A stretch of 64,000 nucleotides of DNA from Leucosporidium creatinivorum (Eukaryota; Basidiomycota; Microbotryomycetes; Leucosporidiales; Leucosporidiaceae). The notes below the pieces were generated by a model. It was not told the origin of the DNA. It did not search any database and saw only the letters and a program-made list of their open reading frames with translations. A program made the translations under genes and the position numbers. The stretch is taken from NCBI GenBank assembly GCA_001600635.1, contig BCKL01000014.1:634202-698201 (forward strand), read 5' to 3'. Of the stretch, positions 1 to 64,000 are shown piece by piece; within the stretch, counting starts at the first letter, position 1, and each line of letters opens with the position of its first letter.

Positions 1-847
1 ACGACGACGAGCCCGCTCCTGCTCCTGCCCCCGTCAAGAAGGCCGCAGTCAAGAAAGCTCCCGTCGCGCTGCCCACCTCCGACGCCGACGAGGAGCTCGC
101 TGCTCCCGTCAAGGCCGCTGCAAAGCCCAAGGCCGCGCCCAAGAAGCGTCCTACTCCCTCTGTCGACTCTGCTTCCGAAGATGAGGACGTCATGAGCTCC
201 CCCAAGAAGGTCAAGAAGGCCGCCGCCGTGAGCCCTTACATTTGCCGTCTCGACGCCGAGCGAGTCGCTTACTTCTCTCATCATGGAGCAGAAGAAGCCC
301 GTGGTCCTCGACGACAGCGACGACGATATGGACGACATCTACTCTCGTCCTGCGAAGGGTCCTCCTCCCGCTCACTCGCCCGCCAAGGTCGCGAAGAAGG
401 CTCCTGCTGTACGTCGCTTCTCACTCGTGCTGCTCGAGCTTCGCTGACCTTTCTCTTCACCAACAGAAGAAGGCCGCCGCCAAGAAGGTCGTTGACAGTG
501 ACGACGAATCTGAGGAGGAGGTCAAGGCCGTCAAGAAGGCGCCCGCGAAGGCTGCTGCGAAGCCCAAGGCGGCTCCCAAGCCCAAGGTCGCTGTGCGTTG
601 GTCTCACTCGGCTCTGGTGCTCGCCCTCACTGACCTTCTACCCTCCCACTAGGCCAAGCCCAAGGCAAAGAAGGCCGAGAGCGACTTTGACGAGGACGAC
701 GATCTGGTCATGGGCGAGCCCGCCTCGTCTTCCGCTCCCAAGGCTCGTACCGCTCGCGCTGCCAGCAAGAAGCCTACCTACACCATTGAGCTCGACTCGG
801 ACGAGGAGGAGGAGGCGAGTGAGTTTGAGGAAGACGAGTCGGATTAG
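1..847 (+). CDS. C-terminal tail of probable DNA topoisomerase II (partial)
   Basis: The gene enters from the left edge of the window and ends at TAG. Four exons are visible, separated by introns 228-291, 409-466 and 593-652; the last two have a good GCTGACC/ACTGACC branch site. The encoded tail is low-complexity: alternating Lys/Ala/Pro blocks (KKAAAKK, APAKAAAKPK) and acidic Ser/Asp clusters (DSDDES, DSDEEEE), ending ASKKPTYTIELDSDEEEE...ESD. This is the composition and ending style of the nuclear, casein-kinase-2-rich C-terminal region of fungal type II topoisomerase, which binds DNA and carries localisation signals. No catalytic domain lies in the window, so the assignment rests on composition only; another chromatin protein with a lysine-rich tail is possible. 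Confidence 0.5.
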
Positions 848-960
848 ACGGAGGGAGGGAGTTCAGTCGAGCGGGCGCCAGTTAGGAGCGACCAACATTA
901 TACCCTTCGAGCTTTCAGTGTGCATCAGTGTTCTCTCTTTTTTCCCCTAGCGGTTCTTCT

Positions 961-1002
961 TGTCATGCTATTCGAGCCTGGTGTCATGCTATTCGAGCCT
1001 GG
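961..1002. repeat. Perfect 21-bp tandem duplication
   Basis: Two adjacent identical 21-bp units (TGTCATGCTATTCGAGCCTG plus G) lie in the 3' flank of the first gene. No coding role is apparent. Confidence 0.85.
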
Positions 1003-1241
1003 TTTCTCGTGCAGCTCAAGTCTCGGCGCTGGCGAGTGACCGAGAGCGCGAATGCAGGCTGAACAGAGGTGCAGCACGTTCTCGCTTGCTAACTTGAACA
1101 CCCCAGAAACCTTGTTTCTTCTGCTTGCCCAGCTTTTCACCACTTTTCATCACGAGACCACTTTCCCTCGCCAAATCGCTCCCTTGAGAGCGAGCGCCGG
1201 GCGACAAGCTTGGCTCTGGCCAAATCTTACCTCGTTTCGCG

Positions 1242-3551
1242 ATGGCCGACCCGTCTCGCGCCGCGCATCTAGTAGAGGAGGATGCCTACTCATCACGCGG
1301 CATCGGCTACAACGAACTACCAGCAGCAGCTGAGGAGCGGCTGCTCTTCGACGCCGAACGCGCTTCGTCGAGCGAACAGGATCGAGCAGCGCCGCCGTAC
1401 TGGGCCAAGGGCAAAGGGCGGTCCGAGGATGGCGAGGATGATGAGATGGCATGGGAACCACCACCAACAGCCGAGCAGGCGCGTCGGAGGTCGCAGAGCG
1501 GAGAGGCTCAATACCAGCCTCCCTCGTCGAGGCAGCACGGCTCCCCTTCGAGCCATCATCATCGTGCGGGTGCAGAAGCAGCGCCGACTAGCTCGCTGGA
1601 GAAGCGACGGCTACGGCTACTGTGGTGGAAGGCAGCAGGCATTAATGTCCTGTTTATCTGCGCGTGGTACACGTTCTCGACCTGCATCTCGGTCTACAGT
1701 GAGTTCTGTAGGATTCTGGTGGTTCAGGGAGCTCCGTATTGACCTTCTCTTCCATCCTAGACAAGTGGATGTTCTCGGCCGAGCACTACGACTTCCCTTA
1801 TCCCCTCTTCGTCACGAGCTGTCATATGCTCGTCCAGTGGTCCCTAGCAGGCTTGACCTTGCTCATGTTCCCTAAATTACAATCGCCAAATCGACCGACA
1901 CCACGCGACTATGGGTGAGTGGAGCGCGTCGAGCTGTAATAGCGAACCGACCGGCTGACCTTTCGGCTCGCTCCTCCCTTCGCGCCAACAGAACCAAGGT
2001 CCTTCCTTGCGGCATGGCCACGGGACTCGACATCGGCCTCTCCAACCTTTCTCTCCGCACCATCACCCTCTCCTTCTACAGCAAGTTCATCCTCAACCCG
2101 TTCTGCTCTCACACGAGCTGACTCTTTGCCCCCTTCGCAGCCATGTGCAAGTCCTCCTCCCTCGCCTTCGTCCTCCTCTTCGCCTTCCTTTTCAAGCTCG
2201 AAGTCCCATCATGGAAGCTCGGAGGCATCATCTTCATCATCACCTCGGGAGTCGTCCTCATGGTCTCGACCGAGACTCAATTCGACTTCGCCGGCATGGT
2301 CGAGGTCCTCACCGCCTCCGCCCTCGGAGGACTACGGTGGTCGCTCACTCAAATTCTCCTCGACAAGGAGTCGATGGGCATGAGCAACCCCATCGCCACG
2401 CTGTTCTGGCTCGCTCCGATTATGGGGGTCACTCTCGCCACCTTCAGCATGCTCTGGGATGGATGGGGCAACGTCTTCGCCAACGAGGTCTTCTTCGGAT
2501 CGTTTGGCAAGACCATGTCCACGTTCGGAGCCATTCTCTTCCCTGGCGTGCTCGCCTTTTGCATGAACATCACCGAGTTTGGGTGGGTTTCCCCTCACCC
2601 GTTCTTCCCTAAGACTACTCGCTGACCCCTCACTTCACTAGATTGATCCAACGCACTTCCGTGGTCACCCTGTAGGCTCTGCCCATCTTCCCCAGTGCCG
2701 AGCTGCTCGCTGACTGCCTCGTGCCCCTCAGCTCGGTCGCCGGCATCTTCAAGGAGGTCGCCGTCATCTTCCTGAGCATGTTCATCTTCCACGACATCCT
2801 CACTCCCATCAATGTCAGCGGACTCTGCGTCACCATCTTCGGTAAGCCTGCCTCTCATTTCGGCGAGATCCGAGCTGAGCTCACCCTTCCTTCGCTCAAC
2901 AGGTATCGCCCTCTACAACTACCTCAAGTACCGACAGTTCACCGACGATCCCTCTTCGATGAAGGGTCATGGTCGCAGGCAGAGCGTGCAGCCTTCTGCC
3001 GCTGGCTTCGCGCCCCTCGCCGAGGACTCTTACGACGAGGATGCGCCGATGCTGTCTCCTCGGGCGAGAGAAGCTGCTCAGAGGCTGGGCTCAGTGAGTT
3101 TTGGGTCTTGTCGTATTTCGCACCGTTAGCGGTTGCTCACACTCTTTCACAGCGAAACGACTCGGCCATCTCCCTCGGCACCATCCCCTCCAACTACGCC
3201 GCGGCACCTCATCACTCCCTCGGCGACGATGACGAATCCGACACCTCCTCCCGCTCCTCCGTCGAGATCCCCTCCCAGTCCCGCAATCCCTACCTCGACG
3301 ATCCGACGGGCGCGGAGTCGTCCCTTCACCTGCACAAGCAGACTCGGCTGGGCAAGGAGCAGCAGCACGAGAACGATCGGATTGAAGGACTGGAGGAGAG
3401 GATCCACGGGAATGGAGAGCAAGGGCAGGAATTGGTGGAGCTCGAGAGCAGGGAGAAGGCGTTCGAGGAGAGTTTGAACCGACCGCCGAGCGAGGGGGAG
3501 ACGGGATGGGATCTGTTGGGTGAGATGGAGCCGAAGGGGAAGAGGGACTAG
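1242..3551 (+). CDS. YMD8: Drug/metabolite transporter of the triose-phosphate/nucleotide-sugar type (SLC35C2/YMD8-like)
   Basis: Eight exons give a 623-residue protein; introns are 1699-1760, 1915-1991, 2081-2140, 2583-2641, 2672-2731, 2842-2902 and 3094-3152, and the exon sum is in frame. The first ~125 residues are hydrophilic; then come about ten membrane segments starting with LWWKAAGINVLFICAWYTFS. Family signatures are the ISVYNKWMF motif in the first helix, the conserved MATGLDIGLSNLSL stretch, SFYTMCKSS and SVAGIFKEV near the end of the helical block, all typical of Pfam TPT. Known relatives (YMD8, SLC35C2) are Golgi/ER transporters, substrate unsettled. A ~200-residue Ser/acidic cytosolic tail follows. 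The third intron begins GC rather than GT. Confidence 0.9.
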
Positions 3552-4308
3552 CTGGATGTTCTCCATTCGCAATAGAGGAGACCTGCACCCGTGTGTACAC
3601 CGCGCCTGAGAGTCATTCTCGACCAAGCAGATTGCCCGAACGACGTCGACGTCGGGGCGCAGTGCTGAGCAGACCCTTCGTCACCCCGACTCGGAGACAC
3701 GGGCTGACTCGAGAGCTGCAGGTCGTGGTCTACTGCGCTCGATGGTGAAGTGTCTGTCGTTCGCCTTCGCGAGAGCGCGGGAGGGGTAGAGGGACTCGGC
3801 GCAAGGATCTTTGTTCGCGTGGCCATGATCTCCCATGGTGAGCGACCATGAGGGAGAGTGACGATCACCAGAAAGCGCCGAAAGCCCGACCTAGATACAG
3901 AAGCGCGGGTCAAGTCCGCTCAATTGGGCGCCGAGCGAGCTCCGGTGAAGGTCTCACTCTCGGGAATCGGGAAGCGGTTATTGACTCCGTGACCTCGGTG
4001 CTCTCGCTATCAATTATAGGTCAATCTGAGCTAAGTACCTCTCTAGCTAGAGTGCAGTATTCAAGTTTACTCCTCCGCCCTCTACGCAACGCCGAGGTCA
4101 GGCCCGGCACGGAGGGGAGGCCTATCTAGAGTGATCGTGTGCAGAAAGTTCTTGTAGTGCATTGGTGATTTCTCAAGGCCTCCCCGAAGCGACAATCAGC
4201 ATGATCAAAGTGACAAATTTTTGAGCTCATGCGTTGCCGAGCCGCGGTGACCCTCCAAGCTGCCTAAGCTTGATGTAGGTGAAAAGAGGGGTAAAGATGT
4301 GAGGCTCC
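3552..4308. other. Intergenic region, no gene seen
   Basis: About 760 bp between two plus-strand genes. Only short, composition-driven frames are present and none has splice sites or family motifs. It should hold the 3' end of the transporter and the promoter of the next gene. Confidence 0.6.
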
Positions 4309-5766
4309 ATGGCTTCAGGGGTGACATCAGACTCCTTCTCGACCTTTTCCGGAGGGCTCCCGATCTACAAGAGTTTCCCGTCCAGTCTCGCTCTCGGCGT
4401 TTGGAGCTCGGGAAAGGGTGAGATGTTCGACGGGGAGCGCAAGGGATGTCGCTTTGACCGCTTCGTATCTCGCTCCAGCTGCAGTACAACCTGCCCTCTT
4501 GCTCCTGCTTCTACTTTCTCCTCGTCTTCTACGCGTGTGCAATCTCTCGCCCGTCCTCACCGAGGCCCATCGCTGAGCCCGAGCGTCTGCCCCTCCTCCT
4601 CCTCTGCATCACCTGTCATCCCGGCAGCACCCCTCCCGCGCCTCAGAAATAGGGCAATGTTCACCTTTCTCGCAACACCCCCCATTACTCCGCCTTCCTC
4701 GCCCACCACGCCTGGCAGCCTACAGTTCGCGACAGAACGCCGAGCGTCCCTCCTCCACTCCCCCTTCCAGCTTCGCCGTCCGCGGTCAGCCTCAGTGTCG
4801 TGCATCAAAACTTCGGACATCTCCCACCCGATTCCGCTTACTAAGCGACAGTACATCTCCGAGTCTAGTCGCCAACTCCTGCACCTCCAGCGCACCTTCG
4901 CCGATGCCAAGCCCCTACCTCTTCTTCCTCCTCTGATCAAAACTAGCACCTCGCCTCGCTATCTCAATTCACCACCTCCGACACCCAAGCGCCACTCGAC
5001 CAAAGAACTCCTCGCCCCTTTATCGGGTCCGATTCGAAACACGGTTCGGCGGCTCTCACTCCCCGTCCTCTCCTCGTTCTCCTCTGCGGCTTCCCATCCC
5101 TACAGCATCTCCCACCCTCACATCAACTCAGCTCATCGCACTCCTCCCTTCTGCCTCAGCCTCGGCGTCCCAAACCCGCTCGATATCCTTCTCAGCTTCA
5201 CCCTGCCTCCCTATCGAACCGCGCCGATTCCGCCTGCACACCGTGGGATGCTACCTTACTCACAGGCCAGGAGGCTGCTCGCCTCTACTACTAGGCCGAG
5301 TATGAGGGAAGAGGTGAGGAGGGCGTTGGAGCTGATGGAGAGGAAGAATGCTCGACCGAGCTCGAGTCCTCGGTGTCGGCGGGGAAGGTCAAGAGGAGGC
5401 GGCTGGGAGGGGGATGCGTTGGAAGGGGTGAAGGAGGAGCAGGAGCAAGATCATCTGCTCGCGATAAGCCCCGAGCTTCGGCCTCTGGCTCCGCCCTTCG
5501 AGTTTGATTCGCCCGAGTGGGGACTGGACGACGACGCCGAGCGGTTCCCTTCGACACCAGAGTTGGAATCAGAGATGGTAGTTGGCGACAGTGATATGAA
5601 GAGGGAGGGGAGGAACTTCTATTGCACATCCCCCATGTCCATGTGGTCAGAGGATGGAGAAGAGGAGGAGACGGAGGACCGGGCCTCGGAAATTGAGCTC
5701 GGCGAGGACGAGGATCAAGAAGATCAGTGGGACACGAGAGGTCTGCTAGAGCTGTATCTGTATTGA
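4309..5766 (+). CDS. Unknown Ser/Pro-rich protein with acidic C-terminus
   Basis: A single uninterrupted frame of 485 codons, unusual here because nearly every other gene is intron-rich. The upstream part (to 4656) looks like pyrimidine-rich leader, so the internal ATG at 4657 (MFTFLATPPITPPSSP) is an equally good or better start, giving 369 residues. The protein has TPP/SSP motifs, a conserved-looking central block (LGVPNPLDILLSFTLPPYR), a basic stretch around NARPSSSPRCRRGRSR and a strongly acidic end (EDGEEEETEDRASEIELGED). No known domain was recognised. The central block suggests a real, possibly lineage-specific, protein rather than a chance frame. Confidence 0.55.
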   Translation: MASGVTSDSFSTFSGGLPIYKSFPSSLALGVWSSGKGEMFDGERKGCRFDRFVSRSSCSTTCPLAPASTFSSSSTRVQSLARPHRGPSLSPSVCPSSSSASPVIPAAPLPRLRNRAMFTFLATPPITPPSSPTTPGSLQFATERRASLLHSPFQLRRPRSASVSCIKTSDISHPIPLTKRQYISESSRQLLHLQRTFADAKPLPLLPPLIKTSTSPRYLNSPPPTPKRHSTKELLAPLSGPIRNTVRRLSLPVLSSFSSAASHPYSISHPHINSAHRTPPFCLSLGVPNPLDILLSFTLPPYRTAPIPPAHRGMLPYSQARRLLASTTRPSMREEVRRALELMERKNARPSSSPRCRRGRSRGGGWEGDALEGVKEEQEQDHLLAISPELRPLAPPFEFDSPEWGLDDDAERFPSTPELESEMVVGDSDMKREGRNFYCTSPMSMWSEDGEEEETEDRASEIELGEDEDQEDQWDTRGLLELYLY

Positions 5767-6634
5767 ACCAAGATCTTTTGATCATGTCGGCGTCTGAAGC
5801 TAGTCAGACCCTCGGTTCGCGATGAGCGAGCGCCTCAGACCTTCTCTCGTCTCTAGGGGCGTTTCGAGATCTAGCCGAGCAGCAGCTACCTATCCGCAAA
5901 AAGGTTGACCTTGACCCCGCGAGGAAAAGCCTGGAGGTAATCTCGGTGACTTGAACGAGATTCGAAGGCGGGCGAGCTGGCGAACGGAAGCTCGGTGGAG
6001 AGTTAGGGATGATCTCGGCGCTTCAGGCAGCAGGAGGTGGTCAGTACGTCCTACACAATGCCCCAAGCATTTTTTGTACAGACTGCAGCGATGTAGTAGC
6101 GGCTCAGCATCGGTTTGCATTCGCTGCGAGGGAGCTGCCATATCGCCGAGGTCGAACGGGGGGTTCTACTGCACCGGGAGGACCGTTTCCAGCTCCCCTG
6201 TATCTCTCAAGTTGTCTCTAGACCGCTTTTGTACCCATGCGAGTCGCAGGTGAGGCCCCTTTAGCTGCTCAAGAGGAGGCTGAGGAGGAGAGGGTGGAGC
6301 GGTCGGTGATGAGCTGAGAGGGAAGTAGCTAGGACACCGAGCTGATGCCTTACAGGATAGCCCCCTATGAGCGGTGAGGTGTGAGGGAGGGTTGCTGAGC
6401 TGCAGGTTGCCCCCCAAGGAGGAGCTCGCGGCGAGGCTATAAAATCTTGCTCGCTCAGCTCTTCCTCTCTTTCCTTCCTTCTTCCTCCTGCTCTCGCTCT
6501 TCGCTCCTCCTGCTCTCGCTCTTCGCTCCTCCAAGCTCGCTCGAGTCCACCTTACTACACTCTAACACTCTCAAGAGCCTAGCGTTAGCGCACTACACCC
6601 CTACACCCTCTCTCATCACCCACCACTCAGCAAG
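5767..6634. promoter_or_regulatory. Promoter region of the duplicated gene, with TATA box and 22-bp tandem repeat
   Basis: A consensus TATA box (TATAAAAT, 6438-6445) sits about 190 bp before the ATG at 6635. It is followed by a perfect 22-bp tandem duplication (6483-6526, unit TCCTCCTGCTCTCGCTCTTC plus GC) and a long CT-rich leader typical of basidiomycete 5' UTRs. The part from about 6535 onward is shared with the inverted second copy at the right end of the window. The rest holds no recognisable gene. Confidence 0.6.
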
Positions 6635-7905
6635 ATGCCCACCCTCAGTTTCAAGTCGCTCGCTTCCTCCCTCAAGAAGGCGCCTCGCAAGCTCTTCAAG
6701 CGCAAGAGTAGCAAGGACAAGATGATCATCTCCTCTCCCTACAACATCACCATCACTACCTCGCCTCTCTACGCCAGGCTTCGCGCCGAACAGGTGCGTC
6801 CCCTGCTCGCTTTCTTCTCGCTCGCTTCTCGCACCTTCTGAGCTTCAAGCTGACTCTTCCTCCTCATCCCTACAGACCATCCTCGACGACGAGCCCGAGG
6901 CCCTCACCCACGCGGAAGTTCTCGAGCACCAGCGCCTCGGACTTCAGCTCAAGCTCGACCGGGCCGCCGCCGAGAAGGGGGGATCGGACAAGGAGGACCT
7001 TCGCTCGCCCAAGTTTGCGCCTACGCTGGTCCAGGTGTATGAGGTCAATGAGCGGAGGTGCATGGAGGTGATGGGACCTTGGGGATGGGAGGTTCAGCGC
7101 CCGAGCATCGGAGTCGAGTCGAACGCCGATCAGGCCTTCTCCATCACTACCGCCGACTCGGATTCGGACGCCTCTTCCTCTCCCTCGACTCCTACCTCCA
7201 GTCGCTACTCCTCTCTCTTCGACTCGCCCAGCTCTCACTCCTCGCCCGCCTCCTCCATCTCTTCCCTCCCTCTCCCCGCCGAGCACGCCGAGATCGCTAA
7301 GCTCCTCTTCATCTCTCCCTCGACTACCACCACCTCCAAGGTCGACTCCCGCTCTACCTCCTTCATCCCTCGTCAAGACCTCCACCTCCACCGTCGGTCT
7401 CGGACTCGGCCTTTCCCTCCCTCACGACTTCCGCTCCTCCGCCGAGCACGTCTTCGGACGCTTCCACCCTCCATGCTCCGTCAAGTCGCACAAGCGCAAC
7501 ATCTACACCACTACTCTCATCCCGTCCCCCATCTCTCCCATCTCTCCCACCACCAGCCCTCGCCCCTCTCCTCACCGCTCGCACTCCAGCATCAAGCTCG
7601 GCCCTCGCCTCACCTCCCTCCCGCCTCGGGTCTTCCCCACTTCTCGCACTCGCTTCGGCCGCGTAGGACTCAACAACATCTCCATCATTCGCTCGCAGCC
7701 GAGCTACAGGAGGGGAAGGTGCGGAGTGCCGGTGAGGAGGGTTTGAGGGAGAATGACGAAGGATTCGGTTCGGCTTAGGTTAGGTTGGATTCTCGGGCAG
7801 TTTGATATCAGTGTTGGGTAGTCATCAGTTTTGTAGTCGGTCTTATACCATGTCGTAATATTTATTCGAGCATCTCTCATCTTTCTCGAGTCAAGTTGCG
7901 AGAGC
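6535..7905 (+). repeat. Inverted duplicate segment, left copy
   Basis: Leader, both exons, intron and ~150 bp of 3' flank of the unknown gene match, in reverse complement, about 62615-64000 at the right edge. The copies differ by scattered substitutions and small indels, so this is an older duplication than the Argonaute inverted repeat. Homology fades near the GAGAGCGAG stretch around 7900. The right copy runs off the window. Confidence 0.85.
6635..7778 (+). CDS. Unknown basic/Ser-rich protein, duplicated gene copy 1 (frameshifted relative to copy 2)
   Basis: Exon 1 (6635-6793) encodes a basic N-terminus, MPTLSFKSLASSLKKAPRK..., rich in Lys/Ser; after intron 6794-6875 comes an acidic segment, a motif YEVNERRCMEVMG.WGWEVQ, then Ser/Pro low complexity. 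The paralogue near the right end encodes 344 residues, ending in GVPVRRV. In this copy eight bases present in copy 2 (CTCACCCT) are missing after position 7373. The translation therefore leaves the shared frame and runs to a stop at 7778 instead of the shared stop at 7744-7746. Either this copy is decaying or its tail has been replaced. No known domain; the basic start could bind membrane or nucleic acid, but that is a guess. Confidence 0.6.
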
Positions 7906-9513
7906 GAGAGAACGAGCGCCGAGACGAGAAGGGGCCGAAGCCTTTGCAGTATACCTATCGGCTACTCGCTCAAGCTCGTCGAAGATCTACCAGGACGAGG
8001 ATCATATCCTTCTTGGGTTCTGCGCACGACACAGCTACTCGGAGAGGGCTTGCATCGAACGATGAGAAGCTCAGCTCGGCGACCGTCTCCCAGTCCGACG
8101 ACGCTGCTCCTCAAGGCGATGTGGTCAGAGAAAAGTTGCTCTACGATAGTACGAAGTCTGCGGCTGGTCTTTGGTGAGCTCAACGGAGTAGCTGCACCTA
8201 CTTGAGAGCAGAAAAGAAAGCGAGCAGGGGCTCGGCGAAGACTGCAGATGATTCCGGCTTGCGCAGACCGTCTGGCGACTCCAAGAAAAGCAAGCGGAGT
8301 AAGTATACCATCCTTGAAGCCACCGCGAGCCTCGACTACACCTCTGCAGACTTTGCTGCACCTCGAGAGCGGCTGAGCTAAATCGGGGGGTCCGAGCGTC
8401 AGGCCAAGAGAAGCTCCCCTGTATCCCAGCTGCAGCTCAGCTTCGCCTCTTTCTCTCTTACCACATCTTGCTCAGTGTTGTAGAGCTCCCCCAGCTCTGA
8501 TGACAAGGCTTGTGCAGCTGTCTGCTAGCGTTGTAGAGCTCTTCCCCCTCCTCCCTTCTCCTCTCCCTACGCTTTCCATCCCCTCTCCCCTGTCGTCTCG
8601 CTTCTCTCGCCCCTCAGATAGTTCTATAGGATTCTAGATACTCCCCTACATCCCCCACCTGCCCTCCCTTGCCACTCCCCTCCCTCCCATCCAACCCGAG
8701 CTTTCGCACCTCCCCCTGTCGAGGAGGAGCGACTGGCTCTACCCTCACGCCTCGAGCTAGGCCACGGTCAGTGCGCGCGGTCATGTTTTCAGGCAGCCAC
8801 AGTGCGTAAGACCGGCCTCTTCCCCCACGCCGCTAGCTCATCAAGCGAGGACAGGGCGTCAGACCGGATGGGGGATGAGGGGGTGGAGTCAACGAGGAGC
8901 CGCCGAGCCGAGCTGTAGCTGTAAAAGCTCCGCCGGCTGAGGTGCAGGTTTTGTTTAGATACTTGTTTTAGCTTACTACCACCAGCCGCAAGGCTACTAA
9001 CCACCTGGGCGGCTCACTGAGGTGAGTCGCCCGCAGCAACCGGTCGCCGAAACAGGGTGAGCCCATGAAGTCCGTCGCGAGGGCTATCTCTCAATTGAGA
9101 GCATCTGGCGACAAGCGAAGCACACAGCAGGTGTCAATGTCTCTTGCTGATCTCTGGCTAGCTGCTGGCGAGGTTCAAGAAGCACTCCCGAGCGAGGTGG
9201 CCAGCGCCGAGCATCCTCTCGTTCTCGCTCTCTGGCTTCCTTCTACATGCGCTTGAGCGCGCATTGCTTAGCTGTACGCCATTCACGAGTATCTTGCAAG
9301 TCCTGGTCGAGCTTCCCACTGCCTGTCGAGCCAAATATGAAGTTTCGACGAGAGAGCAGGCCGAGAGACCACTGGCGCCGGACCTTTCTCGCCTCTCCCA
9401 ACCCCTCGCTTGAGCTCGGTCCTCGAAAATGATGCGGATGTGTGGTTTCGTTTTCAAGTTTCCCTCGCCTGCTGCTAATCGTACACCTCGTCGAGTCCAA
9501 CCGACACCGACGC
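7906..9513. other. Long intergenic region, nothing recognised
   Basis: About 1.6 kb between the duplicated gene and the 3' end of PHB1. It contains only short frames without motifs, several CTGTAG/CTACAG hexamers and CT-rich tracts around 8540-8720. No tRNA, transposase or repeat end was found. Confidence 0.5.
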
Positions 9514-11084
9514 CTACTGCTGAGGCGAGACCTGAAGAAGGACGTTTCCACCGCCGGGGAGGTAGGTGACGTTACGGCCCTGCGGGACAGCATCAACATC
9601 GTCAGCGCTCATCCTCTCTGCGGCGCGATTCCGCGAGACAAAACAAGAGAACCGAAGACTCACCCCCGCCAGCGTCTGGGCAATATCCTTACTCGCCTCG
9701 ATCCTCCTGAACTGGACCAATCCTTCTCCAGCCTTGTTGAGGGCTTTGGAGATGATGATAGCGGCTTCGGCTTCTCCCTCGGCGCGCACGACGGAGGCTT
9801 GTCGCTCTTGCTCGGACTGGGCGGAGTTGACGGTTCAGTAGGCGAGCGGCGAGCGGCGGGGGAATGAAGGGGAGGAGAGGGGAGGCAAGGGGGGGGGGGG
9901 GAGAGTGTTGGTGGAGAGCGGAGGAGAAGGAGAGGGAAAAGAGACGTACGCGCTCGACGACAAACTTGGCGCGCTCGGCCTCCTGCTGAGCGATCTGCTT
10001 CTGCTCGACGGCTTGGGTGAACTCCTTGCCGAAGGTCATGTGGGTCTGTTTGATGTGAATGGGAGAGGAGAGGGGAGCACGAGAGAAGGAGCGGAGGGAG
10101 TGGGAGAAGCTGGTCAGTGAGCTGCTCGGCGAAGGAAGGGTTGGGGAGTTCGGCGCTTCGACGAGGGGAGAGCGGAAGAGTGGACGGCGAGGAAGGAAGA
10201 GAGGGAAGGGAGAGAAGACCAGACCAAGAACCAGCACTCACAATCGACACATCCTCCAACACAATGTTGAACTCGCCCGCCCTCTTGAGCAAATCCTCCC
10301 TGATCCTCGAGCTGACGACCTCCCTCTGGGTAATCAACTCGGCGGCATCAAACTGAGCAACCGTAGCCTTGAGGACCTCGTTTCCAATGGAGGGAAGAAC
10401 ACGCTCATCGTAATCCAAGCCGAGGGAGCGGTAGATGGTCGAGAGGTGGCGCGTGTCGGGGCGGGACATGACGCGGAGGGTGAGGGAGACCATTTGCATG
10501 TCCTTGGAGCCGGTGGTGGTGGAGATGTTCTGTTGTAGGAGAGAGGGGGTTAGCAGAGGCCGATGGAGAAGGACGCGCATCCTTCGGCAGGCTGGACGGG
10601 AGTGAGAGGCGTACCCGGGGCTTGATGCGGACGTCGTAGAGAATGGGGCGCTGTAGGAGAGTATCTTGGAGTCAGTTGCAGCCCGCTAGAACTGAGGACA
10701 ACGCCGAGCCGAGCAGCTCGGTTTGCCCCCTCCGCCCGCTTGAAGCTGAGATGCAACTGACCTGAAGCCACGGTACGAGGAGGTGAGTTCCTTCCTCAGA
10801 GGGCTGTAGGCGTGGTAAGAGAGTCAGCAGCTGCACCCCTGTGACAGAGCAGCGATGTTGAGGGCTCACCTTGTCCCTCACTCCCGAGAAGCGATCAAAG
10901 ATGATGGCGCGGTGACCTCCGGGGACTGTTGGGGTGCAGGAGAAGTAGTGTGGGGTCAGCAGTCGGGTCTACTAAGCTACAGAGGAGGGTAGAATGTACC
11001 ATCGTAGATTGAAGACTGAGCGATTCCGAGGGCGATGATGCCCGGTACGGCGAGGCGCGAGACGGCGTTGGCGATGGTGGCCAT
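9514..11084 (-). CDS. PHB1: Prohibitin-1, mitochondrial inner-membrane scaffold subunit
   Basis: Spliced translation gives [20 protein letters not shown]..., a short N-terminal hydrophobic anchor, then the SPFH/band-7 domain. The match to yeast PHB1 is close throughout: [75 protein letters not shown] and [16 protein letters not shown] are all present. The C-terminal coiled coil [16 protein letters not shown] and [15 protein letters not shown] follow, and the protein ends [16 protein letters not shown]1 forms ring complexes with PHB2 in the inner mitochondrial membrane that stabilise new membrane proteins. The gene has several short introns; the last exon begins after an 86-nt intron near 9580. 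It is divergent from the NKAP gene, with only 161 bp between start codons. Confidence 0.95.
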
Positions 11085-11245
11085 GCTGGTAGGTGTGGAG
11101 CTGTAGGTTGGTAGAGTGAGCGAAGAGTCACTTGCTGTAGCAGAAGACGAGCTTACGAGACGACGAAGCGGGAGGTAAGAAGCAGAGAATCGCCAGTCAG
11201 CTCTTGACTTGTAACCTCTACCTCGTTTTCTGTAGTTCGACACGA
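11085..11245. promoter_or_regulatory. Short bidirectional promoter PHB1/NKAP
   Basis: The 161 bp between the two divergent start codons must hold the promoters and 5' leaders of both genes. A CTGTAG stands just before the NKAP start and could be a 3' splice site of a leader intron. No TATA box was seen. Confidence 0.6.
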
Positions 11246-12927
11246 ATGGAAGTGCACCCTTCTCGCGCTGGATTAGTACCAGCAGACAGCGCTGCTCGTC
11301 CTCAAGCAGGCGACTATCATAGTACACGAGGCCGTTCTCGCACTCGTTCTCGCTCTCCCCCTCCTCATCTCCAACAGCAGCAGCGTCGCTCTCGTTCGCC
11401 GCCTCCTCATCAATCTTCAAGGGGAGGAGAGCGTAGGGCTTCTCCTTCTTACGACGCCTATCAAGGCAGGAGGGACGACTACAGAGGAGGGCCACCTCAA
11501 GGAGGAGGAGGAGGGTATGAGGGTCGTCGTCGGACGCCAGACCGCGAGCTGGGAGACGGTTACGGCTATGGAAACAGAGGAGGAGGGCAGGGCAGGCCAA
11601 TGGACGGTCAAGGGGGTGCAAGGGGAGGATACGGTGGGCAACAAGGGGGCTATGGCAGGGGACAGCAACAAGCCGGAGGAGGAGCAGATTGGTTCGAGTC
11701 GTAGGTCGCTTCTCGCTCGTTCTCAGGGCAAAGCGCTAGAGCTGACCTACATTTGTACAACTTTACAGACGCCGCAAGGAGCGCGACGCTTCATCCGTCA
11801 CCATCTGGCCTCCTTCACCTCGCGGTCCAGCACGGTGCGTCCTGTCATCTCCCTTTAGCCTCCTACATCCTACTGACTCTCTACATTCCAACAGTGACGC
11901 CTCGCCTTCCGCAAAGGACAAGAAGGACCGCAAATCCTCTTCCTCCTCCAAGCACAAATCATCCTCATCCTCCCGCCGTCGCCGACGCGAATCCTCCGTC
12001 TCCTCCGACTCGTCCTCCGACTCAGAGGATGACCGTCGTCGTCGTTCTTCCAAGCACAAGTCCTCTTCTTCCTCCCGCCACAAGTCCTCCTCTTCCTCGA
12101 GGCACAAGTCTTCATCTTCCCGCCACAAGTCATCGTCGCGCCGAGATGATTCCCCCGAGGGAGAGGAGGAGGGCGAGAGGAAGAGGCGTAGACGTTCAGA
12201 GTCGGAGGTCAGGCCTAAGGCTATTACCGAGGAGCCGGAGGAGGAGGATGATGAGGATGCGTGGGTCGAGAAGGAGGTCGAGAAGGTCGATTTGGAGGGA
12301 GAGGAGGAGGTCGGACCGCTGCCGTTGATGATGCCCGGGAAGCAGGGCAAGAATGCGTATGTCCTCTGTCTCCCTCGCCAGTCCACTCGAGCTCGAACTG
12401 ACATCCTTTCGCTCTCTTTCTCTGCCCCTCCCCCTCTCTGCTGTCGCCCGGCCCTCTCTTCCCCTCCCCCTCCCCGCTCTTCCGCCTCTTTCCCACCTCA
12501 CCTCACCTCAACCCAACAGCTACGGCGGCGCCCTCCTGCGCGGCGAAGGAGCCGCCATGGCCGCCTACGTCGAGAACGACGAGCGCATCCCCCGTCGTGG
12601 AGAGATTGGCATGGAGTCGGACACGATTGAGAAGTTTGAGCAAGCCGGATATGTCATGAGTGGTTCGAGGCATAGGAGGATGAATGCTGTGCGAGTGAGG
12701 AAGGAGAACCAGGTCATTACCGCCGAGGAGAAGAGGGGGATCTTGAAGCTGCAGGCCGAGGAGAAGGCCAAGAGGGAAAATCAGGTGGGTGGTCTTGCGT
12801 TCTTGAGCTCTCTTCGCTGCTACAGGTCGCTGACGCTCCCTCCAATGCGCTACAGATCGTCGCCTCCTTCCGCGAGATGGTCGACCAAAAACTCGGAGGT
12901 CAAGGCGCTTCGCAGTCGCGCGGTTGA
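11246..12927 (+). CDS. NKAP: NKAP-family (SynMuv-product) nuclear RNA-processing protein
   Basis: Five exons (introns 11701-11768, 11835-11894, 12357-12519, 12785-12855) encode 439 residues in frame. The N-terminal two thirds is an RS/RGG-like region: [12 protein letters not shown], Gly-rich [13 protein letters not shown], and long Ser/Lys/Arg/His runs typical of speckle proteins. The conserved C-terminal domain begins near residue 329 with [17 protein letters not shown], continues [25 protein letters not shown](V)RKENQ and ends [14 protein letters not shown], the hallmark of the NKAP/SynMuv family. Animal NKAP binds RNA and spliceosome components and represses transcription; here a role in pre-mRNA splicing is inferred from family. 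The chosen ATG is the first in-frame one after PHB1. Confidence 0.92.
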
Positions 12928-13642
12928 GCTGTCTTTGATGGAGGAGAAAAATGACAGTCGACTTGCCGTATTGCTGTAACACGACTCTTGTGGGCTTTTG
13001 ATCTATCCGTGCTCGCTGGCTAATTCTCGGCTCGCGCTGTCTCGTTCGCGCTCGCTGGCTGGCTTTCAGACCTTGACCTGGCTAGATTGCACTTTGAATG
13101 TCAACAGCTCGGAAGTACAGGCTCAGATAGCTGTGCGAGCTTGTAAGAGAAGCTGTATGCGAGTCGGCAGCCGGACGCCGAGCAGCGGAGCATCGCCGAG
13201 CAGTTCGCGAGAGGGTCCGATACAGTGCTGGCTCCTCTGCTTAAGCTTCAGACACGATCTTGAGGGCTTCTCATCGCCTACAGATCACTCGCACTTTGAA
13301 CAGCCACCTTCCTGCAATTTCAACTCGGCTCTAATACCCTTTCTATTCGCAATTTCCCTCTCTAATCGGCAATTCCGCTCGAGCCCTCGCTTGGCCTTGT
13401 CGCTCGCCCCTCCTCTTCTCTCCCTCCCTTCACTCGCTCGTCAGCTTCGTCTCTCTTCGACCACTTTCGCTCGCTTCGTAAAAGGTCACCCCGTCGACCG
13501 CCCCTCTGTACCCCTTCAGCTCTCTCAGCTCCCCTTCTCAGTAGCTCAGCACACGCCCTGTCCAGCCGCCTCAGCTCGCTCCCCCTCCCAGCTCGTACCA
13601 GCTCTCTTCCGTCTCGCCCAGCCAGGCAGCAAGAGCTACAAG
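12928..13642. other. Intergenic region and CT-rich leader of the G-gamma gene
   Basis: About 715 bp. The second half is strongly pyrimidine-rich (13380-13620), as expected for a basidiomycete promoter/5' UTR. No gene or RNA was recognised. Confidence 0.5.
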
Positions 13643-14148
13643 ATGAACTCCAATCAGAACAAGAAGCCTTCCATGTCGTGTGTTCCCCTCCCTGCCTCCC
13701 TCTTCGGAAGTCTTGAAGCTGACCCGGACCGCTCTGCGTTGAAACAACAGCGAGCTCAAGCTCCGGCGACTGACAGAGCACAACCAGCGCTTACGGGAGG
13801 ATTTGGAGAGGCAGAGGGTTAGGGTCTCGGAGGCTTCTGCTTCGTGAGTCTTTCGAGTCTGTGCTGTAGGGCTGCAGAGAGGCGCAGAGGAGGGCGCGAC
13901 CTGCCACGCTGGGCTTTGTCCTCTGCGCTGTCTGGGCGGTTGCTAGTTGAAGTGGAGAGGCAGGATCGGAGCCGAGGGTACAGTACAACAGAAAAGCTGA
14001 CCAACTGAACGCTACATACAGCCTCATCCGCTATTGCAAGACGACGCGGGATTACCTCTGCCCCAGCGTGTGGGGACCAGTGGAGAAGGGCGCCGACCCT
14101 TATGCCAACCAGAGCAGTGGAGGAGGAGGATGCTGTTTGATTCAGTAG
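13643..14148 (+). CDS. STE18: Heterotrimeric G-protein gamma subunit with CAAX end
   Basis: Three exons (35, 93 and 127 nt; introns 13678-13750 and 13844-14021) give an 84-residue protein, too broken up to appear as a single open frame. It carries the GGL-domain pattern of fungal G-gamma: [20 protein letters not shown] coiled coil, [17 protein letters not shown], then [15 protein letters not shown], and ends GGGGCCLIQ. The final CLIQ is a CAAX box for prenylation, and the preceding Cys is a palmitoylation candidate. It would pair with a WD40 G-beta to anchor it at the plasma membrane in pheromone or nutrient signalling. Intron 2 is long for this locus (178 nt) with a GCTGACC branch site. Confidence 0.93.
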
Positions 14149-14736
14149 GCGTGGGCTTTTTGTCGCCCTACAGAAGGAGGAGGAGGACAGCTGCGCCGAG
14201 CAGGAGCCGAGACTGGCGCCCCAGGAGAATGGGACATCGCGCTCAAGATATACCCACAAGATACCCCTTCCACCCTTTCTCAACCTTTCATTTCTATCGC
14301 CGTACACTCTTTTCCGACCGCCCTACATCACCACCGCCCACACCCTCTTCAATTCCGCTCGACCCTCCCTCCCACTCCGCCGTTCCCCTCCCGCCGTCGT
14401 TTTCAACACACACCACCACGTCCGTTTTTCCGTTTACAATCCCCCCTACTACTAGTCTGCAAGCTGTGATTCATATATCGTCGTTTCCTTTTCCAGCTCG
14501 GGCTTGGGCAGGTGCTGAGAGCTGGAGCACCGAGAGCGAGCAGGAAGACGCGAATCTGAGCGCGGAGAGGTGGGAGTACTGCAGAGGAGGAGAAGCGAAT
14601 GTGTGGAGCTACTTACGAGCCATAAAGCTGCCTCCGAAAGGCCTCGAGAATCGCGAAGCCCCTCTCCTTCCGCTCGACTTGGCCGTTACGCTCGCTCTCC
14701 CTCTTTCTCTTTCAACCGATCTGCACCTCACCAGCG
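14149..14736. other. Intergenic region upstream of EDC3
   Basis: About 590 bp, CT-rich around 14270-14420 and 14660-14720. It is the probable promoter and leader of EDC3; nothing else was recognised. Confidence 0.5.
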
Positions 14737-17236
14737 ATGGCCTCCTCGTTCATCGGTCTCCCTGTACTGCTCTCCCTCCGTTCAGGCCTCTCGCTACGGG
14801 GTACAGTCCAATCCGTCAACGCCGTCCAAGGGACCATCGTCTTGTCCTCCTCGCACTTGTTCCAACCGGGACAGGATACAGAGAGGGAGGAAGAGGGGGA
14901 ATATTTGGGGACGAGGGCTGTAGGGAGGGATGAAGTGAAAGGGTTGGAGGTCGTCAGTGTGCCCAACAAGGGGATCCAGGTGAGTTGTTGCCGTTGAATG
15001 AGAGCGGAAGAGCGAGGGAGTGGGCTGCAGCGTGGGGCATTGCTGCAGTAGATTCTGTAGCACTACAGCTACATCTGTGCACCCTTGCTGCCCCTGCTCG
15101 CCTCCTCCGAAGCCTGCAGATCGACCGCTGACGTCTCGCTCTCTCCCAGCAGCAGCAACAGCAGCCTCGCGAGTCCTACGCCCCTTCACCTTCCTACGAC
15201 CTCCCCGCCCAATCACCTCTCTACACCTCCCTTGAAGAGGATTTGTCCTCCTCCCCTGGTCCTGGATCTCGGCAGCAAAAGCAAAAGACCCCGAGGCGGA
15301 ATGGCGGAGGAGGGAGGAAGGCAAAAGGACAGCAGTATGGTGCTGGTGGAGGGTTCGAGACGGGGAATGAGGCGGATGAGAGTACTGCGGGGTGGGAGGA
15401 GGGAAGGGGTAGTCGGGGAGGGGTGAGTCGGAGCGAGCTTGGTCGGCGCCGAGAAGGGCATCTTGTCGAGAAATCAAGCGCCATAGAGCTGACTTCTGTT
15501 ACTCGCCTCGTTTGCTTCCCTTCTCTAATCGTTTCGCAGGATGGTAGTGAGCTCCCTCGTTCTTCTCTCTTGCTCTTCTGCTCGGCGCTGACCCACCTTC
15601 CCTCACAGCTCGGCGCCGCAACGCACCTCAATCTTCGCACTCGCAGTCATCCTCGTACCATTCCCAACAGCAGCAGCAGCAGCCGCACCCGCATCCCCAG
15701 CAGCCTTCGTTCGACGAGGAGTTCGACTTCGGCGCTGGACTGAGGAGCTTCAACAAGAAGGCGGTCTTTGAGGAGATTCGGGTGGGTGTTGCTTGTCCTA
15801 CTTCTTTCCTTGCTCGTCGCTGACCCTCGCTCTACCTATCCTCCTCGAACCCTCCGCCTATCCTCCCCTCGCTCGCTCGCTCATCCACAGGCGCAAGACC
15901 TAACCGACCCCTCCTCCCTCCTCGTCTCGCACAACCGCTCCTCCCCTCACCCCCACGCCTCAAACCCCAAGATGGTCAAAATGCGGCCCAACGAATCGGT
16001 CCTCTCCTCCGACGAACTGGAGAGGCAACAGGAAGAGGGAAGGGTGGCGTTTGAGAAATTGGCGATGTTCGGAAGAGAGGGAGATGAGAGTGGTGAGGAA
16101 GAGGGAGAGGAGGAGGGCATGATCACGGCGCCTGAGGAGGAGGAAGAGGAGGAGCCGGAGCAGGGAGGAGGGAGTGGGTGGGTTAGTAAGAGGAGCGGAC
16201 GACAGGTGAAGGCGGTTAGTAGGCGGGAGTGGGATGAGGTGCTGGGTGTCGCAGATGTATGTCTATCTCACTCGTTCTTGCTCTCTTACGCTCGCTGATT
16301 TGCTGAGGAACCCCTCGCCGAGCAGATTGAATCGCTCCCCTCGCCCTCCGCACGCCTGCACACCTCCGCACACTCCCTCACATCATTCCTCCTCTCCCTA
16401 CCTTCATCCTCCACCACCAGTATCGTTCTCCTCATCAACGCTCCGACGAAAGGCGAGCTCGTCCTCCGCGCTGGAGTACACTTGCTCAACCGAGGATGGA
16501 AGGTTACGGCGTGGGTCAGTAAGGGCGTAAGCGGCGGAATGGGCGAGGGACTGAAAGAGGGTCTGAGAGTGGTGAGTCGCGTTCTGTCTCGTTTCCCCTC
16601 ATCCTGCCTTCTCGGCGAAGTCAGCTCGTCGAGCTGCTCGACGACAGCAAGCTGACCTTTATTCCACCCTACAGTTCTCCACCTCCTCCGGCCGCATTGT
16701 TCGCTCCCTCGGCGATCTGTCCCCGTCCTACGACATGATCATCGATGCCCTCTCGGACGATGAGGAGGGAGTGCAGATGAGCGTGGAGGAGATGGCGGCT
16801 GCGAGGTGGGCGAATGAGAGGGATGCGGAGGTGGTTTGTGTGGACTGCCCGTGGGGAAGGGAGAGGGAGAGTGGTGAGTCTTGTTTCGCTGTGCTTCCTC
16901 CCTCTTTAAGCCGACTCGCCTCGCTGGGCTTTCGCTCGAGTCGTCCTCGCCATTTCTCTTCGAAACAGCGCTGACCGCTTCCCTACTTTATCATCAGGCG
17001 CACCCCTCACCCCCACCCCCCTCCAACCGACCTACCTCCTCTCCCTCGGCGCTCTCCGGCACCTCTCCATCACCCTCGCCTCCCAATCCTCTTCGGCGCC
17101 CGAGCTCGCAGTATTGGACGTAGGCATCCCACCTCATTTGTGGGCGAGGTGTGGTGTACAGGGCTTCGAGCCTGCGGGCGGACAGTCAGGGATGGTTTGG
17201 GAGGAGGGGTGGTGGACGGGCGTTGTGTGGAGGTAG
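14737..17236 (+). CDS. EDC3: Enhancer of mRNA decapping 3 (EDC3)
   Basis: Eight exons total 581 codons in frame: 14737-14979, 15150-15422, 15540-15543, 15609-15781, 15891-16256, 16326-16571, 16675-16873 and 16998-17236. An N-terminal Lsm-like domain (residues ~1-80: LSLRSGLSLRGTVQSVNA, TIVLSSSHLFQPG) is followed by a Gln/Ser-rich linker. The FDF motif (FDEEFDFGAGLRSFNKKAVF, ~207-228) and an acidic linker come next. The C-terminal YjeF-N Rossmann domain includes SIVLLINAPTKGELVLRAGVHLL, YDMIIDALSDD and LAVLDVGIPPHLW. EDC3 binds Dcp2 and Dhh1 and scaffolds P-bodies. The third exon appears to be only four nucleotides (GATG); without it the FDF part is out of frame. The gene ends about 100 bp before the left arm of the Argonaute inverted repeat. 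Confidence 0.9.
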
Positions 17237-17337
17237 ATAAGTGGATGGATGGAAGGAAGGAGAGAGAGGCATATGATGAATTATACTGCAAGCGGTCTTG
17301 GAAGAGCAGCAGAACGGAGCAGCCAGGCTGGCGAAGC

Positions 17338-20083
17338 GGAAGATGAGGGGAGGAGGAAGCAGAAAGAGAGCAGACCGACCTTCTCGCTTGCTGAGTGAGA
17401 CACTACTGAGGCGCAATCAGATCACAAAGACTTCTCCTTCTGCCATCGAAGCAGGCGTGACCGATACGGGACTGTCCTGCAAGCCAGCAGACGTCGCCAT
17501 TAATCTTCTCGGCGCCGCTCGGACCCTCTCGCTCGGAGATGATGAGGGCACTAAAAGGAGTCGATTGCGAAGGTAAAACGCGGCAGGTAGAGCGAGGAGG
17601 GAGTAACGAGGGGAGAGCCTATCAAGCGAGTGGAGACNGAGATGGTCCACTACATGTAGAAGAGCGCGGCGGCCTGGTTGGGGTGAATGGCCTGCGAGAG
17701 ATTTCGGCGAAGGGCGGGGGAGTCAGCTCTTGTTGGCTCGGCAGCAGCAAATGAAAGAGCCCACCTTGATCTTCTGGCGGTACTCAGTCATCTTGGCACG
17801 GCGCTGCTCGTCGGCCGAGGCTCCCGAGTGCGAAGAGATGGCGGAGGCGGCGTCGTCGGCTTCCGTGTTGAGGTAGAGGCAGGCCCTCGTCGCGACTGTG
17901 GTGGTGTGAGAGGGTCAGTTAGTTTTGATGAGAGACATTTAGGAACTACTCACGGCGATCGGCGTCTGCGAGGGTTCAGGAGCGGGTCAGCTCGATTCGG
18001 CGAGAGGTCGGGGAGACAAGCCTGCGAGGAGCTGGGAAGGGAGAGACGTACAGTAGGCAGGCGTAGCGTAGCTGACGGACCTCGTGCAGCGAGCGTAGGT
18101 GTAGCAAAGGTTGTAGACGAGCTGCTGGAGGACGTCGGCCGAGAACTTGGAGTCGTCGACGAGAACGGTGTAGTGCGCCGAGCGACTCGTGCCGAGGAGG
18201 GAAGCGTGCGATTGAGTATACCAGTCGAACGTGTAGGCGCTGGTAATTTGCTGGTCGACGGTGGTCTGTTGGGGAAGGCGAATCAGCGCTCAGTGCGGCG
18301 ACCTCTAAGCTAGCTCGCAAGTCGACTCACTCCGGCTGGGACGTTTCCGGTCCTATCGGCGTCTCCGTCACGCACAGGGAAGAGGCTAATGTGGTGCCTC
18401 TTGCCGCAGACGATGTAGGTGATCTCGCTGCGAAAGGGGAGCGAGGTCAGTTTCGGCGTTCTCAGCTTGGCGTTCTTCGACCTCAGAGAACGTCAAGAAG
18501 CTTACGGTTTGTAGGCCGTCTCCAACGTCTGGCACGCAGCCCTGATAGCACTGATCTCTTGATCGATGACTTGAGCGAACTGACCCTGTGTAGGTGTGAC
18601 AGCAGGCGTCAGCTCGGCGCTCGCAAGAAGGCAAGCTCGGCGCTCGTAAGCTGTTAGGTACAAAGGTACGTACCTCGGAGACGCCGTCTCGGAAGAAGAT
18701 CAACTTTCGAAGGAGGGATATCAGCTCGAACGTAATGGCGAGCTGTCGAGAGCGATGACTTGCGCGCTGAGGCTTGACTTTGAGGCTCTTGTGGAATTGC
18801 CTGAGCAGTTCTTTCAGCATCTCGCCGATCTCACCGATGTACTCTTGCCTCGAGGGCTGGAGCTTGATCGACGACCCGTAGTTGGTGAACTGTGGAGGAG
18901 AGGGAAGGTCAGCGCGGGTGGAGTCGACGACCGCCGAAGTAGCCTTGCCTCCTTGTTGATCGTTCCGACGAGGGCGGCAACGGAAGGAGCGAACGATCCG
19001 GGCGCCGGGTGGGAGACGTCGATACCCTGTGGCGGACGGAATGGTCAGCGAGGACTGAAGCTAGCCGAGCGAAGAGCGCACGAAGATCATCTGCGAAAGC
19101 ATGCGGTCAGCTAGATGTCGCTCGACGAAGGGCAAAGATACCAACGGTGGGTTTTCCGGCGACGGCGGGACCGAGGTTCACGACCGAGTTGGTCCCGTTC
19201 AGCTTGACGTTGACCTTCATGGCCACATTGGCGTAGTCTGAGAGGCAGCGCCGAGGTCAGCTTCTCCTCGCCAAGTTCAAGCCTTCGAGACGTACATTGA
19301 GGGTTGCCGCGCTTGACCTTGGGTATAGCGAGGCACTGAGTAGAGACGCCGACTTCTTGATCGCCGAAGCGCTGAGAGCGAGGAAGATCAGCGAGGAGTT
19401 CGCCGAGTCGGCTGCGACTGGCTCACCTTGATCGCCGCGTATTCGTCGCAGGGCTTGCGAGGGAGGTAGCAGACGAAGAGTTGAGGGATCTGGGCGAACT
19501 GCTTCTTGGCCTCGTCCTTCATGTACTGAGCGATGTTGTTCGGGTGGACTCCCGCTCCGTAGACGATGCTCGGCTGCTGAGTAGCGACGCGGATACCTGC
19601 GAAAGGGCGAGAGTGAGAACCGCTCATCCGGCGAAGAGAGACGAATGAAGCTCACCAGTCTTGGAGAGGCCCTCGATGAAGCCTTGCAAGCTCGTCTGCA
19701 CGTCGCGGCGAGGAAAGTACTGCTCTCGGTCGAAGACAAAGACCATCCAACGCTCAATAGGAATGGCGGTCTTGGAGAATTGAAGTCCTCGCAAGTCCCA
19801 GGTTCCGGCGCCGGGAGTGACGGTCTTGTTCTTGTAGCTGACTTGGGGCGGAGGGAGGATGCGAGCGGGCACTTCCATCGGGGTCGTCTCGATCTGGAGT
19901 CCCCACTGGTTGAGGGGAGAGCCGGCGTTGGTTAGTCGGATCTTCTCGATGCCCTTGCGAAGGAGGGGAATGCGCTCGCGCGGTCTGTGGGTCGGAAAGC
20001 GAAGGGTCAGCTCGGCGCTCGGCGTTGAGGAGAGCGATGAGGAAGACGTGCGCGATAGTCGTGAACTTGAGCGACTCGGCAGT
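17338..20083 (-). repeat. Left arm of 2,746-bp perfect inverted repeat
   Basis: Every position x here pairs with 44731-x in the right arm (24648-27393). No difference was found in the stretches compared, including introns, 3' flank and the ambiguous N (17638 here, 27093 there). At the outer edge the match ends with one mismatch followed by a further ten matching bases (to 17328); at the inner edge identity decays after 20083. Spacer between the arms is 4,564 bp. Confidence 0.95.
17650..20083 (-). pseudogene. Inverted partial copy of Argonaute (end of PAZ to stop codon), no 5' half
   Basis: This minus-strand copy contains the L2, MID and PIWI coding exons and all their introns exactly as in the full gene, from residues [10 protein letters not shown] to the final ALFYM stop. 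It lacks the start, N domain and most of PAZ. On its 5' side the sequence at 20084 onward is unrelated to an Argonaute exon, and no promoter or alternative start is evident. It cannot make a whole Argonaute. Transcription on the plus strand through it, for instance read-through from EDC3, would be antisense to Argonaute mRNA. It may also not exist in the genome if the arm is an assembly duplicate. Confidence 0.8.
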
Positions 20084-20944
20084 TTGGGTGGGACGTAAGG
20101 ATGATGAGTGAGGACAAAGTGCTTCCAGATCGCTCGGTTTAGCTTAGGAGGGCGTCTCTTCTACGGCGCGATCTTGACCGGTGTGGCGAGAGACCAGTGG
20201 CGCGAGGAGGATAGGTAGCGGGCTAGCTGACATCGCCATGAGAAGACCATCTCTGTTCCCCCGCGGGACAGCAGGTGTAGCCATCGCAGGCTGGGCTGGG
20301 CGGAAAGCAGGAGCTCGGCCATCCTTTGCTCGGCAATTTGCTGGTGGAGCAGTCTGCCGGAGGGGAGAGTTGACTCCTTCTTCTGTCTGACAGCACATTC
20401 TTGAGCCGCTTTTCGAGCTACAGCAAGCTTTCAGCCTACCGGCTCGACTACAGCCTGCCGCCGTTCGCAGCTTCCCTCGCCGAGGTAGCCTTGTGCAGGC
20501 AAAGGTGGCTAGCGATGTAGTCCACTATGCTATACTCAAGAGGAGCTACACAGCTCTTGCTGCGCTACATCTTCCCTCCCACCCTTAACCGATAGACTCA
20601 TCTCTCGCGCCTCAACGTCTCTTTCCCTCCTCGCATTTCCTCGTCTTTCGTTCTCTCGACTCGCCGTGTTCGTGGTCCCTGGATTCTGATACTGTACAGG
20701 AGGAGACCTTACTGCTAGCCGGGCTCATCTCAACGGAAGCGCGCGGCCGTCCTAGCGGGCTTGCAGTTGACGCAGCTTCTGTTCTCGCGCTTAGGTGAGT
20801 TCTCAGCCGGTTTGAGCCCGCACTGCAGCAGGAGGACGTGATGCTCAGCCAGTAGAAGCGCTGCACGCTGTCGGAGCTTCACCAGCGCCATCGCTGACCC
20901 TTCCGCCGCTCACAGATCCTCTGAACCCTGACCTCAAAGCCGAA
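20084..20944. other. Intergenic spacer inside the inverted repeat
   Basis: About 860 bp between the left arm and the mannosyltransferase start. No gene was recognised; CT-rich around 20570-20660. The last ~100 bp contain CAG/GCTGACC elements like those of introns, so a leader intron for the mannosyltransferase is possible. Confidence 0.45.
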
Positions 20945-22509
20945 ATGGCCTACAACACGCGCTCCCTCTCTCCGAAACGAGGAGTAGCAAGACACATCGA
21001 CCGACCTCCGCTCCCCTTCCCCGTCCGGATCTCCATCTTCGCCCTCCTGCTCGTTAGCTCGGTCGTTCTCATCACCTACCTCAATCCTTCACCGTGGCTC
21101 TCAAATCACCCCGCCATCTTCCTCCGACCACCACCGCCAATACCTTCACTCTCGACCTCCGTAACGCCGCCCGTTAAAGGCTGCCAGAACGTCGAGGTCA
21201 CCCGGCTCGAGCGGAGGGAGAAGGCGGCGATTGTGCTCTTGCTGAGGGAGCAGGACCTGGACGACCTTCTCCCGACGCTGAGGAACTTTGAGCAAAGGTT
21301 CAACGCTGCCTTCCGCTATCCTTACGTCTTCATCTCCTCGCCCGACGAAGGGCCCTTCTCCCCCTCCTTTCGATCGTCGGTCCTCGCTAGTCTTCCCTTA
21401 GATGCGGCGGTCAAATGGTCGGTGGTGGATAAAGAGCATTGGCGGATACCGGCGTGGATGGATGAAGAGGAAGTGCGTAGAGGGCTTAGGGAGCAGGAGC
21501 AGCGAGGAGTGCAGTACGCTGGGAGGGAAGGCTATCACCACATGATCCGATGGTACTCGGGGCTGTGGGCTCGGGAGGAGGTACTGCAGAAGTACGATTG
21601 GTACTGGCGCTTGGAGCCAGGGGGTACGTCTTCTCTTGGCTTTGACAACGAGGGCCGAGCTGAGCCCTTCTTCGCCGAACTGCAGTTCGCTTCTACTGCA
21701 CCATCACCTACGACCCCTTCCGCTTCATGGCCCTCCACAACAAAGTCTATGGCTTCGTCATCGCCATCGTGGAGAACATGAACACGATTCCCACCCTCTT
21801 CTCGACGATCAAGAAGTACGCCCAGAGGAAGGGGATCAAGACCGAGGGCAAGGCGCTGTGGGAAGAGTTCTTGAGTAAGAAGGAAGGTGGTGACGAAGAG
21901 GAGGAGTTTACGGGGTGCCACCAATGGACCAACTTCGAGGCAAGTTGTCTATATCCCTGCAGGAGCGGTCGCGAAGGAGGAGCTGCTCGGCGCTGACCTC
22001 CCTCTTGCCTGTAGATTGGAGATCTTCGCTTCTTCCGCTCGGCTCCGTATCAGGATTTGTTTGACGAGCTGGATGCTGCCGGAGGATTTTACACCGAGCG
22101 GGTCAGTTCATCTGCTCCTTCAAGTCGAGCGCCGAGCCGGGCTGATCTTCGACCCTCGCTTCTTTCGCAGTGGGGAGATGCACCGATCCGTTCGCTCGCT
22201 CTTGGCCTTCTTACCGACGTGGATCAAGTGCACTAGTGCGTCGCTCGCTCGTTATACCCTCCCGCCTACCTCTCCCGTCAGCGCCGAGCGTCGCTAACCT
22301 CTCCTCCCTCCAACAGCTTTGAGGACTTTGCCTACCAGCACGACTGGTTTATGCACTGTCCTACCAAGAAGTCGGCCCTCGGCTGCGACTGCCAGTGCCC
22401 GGCTTACTCGAAGGATCCGCTGCCCAAGAACGAGCTTACGGATGTCGACAACGATTGGCGGTTCAGCTGTTTGCCGAGGTGGAGGAAAGCAACGGAAAGG
22501 GTTTGGTAG
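20945..22509 (+). CDS. KTR: GT15-family alpha-1,2-mannosyltransferase (KRE2/MNT1/KTR type)
   Basis: Five exons (introns 21624-21685, 21940-22014, 22102-22170, 22236-22316) encode 425 residues. It has a short cytosolic tail, a signal-anchor helix (PVRISIFALLLVSSVVLITYL, ~27-47) and a luminal catalytic domain. Diagnostic GT15 stretches are KAAIVLLLREQDLDDLLPTL, FNAAFRYPYVFISS, YHHMIRWYSGLW, YDWYWRLEPGVRFYCTITYDP, MNTIPTLFSTIKKYA, CHQWTNFEIGDLRFFRS and GGFYTERWGDAPIRS. Near the C-terminus is HYFEDFAYQHDWFMHCP. Such enzymes extend O- and N-linked mannans in the Golgi. Intron 2 begins with GC. The gene lies wholly in the spacer between the two Argonaute repeat arms. Confidence 0.95.
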
Positions 22510-22796
22510 GCTGTAATGGAGCATGGCTTATCTTACAGCTCCGGGCTACCTCGAGACGAAGCTGAGAGAGCGAACCCCCGAGCGAGCGCCGAGCCCCTTG
22601 AGGTTGACTTTGGAGCCGTTTAGAGTACAGCTAGCACCTGCAGCTCTACTCTACCTTTCTCCACCTATCGTTTCGACAGCCAGAAAATCTGCTCGACCCA
22701 AGTCGTCAGCGAAAGGTCACAGCGCGTCCGCCTTCACGCTTTCCTTCCCGCTTCTCACCCTACTTCTCGCTGCACCTCACCCAGCGACCACCAGCG

Positions 22797-25700
22797 ATGT
22801 CGACACTCACGCAGCAGATGGGGCAGCTCGCGCTCACTCCCGAACCCATGCAGCGTCCTGGTTTCGGAACGTAAGTTGCATCGCTTGGTGGGGGTCGAGC
22901 TCAAAAGGCGGGCGCTGGAAGGGCTGGCGAGGTGCAGGAAGCAACAAAGCAGTGTTTGGATACTCAGAGAGCTTTCTACGGCTGCTCCCGGCGGTTCCCC
23001 TACATTTGGAGCCGTTCCTTCGAATGCTCCAGGTTCACTGACCCTCCGCTTCGCTCTTCGCAGCCGTGGCAAGGCCATCATGGTCAAGGTGAACGCCTAC
23101 AAGGTTGTTCCCCCCAAGAACCTCACGGCCTACCACTACGACATCAAAATCGCGCCCGAGGAGCGTCGCCCTCCTCGGCTCAACCGCGCGATTTGGAAGG
23201 AGCTTGTCCTCACCCACCAGCCTTTCGGCCCCGTGTCCTGCGTTTATGATGGAAGGAACATGGCGTACTCGGCGGCCAAGCTTCCAACCTACAATGAAGC
23301 ATTCAAGGTCGCTTTACCCGAGTCCGACGGTTCGCCAGCCTCGAAGGGCAACGTCTTCAAGATTACCGTGAGTAGACATCTTCTGCACTAGATATCGGTG
23401 TTAGAGTAGTTTCAAGCACTGCCTCTGATTCACGCAGCATTGCCAAGCTGCACCGTGGAGCCCTCACCGAGCTCGCCGAACTTGAGACCGACTAGCTCTT
23501 CCCTTGCCAGATCACTTTCATTCGCCCCATCGACATCGGAGCCGTCGCCACCTTCGTTACTGGTGGTCGTGGTGCTGCCAACTTGGATCCCGGCCTCGTC
23601 ATGAGCGCCGTACAAGCCAGTGAGCGGTTCCTCACTTCTTCAAGGCAACGCCGAGCTGACCGCTGGCTCCTCCCGACCACCACGAACAGTGAACGTCGCT
23701 ATCCAGCACGGTCCGATGTTGACCTTCCCCAGCCGTGGCGCTTCCTTCTTCTTGAAGGAGGACCAGACGAGGATCAGCAAGGGTTCGTTCGCGCCGAGCT
23801 TCCACCGAGCCTCTTCCTGTGCTGACTCCTTCCTCTCTCATCTCTCAAAGGTCTCGAGATGTGGCGCGGGTACTACAGTGAGTTTTCAGACACGCTGCCT
23901 CTTCTCGCTCATCCTCGCGAGCTCGGCAGCTGACCAGCCGACCTTTCTGCCTTCGCAGCCTCCCTCCGTCTCGGCCCCGGACACGCCTTCATCAACCTCG
24001 ACCTCAGTTCGCAACCTATGATTATGAGCGGTAACCTCCCCGACGTAATGATCGCCTTCGCCCGAGCCAAGATGCAGAGCTTCGGACCCAGCCAGCTTTC
24101 GACGAAGACGATGCCTCCTCAGGCTGCCATCGAGCTGTCGAGGTGAGTATGTCTAAGAGTGTCAGAAGCTCTGTCTTTTGCAGTGGGCGGAGGGGAAGGG
24201 TTGACAATGACCATCTCTCTCTGCTTGCTTCGCCTCGGCTTCTCCACAGATTCCTTCGCAACTTGAAGGTCATCATCAAGGTCAAGGACCAGCACGGCAG
24301 AGAGCAGCACCGCAAGATTAAGGAGTTGGCCAAGCACAGCGCTGCCGACTCCAAGTTCCAGCTCGAGGACGGTCCGCAGACCTCAGTCAAGGTGAGGAGC
24401 TCAGTAGTTCCTCGGCGCCCGATGGAGACGCTGACTCGTTTCTCATCGCAGGAGTACATGAAAGCGCAGTACGGCGTTACACTTCAGCATCCCGACTGGG
24501 TAAGTACCATCCTTTTGGCGTCGGCAAAAGCTGACGGCTTGCTTTCGCTAGCCCTGCGTCCGCGTCAGCAAGGTCGCCCTCTGGCCCATCGAGCTCTGCG
24601 AGATCCAAGTCGGTCAGAAGTACGGCAAGAAGCTCGATCCCACGCAGACTGCCGAGTCGCTCAAGTTCACGACTATCGCGCACGTCTTCCTCATCGCTCT
24701 CCTCAACGCCGAGCGCCGAGCTGACCCTTCGCTTTCCGACCCACAGACCGCGCGAGCGCATTCCCCTCCTTCGCAAGGGCATCGAGAAGATCCGACTAAC
24801 CAACGCCGGCTCTCCCCTCAACCAGTGGGGACTCCAGATCGAGACGACCCCGATGGAAGTGCCCGCTCGCATCCTCCCTCCGCCCCAAGTCAGCTACAAG
24901 AACAAGACCGTCACTCCCGGCGCCGGAACCTGGGACTTGCGAGGACTTCAATTCTCCAAGACCGCCATTCCTATTGAGCGTTGGATGGTCTTTGTCTTCG
25001 ACCGAGAGCAGTACTTTCCTCGCCGCGACGTGCAGACGAGCTTGCAAGGCTTCATCGAGGGCCTCTCCAAGACTGGTGAGCTTCATTCGTCTCTCTTCGC
25101 CGGATGAGCGGTTCTCACTCTCGCCCTTTCGCAGGTATCCGCGTCGCTACTCAGCAGCCGAGCATCGTCTACGGAGCGGGAGTCCACCCGAACAACATCG
25201 CTCAGTACATGAAGGACGAGGCCAAGAAGCAGTTCGCCCAGATCCCTCAACTCTTCGTCTGCTACCTCCCTCGCAAGCCCTGCGACGAATACGCGGCGAT
25301 CAAGGTGAGCCAGTCGCAGCCGACTCGGCGAACTCCTCGCTGATCTTCCTCGCTCTCAGCGCTTCGGCGATCAAGAAGTCGGCGTCTCTACTCAGTGCCT
25401 CGCTATACCCAAGGTCAAGCGCGGCAACCCTCAATGTACGTCTCGAAGGCTTGAACTTGGCGAGGAGAAGCTGACCTCGGCGCTGCCTCTCAGACTACGC
25501 CAATGTGGCCATGAAGGTCAACGTCAAGCTGAACGGGACCAACTCGGTCGTGAACCTCGGTCCCGCCGTCGCCGGAAAACCCACCGTTGGTATCTTTGCC
25601 CTTCGTCGAGCGACATCTAGCTGACCGCATGCTTTCGCAGATGATCTTCGTGCGCTCTTCGCTCGGCTAGCTTCAGTCCTCGCTGACCATTCCGTCCGCC

Positions 25701-27081
25701 ACAGGGTATCGACGTCTCCCACCCGGCGCCCGGATCGTTCGCTCCTTCCGTTGCCGCCCTCGTCGGAACGATCAACAAGGAGGCAAGGCTACTTCGGCGG
25801 TCGTCGACTCCACCCGCGCTGACCTTCCCTCTCCTCCACAGTTCACCAACTACGGGTCGTCGATCAAGCTCCAGCCCTCGAGGCAAGAGTACATCGGTGA
25901 GATCGGCGAGATGCTGAAAGAACTGCTCAGGCAATTCCACAAGAGCCTCAAAGTCAAGCCTCAGCGCGCAAGTCATCGCTCTCGACAGCTCGCCATTACG
26001 TTCGAGCTGATATCCCTCCTTCGAAAGTTGATCTTCTTCCGAGACGGCGTCTCCGAGGTACGTACCTTTGTACCTAACAGCTTACGAGCGCCGAGCTTGC
26101 CTTCTTGCGAGCGCCGAGCTGACGCCTGCTGTCACACCTACACAGGGTCAGTTCGCTCAAGTCATCGATCAAGAGATCAGTGCTATCAGGGCTGCGTGCC
26201 AGACGTTGGAGACGGCCTACAAACCGTAAGCTTCTTGACGTTCTCTGAGGTCGAAGAACGCCAAGCTGAGAACGCCGAAACTGACCTCGCTCCCCTTTCG
26301 CAGCGAGATCACCTACATCGTCTGCGGCAAGAGGCACCACATTAGCCTCTTCCCTGTGCGTGACGGAGACGCCGATAGGACCGGAAACGTCCCAGCCGGA
26401 GTGAGTCGACTTGCGAGCTAGCTTAGAGGTCGCCGCACTGAGCGCTGATTCGCCTTCCCCAACAGACCACCGTCGACCAGCAAATTACCAGCGCCTACAC
26501 GTTCGACTGGTATACTCAATCGCACGCTTCCCTCCTCGGCACGAGTCGCTCGGCGCACTACACCGTTCTCGTCGACGACTCCAAGTTCTCGGCCGACGTC
26601 CTCCAGCAGCTCGTCTACAACCTTTGCTACACCTACGCTCGCTGCACGAGGTCCGTCAGCTACGCTACGCCTGCCTACTGTACGTCTCTCCCTTCCCAGC
26701 TCCTCGCAGGCTTGTCTCCCCGACCTCTCGCCGAATCGAGCTGACCCGCTCCTGAACCCTCGCAGACGCCGATCGCCGTGAGTAGTTCCTAAATGTCTCT
26801 CATCAAAACTAACTGACCCTCTCACACCACCACAGTCGCGACGAGGGCCTGCCTCTACCTCAACACGGAAGCCGACGACGCCGCCTCCGCCATCTCTTCG
26901 CACTCGGGAGCCTCGGCCGACGAGCAGCGCCGTGCCAAGATGACTGAGTACCGCCAGAAGATCAAGGTGGGCTCTTTCATTTGCTGCTGCCGAGCCAACA
27001 AGAGCTGACTCCCCCGCCCTTCGCCGAAATCTCTCGCAGGCCATTCACCCCAACCAGGCCGCCGCGCTCTTCTACATGTAG
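22797..27081 (+). CDS. AGO1: Argonaute, full length, predicted slicer-competent
   Basis: A many-intron gene encoding the complete N-PAZ-MID-PIWI layout. It starts [20 protein letters not shown]; the N domain includes [19 protein letters not shown] and the PAZ end is [20 protein letters not shown]. The L2/MID part has [20 protein letters not shown], then [25 protein letters not shown] carries [11 protein letters not shown] (first catalytic Asp), [13 protein letters not shown] (second catalytic Asp), [26 protein letters not shown] and YYADRLATRA. In the last motif Asp occupies the fourth catalytic position, where many eukaryotic Argonautes have His. Exons 25641-25649 (9 nt) and 26766-26777 (12 nt) are micro-exons. 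Introns at 24680, 25783 and 25968 start with GC. Argonaute loads small RNAs in RNA interference. The 3' two thirds are duplicated in the inverted arm. Confidence 0.95.
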
Positions 27082-27393
27082 TGGACCATCTCNGTCTCCA
27101 CTCGCTTGATAGGCTCTCCCCTCGTTACTCCCTCCTCGCTCTACCTGCCGCGTTTTACCTTCGCAATCGACTCCTTTTAGTGCCCTCATCATCTCCGAGC
27201 GAGAGGGTCCGAGCGGCGCCGAGAAGATTAATGGCGACGTCTGCTGGCTTGCAGGACAGTCCCGTATCGGTCACGCCTGCTTCGATGGCAGAAGGAGAAG
27301 TCTTTGTGATCTGATTGCGCCTCAGTAGTGTCTCACTCAGCAAGCGAGAAGGTCGGTCTGCTCTCTTTCTGCTTCCTCCTCCCCTCATCTTCC
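24648..27393 (+). repeat. Right arm of 2,746-bp perfect inverted repeat
   Basis: It covers the Argonaute coding region from the end of PAZ to the stop plus about 310 bp of 3' flank, ending 117 bp before the start of the next gene. It mirrors the left arm base for base, with N at 27093. The inner end falls inside an exon, so the duplication did not follow gene or exon borders. Confidence 0.95.
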
Positions 27394-27509
27394 CCTTCGC
27401 CAGCTCGAGTCGCTTCTCTTCTTCCTACTCAGCACTCTCCACCACCAGAGGCCATCCTTACACCGTGTATCGCTCGCTAGCCACCATCGCCCGCCGCCCT
27501 CTCTTCGCC

Positions 27510-29541
27510 ATGCCATCTTCCGCCGCTCCCCCCTCATCCTCCGCCGCTTCTCCTACAATTTCCGCCACTCCTACTTCGTCGCCCATCCAAAACGTTGTCG
27601 TTCTCGGCGGATCATACGCTGGTGGTCGTGCTGCTGAACAGCTCGCCAAGCTGCTTCCTGAAGGGTATCGAGTAGTGCTCGTCGACAGGCAAAGCCACTT
27701 CAACCGTGAGTCTCAAATCATTGCATCTCGCCATCCCTGCTCGCCTACAGATTCTGCACCTCTCCATCGCCCAGCAATTCACCGCCAAGACGCGACCGCG
27801 GCCGACCTCGGCTGAGCCAAATCGGCGGTGGGCGGAAATTCTGCTGAGGTGCAGATGGGAGCAGAGCAAGCTGCAGAGGATAGACTGTTCCGCTACAGAA
27901 CAACGCCCAATCGAGAAGAGTTGTAGGCTAAACTCTCCCCCTTCGCACTCGCCCAGATCTCTACCTCTTCCCTCGCGTCGCTGTCGTCCCAGGCCACGCC
28001 AACAAGGTCTTTGTACCCTTCACCAACTTTCTCAACGCACCCGCCCTCCCACCACCCGCCACTCTACCTCCTCCATTGCTCACCGACCCGAAGACCACCA
28101 TCAAGGGCCTCAAAAGCACCTACGTACACGCCGGCGTGACCAAGATTGGCGAGGGATTCATCGAGGTGGATAGGGATCTTGGTGTCGAGGTGACTGGAGA
28201 GGAAGCCGAGCCCGTCAAGGATGTGGATGAGGAGGAGGTCGCCGAGCTCGGCGAGAAGCTGGAGAGCTTGGGCATGACCGAGGAGGGTAGCAGCAGGCGT
28301 AGGATCCCTTACGAGTACTTGGTCTACGTGAGTCGTCGTCCTTCGAGCTTCTGAGTACCGTACTTGCCCGCTGACATCGACCCAACCCTCGCAGGCTCTC
28401 GGCTGCAAGCTTCCTCCACCGCTCGTCACTCCTGCACGCACCAAGCAGGACGGAGTATCCCATCTCGAGGTAAGTTATCACATTCTCCGACCCGTTCACA
28501 CCCTACGCCCTGCTAACATCCTTCCTCCGTAGGCTCAAACCAAGCGCATCGCCGAAGCCTCCTCCATCCTCATCGCCGGCGCCGGTGCTCTCGGCATCCA
28601 ATACGCTTCCGACATCGCCGACCTCTACAACAACCCCGAGAATGCTGAGCACCGTCCTGCAGGCTGCGTTTCGCCCAAGAAGATCACCATCGTCCACTCG
28701 CGGGACCGCTTCCTTCCCCTCTACAAACAAGAGGTTCACGACGAGGTCTACGGTCGACTGACGAAGTTAGGTGTGGACGTTGTGCTCGGAGAGCGGTTGG
28801 CGCTGCCGAGTGTGGAGGAGGAGCGCGAGACCTTTGGCGAGACGAGGACGGTAACGACCAAGGCAGGCAAGGAGATCGAATACGACTTGCTGGTAAGTCT
28901 CTTGTCTTCCAACACACTGAGCACGATCGCTGACGGTCCTTCGCTCTTCAGATGCGCTGCACCGGTCAGTCGCCCAACTCGGCTCTGCTCGGCGAGTTCA
29001 TCCCCGAGGCGCTCAACGAGTGGGGCTTCGTCAAGGTCCAGTCGACTACCCAAGTCGATGCAGGAGCTTCCACTAGCAAGACCGACAACATCTACGTCGT
29101 CGGAGATGTACGTCTTTCATTTCTCGCTTTCCTTCCCCTCGAGCAGCTTGCTAACCTCGTCGCTCGCTACAGGTCGCCGACGCTAAGGTCATCAAGGCCG
29201 GCCACACTGGTTGGAACCAGGCCGAGATCACCATCAAGAACATCATGTCCTCCATCATGTGTGCCGAGGGCCATGAGCCGACGCTGGCGCACTACAAGCC
29301 TTCGCCACCTCAGATCAAGGTCACTCTCGGGCTGGTGAGCTTCATCTCCTTGATTCAGCTCTGTTGTAGGGTCTGAGCTGACCCTTACTGCCCCACGCAG
29401 AACCACTCCTGCTCCGAGCTCCTGCCTTCGATGGACGCCGAAGAGACCATCGTCGACAAGAAGGCGGATGGACCCATCGACAGCTACTGGTCGGTCATTT
29501 GGTCGAGGATGGGGATTAGTACAGAGGATCTCACGGTATGA
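27510..29541 (+). CDS. AIF1: FAD/NAD(P)H oxidoreductase of the AIF/FSP1 (AIFM2) family
   Basis: Seven exons (introns 27706-27956, 28328-28394, 28470-28532, 28893-28951, 29108-29172, 29335-29400) give 486 residues in frame. The N-terminal Rossmann fold binds FAD (VVVLGGSYAGGRAAEQL), a second dinucleotide fold binds NAD(P)H (ILIAGAGALGIQYASDIA), and NIYVVGDVAD is the C-terminal FAD-contact motif. LMRCTGQSPNS is also typical. Relatives reduce quinones and act in lipid-peroxide defence or mitochondrial cell death. In-frame codons continue upstream without an ATG, so the start at the first ATG is preferred. The first intron (251 nt) is long. The promoter is squeezed between the repeat arm and this start. 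Confidence 0.9.
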
Positions 29542-31252
29542 GCGTACGAGAATAGAGGGGAAGGGAAGTGAGATCGGTTCGAACGCAGTACATAGACGTC
29601 GTTTCTCGCAAGGCTGTGCCGTAGTGCTAAGGTAGTTCGACTATGTATACTTGTTATCAGTGCTCTGAGGCTCACCGAGGAGAGCTCTGCGTGAGAGAAG
29701 CCAGTTGAGATGCTCGTTCCGCCCGCTTCGGCGCTCGCTCTCGGCGTTCGACAAAGGCCTTGCTCGCACACCGCTCTGCACCCCATTTCTCTGAGCTCGC
29801 TCTCCAAGCGAGGAAGCTTGCAGAGGGTTGGCCCTACGCCTCTCGTGCTTCGTCGGCGACCGTTCTCCTTCTCGCCGAGCGGGACAGGGTTGGCGCCAGC
29901 AGCAGAGTCGGCCACTCGGCCGTCCCGCAACGGCTCGTCCATCTCCGTTCAATCTCTCACGCGGAAGGATATCGCTGATGAGTTTACCCTTTGGCGCAGA
30001 CCAAGGTGATGAAGGAACCCTGTATCGCGCTAAAACCGAAGCTTGATTCTCTCGTTGTCGAGCACCGAGAGGAACCTCTGACGTGAGAGATGTGAAAGCA
30101 GGGTGGCGGCGCTGCTGCTGGTAGGTAAGTAGGGCTGTAGGCGCTCTGAGCTACCACTCACCTACAGAGCGGCAGCATCCAGCGTGAAGAGGGGCGGATC
30201 GGCAGCATCGAAGGTGGCTGGACGGCCTCTGGCTCGGCGCTGCCGCTGCCTGTTCGGTAGGAGAAGGCCCAAGGGGTCGGAGACGGGTTCGCTGTAGGGT
30301 AGGAAGGTTCGTCGAGCTCAGCTCTCTACGAACAAGAACCTCTGCTAGCGCCTTGCAGCGAAATGAAAGAGGGCAGGCTCGGCGCACCTCTCCTCTCCTC
30401 GAACCCAGCTGCGAGCCCGTAACGACGGCTCCGACCAAGGCTGAGCGCAAGATGAAGGTGGTGACGAGGTCTCTAGGAGGCTGGCTGTATGAACGGCCGG
30501 CAGGCTCTCGGTTGCGAGAAAAAGAGCCGATTATCTTGCGCCGAGCTTTTGCAGACGAGGCAGCCGAGCTGTATGTAGGCGAGCAAGTGCGAAGGTGCTG
30601 GCGGTTGCAAGAAATTGCGGATGATTAGCAGAAAATTGAACTGAGTAATACAGAGGGCAATTAAATTGAGAGGCAATTGGCAACGGGGCCGAGGCAGCTC
30701 GTCGCCTCCGAAAAAGGAAGGCAAGTCGCGCGTGGCAGCTCGTCTCAAGAATCGTAACTGTCTCGCAGCTTGGGGCACCATCTTGGAGGACAGCAGGCCG
30801 TTGCGAAGATGTGAGCCTTGGTGCAGAAGCCCAACTCTGTTCGGCGCAGGAGAGGACCCTGGAAACCTGTAGGAGACCAACTCGACCGGCTTGTGCTGTC
30901 TTACAAGCCTTTGCTGCATCAGGAGAAGGATCGTCGACGATTCCAGCGCAGAAGGCAAGGCCGAAAAGCGACGGCCTGGGCCTGGACTCCGGACCTCTTC
31001 GCTTCCTCCTTCATCACTTTCGCTGCTCCGACTCCCAAAACGACCCTCACCAACGACTCTGCTTCGCTACAGCTACGACCCGCCTACAGCAGCAACAGCC
31101 CTCAGCACCTCTTCTACCAGAGCTCATCGCCTGCCCGCCTCGCGCACCCCACGCCGCCCTCGAAGCTCTCGCTCTCCCGCCGACTCAAACGAGGTTCGAA
31201 ACCCGCAAAAGCAGGGCTCTGGGTACCGCCAGCGCTTCTGCTGTAGCCCAGT
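29542..31252. other. Long upstream region of the homeodomain gene, nothing recognised
   Basis: About 1.7 kb with only motif-less short frames. A 5' UTR rich in CT and CTACAG elements occupies the last 300 bp (around 30990-31250). Such a long 5' region is common for fungal regulators. No RNA gene or repeat was recognised. Confidence 0.5.
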
Positions 31253-33414
31253 ATGACCTCCCACGCCTTCTACAACAATGTAGCCCCCTTCCCCTCGCGC
31301 CAACGCCCTCAACAACCGAGCTCGTCGTCGCATCCGTTCCCTCAGCCACCTCTGCGCTCCCTCCCGTCGTTTGGCTCGCCCAACGAGTACCTCAACCCTT
31401 CAACGCACTACTTTCCTTCAAAAGCCGGCGCTTATAATCGTCGTCAGCGCTCCAGCTCACACGAGGAGGAAGCAGCAGCAGCTCAGGCCAGCGAGGAGCG
31501 GAGAGCTCCAGGGCCATTCCCAGGCGCGGGCGGAGGCAAGATGAGGAGGGGCGACCGGACGACGTGGGATGCTGGTAGTGAGCTCATGCGCGTAGAACGG
31601 GAGGAAGGTCCCGAGGAGACCTCGCCCGGCGCTGGCGATGAGATGGACACCGACGACAAAGACGAGGCGGATGCTATGAGCGTGCGGAGCAAGGATGCAG
31701 AGAGCATCAAGGACTCGGCTAGCGGCAAGGATGTGGGCAAGAAGCGGAGCAGGACTCTCACTACAGCACATCAGACCGCCGTCCTCAACGCTCTCCTCGC
31801 CAAGGTGAGCCGAATCCCTCTCTCCCTCGACGTTCACCGACTGATCGCATTTCGGGCTCTCGCAGACTCGCTTCCCGTCCACCGAGACTCGCGAGGAGGT
31901 CGGGCAGCAGATTGGCATGTCTGCTCGTCGTGTACAGATCTGGTTCCAAAACGTACGTTGCTTGCGATAGTCTCAAGCGCCGATCCTAACCCTGCTCTTT
32001 CATTCAGCGCCGACAATCGCAGAAGCGAGCCCGGGACCGGGAGGCTAGTGAAGTCGGCGCAGCTCCAACTTCCCACCATTACGACTACCAGCAGCGTACC
32101 GACCCTTACGCTCGCTACCCTCCTCCCCCTGCCCACTCTTCGGCCTCCTCCTCCTCGACCGTTCGACCCGACCTCTCGCGCCAGACGTCCATGGACTCGC
32201 TCGCCTCGCGCTCGTCCTTCGTATCAGCCCATTCCTCTCACTCGTCGTTTAGCCAACACCGAGCGCAGAGAGACACCCTCTCGCCCCTCTCGGATGTTGC
32301 GCCTCGCTGGCCGGGCGCTCCTTCGTACGGTTCGGGATGGCAGCAACATCACCAGCCGCCACCGCAACAGGTCACTTCACCTGGTCCCGGCGAGGCGGGC
32401 AATCGAGGAAACATGTACTTCCCTTCGGCGCCTCTGCCGTCCGCCAGGCAGGGCTCGATCGACATGGAGACGAGCCGGCCCCGAACCTCGTCAACTACCG
32501 CCGAGGGGTCCATGAAGCTTCCTTCACTCTCCGCCGTGCTGGGAGGCTCCATCCCTGGATCAGCAGAAGGCTACAACGCCTCGCAACCGCCTCCCCGCCA
32601 AGTCGTCTTCTCGCACTCGCAGCCTCCCCCCACTGTCTCCAGCCGCGCTCCCCCTCCCGCCCCATCCTCCGGCACTCGCGCTTTCACGAATGCTCGCTCC
32701 ATCCTCTCCCCTCCCTCGCCCACCACCACCAGCAGCGGCCACGGCACGCAGGTCAGCTCGAGACCATTCGACGATGGCTTCTCCCGCCTGCGCATCTCTT
32801 CCGAAGGCCCTCTCTCGCCTCAGACCAGGCAGGCCTCCCCTCCCGACGTCCTCGATGCCGCCATGGAGACCGTCTACCGCCCGAGCAACGTCAACCCTCC
32901 GCGCTCTTCGCTCCCTCCCCTGCGCTTCGGCGGCGGCCCCGGCGGGCGTTCTTCTTCGGAGGCCGATGCCGCGCTTCTCGCCCCCATCCTCCCTCCCATC
33001 AACCTCTCTCCCTCCTCGGAAAGGTCTAAGCACACCCTCCCTCCCATCTCCTCTCTCGCCCTCTCTTCGCCCTCCCAGCCTTTCCCCTCCCGAGCCTCGA
33101 CCTGGTCGCAGCAATCCGCTCAATCGGCCACTTCCTCGGCGGGAGGTCACACTCGCTCGTCGGTGTCGAGCTTCGACACCCTCGGTACTGGATGGGGTGG
33201 AGGACCGACTTCGCATGCGAGCTCGAGGACGAGCTTCTCGAGCGAGGTGCAGGAGGAGTGGGAGAGGATGAGCCAGGCGGGAGTGATTGGGAATGGCACG
33301 GGCGGGAGAAAGGTCAAGACAGAGGTTGGGCCTTGGGATCAGACGGCGAGGGGCTCGGCTGTGGCTACTCCCATCGCCGTTTCGGCTTCGGCGGACGTGA
33401 GGATGCAAGATTAG
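31253..33414 (+). CDS. Homeodomain transcription factor
   Basis: Three exons (introns 31805-31865 and 31953-32007, both phase 0) encode 681 residues. A typical 60-residue homeodomain lies at about 163-222: KKRSRTLTTAHQTAVLNALL..TRFPSTETREEVGQQIGMSARRVQIWFQNRRQSQKR. Helix 3 has the WFQNRR core (WFQN at ~210-213). Both introns interrupt the homeodomain, one before helix 2 and one exactly between WFQN and RR. The region before it is Pro/Ser-rich with an acidic patch (GDEMDTDDKDEADA); the long C-terminal region is Ser/Pro/Gly-rich and probably disordered. It acts in the nucleus on DNA; targets cannot be told. It is not of the TALE mating-type kind, as no three-residue loop insertion is evident. 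Confidence 0.93.
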
Positions 33415-33840
33415 GCGTTGAGCGGTTCCCCCGGTGCTCGGATGATGCTGGTCATTACTCTTTCATATTTCATATACCCCTCCTTCTCATTCACATACAC
33501 ACGCATGTTCTCGGCTCGGCGGACCCTCTCATGATTAGTTTCTCTCTGTTCTGCACCCGGTTAGGCGTGCTGCAAGTGTGCTAAGCGCTCTCTACATCAT
33601 ATCTTATTGTGCAAGTGCCCTCCATTTCTCATCCAAACCTCCTTCTCAGCCTCGAGAGAGCGAGCGACTCGGTGAACTTGGCCGCGCCCCTTCTCTTGCT
33701 CCGCCGTCTCGCTCAATTCAGCTCGACTCGCTTACAGCCAGCAGGGAAGAGTCGCTCTACAATCAGATATACTGCGACCCTTCTGCACACCCTTCCACCG
33801 ACCTACAAGCGCCCGAACGCCCTACACTTCCCCACAAGCC
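33415..33840. other. Intergenic region
   Basis: About 425 bp holding the 3' flank of the homeodomain gene and the CT-rich leader of the next gene. Nothing else seen. Confidence 0.5.
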
Positions 33841-34790
33841 ATGACGACGCAGGAGCAGAAAGGAAGCTCAGCGGTGGTAACAAGGTGAGCAGATTGGTGG
33901 GGGGGATAACAGACGGTATGGCCGAGTGACTTGGAGGTTGTACTGGTGCTGTCAATGGCGAGAATCGCTGCTCGGCAGGATGAAAGCGCCTCGAGCGCTG
34001 GCAGTCCCTCATGCAGGTCTGGAAGGGCTGCAGCGCTTCGTGCGGTAGTCCCAGTCGCTCTTGTGAAGGACAATTACCGTGCTGTGCTTCGCTGAAACAT
34101 GGCTGCAGCTTTCACCGCCCAGCGCCGAGCATGCCCCCTCGCCGAGCTGCTCGCTGACCTCTCTACTCCGACACCACAGCGCCGACATCTTCCCTCGTCC
34201 TTACCACATCTTCTTTGGCTTCGTCGAGCCCGCCCTCACCATCGGCGGTGCCATCTACGCCTCCTTTGCTCCTTACACTTACCATCAAGAGCTCGTGCCA
34301 ACGGTTGTCGCCGGCCGCCCGTTATTGGTCCATCCGGCGAGCTTGATGGCTGTGAGGCAGCTGGGCAGCTGTAAGACTGCTCGTCGATAGGCTACGAGGA
34401 CTCCGCTGACCTCTGGACTCGGTGAATAGGCTTCCTCCTCTTCGCTCTCTTGGCAACCCTATTCTTCAACCGCCTCTTCCTCGTCCTCCAGCCTCACCCT
34501 ACCTTACTCGAACCGTTTATCCACAACTACCTTCTCTGCCTCGGTATCGCGGACTGGACCGTGAGCCTCCCACATGTCGCCGAAGAGCTCGGCGCTGAGT
34601 CTCGCCTTCGCAGTTCGTGCTTGCAACAATGTACTCGCTTGGGCTCGAAGCGACCTTCCAACCTTTGACCCATTGGAACACCCTCGTCTTCGGTAACATT
34701 GGCATCACGGCCGTTCTGTTCTCGGTTAGAGCTCTCTGGTTCGCGGGGGTTGGGAGAGCGACGGCGGATGTCAAGGGCAAGATGGCGTAG
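33841..34790 (+). CDS. Small four-helix membrane protein, DUF7704-like
   Basis: Four exons (introns 33885-34179, 34371-34429, 34561-34613) give 180 residues in frame. After a short hydrophilic start (MTTQEQKGSSAVVTS) come about four membrane segments. Segment 1 includes PRPYHIFFGFVEPALTIGGA, then VRQLGSCFLLFALLATLFF, IHNYLLCLGIADWTFVLATM and FGNIGITAVLFSVRALWFAG. The FVEP, RQLGxC and GxxxWxNxxxxGNxG-like pattern matches the fungal DUF7704 membrane family, whose role is unknown. The first intron is 295 nt, the longest found in the window. The family name is from memory of the pattern, not a search. Confidence 0.75.
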
Positions 34791-35190
34791 GCTGTATAGC
34801 AGGCGGTGCAAGAGTAAGAGAGCTATGTGATGTGAGCGCGTGAAGAGAGCCTCCAGCCGCTTGCCTGCTGCTTACGAGAGCGCTCTCTGCGGCCCCTCGG
34901 CGATGATTTGCAGCCGAGCTCGCGTGATTTTAGGACTGCGAAGTACTGCCGTCTCGCCTCATCGGCCACGACGAGATACATCGCATCAAGTCTTTTGTAG
35001 GAAAGTCGGGCGCGAGACCTTCAGAGAACAATTGGCCTCCCCGCTTCAGGCAATCTGGAACCTTTCGACCTCCCGGCGGGGTGAACTTGAACCGTCCAGC
35101 CGACTGTTGCTTCTTCTCCTGCCGTCTCGTTGTCCCATTCGACCTCGACAGCTGCTCTAGTGGTGAGGGAACGCCCCTAGCTCGCTTTAC
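34791..35190. other. Intergenic region
   Basis: About 400 bp between two plus-strand membrane-protein genes; no gene recognised. The 3' half contains the probable leader of the seven-TM gene. Confidence 0.5.
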
Positions 35191-37115
35191 ATGGCTCCCA
35201 ACGCCACGGCAGCGGTCGAATCTCTCCTCGTGGCCGTGCCCGACGGAGGAAACATCTTCGCCATTTTGAAGGAGAGTCTTTACCTCGCCATCTTCCCCAG
35301 TAAGTCTTGATCTTCGAGATTGCTCCTGGGCATCTACGAGGGCAGTTAGAATGGACAGAAGGCGAGAGCATCGCTCGCCAACAGCGATCGCCGAAGCCTG
35401 GGGCTAACTTCACTTTCCTTTCCCTCTGCAGTCATCCCTGGCGGAGCTTTCGAGGTTCAGCTATGGGTATTTGCTGGAGTCTTCGCTTTGTGAGCTACAG
35501 CCTTCTGGTCCAGGAAAATGAGGGCCGTTTCGTCTCCCTCGGCGCAGAGCTGACTGCTTCTTACCCGGTCGCCAGCGATGCCTTGCTACTGCTAGTCTCC
35601 CTCGGCATTCGAATATGGCTACGGCAATTCCGCATCTTCTCCATGTCACCCGCCGTTGGGAGCACAGGCGGATCATACATCACACCGCATTTCGGGACCG
35701 CCTGGCAGCTCACCACACTCATCTTCCTGTGTACATCGGAAGGTTTCGTCGCTCGTGTCCTCTCCCACACCGCGGGAAGTCTCAAGCCAGGGTTCACCTC
35801 GATGATTACTCTGGCCTATCTTCCTTCTTGGTGCTCGGCGTGGCTCGCAGTGAGTCCCTCGAGAGGCTCTCAAGCGAGAGATCCGGCGCTGATCTCATTC
35901 TCGACTCTCCCTCCCTTCTCGCTTTACTGCTGTGTCTATCATCTCGGCCGAAAAGTGCTGGAGTCTCTCGGTTGCCCACGCTGTCAGCTCTCGGCCGCAC
36001 AAACCTCGATGGTACAACAGCAGCCAGTTCCTCAACTACCACTTCGTCATCGGTGCTCCTCTATTCACCGTCATCATCATCACAATCACTTCCGTCACCT
36101 CTGCTTACTACGACCGGATGGCCGTCGACTTCGGCATCGTGCAGGACACCTTGGGCCAGCTCGGCGATCGATTCGCAGCGGGAGGCATGCGGCGACTTGA
36201 CGCCGAGACGGATCTGAGAGGTTCAATACCCCTCATCCAGCGCCAATTCGACTGGGTCGACTTGTTCATCCCCTGGTTCCGAGCCATGTGGGCCACCTTC
36301 CTCGCCGCCGTGATCTATATCTATGCGGTAAATCTTTGACCAATGAAACGGGAAGCTGGCTGAGGCTGACTGATGCACCTATTCCATAGATCTTCATCGT
36401 AGTCGGACTTCGATATTTCCGCATGCTTCGACGAGAGCTGCTCGGCGTTGGCGGGATCTCGAGCTCGGCTGACAAGAGGCGCCTCCGCCGAGCCTGGCGA
36501 CTGGCGGCGTTGACATCAGCTTGTGTGGCAATTATTGGTGAGTAGACCGAAAGCCACTTAGCTGTGCTGAGCTGACGTTTCCCCTTCTCGGACAGGCATT
36601 GCCTTCACCATGGACTGCGCGTACTTGGCTACAAATCCGTCAGCAGCCCTGCCCAGCTCGCTCACACTTCAGATTGAGATTCTCGGCGCACTGTGAGGGC
36701 ATCCGAAAGCTAGCTGAGCTGTGTACAGCGCGACTGATCTCTCCTCTCGCTCCCCAGCTACGCTTTCGCAATTGTTGGCACCCCGGCCTGCCTCTTCTCC
36801 CTCATCAAGACGCTACATTCTCTCCCTGCTGAGCGCCGACAAAACGTACCCTTCCTCCGCACCACAGTCGGCGACACCGTCCCGTCGGGCGCCCTCCCAT
36901 CGTCTCGGCAACCTCGCTACCCTTCGGGCTCGGCGTTCCAGCGCGTTAGCGTGTGTGTCGAGCAGACTGTGCTGGAGGAGAAGGAAGGGGAAGAGAGTAG
37001 GCACGTGATTGGGTCAGGCGACAGCGAGAAGAGCGCGGCTAGTGTAAGCGAAGAACTTGGCGGCGCCGACCATCGCCGAGAGTCGAGACGAATCGAGTTG
37101 GGGGAGCGACAGTAG
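35191..37115 (+). CDS. Unknown seven-transmembrane protein (orphan receptor-like)
   Basis: Seven exons (introns 35300-35431, 35490-35575, 35850-35955, 36328-36389, 36538-36595, 36693-36757) total 472 codons in frame. About seven hydrophobic helices are visible: FEVQLWVFAGVFAFDALLLL, TAWQLTTLIFL, MITLAYLPSWCSAWLACW, FVIGAPLFTVIIITITSV, MWATFLAAVIYIYAIFIVVG, LTSACVAIIGIAFTMDC and YAFAIVGTPACLFSLI. A potential N-glycosylation site (NAT) precedes the first helix. A Lys/Arg-rich third inner loop (RYFRMLRREL, KRRLRRAWR) and a ~120-residue hydrophilic C-tail follow. This is GPCR-like topology but no family motif (STE3, STE2, cAMP receptor) was recognised. The function is unknown. Confidence 0.75.
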
Positions 37116-37256
37116 TAGAGCAGAAGTCGTTATTAGTTGTTGTTGTACACCACTCTCGTATCAAGTGAACTATCGAAGAAGCTAGGTCTTTTGCAGAAAC
37201 GAGGTACGAAGAGGAGAACAAACGAAGCGAAGCACAGACAAGACTCATATCCCTCC

Positions 37257-40200
37257 CTACTCCTCCATCGCATCGACCTCATCCCACTGCACGGCGTTCT
37301 GAGCCAGCTCCTTCCATTCACTTGCGAAGCGTCCGGCGAGCACGACCGTCTGCACCAGGTTGCTGAACTTGGGCGTGTTGGCTGTGGGAGAGAAGTGAGT
37401 TAGCTCGGTGCAGAGGCTGAAGGGGAAGAGAAAGGACGTACTCGGCGAAGCACGACGGTTGAGCACGACCATGCAGCGAAGAGCGGCCTTTTGGAGCTCG
37501 GCGAGCCTCTCAGTCTCCTGCTTGACGGCGCTGTCCTTGAGGGTCGTCTGCAGCGTCTCGGTGAAGGCGGGAACGGCGTCGTCGAGGCCTGTAAAGTAAG
37601 TCGACGTCAGTTGAGTTACTCGCCCAGCAGTGTGACTCGAAGGCTCACGCTGAGTGACGGCGGTGGGAGCGATCTGAGCCAGCTTGACGAGCATGAGGTA
37701 GCAGAGCTTCTTGACCTCCTCCTCATCGCTCAGACCCGCGAGAACCTTTCCGAGATACTCATGGATTTCGATCTCCTTGAGGCAGGTGTCGAGAAGGGTG
37801 TGCATGCACTCGTAGGCGGTCTGCGTCGAGACGAAGGAGATTAGCGAAGCGGTCCGATGATAGCGTTCTGAGAACCCACCTTGCGGATATCGAGTCCGTC
37901 GTCGACCTTGTGCTTGAAGGGACCCATCTCGACCATGCGGATGAGGCTCTCGTCGACCTCGGTCTGGCCGTAGAGCTCGGGAAGGAGCGTGGTGAGGTGG
38001 TCGCGAACAAGGTGAGGCTTGTTGTGCGCCGCCGAGTTGAGCGAGGAGAGGGCCAGGCGGCGGACACCCTGTCGGAAGAAAGAGGTGAGCATGATCTCGA
38101 GCGAATGGCGAGTGATCACTCACGAGATCCGAATCGTGAATGAGCTTGAAGAACTCGACGATCAAGGGCGCGAGAAGCTCGTCGTAGCTCGACGACTCGT
38201 TCGTAAAGGTGAACCTGATGGCGGCGATGACGGTGGCGCGAGTGTGACGCGACTTGTTCGACAAGCGAGCCTGAAGCTGAGGCAGGTACTTGGCGGGGTT
38301 GAGGACGGTGAGTTGACCGAGGCAGTCGGCGGCGACGTTGCGAGTTCCCTCGTCCTGCGCCTGGCAGTTGTCGAAGAGGGGAGTCCAAAGCGTGTCCGAG
38401 ATGGCCGCGAGCGATTCGGCCGAGCTGTGGATGATGACCTGTGAAGGAGGAGGAGAGTCAGCCTTCGAACTGTTGGGACGGCGAGGCAGTGAACTCACCT
38501 CCTTGAGAGCCTGGAGAGCGAGGTAACGCTTCTTGTCGTCCGTTTCGATGAGCTGGAGGATAGGAGTCAGGAAGGCATCCGAGTTGCCGACCGCGACGTT
38601 GCCCGCCGCGAAAGCCGCCGAGCGCCTCACGTCCTCGGACGACGAAGAGAAGTGCTCGATAATCTTGTTGAACGCGTGCTTGTGGGATCCAAAGTCACTG
38701 TTCGAATTAGTGAGGTCGTCAGCGAGAGTACTCGAGGCGACGGACAGAACACGACTCACACGACACGGCCAATCTCGCCGAGCGTGAGCAGGCCGAGGAT
38801 GAGGGACGCCGAGGAAGACGACGAAGACTGTGAGAGGCCAAGGACGTCAGCTACAAAACCCGAGCTTCTTCAGGAAGCTCCCGCACCTGGATGATGGCCT
38901 CGTAATCCTTGACGATGCCGTCGGCGACCTGAGGCGCCTCCCTGACAATTACTCCGATACACCTGCTGCTCGTCGCGAGACTCTGCATGCCGCTCTGCGT
39001 TCCGCTGTCGTCGACCGTCTTCTTGACGCTCTCCGCCGATTGAGCGAGAGTCTGCACGAGCGGCAGGGGCTTGGCTCCAGCGCGAACAAAGGCGGTGAAG
39101 AAGGCGAGGAGGGCGTCCAGCGAAGGTCCCTGGAGGAGAGGCGACTCGACGAGCTCGTAGATGCGAGGGAGGATCGACTTTTGGACGTAGGCGATGGCCG
39201 AAGCATCGGTGGAGAGGAGGGTGGCGATCGTCTCGAGCGCGAGGGGGAGGAGGTTGATATCGGCGTCGTTGATGAGTGGCTGGAGATCGGCGAGGAGGGC
39301 CTGCGAGGCGGCAGGAGGGAGTCCCGAGCCCGAGCGCGAGAGAAGAGCCTTGATGCAGGCGAAGGAGGCGACCTTGAGAGGGCGGTGGACCTTACGGAGA
39401 AGGGCAGAGACCTCGACGAGGCACTCCTGGATCCAGGTGTCGAAGGCGGCTCCCTTGCACACGGGCGAGTCGGCGACCTCCCCGACGACCTTGACGGCGT
39501 TGAGGCGCGAGACCTCGTTCTTGAGCCTGTCGCGGAGGAAGGCGAGGGAGGTGTCGTGGTCCGAAGCGAGCTGATCCCCGGCGTGGTAGAGAAGAGTGCC
39601 GAGGCAGACGATTCCCTTGCCCTTGACCTCCTCATCGGCGTCGCTGCTCGTCAAGCGCTTCATCGTCGCGGCGTAGAGGGCGTTGATCTGGGGAACGACG
39701 GCAGCCGAGGTCGACGAGACGGAAGGCGAGACGGGGCGAAGGACCTTGACGAGGTCGGTAGCGGCGACGAAAGCCTCGGCGGCGATCTTGTTGAACTTGT
39801 CGCCGACGGCCGAGACGAGGAGGTTGACGAGCTTGGGAAGCTCGTCCACGAACGTCTTGAGGTGGTGGGTGCGGAAGAAGAGGCCGAGGAAGGAGAGGAC
39901 TTCGATCTTGAGCTGAGTCGCAGCACCCGAGAGTCCGCTGTCGGGTGTCTTGAGCGAAGCCTCGACTCGGCTGACGAGAGGCGAGATCTGAGTCTCGAGT
40001 CCGCCGTCGAGCACGCCGATGAGCTCGTGGAGGAGGGCGAAGCCAGCTTGACGAGTGGTGAGCGACTTGGCGGTGAGCTGCTTGACGATTGACTTGGCGA
40101 TGGCGGGCGTTTGAAGCCTCAGCTGGGAGATGGGTCTGGGAGGGAGAGAGATCAGCCTCGACGATCAGCTGGCCGACGCAAGCAAAGACAGCTCACCCCT

Positions 40201-42277
40201 CGTCGACGTCCATCTGGTCCGAGCTCCTCTTCCTCTTCAGCCTGCCGTTGGTCGACTCTCCCTCCTTGGCCGCCGAGCCGGTTCCCCAGACCTTGGTCTG
40301 TCCCAGCAGGACGGTGTAGGTCGCCCAGACCTCGACCTTGACGGTCTCCTCGCGCTCTCCGAAGCGGGAGATGAGAGCGGGAGAGACGGTCTGGTAGAAG
40401 GTGCTGAGAAGGTCGGAGCGGGTGGAGATGCAGGCGGTGAGGAGCTTGGTGGCCGAGCGGCGGACCTTCCACGAGGTGTCGTCGTCGTCCGAGTACCTGT
40501 AGGAGAGTCAGACATTAGCTCGTGCTCCTAGAAGAGCGTTTCGTAGCTTACTCGTCTCCGAAGTCGTCGTCCTCATCGGCATCCTCCTCGTCCGAAGCCT
40601 CGCCCATCTCGACGTCCTCATCATCATCTCCGGCGTAGTTCTGTGGGAGAGTAGGTCAGCTCTGATCTGTCCGAAATATAAGGATCGCCTCACAGGATCA
40701 TGCTTGAGGAGCGAGGTAGCGGCCTCGACGATCTGGGTGAAGAAGGGAGCCACCTCGGTGGGGCACTTGAGGACGAGAGCCTCGAGCGACTGGAGAGCGA
40801 CCTCTTTGAGCTCATCGTCGTCCTTCTGGAGAGTGGCAATGATGAGGGGAACGAGGTCCTTGGTCTTCTTGCCCATCTTAACGGGGGCGGTCCTGCGCAC
40901 GCCGAGAAGGGTCAGCTCGGCGCAGCGTAAGCGCTGGAGAAGGCTACGCACCTGGCAAGAGCGGCGACAAGCGAGACGGAAGTCTTGAGCTGCTCGATGT
41001 CGGAGCCCTTGAGGAACTTGACGACGGTCGAGGTGACCAGGGTGTTGAAGAGGGTGGTCTCATGAGCCGCCGAGATGAGGGTCGCTATTCGGAGCAGAGG
41101 TCAGCGATCGCTCTCCGTGGCTGCAGCTTCGACTCACCGAGCGCAGCTACAGAGCGCTTGCGAAGGGCAGGTCGAGGGTTGGAAAGAAGGGGAGTGATGG
41201 CCTTGAGCGAGGAGGTCTGGAGGGAGGTGTTGGTGCGGACGGTGGTTTCGAAGCGGGACAGGATGTCGGAGAGAAGGTCCAGCGAGTCGATGAGGAGCTC
41301 CGAGGAAGAGGCGGACTGTAGAGCAGCGCTGGGTGAGCTTCAAGTCGCGCCCGAAGCGATGGGAGGGGGACATACGTTCTCGAGCTGGGCGATCACCTTG
41401 GGCGCGAGCTTGGTGCAGCAGGTGACAGCAAGCGGGGATCCAGGAGTGACCTCAGCAACGACAGTCTTGAGTCCTGTGGCAGAGCAGCAGAGTCAGCTTC
41501 GGCGCGCTTCCCGAGCGGACGTCAAGACGCAAGCCTACCGAGACTGGCGATGTCACGGACTCCCTCGTCCTTGCTGGCGGTGAAGGCTACAAGTCGGTCG
41601 ATGATGGTCTGGATGCGAGACTCGGAGACGTGCTTGATGAGCGCCGCGAGCCTATGGAGCGCGAACAGAGCGGAGGTCAGCGCTTCGGTGTGCGAGTCGT
41701 AGGCTGTCAGAAGTAGCTGGAGTAGCAGAGCAAGTATCCTTGTAGCTCTGCTGCAGCTCAGCAGCCCTCGCCTGCCGCTCTGCCGCACCTGCACCGCTGT
41801 GACCAGCTCAGACCTCCTCCACCTCGAAACAGCTCGCGCGCTGGAAGCTGTAGACGCGTACTCACGCCTTGACCGCCAAGTTCTTGACTTCACCGTTCAA
41901 GTCGTTCATGAGAGCCAAGATCTGCTCTACGGTAGAGTGCTCGGTCGCGTCGTCGACTCCAAACTGGTCGCCGCTTCGCTGAACCTCTGAGATCAGGTCG
42001 TTGAGCGCCATGAACCTGTAGCAGAATAGTGGGGTGAGCTTCCAGAGGGAGCTGTAGTACACTGGAGCAGCTCTACCTCAGATCAGCGTCCGGGTTGCGC
42101 ATCTGCGAGCGGGGGGTTCGACCGTCAGCTTGTAGCTCGGTATCTTGGCCTGGGGCGAGCGGTTTGCTGCAGCGTGGCGCTGTAGGGGAGTGCTAGAATG
42201 CTAGGCGCTGGTCTAGCCGGCTGTAAACCACTCACTTTGGTCACAAGACCTCCTACGGAGTACGAGTTACGGCTCAT
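37257..42277 (-). CDS. CAND1: CAND1/TIP120 cullin-associated NEDD8-dissociated protein
   Basis: A large gene of about 18 exons. It starts [14 protein letters not shown], then a 26-nt exon 2 (42077-42102) MRNPDADLR, then [11 protein letters not shown]. The protein is an all-helical HEAT-repeat solenoid. Recognisable CAND1 stretches are [42 protein letters not shown]-like [53 protein letters not shown] and the end [21 protein letters not shown] short acidic insert ([20 protein letters not shown]) sits near the middle, as in the family. CAND1 wraps around unneddylated cullin-RBX1 and exchanges F-box substrate receptors in SCF ligases. An F-box gene lies further right, but that is probably coincidence. 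It converges on the seven-TM gene with ~140 bp between stops. Confidence 0.95.
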
Positions 42278-42665
42278 GGCGATTCGGCGTAAAATGACCC
42301 TTCAGAGGGCGATTTTTGGGGTGTAGGGTGTTGTAGATTGCTACAGAAGATGATACCGAGCTGCAGAAAGTCGGAGCACGGCGAGCGGAACAGAGGCAGC
42401 GAGTGAGAGGAGGGAGAGAGGCGCTGGAGCGAAACGTCCGAGTTTCGACGAGCTCGGTGGTCTTGCTCCTGCACTACACTCGCTTCTGTTCGGACCACCA
42501 ATCAACATTGTAACTCTACAGCACACAGCACAGCGTGGCTTCCCTACATCTTGACGAGCCGGGCTCACCGAAGGGCCACCGCGTCCGCCGCTCCACAGTC
42601 AGTCTTCTACGCTTTCTGCACCTCTTGAATCGCCGAGCTGACCTCGCGCGTACTGTGTTACATAG
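42278..42665. other. Divergent intergenic region CAND1 / aldose epimerase
   Basis: About 390 bp. It must hold the CAND1 promoter and the 5' end of the epimerase gene. A probable 3' splice site (branch GCTGACC, then CATAG at 42665) precedes the first clear epimerase codons. An upstream donor GTCAGT at 42598 would define a 68-nt intron, but the exon before it has no in-frame ATG. Confidence 0.5.
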
Positions 42666-44666
42666 TGGGGCTTCATCACCGGTGCGGGAGCCGTGTATGA
42701 ACCCGTAGGAACCTTCCCCGGCGATAGTTCAGCCCCTCCTCCTCTGATCCCTATCATCCGAACGCCCGACGACCACTCTCGGCGGAACAAGCTGCTGATA
42801 GGAGGAGGTATCATCACCATCCTCATCGCCCTCTGGGCCATCGTGCACCCCAGAGGCGAGCGCAGCAGCTACGCCTTCACCCACCGCAACGGCTCCAACA
42901 TTGATGTATTTAGGGATTGGACGATCAGTGCACCGGATGGGAGTGCTCAAGCTACATTTATTGGTGAGTTGGCGAGCTGCTCCTGCTGTAGCATGTATGC
43001 TGGACAACTGGAACCCTAACGCCGATCCATCCCCTTTAGGCCTCGGCGCAACTTTGACCAATTTCTGGGTGTGGGATAAGCATGGAGTACAGCGGGATGT
43101 GGTGTTGGGATGTATGTTCGTCCCTCGCTGATTTCGCTACAGCTCACTGACCTTCCCTTCGACCTCCAGATGACGACCGAACTCAGTACCTCCTCGACCC
43201 CAACTACGCCTACTTTGGTTCAGTCGTAGGGCGTTACGCCAACCGCCTTCGTAATTGTACGCCTTCGATGTATCTACCCTCTCATCGAGCCGTAGCTGAC
43301 TCTCTTCACGGACAGCCTCCTTCTCCATCCCCCCAGCTCGGTCGCTCGACAAGCTCCCTCCCCGCGCTCAAGTCTTTCACACCACGCCCAACGAGCACGG
43401 AGGGCGCAACACGCTACATGGAGGCATGTGGGGCTACTCGAGGGCGGGGTGGAGTCTCGTCTCTCATACGAAGGATACGGTCGTGTTCGAGTTGAAGGAC
43501 GAGGCGGGCACAGAGGGTGAGCTCTCGAGCTCCTCGTCTCTCGCATGACGAAGCTGATCCTATTCTGTGCGATAGGCTTCCCCGCCACCGTCACCACCCA
43601 AGCGACCTACACCCTCGGCGCCAACGCCGTTTGGACTACTTCGTTCAAATCGACCGTCACAGGCGGAGAGACGCCCTTGATGCTCTCTTCGCATGTGTAT
43701 TGGAACTTGGATGGCTATGGAGCAGAGGAGGAGGCGGAAGGGTTGGGAGCGATGAATCATACGCTCAAAATTGCGAGTAGTAGCTGGATTGGAACGGATG
43801 GGATACTGGTGAGCTTCGGGGCTGACTGGCTTCGTCCCAGAAGCAACGGAGTTCTCCGAGATGATGAGCTGACCATTTGTACTCGTTGACAGGTCCCGAC
43901 AGGCGACATCATCCCCATCTCGAAAGGCTCGGGCATGGATTTCCGCTCGGCGCGGCCAGTCGGCGACCGAATGGATCAGATGAAGGGCAAGTGTGGTACT
44001 GGTGAGTCTCGCATCATCTTCCTGTAGCCTACGATCGGCTCCGACTTGCTGCTCTCTCACCGAGCGAGCGCCGAGCTCACCCTCCCTCCTCCCTTCGCAG
44101 GCTGCACCGGCTACGACAACGCCTTCATCTTTGACCAACCGCACAACGCTCAGAAAGACGTTGTAGCCGAGCTCGCCTCGCCCGCCTCGGGCATCAAGTC
44201 CGTTCTCTGCGCTTTCCCTCCCTCCCTTTCCCGCTAACCTCGGCTCCCACACGCGCGCAGACTCTCAATCCTAACCAACCAACCAGCCATGCAACTCTAC
44301 ACCTGTAACGGTCTCCATCCACTCTACTACCCGCGGAAGAGCTCGCATGGAGGTGAGAGTAAGGGGTATGGGGAGAGGAGCTGTGTGGTCATGGAGATGC
44401 AGGGGAGGATTGGGGGCGTTAGGGAGGTGCAGTGGGGGGAGGATCAGGTGGGTTTTGATTTGATCTTTTTGCCGACTCGGGTCGAGTGTTGGGGGGCGTG
44501 GATCTCATTGAAGGGGGGGAGCGGTGGAGCTCTCAGCTCGGCGGAGAGTTTTGGGCGCTGACTTTCGTTCCACTCTCTTCTTCTCGTCTGTCGCCTACTC
44601 GCTCAGATCTACGACGACGAGCGGCCGTACGAATGGTGGAGCCAGTACACCTTCTCGACGGTGTGA
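42666..44666 (+). CDS. Membrane-anchored aldose 1-epimerase (galactose mutarotase), start uncertain
   Basis: The spliced protein begins ..ITGAGAVYEPVGTFPGD and carries a single hydrophobic segment (NKLLIGGGIITILIALWAIV), so it looks like a type II membrane or secreted form. The mutarotase beta-sandwich follows: FIGLGATLTNFWVWDKHG, FGSVVGRYANRL, HGGRNTLHGGMWGYSRAGW, LMLSSHVYWNLDG (catalytic His), GCTGYDNAFIFD, AMQLYTCNGLHP and SCVVMEMQGRIGG (Glu region). It ends with a short exon YDDERPYEWWSQYTFSTV after a ~155-nt intron. It interconverts alpha and beta anomers of hexoses. No ATG was found in frame upstream; the only nearby ATG (42697) opens a three-codon frame. Confidence 0.85.
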
Positions 44667-45011
44667 GCGCTCTCGACGGGCTCGGTCGGCGAGAAGGAGC
44701 GGGAGGAGCTATCTTTATTACTAGTAGTATCGGTCTGTTGTATGTTGACTTTCAAGATGTGGAACCAGTGCTCTCTCTGTGTCAAGGCTTTCACAGGTCG
44801 ACGAGAGAATTGAGAGTGCTCCGCGCCGAGAGCTCTTCTCCCTCTCTCCCTATCGTCTCTGCATCTCAGCGACCAGAGCGAACGAGGAAGATAGTTCAAT
44901 TGCCTAAACACTGCTAGAAAGACTCAAGAGCAAAACACTAATCTACAGTACACTACTCTCCTCGGACCGTGCCGAGCCGAGCTCTCCCCCCGCTTCCAAC
45001 AACCTGCTCGC
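44667..45011. other. Convergent intergenic region
   Basis: About 345 bp between the stops of two convergent genes. Only 3' flanks are expected; nothing recognised. Confidence 0.5.
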
Positions 45012-46789
45012 TCAGCCCCATCTTCCACCGGCTCCTCCTGCGCTAGCTACCATACCCGCTTCTACGATTCCCCTCCCCGCGCCGCTCAAGAGTGAAGGGA
45101 GGGAGAGGGAGAACTTGCGTTTCGGCGCTGGAGGTGGGGTCGGCGCTGCTGCCGAGCAGAGTGTGGGAGTCGAGGAGGGCTGAGTGGATGTGGTGGTGAG
45201 AGGTGGAGCGGTCTCGGTGGAGGGTGAGATTGGTGGAGAGGGAGGGGAGGGAGGCGCGGCGCCGAGGGAAGGAGGGGGAGCGGCGGCGAGCTGCTTGGAG
45301 GTGTAGGTTGTTTCCGGGGACATGGGAGGGGTGAGGGGCGCTGTGGTGGTCGTCGTTGTCGGTTGCTTGTTGCTTGTTGATGATGCAGTCGTCTCCACCT
45401 CCGAAGAAGGAGACGTCGACTCGGCGCCCTCTTCCGATTCCTCGCCCGACCCCTCCTCAACAAACACCTCCAACCCATCCTTCTCCCCCCTCCTCATCCT
45501 CTGACACTGCACCTCATCCACCACTACCGCTCCTTTCCTCTCTCCCTCTCCGACGTCATCCTCCTCCTCGCTCTCCCCACTCTCGGCTTTCCCCTTCTCA
45601 CTCCCTCCCTGCGCCGCCTTCCATCCTACCATCCCCGCCCTCTCCTCCGCCGCTTTACTATCCCTCCTCCTCTTCCGACGAGCGCTTTTACTCCACTTCT
45701 CGACGTACTCCCCTTCGGAGCAGGAGCGGCCGTACTCTGCTCCCGCCGAGCAGGAGGAACAGCATGGAGCGAGGGGGATAATGAGGGGGTCGCCGGGTGC
45801 TGGTGTTGTGATAGTGGTGAGGGAGGGAGAGACGAGAGGGAGGGTCGATGGGTGGGAGGTGTGAGGAGAGAGAGGTGGGAAGGGGTCGGCGATGAGTTCG
45901 GGTTCGGCGGAGGGAGAGAGGAGGTCGACGGCGGTGGCGGTGCTGGAGGAGGTGGGTGATCCGACCGAACCAAACGAGCAAGGCTTGAGGATCCCTTTGC
46001 TCGGTGGACTGGTAGCCATCGCCGAGGGACAGCATCTCCTCGTCAATCCGGGCAAGCGGATCTTCAACCCCCTTCCCTCTCCACCAGCAGCATCAGAGAT
46101 GAACCCTACATCCTCCTCTTCCTCCTTCCTCTGTCGTCCTCTAAACTCGGGTACAGCAGGATCGGAACAGCTTCGACTCGTGGCGAAGGAGTTCTTCTCC
46201 CGCTCTCGTTCTGGGGAGGGGGAGCGGAGGGCGTTGGAATGGGAAGGAGTGAGGAGGGGTTGGAGAGATGAGTTGAAACCTGCGCAGACGGAGCGCCAGG
46301 CGCGGGTGGTGGCTGAGGTGAGGTTGGGAGTGTCGAGTCTGTGTAAGAGGGAGGGAGAGTTGGAGCCCCAGGGTCAGCGATGAGCGACTTGGGCTTGGAG
46401 GAGGCGGCTGCCATCCTACAGCGAGCGGGAAGCAGTAGCAAGGGAGAGAGAGACAGGAAGACATACGAGTAAGTTCTGACTGCGATACGTGGTCTCCCCT
46501 TTGGCTGTAGTTGCAGTTGTTGTCCTAGACCAGAGACCAAGGCGGGGTCCTTTTCCCCTTCTGCGGCACATTGAATCAAGAGGGTCAAAGGGCAAAATGC
46601 TACTCGTTTGGAGCGGGTAGCAGTAGTCGTAGAGGAAGCGGTGGTAGTGCTCTCCAGTGAGGGGGACGACAAGGGAGAGTACGCAAGAGGGAGGCTGTTG
46701 ATGCGGGATGAGGAAGGAGGGGACAAGTCGAGTGATTCCAAGTCGTCCGAAGAGATGTACGAGTGAGGGTGACTACCCATACCGACCAT
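45012..46789 (-). CDS. Unknown Pro/Ser-rich protein with KRVAFCP and GILKPCSFG motifs
   Basis: Three exons (46789-46467, 46415-46110, 46008-45012; introns of 51 and 101 nt) total 542 codons in frame. The N-terminus (MVGMGSHPHSYISSDDLESL) leads to RSKRVAFCPLTLLIQCAAEGE, then a proline-rich stretch. In exon 3, PPSKGILKPCSFG is followed by a Cys cluster (APCCSSCSAGAEYGRSCSEG) and a basic block (KWSKSARRKRRRDSKAAEER). An acidic/Thr-Pro-rich low-complexity end follows. The KRVAF element resembles an RVxF protein-phosphatase-1 docking motif, and GILKP is a short motif of many fungal regulators; both are suggestive only. No domain recognised. Second-intron borders were chosen because they bring the conserved-looking frames together. 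Confidence 0.6.
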
Positions 46790-47764
46790 TTCTTGCTGCT
46801 GTGGGTGATGCTGTAGCCTTGTAGAGTGGCGAGGAGCGATGAGGTCGAAGCGAAAGAGCTGATCAGGTGCGCGGGGGGAAACGATCTAGGCGTGGGGAAG
46901 GAGCAGAGGAAAGAGGAGGCGTTCTGTAGGTCGATATGGCTGCAGGGTCAGCTGTACTGTAGATAATGGTCAAGGGCTGAGAATAAATCTTACTCTCGAA
47001 TGGCCGACCTTCTGCACCCTACTCGAAGACCAACGAATCTCTCGCAGCCGAGCGTAGCGCTACAGCAGCGTCCTGGGAAAGCTGCCTCTTTCATCGCAGT
47101 CGTCCCTGCTAGTCCCGATAGGGTTGCTGCTCTGCAATAGCCCTCTCGCACTCCTGCGCCGAGAAAGGCGTCGTCGCTGCTCGGCGAGGGCTGGGGAGGA
47201 TGAAGGCGGGTTGGAAACTGTTGCTAAGCATCGTCGGTCTAGCTTTCTAGCTTTGAGAGCTTTACGTGGCTCCTCCTGCTGTAGCTCAACCCCAAGAGCC
47301 TTACTCGCTCCTCCTCGAGGCCATGCCAAACTGACTCGAAGGCGGCGTATGCCCGAACGTGGCTTGATAGGATACAGTCGACCGTGTAGGTAGGCATGAA
47401 GGTGTATCGAAGCATTGAGTCACTGCTGAGACGAGAACGAGGTGATGTGGGAGAGGGAGAAGGGCGAAAGACACGATTCGGCGAAGAGGGCTCGGCTCGG
47501 CATCGGGGAGTTGGGGAGTAAGGTTTCGGGAGAAGCATCGGTAGCACACAAGAAGCGAGTGGGATGATCAGGAGCAACACAAGCTGAGCGGAAGGGAAGC
47601 AAGGACCCCCTAATGAGGTGGACACCCTTCGCCGAGAGGCCATTGCCTCTTCTCCTCCGCCGAATTACCTCGTGTCTTCATCTCATCGCCGAACACTCTA
47701 TCGAGCTACAGCATACTGTCTCGAACCGCCTAGGACTCATCGGGTGCACTAAACGAGCAGCACG
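46790..47764. other. Divergent intergenic region
   Basis: About 975 bp between the divergent unknown gene and the F-box gene. CTGTAG/CTACAG hexamers are frequent; no gene or RNA was recognised. Confidence 0.5.
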
Positions 47765-49978
47765 ATGTCGAAACGAGCTCGCTCGCCATCATCGTTATCG
47801 CGGAGAGCGGTGGAAGATGCGGGGGAGGGTTCGGAAGGCTCAAATCAAGTACGAATAGCTACCAGGTAAGGGCTTGCTGCTTTTCGTGCAGTACAAGCTC
47901 TCTAGTCGCCCTACAACGAGGGCGAGAGAGAGGTGGAGGCATGCGCTCGAGATGCTGGTCATCGGCGAGGCTTGCTCCTGGCGAGGGGTGGCCTGACGAC
48001 TCTCATACAGCTTTCTGATCCTTCTTCTGCTCTCCTACAGCACCAGCACCCTCAGTCGCCCATCGAAGCGCCACCGCTCAGCGACAGCAGCGTCCGGCTT
48101 CTCTCTCGAAGGCTCATTGAGCGAGGAGATCCTACTGCGCTGCATCTCCTACCTCCCAGTCGAGGACCTCATCACCATCACCCGAGTCAGCTCAGCCTGG
48201 CACCGTCTCGCTCAAGATCCTCAGGTGCGTTGCTCGTCCGTCTCGTCCCGCTCGAGCGTGCTAACGTCAATCTCATACAGCTCTGGCGCTCGCTCTATCT
48301 ATCCACCTTCGCACCACCTTCCACCTCCCGCTCGCTCGCATCGCCAGCATCCCTCGCTCGGACAAGACCCTGGCGCGAGCTCTACAAGATTAGTAGCAAT
48401 TGGCGCCGAGGGAGCGCGAGAGCCGGGAGCATTGGAAAGACGATGCGCAAGTCGATACTTGCGGAAGCGCCTCAGGACCTCTCGATAGTGGGAGAAGACC
48501 CTGCGCCGGCTCTTCACGACAGCGCCGAACCCCACCGACCTCGACCGATGGACACGACCGATACGATCCTCCAGTTCCATCAGCAGTTCTTCTTCATGGC
48601 GACTAGGACCCTTTCCCCTTCTTCCACCCCACCGCCCGTCACCGTACACCAAACTCTCCCCTCGGGCGAGTCCCTCGTCGTCGGCTCCATCACCTCCCCA
48701 GCGCTTCTCGCCTACTTCTCCGCACGCCCCTCATTTCGCCCTCAGCTGGGAATCACCGAGATCAGGCTGGACGAGCGGCCCGAGGAGAACGGAGCCACCT
48801 CGCTCCGCCTCGCCGTCTTCTACTCGACCGGCCAATTCTCCCTCTTCCGCCTCGACCTCCCCTCCACCACCTCGCCCTTCTCCTTCGACGAGGTCTACAG
48901 TCACCTCGCTCTATCCATCATCGGACCCCTTTTCTCGACATTTGATCCCGTCGCTCTCGCTCGCTTTCATTCGCCCCTTATCGCCACATGCTCGAGGGCA
49001 TTCGTTCTTCGGTTCTGGAGGATTGAAGAGCGGGAGGGAGAGACGAGGGTGGAGGAGATTGAGCCTAGTTTGAGGAGTAGGGAGAGTTGGGCGCCGGTGG
49101 TGTTGACGTTGAAGAAGGTTGAGGGAGAAGGTGGAGCGAGCGAGGAGAGGGATGAGTGGGGGATGAGGAAAGCTGGAGGTGTGGAGAAGGATGAGGAGGA
49201 GGAGGTCTTCAAAGTCACTCTGGCTTACTCGACGCCCATCTTCCCCGAGGGCTGGAGTGTCGGGGTGCAAGAGTTCGTGGTTCGGATCCCTCCGCCCTTC
49301 CCTCCCTCGGCTCTCGCTTCCACCGGCACCCTCGACCTCAACTTCCGTCGCCCTCGACCCACAGTCACAACTAGGCACGCCATCGCTCCATCGACCTCCC
49401 AGCACATCCCCCTCCCCTCCCGCCGTCACCAGCAACTCGTCACCGCCATCGAGCACTCCTCTCCTTTCATCGTCACTTCGCGCTCCGACAACACTTTGGA
49501 CGTCTTCGAAGTGCTTTCCGAGCCTTCTTCCCTCCCTCATCGCCCTTCAATCGCTTTCAACACCCTCCATCTCCGCAATGATGACCTCGGCGAGAGGCTG
49601 AGGATCGTTCATCGCAGGACACTGTTCGGGCATACGGCGAGGGTTGGGAGTGTGGCGATCGAGGAGGGTGGGAGGTGCGTTAGTGGAGGAGACGATGGAG
49701 TTGTCAAGGTTTGGCAGTTGGGGGAGAGGGGGAGGAGGGGGAGTCGACCGGTGGATGTCGTTGAGGAGGAGGTCGAGCCTGCGCCGAGGAGCGTGTGGGC
49801 CGAGTTGAAGGCTAAGAGGGAGATGGGGAGAGCTCGGAGTAGGCAGGCGAATGCGGTGGAGCAGGTGGTCATGCCGGCGAGGATCAAGAGGGTCTGGTTT
49901 GATGAGGATAAGATTGTGACGATTGTGGAGGAGCGGGCGGGAGCAGGGGAGTCGGTGAGGCTGTTGAGGTTTGATTAG
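47765..49978 (+). CDS. F-box protein with C-terminal WD40-like repeat
   Basis: Three exons (47765-47865, 48041-48224, 48281-49978) total 661 codons. The start MSKRARSPSSLSRRAVEDAG was chosen because it is the ATG whose splice phase fits the F-box frame, which has no ATG of its own. The F-box (~66-110) reads LSEEILLRCISYLPVEDLITITRVSSAWHRLAQDPQLWRSLY. The body has beta-propeller-like strands; the only clear WD40 unit is near the end (RTLFGHTARVGSVAIEEGGR..SGGDDGVVKVWQL). F-box proteins link SKP1-cullin-1 ligase to substrates; the propeller would choose the substrate. CAND1, the exchange factor for such receptors, is encoded 5 kb to the left. Confidence 0.85.
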
Positions 49979-50448
49979 AGAGGCTCGAAGGTGATGTATC
50001 CTTATGTCTATATTTCTGTTGGAACGACCCGTGTAGCAGACTAGTCGCGTATCGTCTCGGAGGAGAGGCTCGGCGATGGAGCGGGATTGCTTCTCGACTG
50101 AGCTGCAGGGCTCTAGCCTCTCGAACGGAGAGCAACCGGACTCATCTTGTACGTGGGCTTCGACACTTCAAATGTCCTGTACCGTGTCAGCAACTAACTA
50201 CCCGCGTCGCGCCTTCGCAGCAGCCTTCGGCGGCTCGCTCCTCTTGAGCTGTACAAGAACACCGCTCGAATTCGAAATCGGGCTGCCGGAAAGCTACACG
50301 AGCTCCCTACCTCGATACATCCCTCACTGCTCCTAGTAAAGTCAAGCTTGGTCCCTCTTCCCCTCGAACTCGACGTTTCATCTCTCTCCCTCCTTCCGCA
50401 TCCCCCGTTTCTTCCTGCTACTCAGCTACAACAAGCAACAAGCACACA
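49979..50448. other. Intergenic region upstream of second Argonaute
   Basis: About 470 bp; CT-rich leader in the last 100 bp. Nothing else was recognised. Confidence 0.5.
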
Positions 50449-53400
50449 ATGGCTACCGGAGAAGCTCGCGAATCGCCTGCCATGGCTCTCGTCACTGCTG
50501 GTGAGCAGCTCGCTCTCTCCGTCTCATCTCCCGCTCTCCGCCGGTTGGAGATGATGAGCAGCAGCTGACCCCGCTCGTTCTCCTACAGAGATGGCTGCTG
50601 CCACTCTTGCTAGTGACAGGGAGGTCATCGCCAGGCCTGGTTTCGGCAAGTGAGTACTTCCCTACAGCTTCTCGCCTCGTGATGAGCGCGGACGAGGGCC
50701 GAGTGCGGGCAGAAGCGGTGCAGGTGTTGGTGGAAGTCGCTAGATCTTGCTGAGCTGGATAAAAGACGTAGGGGCTGTATGACAGTCGCTGCATACGACT
50801 CGAAGCGCACTCGCTCTGCTCTCTCGGTGAAGGCGGAACGAGTTTGAGCTAACGAGCGCTATGACCTTGTTGCTTTCTCGCAGGGGAGGTCGCAAGTTCC
50901 CCGTCACGGTCAACGCCTACGAGGTTACTCCTCCTCAGCTTACTGTGAGTGAACCGCTTGCTTTGGTGGAGAAGGAGGCGAGGTGGACGGTGCTGACGGT
51001 TCTTCCGCGTCCGAACTCTCGCAGTGCTACCACTACGACGTCAAAATCTTGCCCGACAAGCCTACCGTGAGTTATACATCACTGTAGACGAGTCGGGCCG
51101 TCTCAAGAAGGGCAGTTCGTGTGCTCAGACAGCTGACCTCATGCTCGGTGCTCCTTCCTCAGACCCCTCCTCGTCTCAACCGCCAGATTTGGGAGTTCCT
51201 TGACAAGCAGATGGTAGGTAGAGATGCTACTGGTCATGCTGCATTCGATCGCCTGCCAAAAGAGACGACTCCCAGCCGGAACCCGGCGCGAATCGAGCTC
51301 GGCGATGGTCAAACTCGGCGCTGACCATCTCTATCGCTCTCAGAACATCTTCGGAGGCGTTGCGGTGTGCTATGATGGTAGAGCCAGTAAGTTTCGCTCC
51401 TCCAAGTCGTCTCATATACGGCGACGGAGGCTAGTTCTGACCTTCGCTTCGATTCGCGATCTTGTCCGAATTGCAGTGGCTTACTCGCGTAAGTAGTGAT
51501 CTGTGTTCCAGCGGAACGAGTACGAGACTGACTTCCGGTCCCTTTTGTAGCCAAGTCTCTCGGCGCCGACGAAGGCAAGTGGGAGATCGACCTGCCTGAG
51601 GACGACGGCACCAAGAGCGCCAAGGGCCGTCACTTCACCGTCATCATCAAGTTCACTCGCACCATCGACATTGGTACGTTCGGCTCGTTGATTCTCTTGT
51701 TCGACTTCGCTCGAAGCCGGCATCTCGAGTGGGCGCGATGAGCTGACTGTCATGCCCCACTCGTACAGGCCGCCTCGCCGTCTTCGTCCGTGGTGAGGGA
51801 GCTGGTGGAGGCAACTTCCCCGACGCTTCGGAGGTGCAGAGCGCGACTCAGGCTCGTGAGTCCGCTACGGCTCGGCAATGTCGGGGTGCTCCCTCACCGC
51901 TTCTATCGCTCTCCCTCATCCTCGCAGTCAACGTCCTCGTGTCTCATGGACCCAGCAGTCAGTATCTCGACTTCTGGACCTCTTTAAGCGACCCACTGAC
52001 GCCAGCTTCGAACAGTGCTCTACCCTAACCGCGCCGCCTCTTTCTTCCTCCCTCCCGAGAACCGTCAGGCGGCGAGTTTGCTCAAGGGTCTCGAGGTGAG
52101 TCGACCATTTTGCTCTTGAGGTTGCACTCTGCTGTAGCGCAGACGTCCAGCCGCCGACCTCAGGAGCTGAAAGCTGACCTCGACCTGCTCGGCGCTCTTC
52201 CCCTCATCGCAGATGTGGCGCGGCTTCTACACCTCGCTACGCCCCGGCCCCAACAAAATCTTCGTCAACGTCGACATTGCCTCTCAGCCCATGTACCAGT
52301 CGGGCAACCTCGCCGACGTCGTCCTCGACTTCCTCCGCGCTGCGACTCGTGGCATCACTCTCAACGATCTCGCGGCGAACAACATCCCTCCTCGTGGCTA
52401 CATCGAGCTCGACCGCTTCTTGAGGTCGGTCAAAGTGCAGCTCAAGGTCAAGGACAAGGATGGGAATGAGCCTGTGCGCAAGATCAAGCAGTTCGAGAGG
52501 GCGAGCGCTTCGGCTTCCTCGTTCCAGGTCGAGGATGGCACGACTCAGACGGTCGAGGTGAGTTCGGAGGTTCTCTCAACGATGCTACTCTCGCTTCATG
52601 CTCTTCCCACAGTCCTACTTCAAGGCGCAATACGGCGTCACCCTCAAGAGGCCCGACTTCGTACGCTGACTTACGCCGAGCAGCTCGGTCGAGCAAAAGC
52701 TGACTCGCCTTCGCGTCTACAGCCCTGCGTTCGTGTCTCCAAGGTCGCTCTTTGGCCTCTCGTGAGTTTTCGAACTCGTCGTCAACCTCGTCTCCCTACA
52801 GAACGCTGACCGGCTCTCCCTCTGCTCCCCCTGCAGGAGCTCTGCGAAGTCGAGGCTGGCCAGAAGTACTCCAAGAAGCTCGACCCCGATCAGACAGCTG
52901 CTGGTGAGTACTCCTCGCGGAATTCCTGCCTCGTCTCCGCTGAAACTGACCTCCCCGCCTCGCCGTCGCCTCCCCCTCCCCCTCCTCGCTCCCCTTCGCC
53001 GAACTCAGCCATCAAGCTCACGACCGTCAGCCCGAGGGACAGGGTTCCCATGCTCAACGTCGGACTCAAGCGTATCCAGCCCGACGGCGGCTCGGCCAAG
53101 AGCGCCCTCGCCCAGTGGGGAGTCACCATCAAGCAGGAGCCCATCGTCATTCAGGCGCGCGAGCTTCAACCTCCCGTGGTCACCTACAAGCGGTGCGCTG
53201 GAGCTCGGATCTTGATCTCAGTAGTCTGTTGTACTGATCCTCAACTTCGGCCAACAGCCCCGTGCAGCCGCGCGAGGGCGTTTGGGACATGAGGGGAGGG
53301 CACCGGTTCTACCTCCCCGCCAAGATCGACCGCTGGCTCATTCTGGTCGTGAGTAGCCTTTCACTACTCTTCTCGTGCTGGACCGAGCTGACTGTCGCGT

Positions 53401-54617
53401 TCGAACGCCCTACAGTTCGACAGCGACCGCTTCTTCCGTCTCGAGGAAGCTCAAGGCTCCATCATGGGACTCGTGGCCGCCTGCTCTCAGGTCGGGCTTC
53501 AAATCAAGGACCAGCGTCCTCCTATTCACTACGTACCTCGTGGCTCCGACGTCAACTCGTACATCCTCAGCAAGGGAAGCGACCTAGTCAAGACCGCCGG
53601 TGGACCTCCACAGATGCTCGTCTGCTTCCTTCCTCGCAAGGTGAGTGGGGTCACGAGGCTGGTAACTGGTAATCGAGAGAAATATCCTCACTCTATCTCG
53701 TAGCCCTGCGACGAGTACGCCGTGATCAAGGTGAGCCTTTCGCAGTCGTCTCGGCGATCCCCTGGCTGATCTTTCTCGCTCTCAGCGCTTCGGAGACGTC
53801 GACAAGGGAGTCGCTACCCAGTGCTTGTTCATCAATAAGGCTAAGCGCGGTAACCCTCAGTACTACGGCAACAGTCAGTACTCTGCCACTTCTCTAAAGC
53901 CTTTTCCCTTCATCGTCTCCAGGCAGCCTCGGCGCTGACCCACTCGATTCATCTCTTCTTTCTCCCTCCACTCGCTCAACAGTCGCGCTCAAGATCAATG
54001 TCAAGCTGCGCGGGATCAACAGCATCCTTGATCCTACGAGCCTCGGACCCATCGCCGAGAAGCCCACGATGCTCTTCGGCGCAGACGTCTCTCACCCTTC
54101 GCCCGGCAGCCTCGCGCCCTCCATCGCTGCCCTCGTCGGCTCCATGGATTCGAAGGCGACCCTCTACGGCACCTCGGTTCGCGTGCAGTCTTGTGGGTTC
54201 TCGACGAAAAGATCTACCGACGCTGTCGTTGACTGCTTGCCAACCCCACTCCTCAGCTCGCGTCGAAGTCATCGCTCACCTCGACCAGATGACGGCGGGA
54301 CTCATCAAGCAGTTCAAGGACAAGCTCAAGGTCAGGCCTCAGCGTTTGATCTTCTTCAGGTGCGCTCGACCGATTTCTCATCTCTCCCGCAAGACCGCGC
54401 TGATGCTCGTTTCAAGGCGCTTCCCAGAGATGGTATCTCGGAGGGTCAGTTCCCTCAGGTGCTTGCTACCGAGTTCGCTCCAATTCGCCACGCCATCGCG
54501 AGAGGTTGACGAGAACGAAAGTCAACTCGGCGAGGGTTCGCCGAGCGCCCGCTTCGAAAGCCTCTGAACTATTTCGACCTCTCCATCACCATCACAGAGA
54601 AACGCAGCGTGGCATAA
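50449..54617 (+). CDS. AGO2: Second Argonaute paralogue, PIWI domain cut short
   Basis: A many-intron gene starting MATGEARESPAMALVTAEMA. It has N (PQLTCYHYDVKILPDKPTTPP), PAZ (KVALWPLELCEVEAGQKYSK), MID ([18 protein letters not shown]) and the first half of PIWI, with LFGADVSHPSPGS (first catalytic Asp) and LIFFRDGISEGQF (second). It tracks the other Argonaute closely but with different intron positions, e.g. no intron before GADVSHP. After ATEFAPIRHAIAR the expected ~150 residues (KRHH, SHAGLxGTxRPxHY, YA-D/H) are absent. The best continuation is a short exon ending in ITEKRSVA before TAA, so the end coordinate is uncertain. Without the fourth catalytic residue it should not cut RNA. A 12-nt micro-exon lies at 51477-51488. 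Confidence 0.85.
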
Positions 54618-54663
54618 AAAAAGATGCCTTGCAAGAAATGCACTACAGGGCAAAACCTTGCCC

Positions 54664-56636
54664 TCAGTCAATACGCTCCATCTCGCTCGCGCCGTCGTCG
54701 GCGAGCGCTTCCTTCAGCTTCTGCAACGCCGCATCCCTCAATACTGTCAGCCTCTCGCACTCCTTGCGCACCTTGTCACTCTCAATCGCCTCAACAGCTT
54801 GAAATAGTCGTACTCGGTGGCGTCCGGGGCTGGAGGGATCTCGGTCGCCTTCTTGAGCTCCTCATGCTCAACGATCTGCTCGCGCAGCCGCGCCATCTGC
54901 TCCCTCATCGCAACCAGCTCAGCATGCTGCCTCGTCTTCCACTCCAACTCCCTCTTCTCCAACTCCGCTTTCTGATCCTCCAACTCGCCCCTCTTGAGCT
55001 CCACCTCAGCCTTCTTCACCTCGAGCCGAACCGTCTCGGCGTCGAGCTGAGCCTCTGCCCTCGCCAACGCCTTCTCCCTCCTAGTCACGACTCGCTCCGT
55101 GATCGAAAGTTGCCGAGCTTGTTCTTGAAGGCGAACCTCGGCTTTGACGGCGGTGAGGTAGGTGTCGGGCTCGTCGACTTGCGAACGAGGCGAACCGGGA
55201 AGGGAAGGAAGTGTCGCCTCTTTCTCCTTCTCCAACGCAGTCTTCTCGGCCATCGATTGTTTGATGAAGGAAGCGAGGCTGAGGCTGGCGGGGAGACGGT
55301 GATGGAGTTGCTCAGCGGCGGCGGACGGAGCGGCCTGAGCTTCGGCGGTGATGGGAGAGGTGCAGGGAGGGACGGCGAAGCGACGGATGGAGAAGGAGAG
55401 GCGGTCCATGGCGTTGCGTTGCTTCTCGATCTCGGCGAGGAAGAGCTGGGAGGAAGGACGGGTGGGCGAGAAGGGCTTGGAGGAAGGTGAGGTGAGGGGA
55501 GCCGGCGAAGCCAGCGCCGAGGAAGGAGGACCGCTGCCGACATGAGCAGCAGGTGTGGCGCTGTTGACGCCGAGAGCGTCGTAGACGTAGTAGGAGCGGC
55601 GCGAGTGGTGGGACTGAGGCCAGTGAGGCGACTCTCCTCGAGCGGCGTGAGAGCGACGAGAGGGGGCACGTCGGCGTAGATGTCGATCTCGTCGATCTTG
55701 GCCGAGGTGTCCGATGGCTCCTCGACAGCCTTGGTGTTGTCGACGGCGTTGCAGGGGAAGTAGACTTCGTCGTCTTCGACGGAGCCGGATGTCGACTGCG
55801 AGGGCGAAGGAGGAGAGGGAGCCGAGGGCGTAGGCGAAGGGATGACCATCATGCAGCCTCGCTTGCACTCGTACACGCGGACCTTGCTAGATGGCGTGTC
55901 GCTCGTGATGTGCTGCTCATGAGCCGATTGGATGGCCGGCGAAGGGCGTGCTGGCGACTTAAACTCGGCGATGAGCGCCGTGACGTCCATGTCGAAGGAG
56001 GCGGTAGCATCGCGGAGCTGCGACTGAAGGGACTTGACGACGGTGACGTCCGATTTGGTGGGCTGTTGGACGGTGGGAGAGTCAGCGAAAAGAAACGAAA
56101 ACGCCATTCGTGGAAAGCTCACCTTGGCATGGGTCTCCTTGAGCTTGACAATGCTCACGCTCTGCTTCTCGACGAGCTGTGAAGCAGGAAGGTCAGCTTC
56201 ATCTGTACTGGGAGTCGAAAGAGCAAAGACGCACCTCGGTCAGGCTGGAAACAGGCGACGAAGCAGTGGGGCGACTCTCGGCTTGCTGCTTCCCATCCAT
56301 GCACCTGCTGACGTTACGCTCGAGGGTGTTGAGGCGGTCGAGAAGCTGAGAGTGGTCGTGCGCGTTCTGCAAGAGCCCTTCTTGCACCAGAGCCAGCACC
56401 TGCGTAGTCAGAGCACAGCGTCAGGATCGGGATCGCCTGAGCTCCAACAGAGGGATACTCACGTCTGCCAGGGTGTAGATCTCTGCGGCGATGACGGCAG
56501 GGGTGCTCTTCGATTCGGGGAAATCAGAATCGTAGTCGTCGTCGTCAAAGTGCAAGTCTTTGGCAGCCGAGGAGAGATCGGCGGGGACGAGCGGCTCGGC
56601 CTTGACTGAGGAAGAGGCGGGAGGAGAGTTGCCCAT
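54664..56636 (-). CDS. Unknown coiled-coil protein, reading frame broken twice
   Basis: It starts MGNSPPASSSVKAEPLVPAD (an upstream in-frame ATG at 57041 is less likely). Exons 56636-56463, 56399-56235, 56176-56123 and 56062 onward join in frame: DLHFDDDDYDSDFPESKS, helical VLALVQEGLLQNAHDHSQLLDRL, LVEKQSVSIVKLKE, and KIDEIDIYADVPPLVAL. Near 55620 the conserved-looking translation moves to another frame (SHHSRRSYYVYDALGV), with no plausible intron. From there a long charged coiled coil follows (RLEVKKAEVELKRGELEDQK). Near 54798 it moves again, to AVEAIESDKVRKECERLTVL and an end at MERID. Strict reading would stop at 54747. Either two one- or two-base errors are in the assembly or the gene is decaying. 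No family recognised. Confidence 0.6.
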
Positions 56637-57115
56637 GCTCGCGAGAAGGACGGGGGGAATAGGTGGACGGGTGAAGAGAGGAAGAAGAGAGGAAGAGACG
56701 AGGGAAGGCTTGCTAGTGGGGGTGAGAAGGCTCCGCGAGCCAACCTTCAGTCGACCGAAAGATAGCCTGTGCTGCCTCTCGAATCTCCGGTCGGCTGCTT
56801 CCTCTCTTTGACATGTACTGAGCCATATGCTGAGCTGTTGGCGACTCCCGTTGGCGCAGAAGCGACCAAGCTGACCTCCGCTGCGAAGGTGCGATAGGCG
56901 AGTAGCGAGATGCGGCCGGGCGACTCGCTGAAGGAGCTGGGACATCGTAGGGTACTCTTGTGGTATTACACCGAAGCTAGGTATCTTGCTGCACGCCGTC
57001 CTGCGGTTATCTACGAGCCAGAGAGGGTTAGCGACCTGCATGCTGCTCCACGTCTCGAGCGAGCGAACTCACCTCTGCCTGCTCTTCTACAGCTCCACCT
57101 CCGTCTCAAGCCCGT
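56637..57115. other. Intergenic region
   Basis: About 480 bp between two minus-strand genes. The upstream extension of the coiled-coil frame runs through part of it but looks like leader sequence. Confidence 0.45.
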
Positions 57116-57475
57116 TCATACGTTGACTCCGACCCAGCAGAAGGCGAACACCAGACCGAATCCTCCGAGGATGCTGGCGAGGGAACCGACTGCGAGCTCT
57201 TGCGTTGGCAGGCCCTTGGCTCGTAGTCTGTAGCAGCAAGCGGGTCAGCCGAGCACAGACAGGCTCCTGCAGGTCAATACGCACGTTGAGAAGTAGAAGG
57301 ACAAGATGAAAGCGAGCGAGAGGAAGGTGATTGCCAGCGGTTGGAGCGACGAGGAGGGGAGGAAGGGGGAGAAGACGGGGAGCGAATTGTGCTCAGCCTG
57401 TAGGTTACTAGAGTTAGCTGCGCACTAGTTGGAGCTATTGGGGCTACTCACCAACAGCTCAGCATGAGTCGACAT
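57116..57475 (-). CDS. OST5: Oligosaccharyltransferase subunit OST5 (TMEM258 family)
   Basis: Three short exons (57475-57452, 57397-57285, 57236-57116) give 85 residues, almost exactly the length of yeast Ost5 (86). The sequence begins MSTHAELLAEHNSLPVFSPF, has one membrane helix (LQPLAITFLSLAFILSFYF) and a second at the C-terminus. It ends LASILGGFGLVFAFCWVGVNV, matching the TMEM258/OST5 ending pattern (SLxxGFGxxFxxxWVGIYV). It is a small structural subunit of the ER oligosaccharyltransferase that transfers N-glycans to nascent proteins. It was found from splicing rather than as an open frame, which is why it is easy to miss. Its start is divergent from the DAL5-type gene, 402 bp away. Confidence 0.9.
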
Positions 57476-57877
57476 GATGGGCGGAGTGCGAGCTTGGTCG
57501 CTCCCTTTCGGTTGCTCTCCTACGCTCATCTCGCTTCCTATTCGACTTCAAAAGCTTCAATCTTCAACCCAGTAACCATGCTTACTTCCGCAAAGTACCG
57601 CCGACCGCCTCTGTAGCGAGTCCGACTACGTTTAGCGTCACCTCGGTGAGGTTCGGCGATGAGGGGGGCAACAGATTTCTGTAGCCTGAATGAATGCATC
57701 AGACTGTAGTCAGGACACATGCATTAGACGTTCACCTTTCTCGACTCGCTCTGCACCTCAATAGCTTCGACTCTGTGCATTTAGGGCAGGGAGTTCTCGG
57801 CCTTCTCTCGCTCCCCCTTCGCGCCAAGATGCTCGCTCTCATCTTTCTCTCGCTCTGACTGCTCGTTCTTCGCCTGT
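57476..57877. promoter_or_regulatory. Divergent promoter region OST5 / DAL5-type transporter
   Basis: About 400 bp between two divergent start codons, with a CT-rich leader in front of the transporter gene. No specific site was recognised. Confidence 0.45.
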
Positions 57878-60182
57878 ATGGCTCTGCCGTTACCGGGGGA
57901 TGGCTTCGATAGCAAGGAAGCGAGCTCCCTAGAAGTAGCAGGTGTTTCCCAGCGACAGGACGAGGCTCAGCGAGTGCTCGCCTTCGCTCAAGATGAGCTG
58001 CCACCAACCGAGGAGGAATGCGCTCAAGTGGTGCGCAAGGTCGATTGGGTGTTGATGCCTATTCTGTGGGTGACTGGAGGCCTGCAGTACTGCGATAAAT
58101 CAGCGTAAGTCGGAGCTACAGCTTGCCTGCTTCGACGGAAGACGCTGATCCTCTCTCGGGGTTCTGCACCAGATTGAGCGTCGGAGCCCTCTTTGGCATG
58201 ATCCGTGACCTCAAGCTGTATCAAGTTGGATCGAATGGGACTATCGACACCTTTGTAGGTCCCTCACAGCTTGTAGCTCCGCCTCCCAGTCGCTGATCTT
58301 CGGCGCCGAAGCTTTATTCTCAGTGCGCGATGATCTTCTACGTCGGGTGAGCTCGTCTAGGCCTCGCAATCAAACTCAAGCTGACTATCCTGCTCAGCTA
58401 CGCCTGTGGAGCCTTTCCCTTGGGAGCATTCGCTCAACGACTCCCGACGGCCCAGGTCTGCGCCGTCTACTGCCTAGTCTGGGGCATCGTCGTCATGGCT
58501 ACGCCCGCCTGCACTACCTTCTCGGGTCTCATGGCGCAGGTGAGCCATTCCCGGCAAACCTGTCGACGAGCAGCAAGCTGACCACCCCGCTGCAGAGGTT
58601 CTTCCTCGGATTCGTCGAGTCGGGCGTTTCGCCTGCCTTCCTTTCCATCATTGGCGCTTGGTACACCAAGAAAGAGGCGGCACTGCGGACCACTATTCTC
58701 TTCTCGGCCAACGGATTCGTCGTCGTGTGAGTCTCCGGCCTTTCCTCTCGACCGAGCTTCGGCGCTGACCTTCTGAACAGCCCTTTGCTGCTGCTAGCTT
58801 GGGGAGCAGTCACCATCGGACCGCCAGAGCATTCCTGGAAGCCGCTGTACTACTTCATCGGCGGGCTTACAATCTTGTGCGTGTCTCGTACTTGCCCGAC
58901 TCCCGCTCGGCGCTGACCTTTACAAGCGCAGGTGGTCGGCTGTCATCTTCTTTGCTCTACCCGACTCTCCTGTGACGGCCAAGTTTCTGTCCCACCGTCA
59001 GCGCTACGTCGTGAGTGTTAGCAGGCTTCGCTCCAGGCCGTGGCGCTGACCTTCCCCCACTTGCAGGCTGTTGAGCGTTCGTCCTCCTTATCCTCGGCCA
59101 TTGGAGGGAGTCATGCTGACCACCCTCGACCACAGGCCTTCGCTCGAACCAAGCTGGAGTCACAAGCAAGATCTTCAAGCCAGCTCAGGCCTTCTCGGCG
59201 CTACTCGACCCCAAGGTCATCCTCCTCGCCCTGATAACCTTCTGTGTAGCATCGCCAGGAGTGCGCGAATCACTCTCTGATGTCAGAGTCTGTAGATCTA
59301 TGTCGCTAACTTCTTTCCTCTTTGCAGGGAGCGGTCGGATCCTTCACACCGCTGGTCGTCCAGCAAGTCTACGGCGCCGACCCTCGCAAGACGCTTCTGC
59401 TTCTCATGCCCACCGGAGTCGTCGGTGGTGTCGCCAACCTTATTGCCGGCTGCGTGACATCACGGGTACCCAACTCGCGCTGCGCCGTGTTCGCCGTCTT
59501 CGCCGTCGTCTCGCTCACGGGCGGTGTGCTGCAGTGGAAGGTTCCGCTGTCGCATAAGGAGGGCATCTTGGCCGGATGCTTCATCATAGCGGCGTACTCA
59601 GCCTGCTTGGGAACGATGACGGGTCTCGTCGGTGAGTGTCGGCTCGGCGAAGAGTGAGGAGTGGTCGCTAATCCCTCGTCCAACAGTCTCCAACACCGCC
59701 GGCGCTTCTCGCAAGACCGCCGTTGGCAGTATCATTTTCATGAGCAACGCCTTGTCCAACATCGCTGCTCGTGAGTTGTGGTTACTTCTGTCTGTCGAGT
59801 GAGCCGAGCTGACCTTTCCCCTTTCGCAGCCTTCTTCTTCAAGAAGAGCGAGATACCACGATATCCTACGGGCTTCCTCACCACTGTTTCTCTTCTTGCG
59901 GCGAGTGTTGGTCTTGTAGGCGTCTACGCGTGAGCTTACTTCGCTCCTTTCTCGAAGCTCGGCGCTGACATCGGTCTGCTCGCAGTCTACTCTGCTCCCT
60001 GGAGAACACGCGCAGGGATAGGGCGGCGGCGTCAAGGATGAAGAGCCAGGAGGACCCGCCAGATCAAGCTTTCTCGGACCTCACGGACAACGAGAACAAG
60101 GGTGAGTTGCGATCTCGTTTCTGGAGATCTCGCTCGTCAGCTAATCTGCTTCTCGTTCGCAGCCTTCCGTTACACATTCTGA
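57878..60182 (+). CDS. Major facilitator transporter, DAL5/allantoate-permease family
   Basis: About a dozen exons. It starts MALPLPGDGFDSKEASSLEV; the helices begin VDWVLMPILWVTGGLQYCDKSA. Family marks are the YxDKxxL motif in helix 1, GIVVMATPACTTFSGLMAQR, FFLGFVESGVSPAFLSIIGAW YTKKEAALR after helix 4, FLSHRQRYVAVERLRSNQAG, and a C-terminal half with GVVGGVANLIAGCVTSR and GLVSNTAGASRKTAV-like text. The loop exon order is recovered with an intron whose donor is GTTCGT (near 59078) and acceptor CACAG before LRSNQAG. The C-tail DPPDQAFSDLTDNENKA is cytosolic. Relatives (Dal5, Tna1, Vht1, Fen2) import anionic vitamins or allantoate at the plasma membrane; the substrate here is not predictable. 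Confidence 0.92.
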
Positions 60183-60735
60183 AGAGCATACACTACAGGT
60201 CATTATCGAGAGAAGGGTGTACAGCTTACTGTAATCTGATTCGTAGCATCCGAACGCATCGCTTCGGCCGACTGCCGTCGAACGAGCATTGTCGCCTCCC
60301 GGACTTTGCCTCAAGTACCCACAGCAAGACACTACTCGCACCAACCTCGACATACCGTACCGGCTTTGACCCACGTCACCTCTCACCACTCGTGCTGAGG
60401 CCGGGGCAAGAAGAGCGATCGACGACCTGATTGCTCGGCGCTGGCCAGTAAGTCGACCTTGCTCCTCTCGAGGCTACTTCGCCTTCTTGACCGTTTCAGT
60501 TCTCACCAACACGAGGTTCAGCTGTACGTCCGCATGCTCGCTCTCCCTGCTTTCACTCACTCACCTCCCACCCCCTCACCTTAGGCCTGGGTCTCACTTT
60601 TCCTTGGCGCTCGTGAAGGACCTCCCAAGTAACCAGCACTGACCAGGATGGTGGTCGGTGGCAGTCAAGAGTCCCGTTTTGCTGCTTTTCGTTTTCTCCT
60701 TCACCACTCGAGCTCCCTCGCCTGTTCAGCCCAAG
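60183..60735. other. Intergenic region upstream of the PRA1-type gene
   Basis: About 550 bp. Since PRA1-type genes elsewhere are zinc-regulated, a zinc-responsive element might be expected, but none was identified by eye. No gene seen. Confidence 0.45.
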
Positions 60736-62506
60736 ATGCTGTCCTCGGTCCTCGTTTCCGCCCTCGCCATCGCTGGCTCCGTTCAGGCTGCTCCCTTCTT
60801 CGGCAACAAGGCTTCTCCCGTTCTCATCAAGAGGGCCGAGGTCGACGACGCTACCAACAAGGCCTCCAAGCAGATTACCGAGGTGCAGATCCAGTGAGTT
60901 GAGCTTCGTTGACCACCGCCGAGCTCTACTGCCCTCGGCCATCTACTTCGTCGCCACCCTTTCTACTTCCCCACACCTCTTCTCAACCCATCGAAAATAT
61001 TTGTCCTCGGCTTCTACAAACAGCTGACCTCTTCCGCCTTCGTCAGCGAGTCCTGCAACGTCGCCCAAACTCGCTACCTCCGTCACGGCTTGGATGAGAT
61101 GGTTCTTCTCGCTCGTCATGCCCATGACCGTATCCTCAATCTTGGAGAAGAGGATGAGCTCTACCGGTCAGTCATCTCTTGACTTGGGCACCAAGCCTCG
61201 GGCAGAGGTCCCATTGCCGAGCTTACGCTTCGAATTCCCGTCCACAACAGCACCTACTTCGGTAACGCCAGCTCCGCCAGCACCTCTGGATTCTACGCTC
61301 AGATTGCTTACGGTAACAAGCCGGGAGTTGTAAGTCAGCATCGAGTCGACCGCCGCCGTGAATTCCCGCCCGAGCTCGGCGACTTCGAGACTTGGTTCTT
61401 CGCCTTCCTGCGCTTGTAGCTGACTCTCTCTGCTCTATTGTTATACAGCTCCTCAGGTGTGACGACCCGGATCTCAATTGCATTTCTCAGACGACGGCTG
61501 CTGGTCCTTGGGCTGGACATTGGAGGGGAACGAATGCTACCCTCGAGACGGTCATCTGCCCTCCTACTTGTAAGTGATGGCTAGCTGCATGGAGTGATAC
61601 AGCTGACGCTCGTACTCCCTTCCCGAGCAGATACCAACCGCCTGCACCTTGCTAGCCTCTGCTGGGACGAGAACTACATCGGCGTTGCTCCCGCCGCCGC
61701 CTGGCTCGCTACCGACCTTCTTCACCGCATGACCCACATTCCTTCCATCACCTATCATCATGTAGGACATCACGGTGAGCCCTCAAGCATACTGCAAGGC
61801 GATGCGGCGAGCAGAGCTGACTTCGGCGCTTGCCTCGGCTTCTTCTCTCTCGCTAGCCGACACCTATCCTGGCGTTCTTGAGCTTGCTGCCCAGAACGAC
61901 ACGAATGCTGCATTCAACCAGAACACCTTTCAGTACTAGTGAGTCCCCCTCCCGCGCCTCCCAGCTCTCGTGAGCTCCGCTGAGTGTCTCGACCTGCCTC
62001 TTCCTTCGGTTCTCGCTCCTTCCCTTCCTCCCTCACTCATCACTCATAGCGCCATCGACGCATACGCTCGCGACGTTGCCTACCCTCCTCACGGCTGTGT
62101 TGGAGCCAACGCTACCCTCCCTGTCGAGGACCACGATCATGATCACGCTTCGACCTCCTCGGCGCTCCCATCCGCTACCGCGACTGCCACCTCAACTGCC
62201 TCTGAGAGCTGCCACACCCACGCGGATGGACAGGTAAGCCTCTCGCGTGCCTGCGAGAACTGTTGCAGGGTCTCTGCGGGCTCGGCCGACGCTCGGCGCT
62301 GACCCTCGTTCTTGCGCCGACAGGTTCACTGCGAGGGAGGAGCTGCCGAGACCCCCAGTGCTACCGCAAGTGCTGCTCAGTCGTGCCACACGCACTCTGA
62401 TGGAGAGGTGAGTCTGAGCTCCACATTCAGCGCCTTCATTCGAGCCAAGCTTCGCCCGCGCCGAGCTGACTTCGTCGCCGTCGTCCCGCAGATCCACTGC
62501 GAGTAG
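60736..62506 (+). CDS. PRA1: PRA1/Asp f 2-type secreted zincophore
   Basis: Nine exons total 344 codons in frame: 60736-60893, 61047-61166, 61206-61329, 61449-61569, 61631-61774, 61857-61938, 62050-62233, 62324-62407 and 62492-62506. Signal peptide MLSSVLVSALAIAGSVQA, then a possible Kex2 site (KR). The zincin-like domain has SCNVAQTRYLRHGLDEMVLLARHAHDR, LRCDDPDLNC, WAGHWRGTNATLETVICP, LLHRMTHIPS and ADTYPGVLELAAQN, closely paralleling Candida Pra1. The His-rich tail has DHDHDH and two CHTH(A/S)DG(Q/E)-(V/I)HCE units, the zinc-binding ending of Pra1. It would be secreted, capture zinc and hand it to a Zrt-type importer. In other fungi it is often divergent from ZRT1; here the neighbour is a DAL5-type transporter. 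Confidence 0.92.
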
Positions 62507-62614
62507 CGATTCATCCGAAGATTCTGTTCTGGGGGAAAACAGCCAATGGTCGGTAAAGCTCGATGGGGGTAGAGGAGTGACTGATGCCTGTACTGCAAAA
62601 GAGGTCACTCCACT

Positions 62615-64000
62615 TTCGGCGCTTGCTCTCGCAACTTGACTCGAGAAAGATGAGAGATGCTCGAATAAATATTACGACATGGTATAAAACCGACTACAGA
62701 ACTGATGACTGCCCAACACTGATATCAAACTGCCCGAGAATCCAACCTAACCTAAGCCGAACCGAATCCTTCGTCATTCTCCCTCAAACCCTCCTCACCG
62801 GCACTCCGCACCTTCCCCTCCTGTAGCTCGGCTGCGAGCGAATGATGGAGATGTTGTTGAGTCCTACGCGGCCGAAGCGAGTGCGAGAAGTGGGGAAGAC
62901 CCGAGGCGGGAGGGAGGTGAGGCGAGGGCCGAGCTTGATGCTGGAGTGCGAGCGGTGAGGAGAGGGGCGAGGGCTGGTGGTGGGAGAGATGGGAGAGATG
63001 GGGGACGGGATGAGAGTAGTGGTGTAGATGTTGCGCTTGTGCGACTTGACGGAGCATGGAGGGTGGAAGCGTCCGAAGACGTGCTCGGCGGAGGAGCGGA
63101 AGTCGTGAGGGAGGGAAAGGCCGAGTCCGAGGCCGATGGCGGAGGTGGAGGTCTTGAGGGTGAGACGAGGGATGGCGGAGGTAGAGCGGTAGTCCATCTT
63201 GGAGGTGGTAGTAGTCGAGGGAGAGGTGAAGAGGAGCTTAGCGATCTCGGCGTGCTCGGCGGGGAGAGGGAGGGAAGAGATGGAGGAGGCGGGCGAGGAG
63301 TGAGAGCTGGGCGAGTCGAAGAGAGAGAAGTAGCGACTGGAGGTAGGAGTCGAGGGAGAGGAAGAGGCGTCCGAATCCGAGTAGGCGGTAGTGATGGAGA
63401 AGGCCTGATCGGCGTTCGACTCGACTCCGATGCTCGGGCGCTGCACCTCCCATCCCCAAAGTCCCATCACCTCCATGCACCTTCGCTCATTGACCTCATA
63501 CACCTGGACCAGCGTAGGCGCAAACTTGGGCGAGCGAAGGTCCTCCTTGTCCGATCCCCCCTTCTCGGCGGCACGGTCGAGCTTGAGCTGAAGTCCGAGG
63601 CGCTGGTGCTCGAGGACTTCGGCGTGAGTGAGGGCCTCGGGCTCGTCGTCGAGGATGGTCTGTAGGGATGAGGAGGAAGAGTCAGCTTGAAGCTCAGGAG
63701 GTGTGAGAAGTGAGCGAGAAGAAAGCGAGAAGGGGACGCACCAGTTCGACGGGGAGCCTGGAATAAAGAGGCGAGCTAGTGACGGTGATGTTGTAGGGAG
63801 AGGAGATGATCATCTTGCCCTTGCTACTCTTGCGTTTGAAGAGCTTGCGAGGCGCCTTCTTGAGGGAGGAAGCGAGCGACTTGAAGCTGAGGGTCGGCAT
63901 CTTGCTGAGTGGTGGGTGGTGAGAGAGGGTGTAGGGGTGTAGTGCGCTACGGCTAGGCTCTTGAGAGTGCTATGGTGTAGTATGGTGGACTCGAGCGAGC
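62615..64000 (-). repeat. Inverted duplicate segment, right copy (continues beyond the window)
   Basis: Reverse-complement match to about 6535-7905. Coding region, intron, leader and 3' flank are all shared; scattered base changes and small indels distinguish the copies. Confidence 0.85.
62784..63900 (-). CDS. Unknown basic/Ser-rich protein, duplicated gene copy 2 (intact)
   Basis: Two exons (63900-63742 and 63659-62784) give 344 residues in frame. Shared with copy 1: MPTLSFKSLASSLKKAPRK, then KMIISSPYNIT, YEVNERRCMEVMGLWGWEVQ, Ser-rich SDSDASSSPSTPTSSR and LPAEHAEIAKLLFTSPS. Only this copy keeps the continuous C-terminal half: TSAIGLGLGLSLPHDFRSSA, SSAEHVFGRFHPP, RNIYTTTLIPSPISP and a basic end RSQPSYRRGRCGVPVRRV. 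No domain known to me. The retained frame against changes such as D/G, A/S and RAE/PVE in exon 1 suggests that this copy is under selection. Possible class: a fungal-specific regulatory or cytoskeletal protein; not assignable. Confidence 0.7.

Follow-up and report, generated by a model that had tools for sequence, protein, structure and literature searches.

The window, by which we mean the whole stretch of 64,000 nucleotides that was analysed (C14:634202–698201, from a genome assembly of 27.7 Mb in 63 contigs), holds a complete Argonaute gene, here termed AGOc, together with an inverted copy of its 3′ part, which lies on the other side of a mannosyltransferase gene and directly behind the gene for EDC3 (Table 1). 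The EDC3 assignment is based on a YjeF_N match above the Pfam cut-off and an FDF match that falls below its own cut-off (E 9e-4), and the frame ending at position 17236 is open from upstream of position 17000.

Table 1 Features of the AGOc locus, in window positions, and the related Argonaute loci of the genome.
Feature	Position	Strand	Remarks
EDC3, 3′ part	15710..17236	+	FDF and YjeF_N matches; stop at 17234–17236
Outer edge	17327..17337	-	One mismatch, then 10 matching bp, then homology ends
Left arm	17338..20083	-	Intron-containing copy of AGOc residues 360–864 with 312 bp of the 3′ flank; EDC3 is transcribed in the antisense direction
N in left arm	17638		Mirror of 27093
Diverged exon-9 strip	20084..20093	-	10 bp with 2 mismatches, between perfect arm and relic; 4-bp overlap with relic
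Decayed Argonaute exon-2 fragment (relic)	20090..20177	-	Residues 52–81, in-frame stop; 78.4% identity to 23144–23231
Glyco_transf_15 (KRE2/MNT1-type) mannosyltransferase gene	20945..22509	+	In the spacer; end approximate
AGOc, complete Argonaute gene	22797..27081	+	23 exons, 864 aa ending FYM, open throughout
AGOc exon-2 stretch matched by relic	23144..23231	+	Found by blastn
Right arm	24648..27393	+	AGOc from last PAZ residues through linker 2, MID and PIWI to 3′ flank
N in right arm	27093		Mirror of 17638
Pyridine nucleotide-disulphide oxidoreductase gene	27510..29338	+	Downstream of AGOc; extent approximate
Argonaute loci on C14			AGO-A, left relic, AGOc, AGO-B
Argonaute loci on C4 and C25			One inverted pair on each

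The AGOc gene model was built by hand, and a spliced alignment with the AGOc protein itself as query returned identical exons, which serves as a consistency check only. Pfam searches of the predicted protein matched ArgoN, ArgoL1, PAZ (residues 262–362), ArgoL2, ArgoMid and Piwi (residues 519–812), all above their cut-offs, and the alignment of human AGO2 with AGOc spans residues 16–848. In the four catalytic columns AGOc carries D, E, D and D, which we take to be the Argonaute catalytic tetrad, and together with its N, PAZ, MID and PIWI domains this gives the combination that marks members of the AGO clade. The best protein match was P0001 of Sporobolomyces johnsonii (56% identity), followed by Microbotryum (55%), and in a tree of 26 proteins, made up of seven loci of this genome and 19 of the 41 proteins found by search, AGOc clusters with three Microbotryum Argonautes (support 0.984). 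These matches suggest that the DNA comes from a basidiomycete within or close to the Microbotryomycetes. AGOc resembles the Argonautes of Microbotryomycetes (Microbotryum, Sporobolomyces), both in its place within the Microbotryum group and in having the same D, E, D and D.

In the assembly, the left arm is the reverse complement of the right arm over 2746 bp with no mismatches (the N of one arm being matched by that of the other), and the core arms are separated by a spacer of 4564 bp, in agreement with an earlier note on this DNA, which had placed the repeat here with a spacer of 4.6 kb. Chance is ruled out as the origin of a match of this length (blastn E = 0). The right arm begins in the last residues of PAZ, at residue 360 of AGOc, and continues to the end of the protein and for 312 bp past the stop; as had been claimed, the introns are included in the repeat, the right arm being the 3′ part of a complete, intron-containing Argonaute gene. 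When mismatches are allowed, the arms reach 17327–20093 and 24638–27404 (2767 bp) with three mismatches, at 17337, 20084 and 20087, all within the terminal 10–11 bp, and perfect identity stops at most about 10 bp from the limits of ungapped homology on both sides. A genome search with the arm returned six matches, which are the two arms and short stretches of AGO-A and AGO-B; the arm is thus not a dispersed repeat, and on the strength of this genome search capture by a transposon was rejected as its source.

Beyond its inner end, the left arm is followed by a decayed fragment of Argonaute exon 2, which differs from AGOc exon 2 at 19 of 88 bp (blastn E 9e-15 in a 137-kb stretch) and for which blastn gave no match in AGO-A, AGO-B or the C4 and C25 loci. 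Relic and arm follow one another in Argonaute order (exon 2 followed by exon 9 through to the 3′ flank) and in matching orientation, and because this order is preserved, we read the two as one Argonaute copy from which about 1.4 kb has been lost. The description of the left copy as the catalytic half of Argonaute is accurate for the arm, which covers residues 360–864, but leaves out the decayed exon-2 sequence adjoining its inner end. This diverged relic at the inner edge also led us to reject a clean young palindrome: what had been proposed to be a very young palindrome has as its left copy part of an older inverted duplicate, about 20% diverged and shortened by the loss, of which only the 3′ half looks new. 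The relic that supports a conversion reading is short, at 88 bp. A comparison of 768 bp on its upstream side gave no sign of further homology (scores at least this high arose in about 40% of 200 shuffles), and a genome search with positions 20000–20945 returned only that stretch itself and the arm edge, although this search also missed the known exon-2 match and is therefore uninformative on other copies.

The contrast in divergence along this copy is abrupt. None of the 2745 comparable sites of the tract differs, whereas the exon-2 relic differs at 19 of its 88 positions and the exon-9 strip at 2 of its 10, and the switch from about 80% to 100% identity falls inside homologous sequence, at the inner end of the arm. 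If none of the 2745 sites truly differs, the 95% upper limit on divergence within the tract is 0.11%, compared to about 22% in the sequence next to it. A near-identity tract bounded by diverged homologous sequence, the pattern by which gene conversion is recognised, is found at the inner end only; the outer end keeps 11 bp of homology. Because the jump in identity sits inside contiguous homology and not at the edge of an insertion, we infer gene conversion rather than insertion, and consider it moderately probable, from the sequence, that the left arm is an old inverted relic whose 3′ half was recently converted by AGOc. The donor was probably AGOc, which is more likely to have given than to have received sequence because its 864 codons are uninterrupted and all six Argonaute domains are present.

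Under this conversion reading, an inverted duplicate of AGOc of about 4.3 kb, taking in at least exon 2 through the 3′ flank, would have come to lie between EDC3 and the mannosyltransferase gene, where it would have decayed to a pseudogene and lost the roughly 1.4 kb that separates exons 2 and 9. With AGOc as the template, the 3′ half of the relic would then have undergone a recent non-allelic gene conversion, over a tract of about 2.75 kb starting inside exon 9 and ending about 10 bp short of the limit of homology. If the arms are truly near-identical, the locus would be a clear-cut example of an inverted pseudogene overwritten by the working gene.

A young partial inverted duplication that happened to land next to an older Argonaute relic unrelated to it would be in keeping with the ending of perfect identity about 10 bp from the ungapped homology limits on both sides; however, such an insertion must have joined the relic in the right order and orientation, after 10 bp of diverged exon-9 sequence, and we regard it as highly improbable. 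The identity itself calls for more caution, as perfect repeats in this assembly can be a single consensus written twice. The only Ns of the window are the two listed in Table 1, and they are exactly mirrored. The repeat had been called perfect, which is correct in so far as the assembly has no mismatches, but exact identity is unproven, because the mirrored N points to a single consensus used twice; the assembler probably wrote a common consensus into the two arms, whose exact identity may therefore be overstated. On C4, the inverted Argonaute pair holds three mirrored N pairs, all inside one of its four long identical runs, along with one unmirrored N, and the longest identical run of the pair begins at a gap edge in both arms. 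Together, the mirrored N on C14 and the N pairs on C4 suggest that the assembly reuses one consensus in near-identical arms.

An assembly collapse, in which a similar left copy is real and its interior was filled with the AGOc consensus, making the perfect identity artefactual, would explain these mirrored Ns here and on C4, and also the confinement of all three mismatches to the terminal 10–11 bp, which would follow if the assembler resolved no more than what is anchored in unique flanks. We nevertheless judge it an unlikely alternative, if one to be taken seriously, since it needs high true identity beside a flank of 78–80%, so that some homogenisation remains implied, and a similar tract on C25 has one resolved difference and no N, the whole 70-kb C25 stretch being free of Ns. 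The idea that single Ns mark collapsed repeats only was also not upheld by Ns in apparently single-copy stretches: a genome search with the 401-bp stretches around the Ns at C4:895592/895598 and C14:726050 found no second copy, and an N on its own is therefore no proof of collapse. Under a collapse, only about one read length at each junction need be genuine. The mirrored N would equally fit a left arm that is wholly false, the product of a scaffolding or gap-filling error between an EDC3 and a mannosyltransferase gene that are neighbours with only the relic between them, and the assembly does have N gaps elsewhere, in C4; yet neither junction shows a run of Ns, the window having just the two single ones, and the misplaced piece would need to have come to lie directly against an Argonaute relic, with order and orientation both right, by coincidence, which makes this explanation very unlikely. 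The earlier concern that the left arm is an assembly product is thus justified as far as the reuse of a consensus goes, but not easily extended to the arm as a whole, which would need that accidental fit. The likelihoods given here for the alternatives are not all mutually exclusive.

We also compared the locus with the other Argonaute copies of the genome, in which a Piwi search gave 14 matches that group into at least eight Argonaute loci on three contigs, the relic included. Three of the Argonaute pairs are inverted (on C14, C4 and C25) and one, AGO-A and AGO-B, is direct, so the proposition that Argonautes here always form inverted pairs is weak. Divergence between the arms is 4.8% for the C4 pair (7235 aligned sites) and 11.5% for the C25 pair (4515 aligned sites), the latter including a tract of 488 bp with one difference. 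At fourfold sites, this C25 tract, which was chosen post hoc, shows 0 of 84 differences compared to 78 of 302 outside it (Fisher 6e-10), and none of 10,000 shuffles of the fourfold sites produced a run of 84. The same strict test was weak for the other copies among the three pairs tested (610 of 10,000 shuffles for AGO-A/AGO-B and 354 of 10,000 for C4), with Fisher values of 0.001 and 0.005, respectively, on runs picked post hoc. A run-length shuffle over all sites flags AGO-A/AGO-B and C4 too, and in total five of six alignments (two of them from the C4 repeat), with a direct repeat at 642/702 kb not flagged; because one of the flagged repeats, at 640/698 kb, is not Argonaute, this version of the test is not specific. 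Conversion between Argonaute copies is therefore well supported in one further pair, that on C25, and not in all. Gene models for the C4 and C25 copies were generated automatically and are doubtful in some parts, and one of the C25 copies (C25a) has a stop.

As Argonaute is an RNA-silencing gene, antisense copies of it could have consequences. EDC3 transcription runs towards the left arm, which begins 91–102 nt past the EDC3 stop in antisense orientation, close to the 100 bp given before, and a transcript continuing for more than about 100 nt past this stop would carry sequence complementary to the 3′ flank of Argonaute. The geometry thus agrees with the earlier proposal that EDC3 read-through is antisense to Argonaute, and makes such antisense RNA possible. 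Its complementarity to the spliced AGOc mRNA would total 1830 nt of exon and 3′ flank, the longest perfect blocks being 354 nt (last exon and 3′ flank, with one N inside) and 329 nt (within one exon). For a single hairpin transcript, on the other hand, transcription would need to take in one arm and the other, with the mannosyltransferase gene and all of AGOc included. Of the features by which endogenous hairpin or inverted-repeat siRNA loci are recognised, the locus has a near-perfect inverted repeat and the genome has RNAi machinery, in the form of Piwi, RdRP and RNase III matches. The RdRP matches are on C2, C3, C4 and C9, and the six RNase III matches, candidates for Dicer, lie on four contigs, five of them above the cut-off.

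These observations would be consistent with a selected, self-limiting RNAi device, in which an antisense transcript, from EDC3 read-through or another source, gives rise to Dicer siRNAs through which Argonaute lowers its own mRNA, and for which the antisense placement of the arm so close behind EDC3, the extent of complementarity and the RdRP and RNase III domain matches all speak. In such a device, conversion would keep the arms matched. The built-in negative feedback on Argonaute proposed earlier would likewise depend on transcription reading through into the arm and on siRNAs. We consider a selected device improbable, however, as neutral conversion accounts for the state of the relic, and the conversion-like tract on C25 joins two long gene copies, one with a stop, rather than a gene and an antisense fragment. 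Similarly doubtful, in our estimation, is a homeostatic loop in which the antisense near-copy is refreshed repeatedly by conversion and siRNAs, derived from transcripts that run on from the gene for the decay factor EDC3, curb Argonaute. A selected function is not needed to explain the locus, of which the likely consequence is, at the most, some incidental antisense RNA made when EDC3 transcription reads through. This raises the question of whether an RNAi-equipped genome tolerates an antisense stretch of 2.7 kb copied from its own Argonaute, and whether siRNAs arise from the copy.

Inverted duplicates homogenised by conversion are known, and what is unusual here is that Argonaute is the gene involved. 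Palindromes with arm-to-arm gene conversion have been described on the human Y and on the W chromosome of the willow Salix purpurea, whose palindrome W.P2 contains an ARGONAUTE 4 homologue as a single copy (PMC7023750). The AGOc locus shares with these palindromes the inverted gene copies and the stretches of high identity beside diverged ones that are read as conversion, but differs in having a pseudogene relic as one arm and a tract of 2.75 kb; a sex-chromosome context is also not indicated, the STE3 receptor match being on C25 and not on C14. In Drosophila simulans, hairpin RNAs have arisen from an inverted piece of an exon separated from its parent by one gene (PMC10317233), and the AGOc locus likewise has part of a protein-coding gene copied in inverted orientation at a distance of one gene, with potential siRNAs against the parent. 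Hairpin-RNA loci require both arms in one transcript and Dicer-dependent siRNAs, whereas at the AGOc locus the arms are 4.56 kb apart and the parent gene itself forms one of them. Our literature search turned up no comparable inverted duplicate of Argonaute, which does not show that none exists. Repeated duplication of an Argonaute gene is reported for Ago2 in the Drosophila obscura group (PMC6690552). Closer to the present genome, Microbotryum lychnidis-dioicae has two Argonautes, one Dicer and one RdRP (PMC4469406), in contrast to the at least eight Argonaute loci, relic included, found here.

Beyond the complete Argonaute gene AGOc, we observed a second Argonaute in the window, AGO-B, which is arranged in direct orientation with AGO-A, a further locus on the same contig (C14), and has a DNA identity of ~86% to AGO-A at C14:612.4-615.0 kb. 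The homology of AGO-B ends around residue 690-700, and the end of PIWI, including the last catalytic residue, is therefore absent. AGO-A, as read by spliced alignment, is nearly complete, with alanine in the catalytic glutamate column.

Features in the window (no prefix) and on contigs of the same assembly (prefix C)
Feature	Position	Strand	Remark
Additional inverted repeat	5868-7908 and 62622-64000		second copy continues past window end
G-gamma (GGL) domain	14008-14142	+	domain match, upstream of EDC3
AGO-B	50606-54504	+	second Argonaute in window
AGO-A	C14:611669-616032
C4 inverted Argonaute pair	C4:858-865 kb and 880-888 kb
C25 inverted Argonaute pair	C25:30.4-35.0 kb and 77.1-81.7 kb

Two other contigs, C4 and C25, carry one inverted Argonaute pair each. 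In the arms of the C4 pair, identical runs alternate with stretches of 5-20% divergence; three mirrored N pairs, with N at matching positions in both arms, lie within one identical run, and N gaps adjoin the pair. Within the C25 pair, we found a conversion-like tract of 488 bp. The same contig also has a match to the STE3 pheromone receptor, at 436 kb.

EDC3, an mRNA-decay (P-body) factor, is located two genes away from AGOc (interval 15710-27081).

The additional inverted repeat, separate from the Argonaute arms, shows 95% identity across ~2 kb between copies 54 kb apart; its left copy gave no Pfam matches, and a third, partial copy (78%) was found on contig C63.
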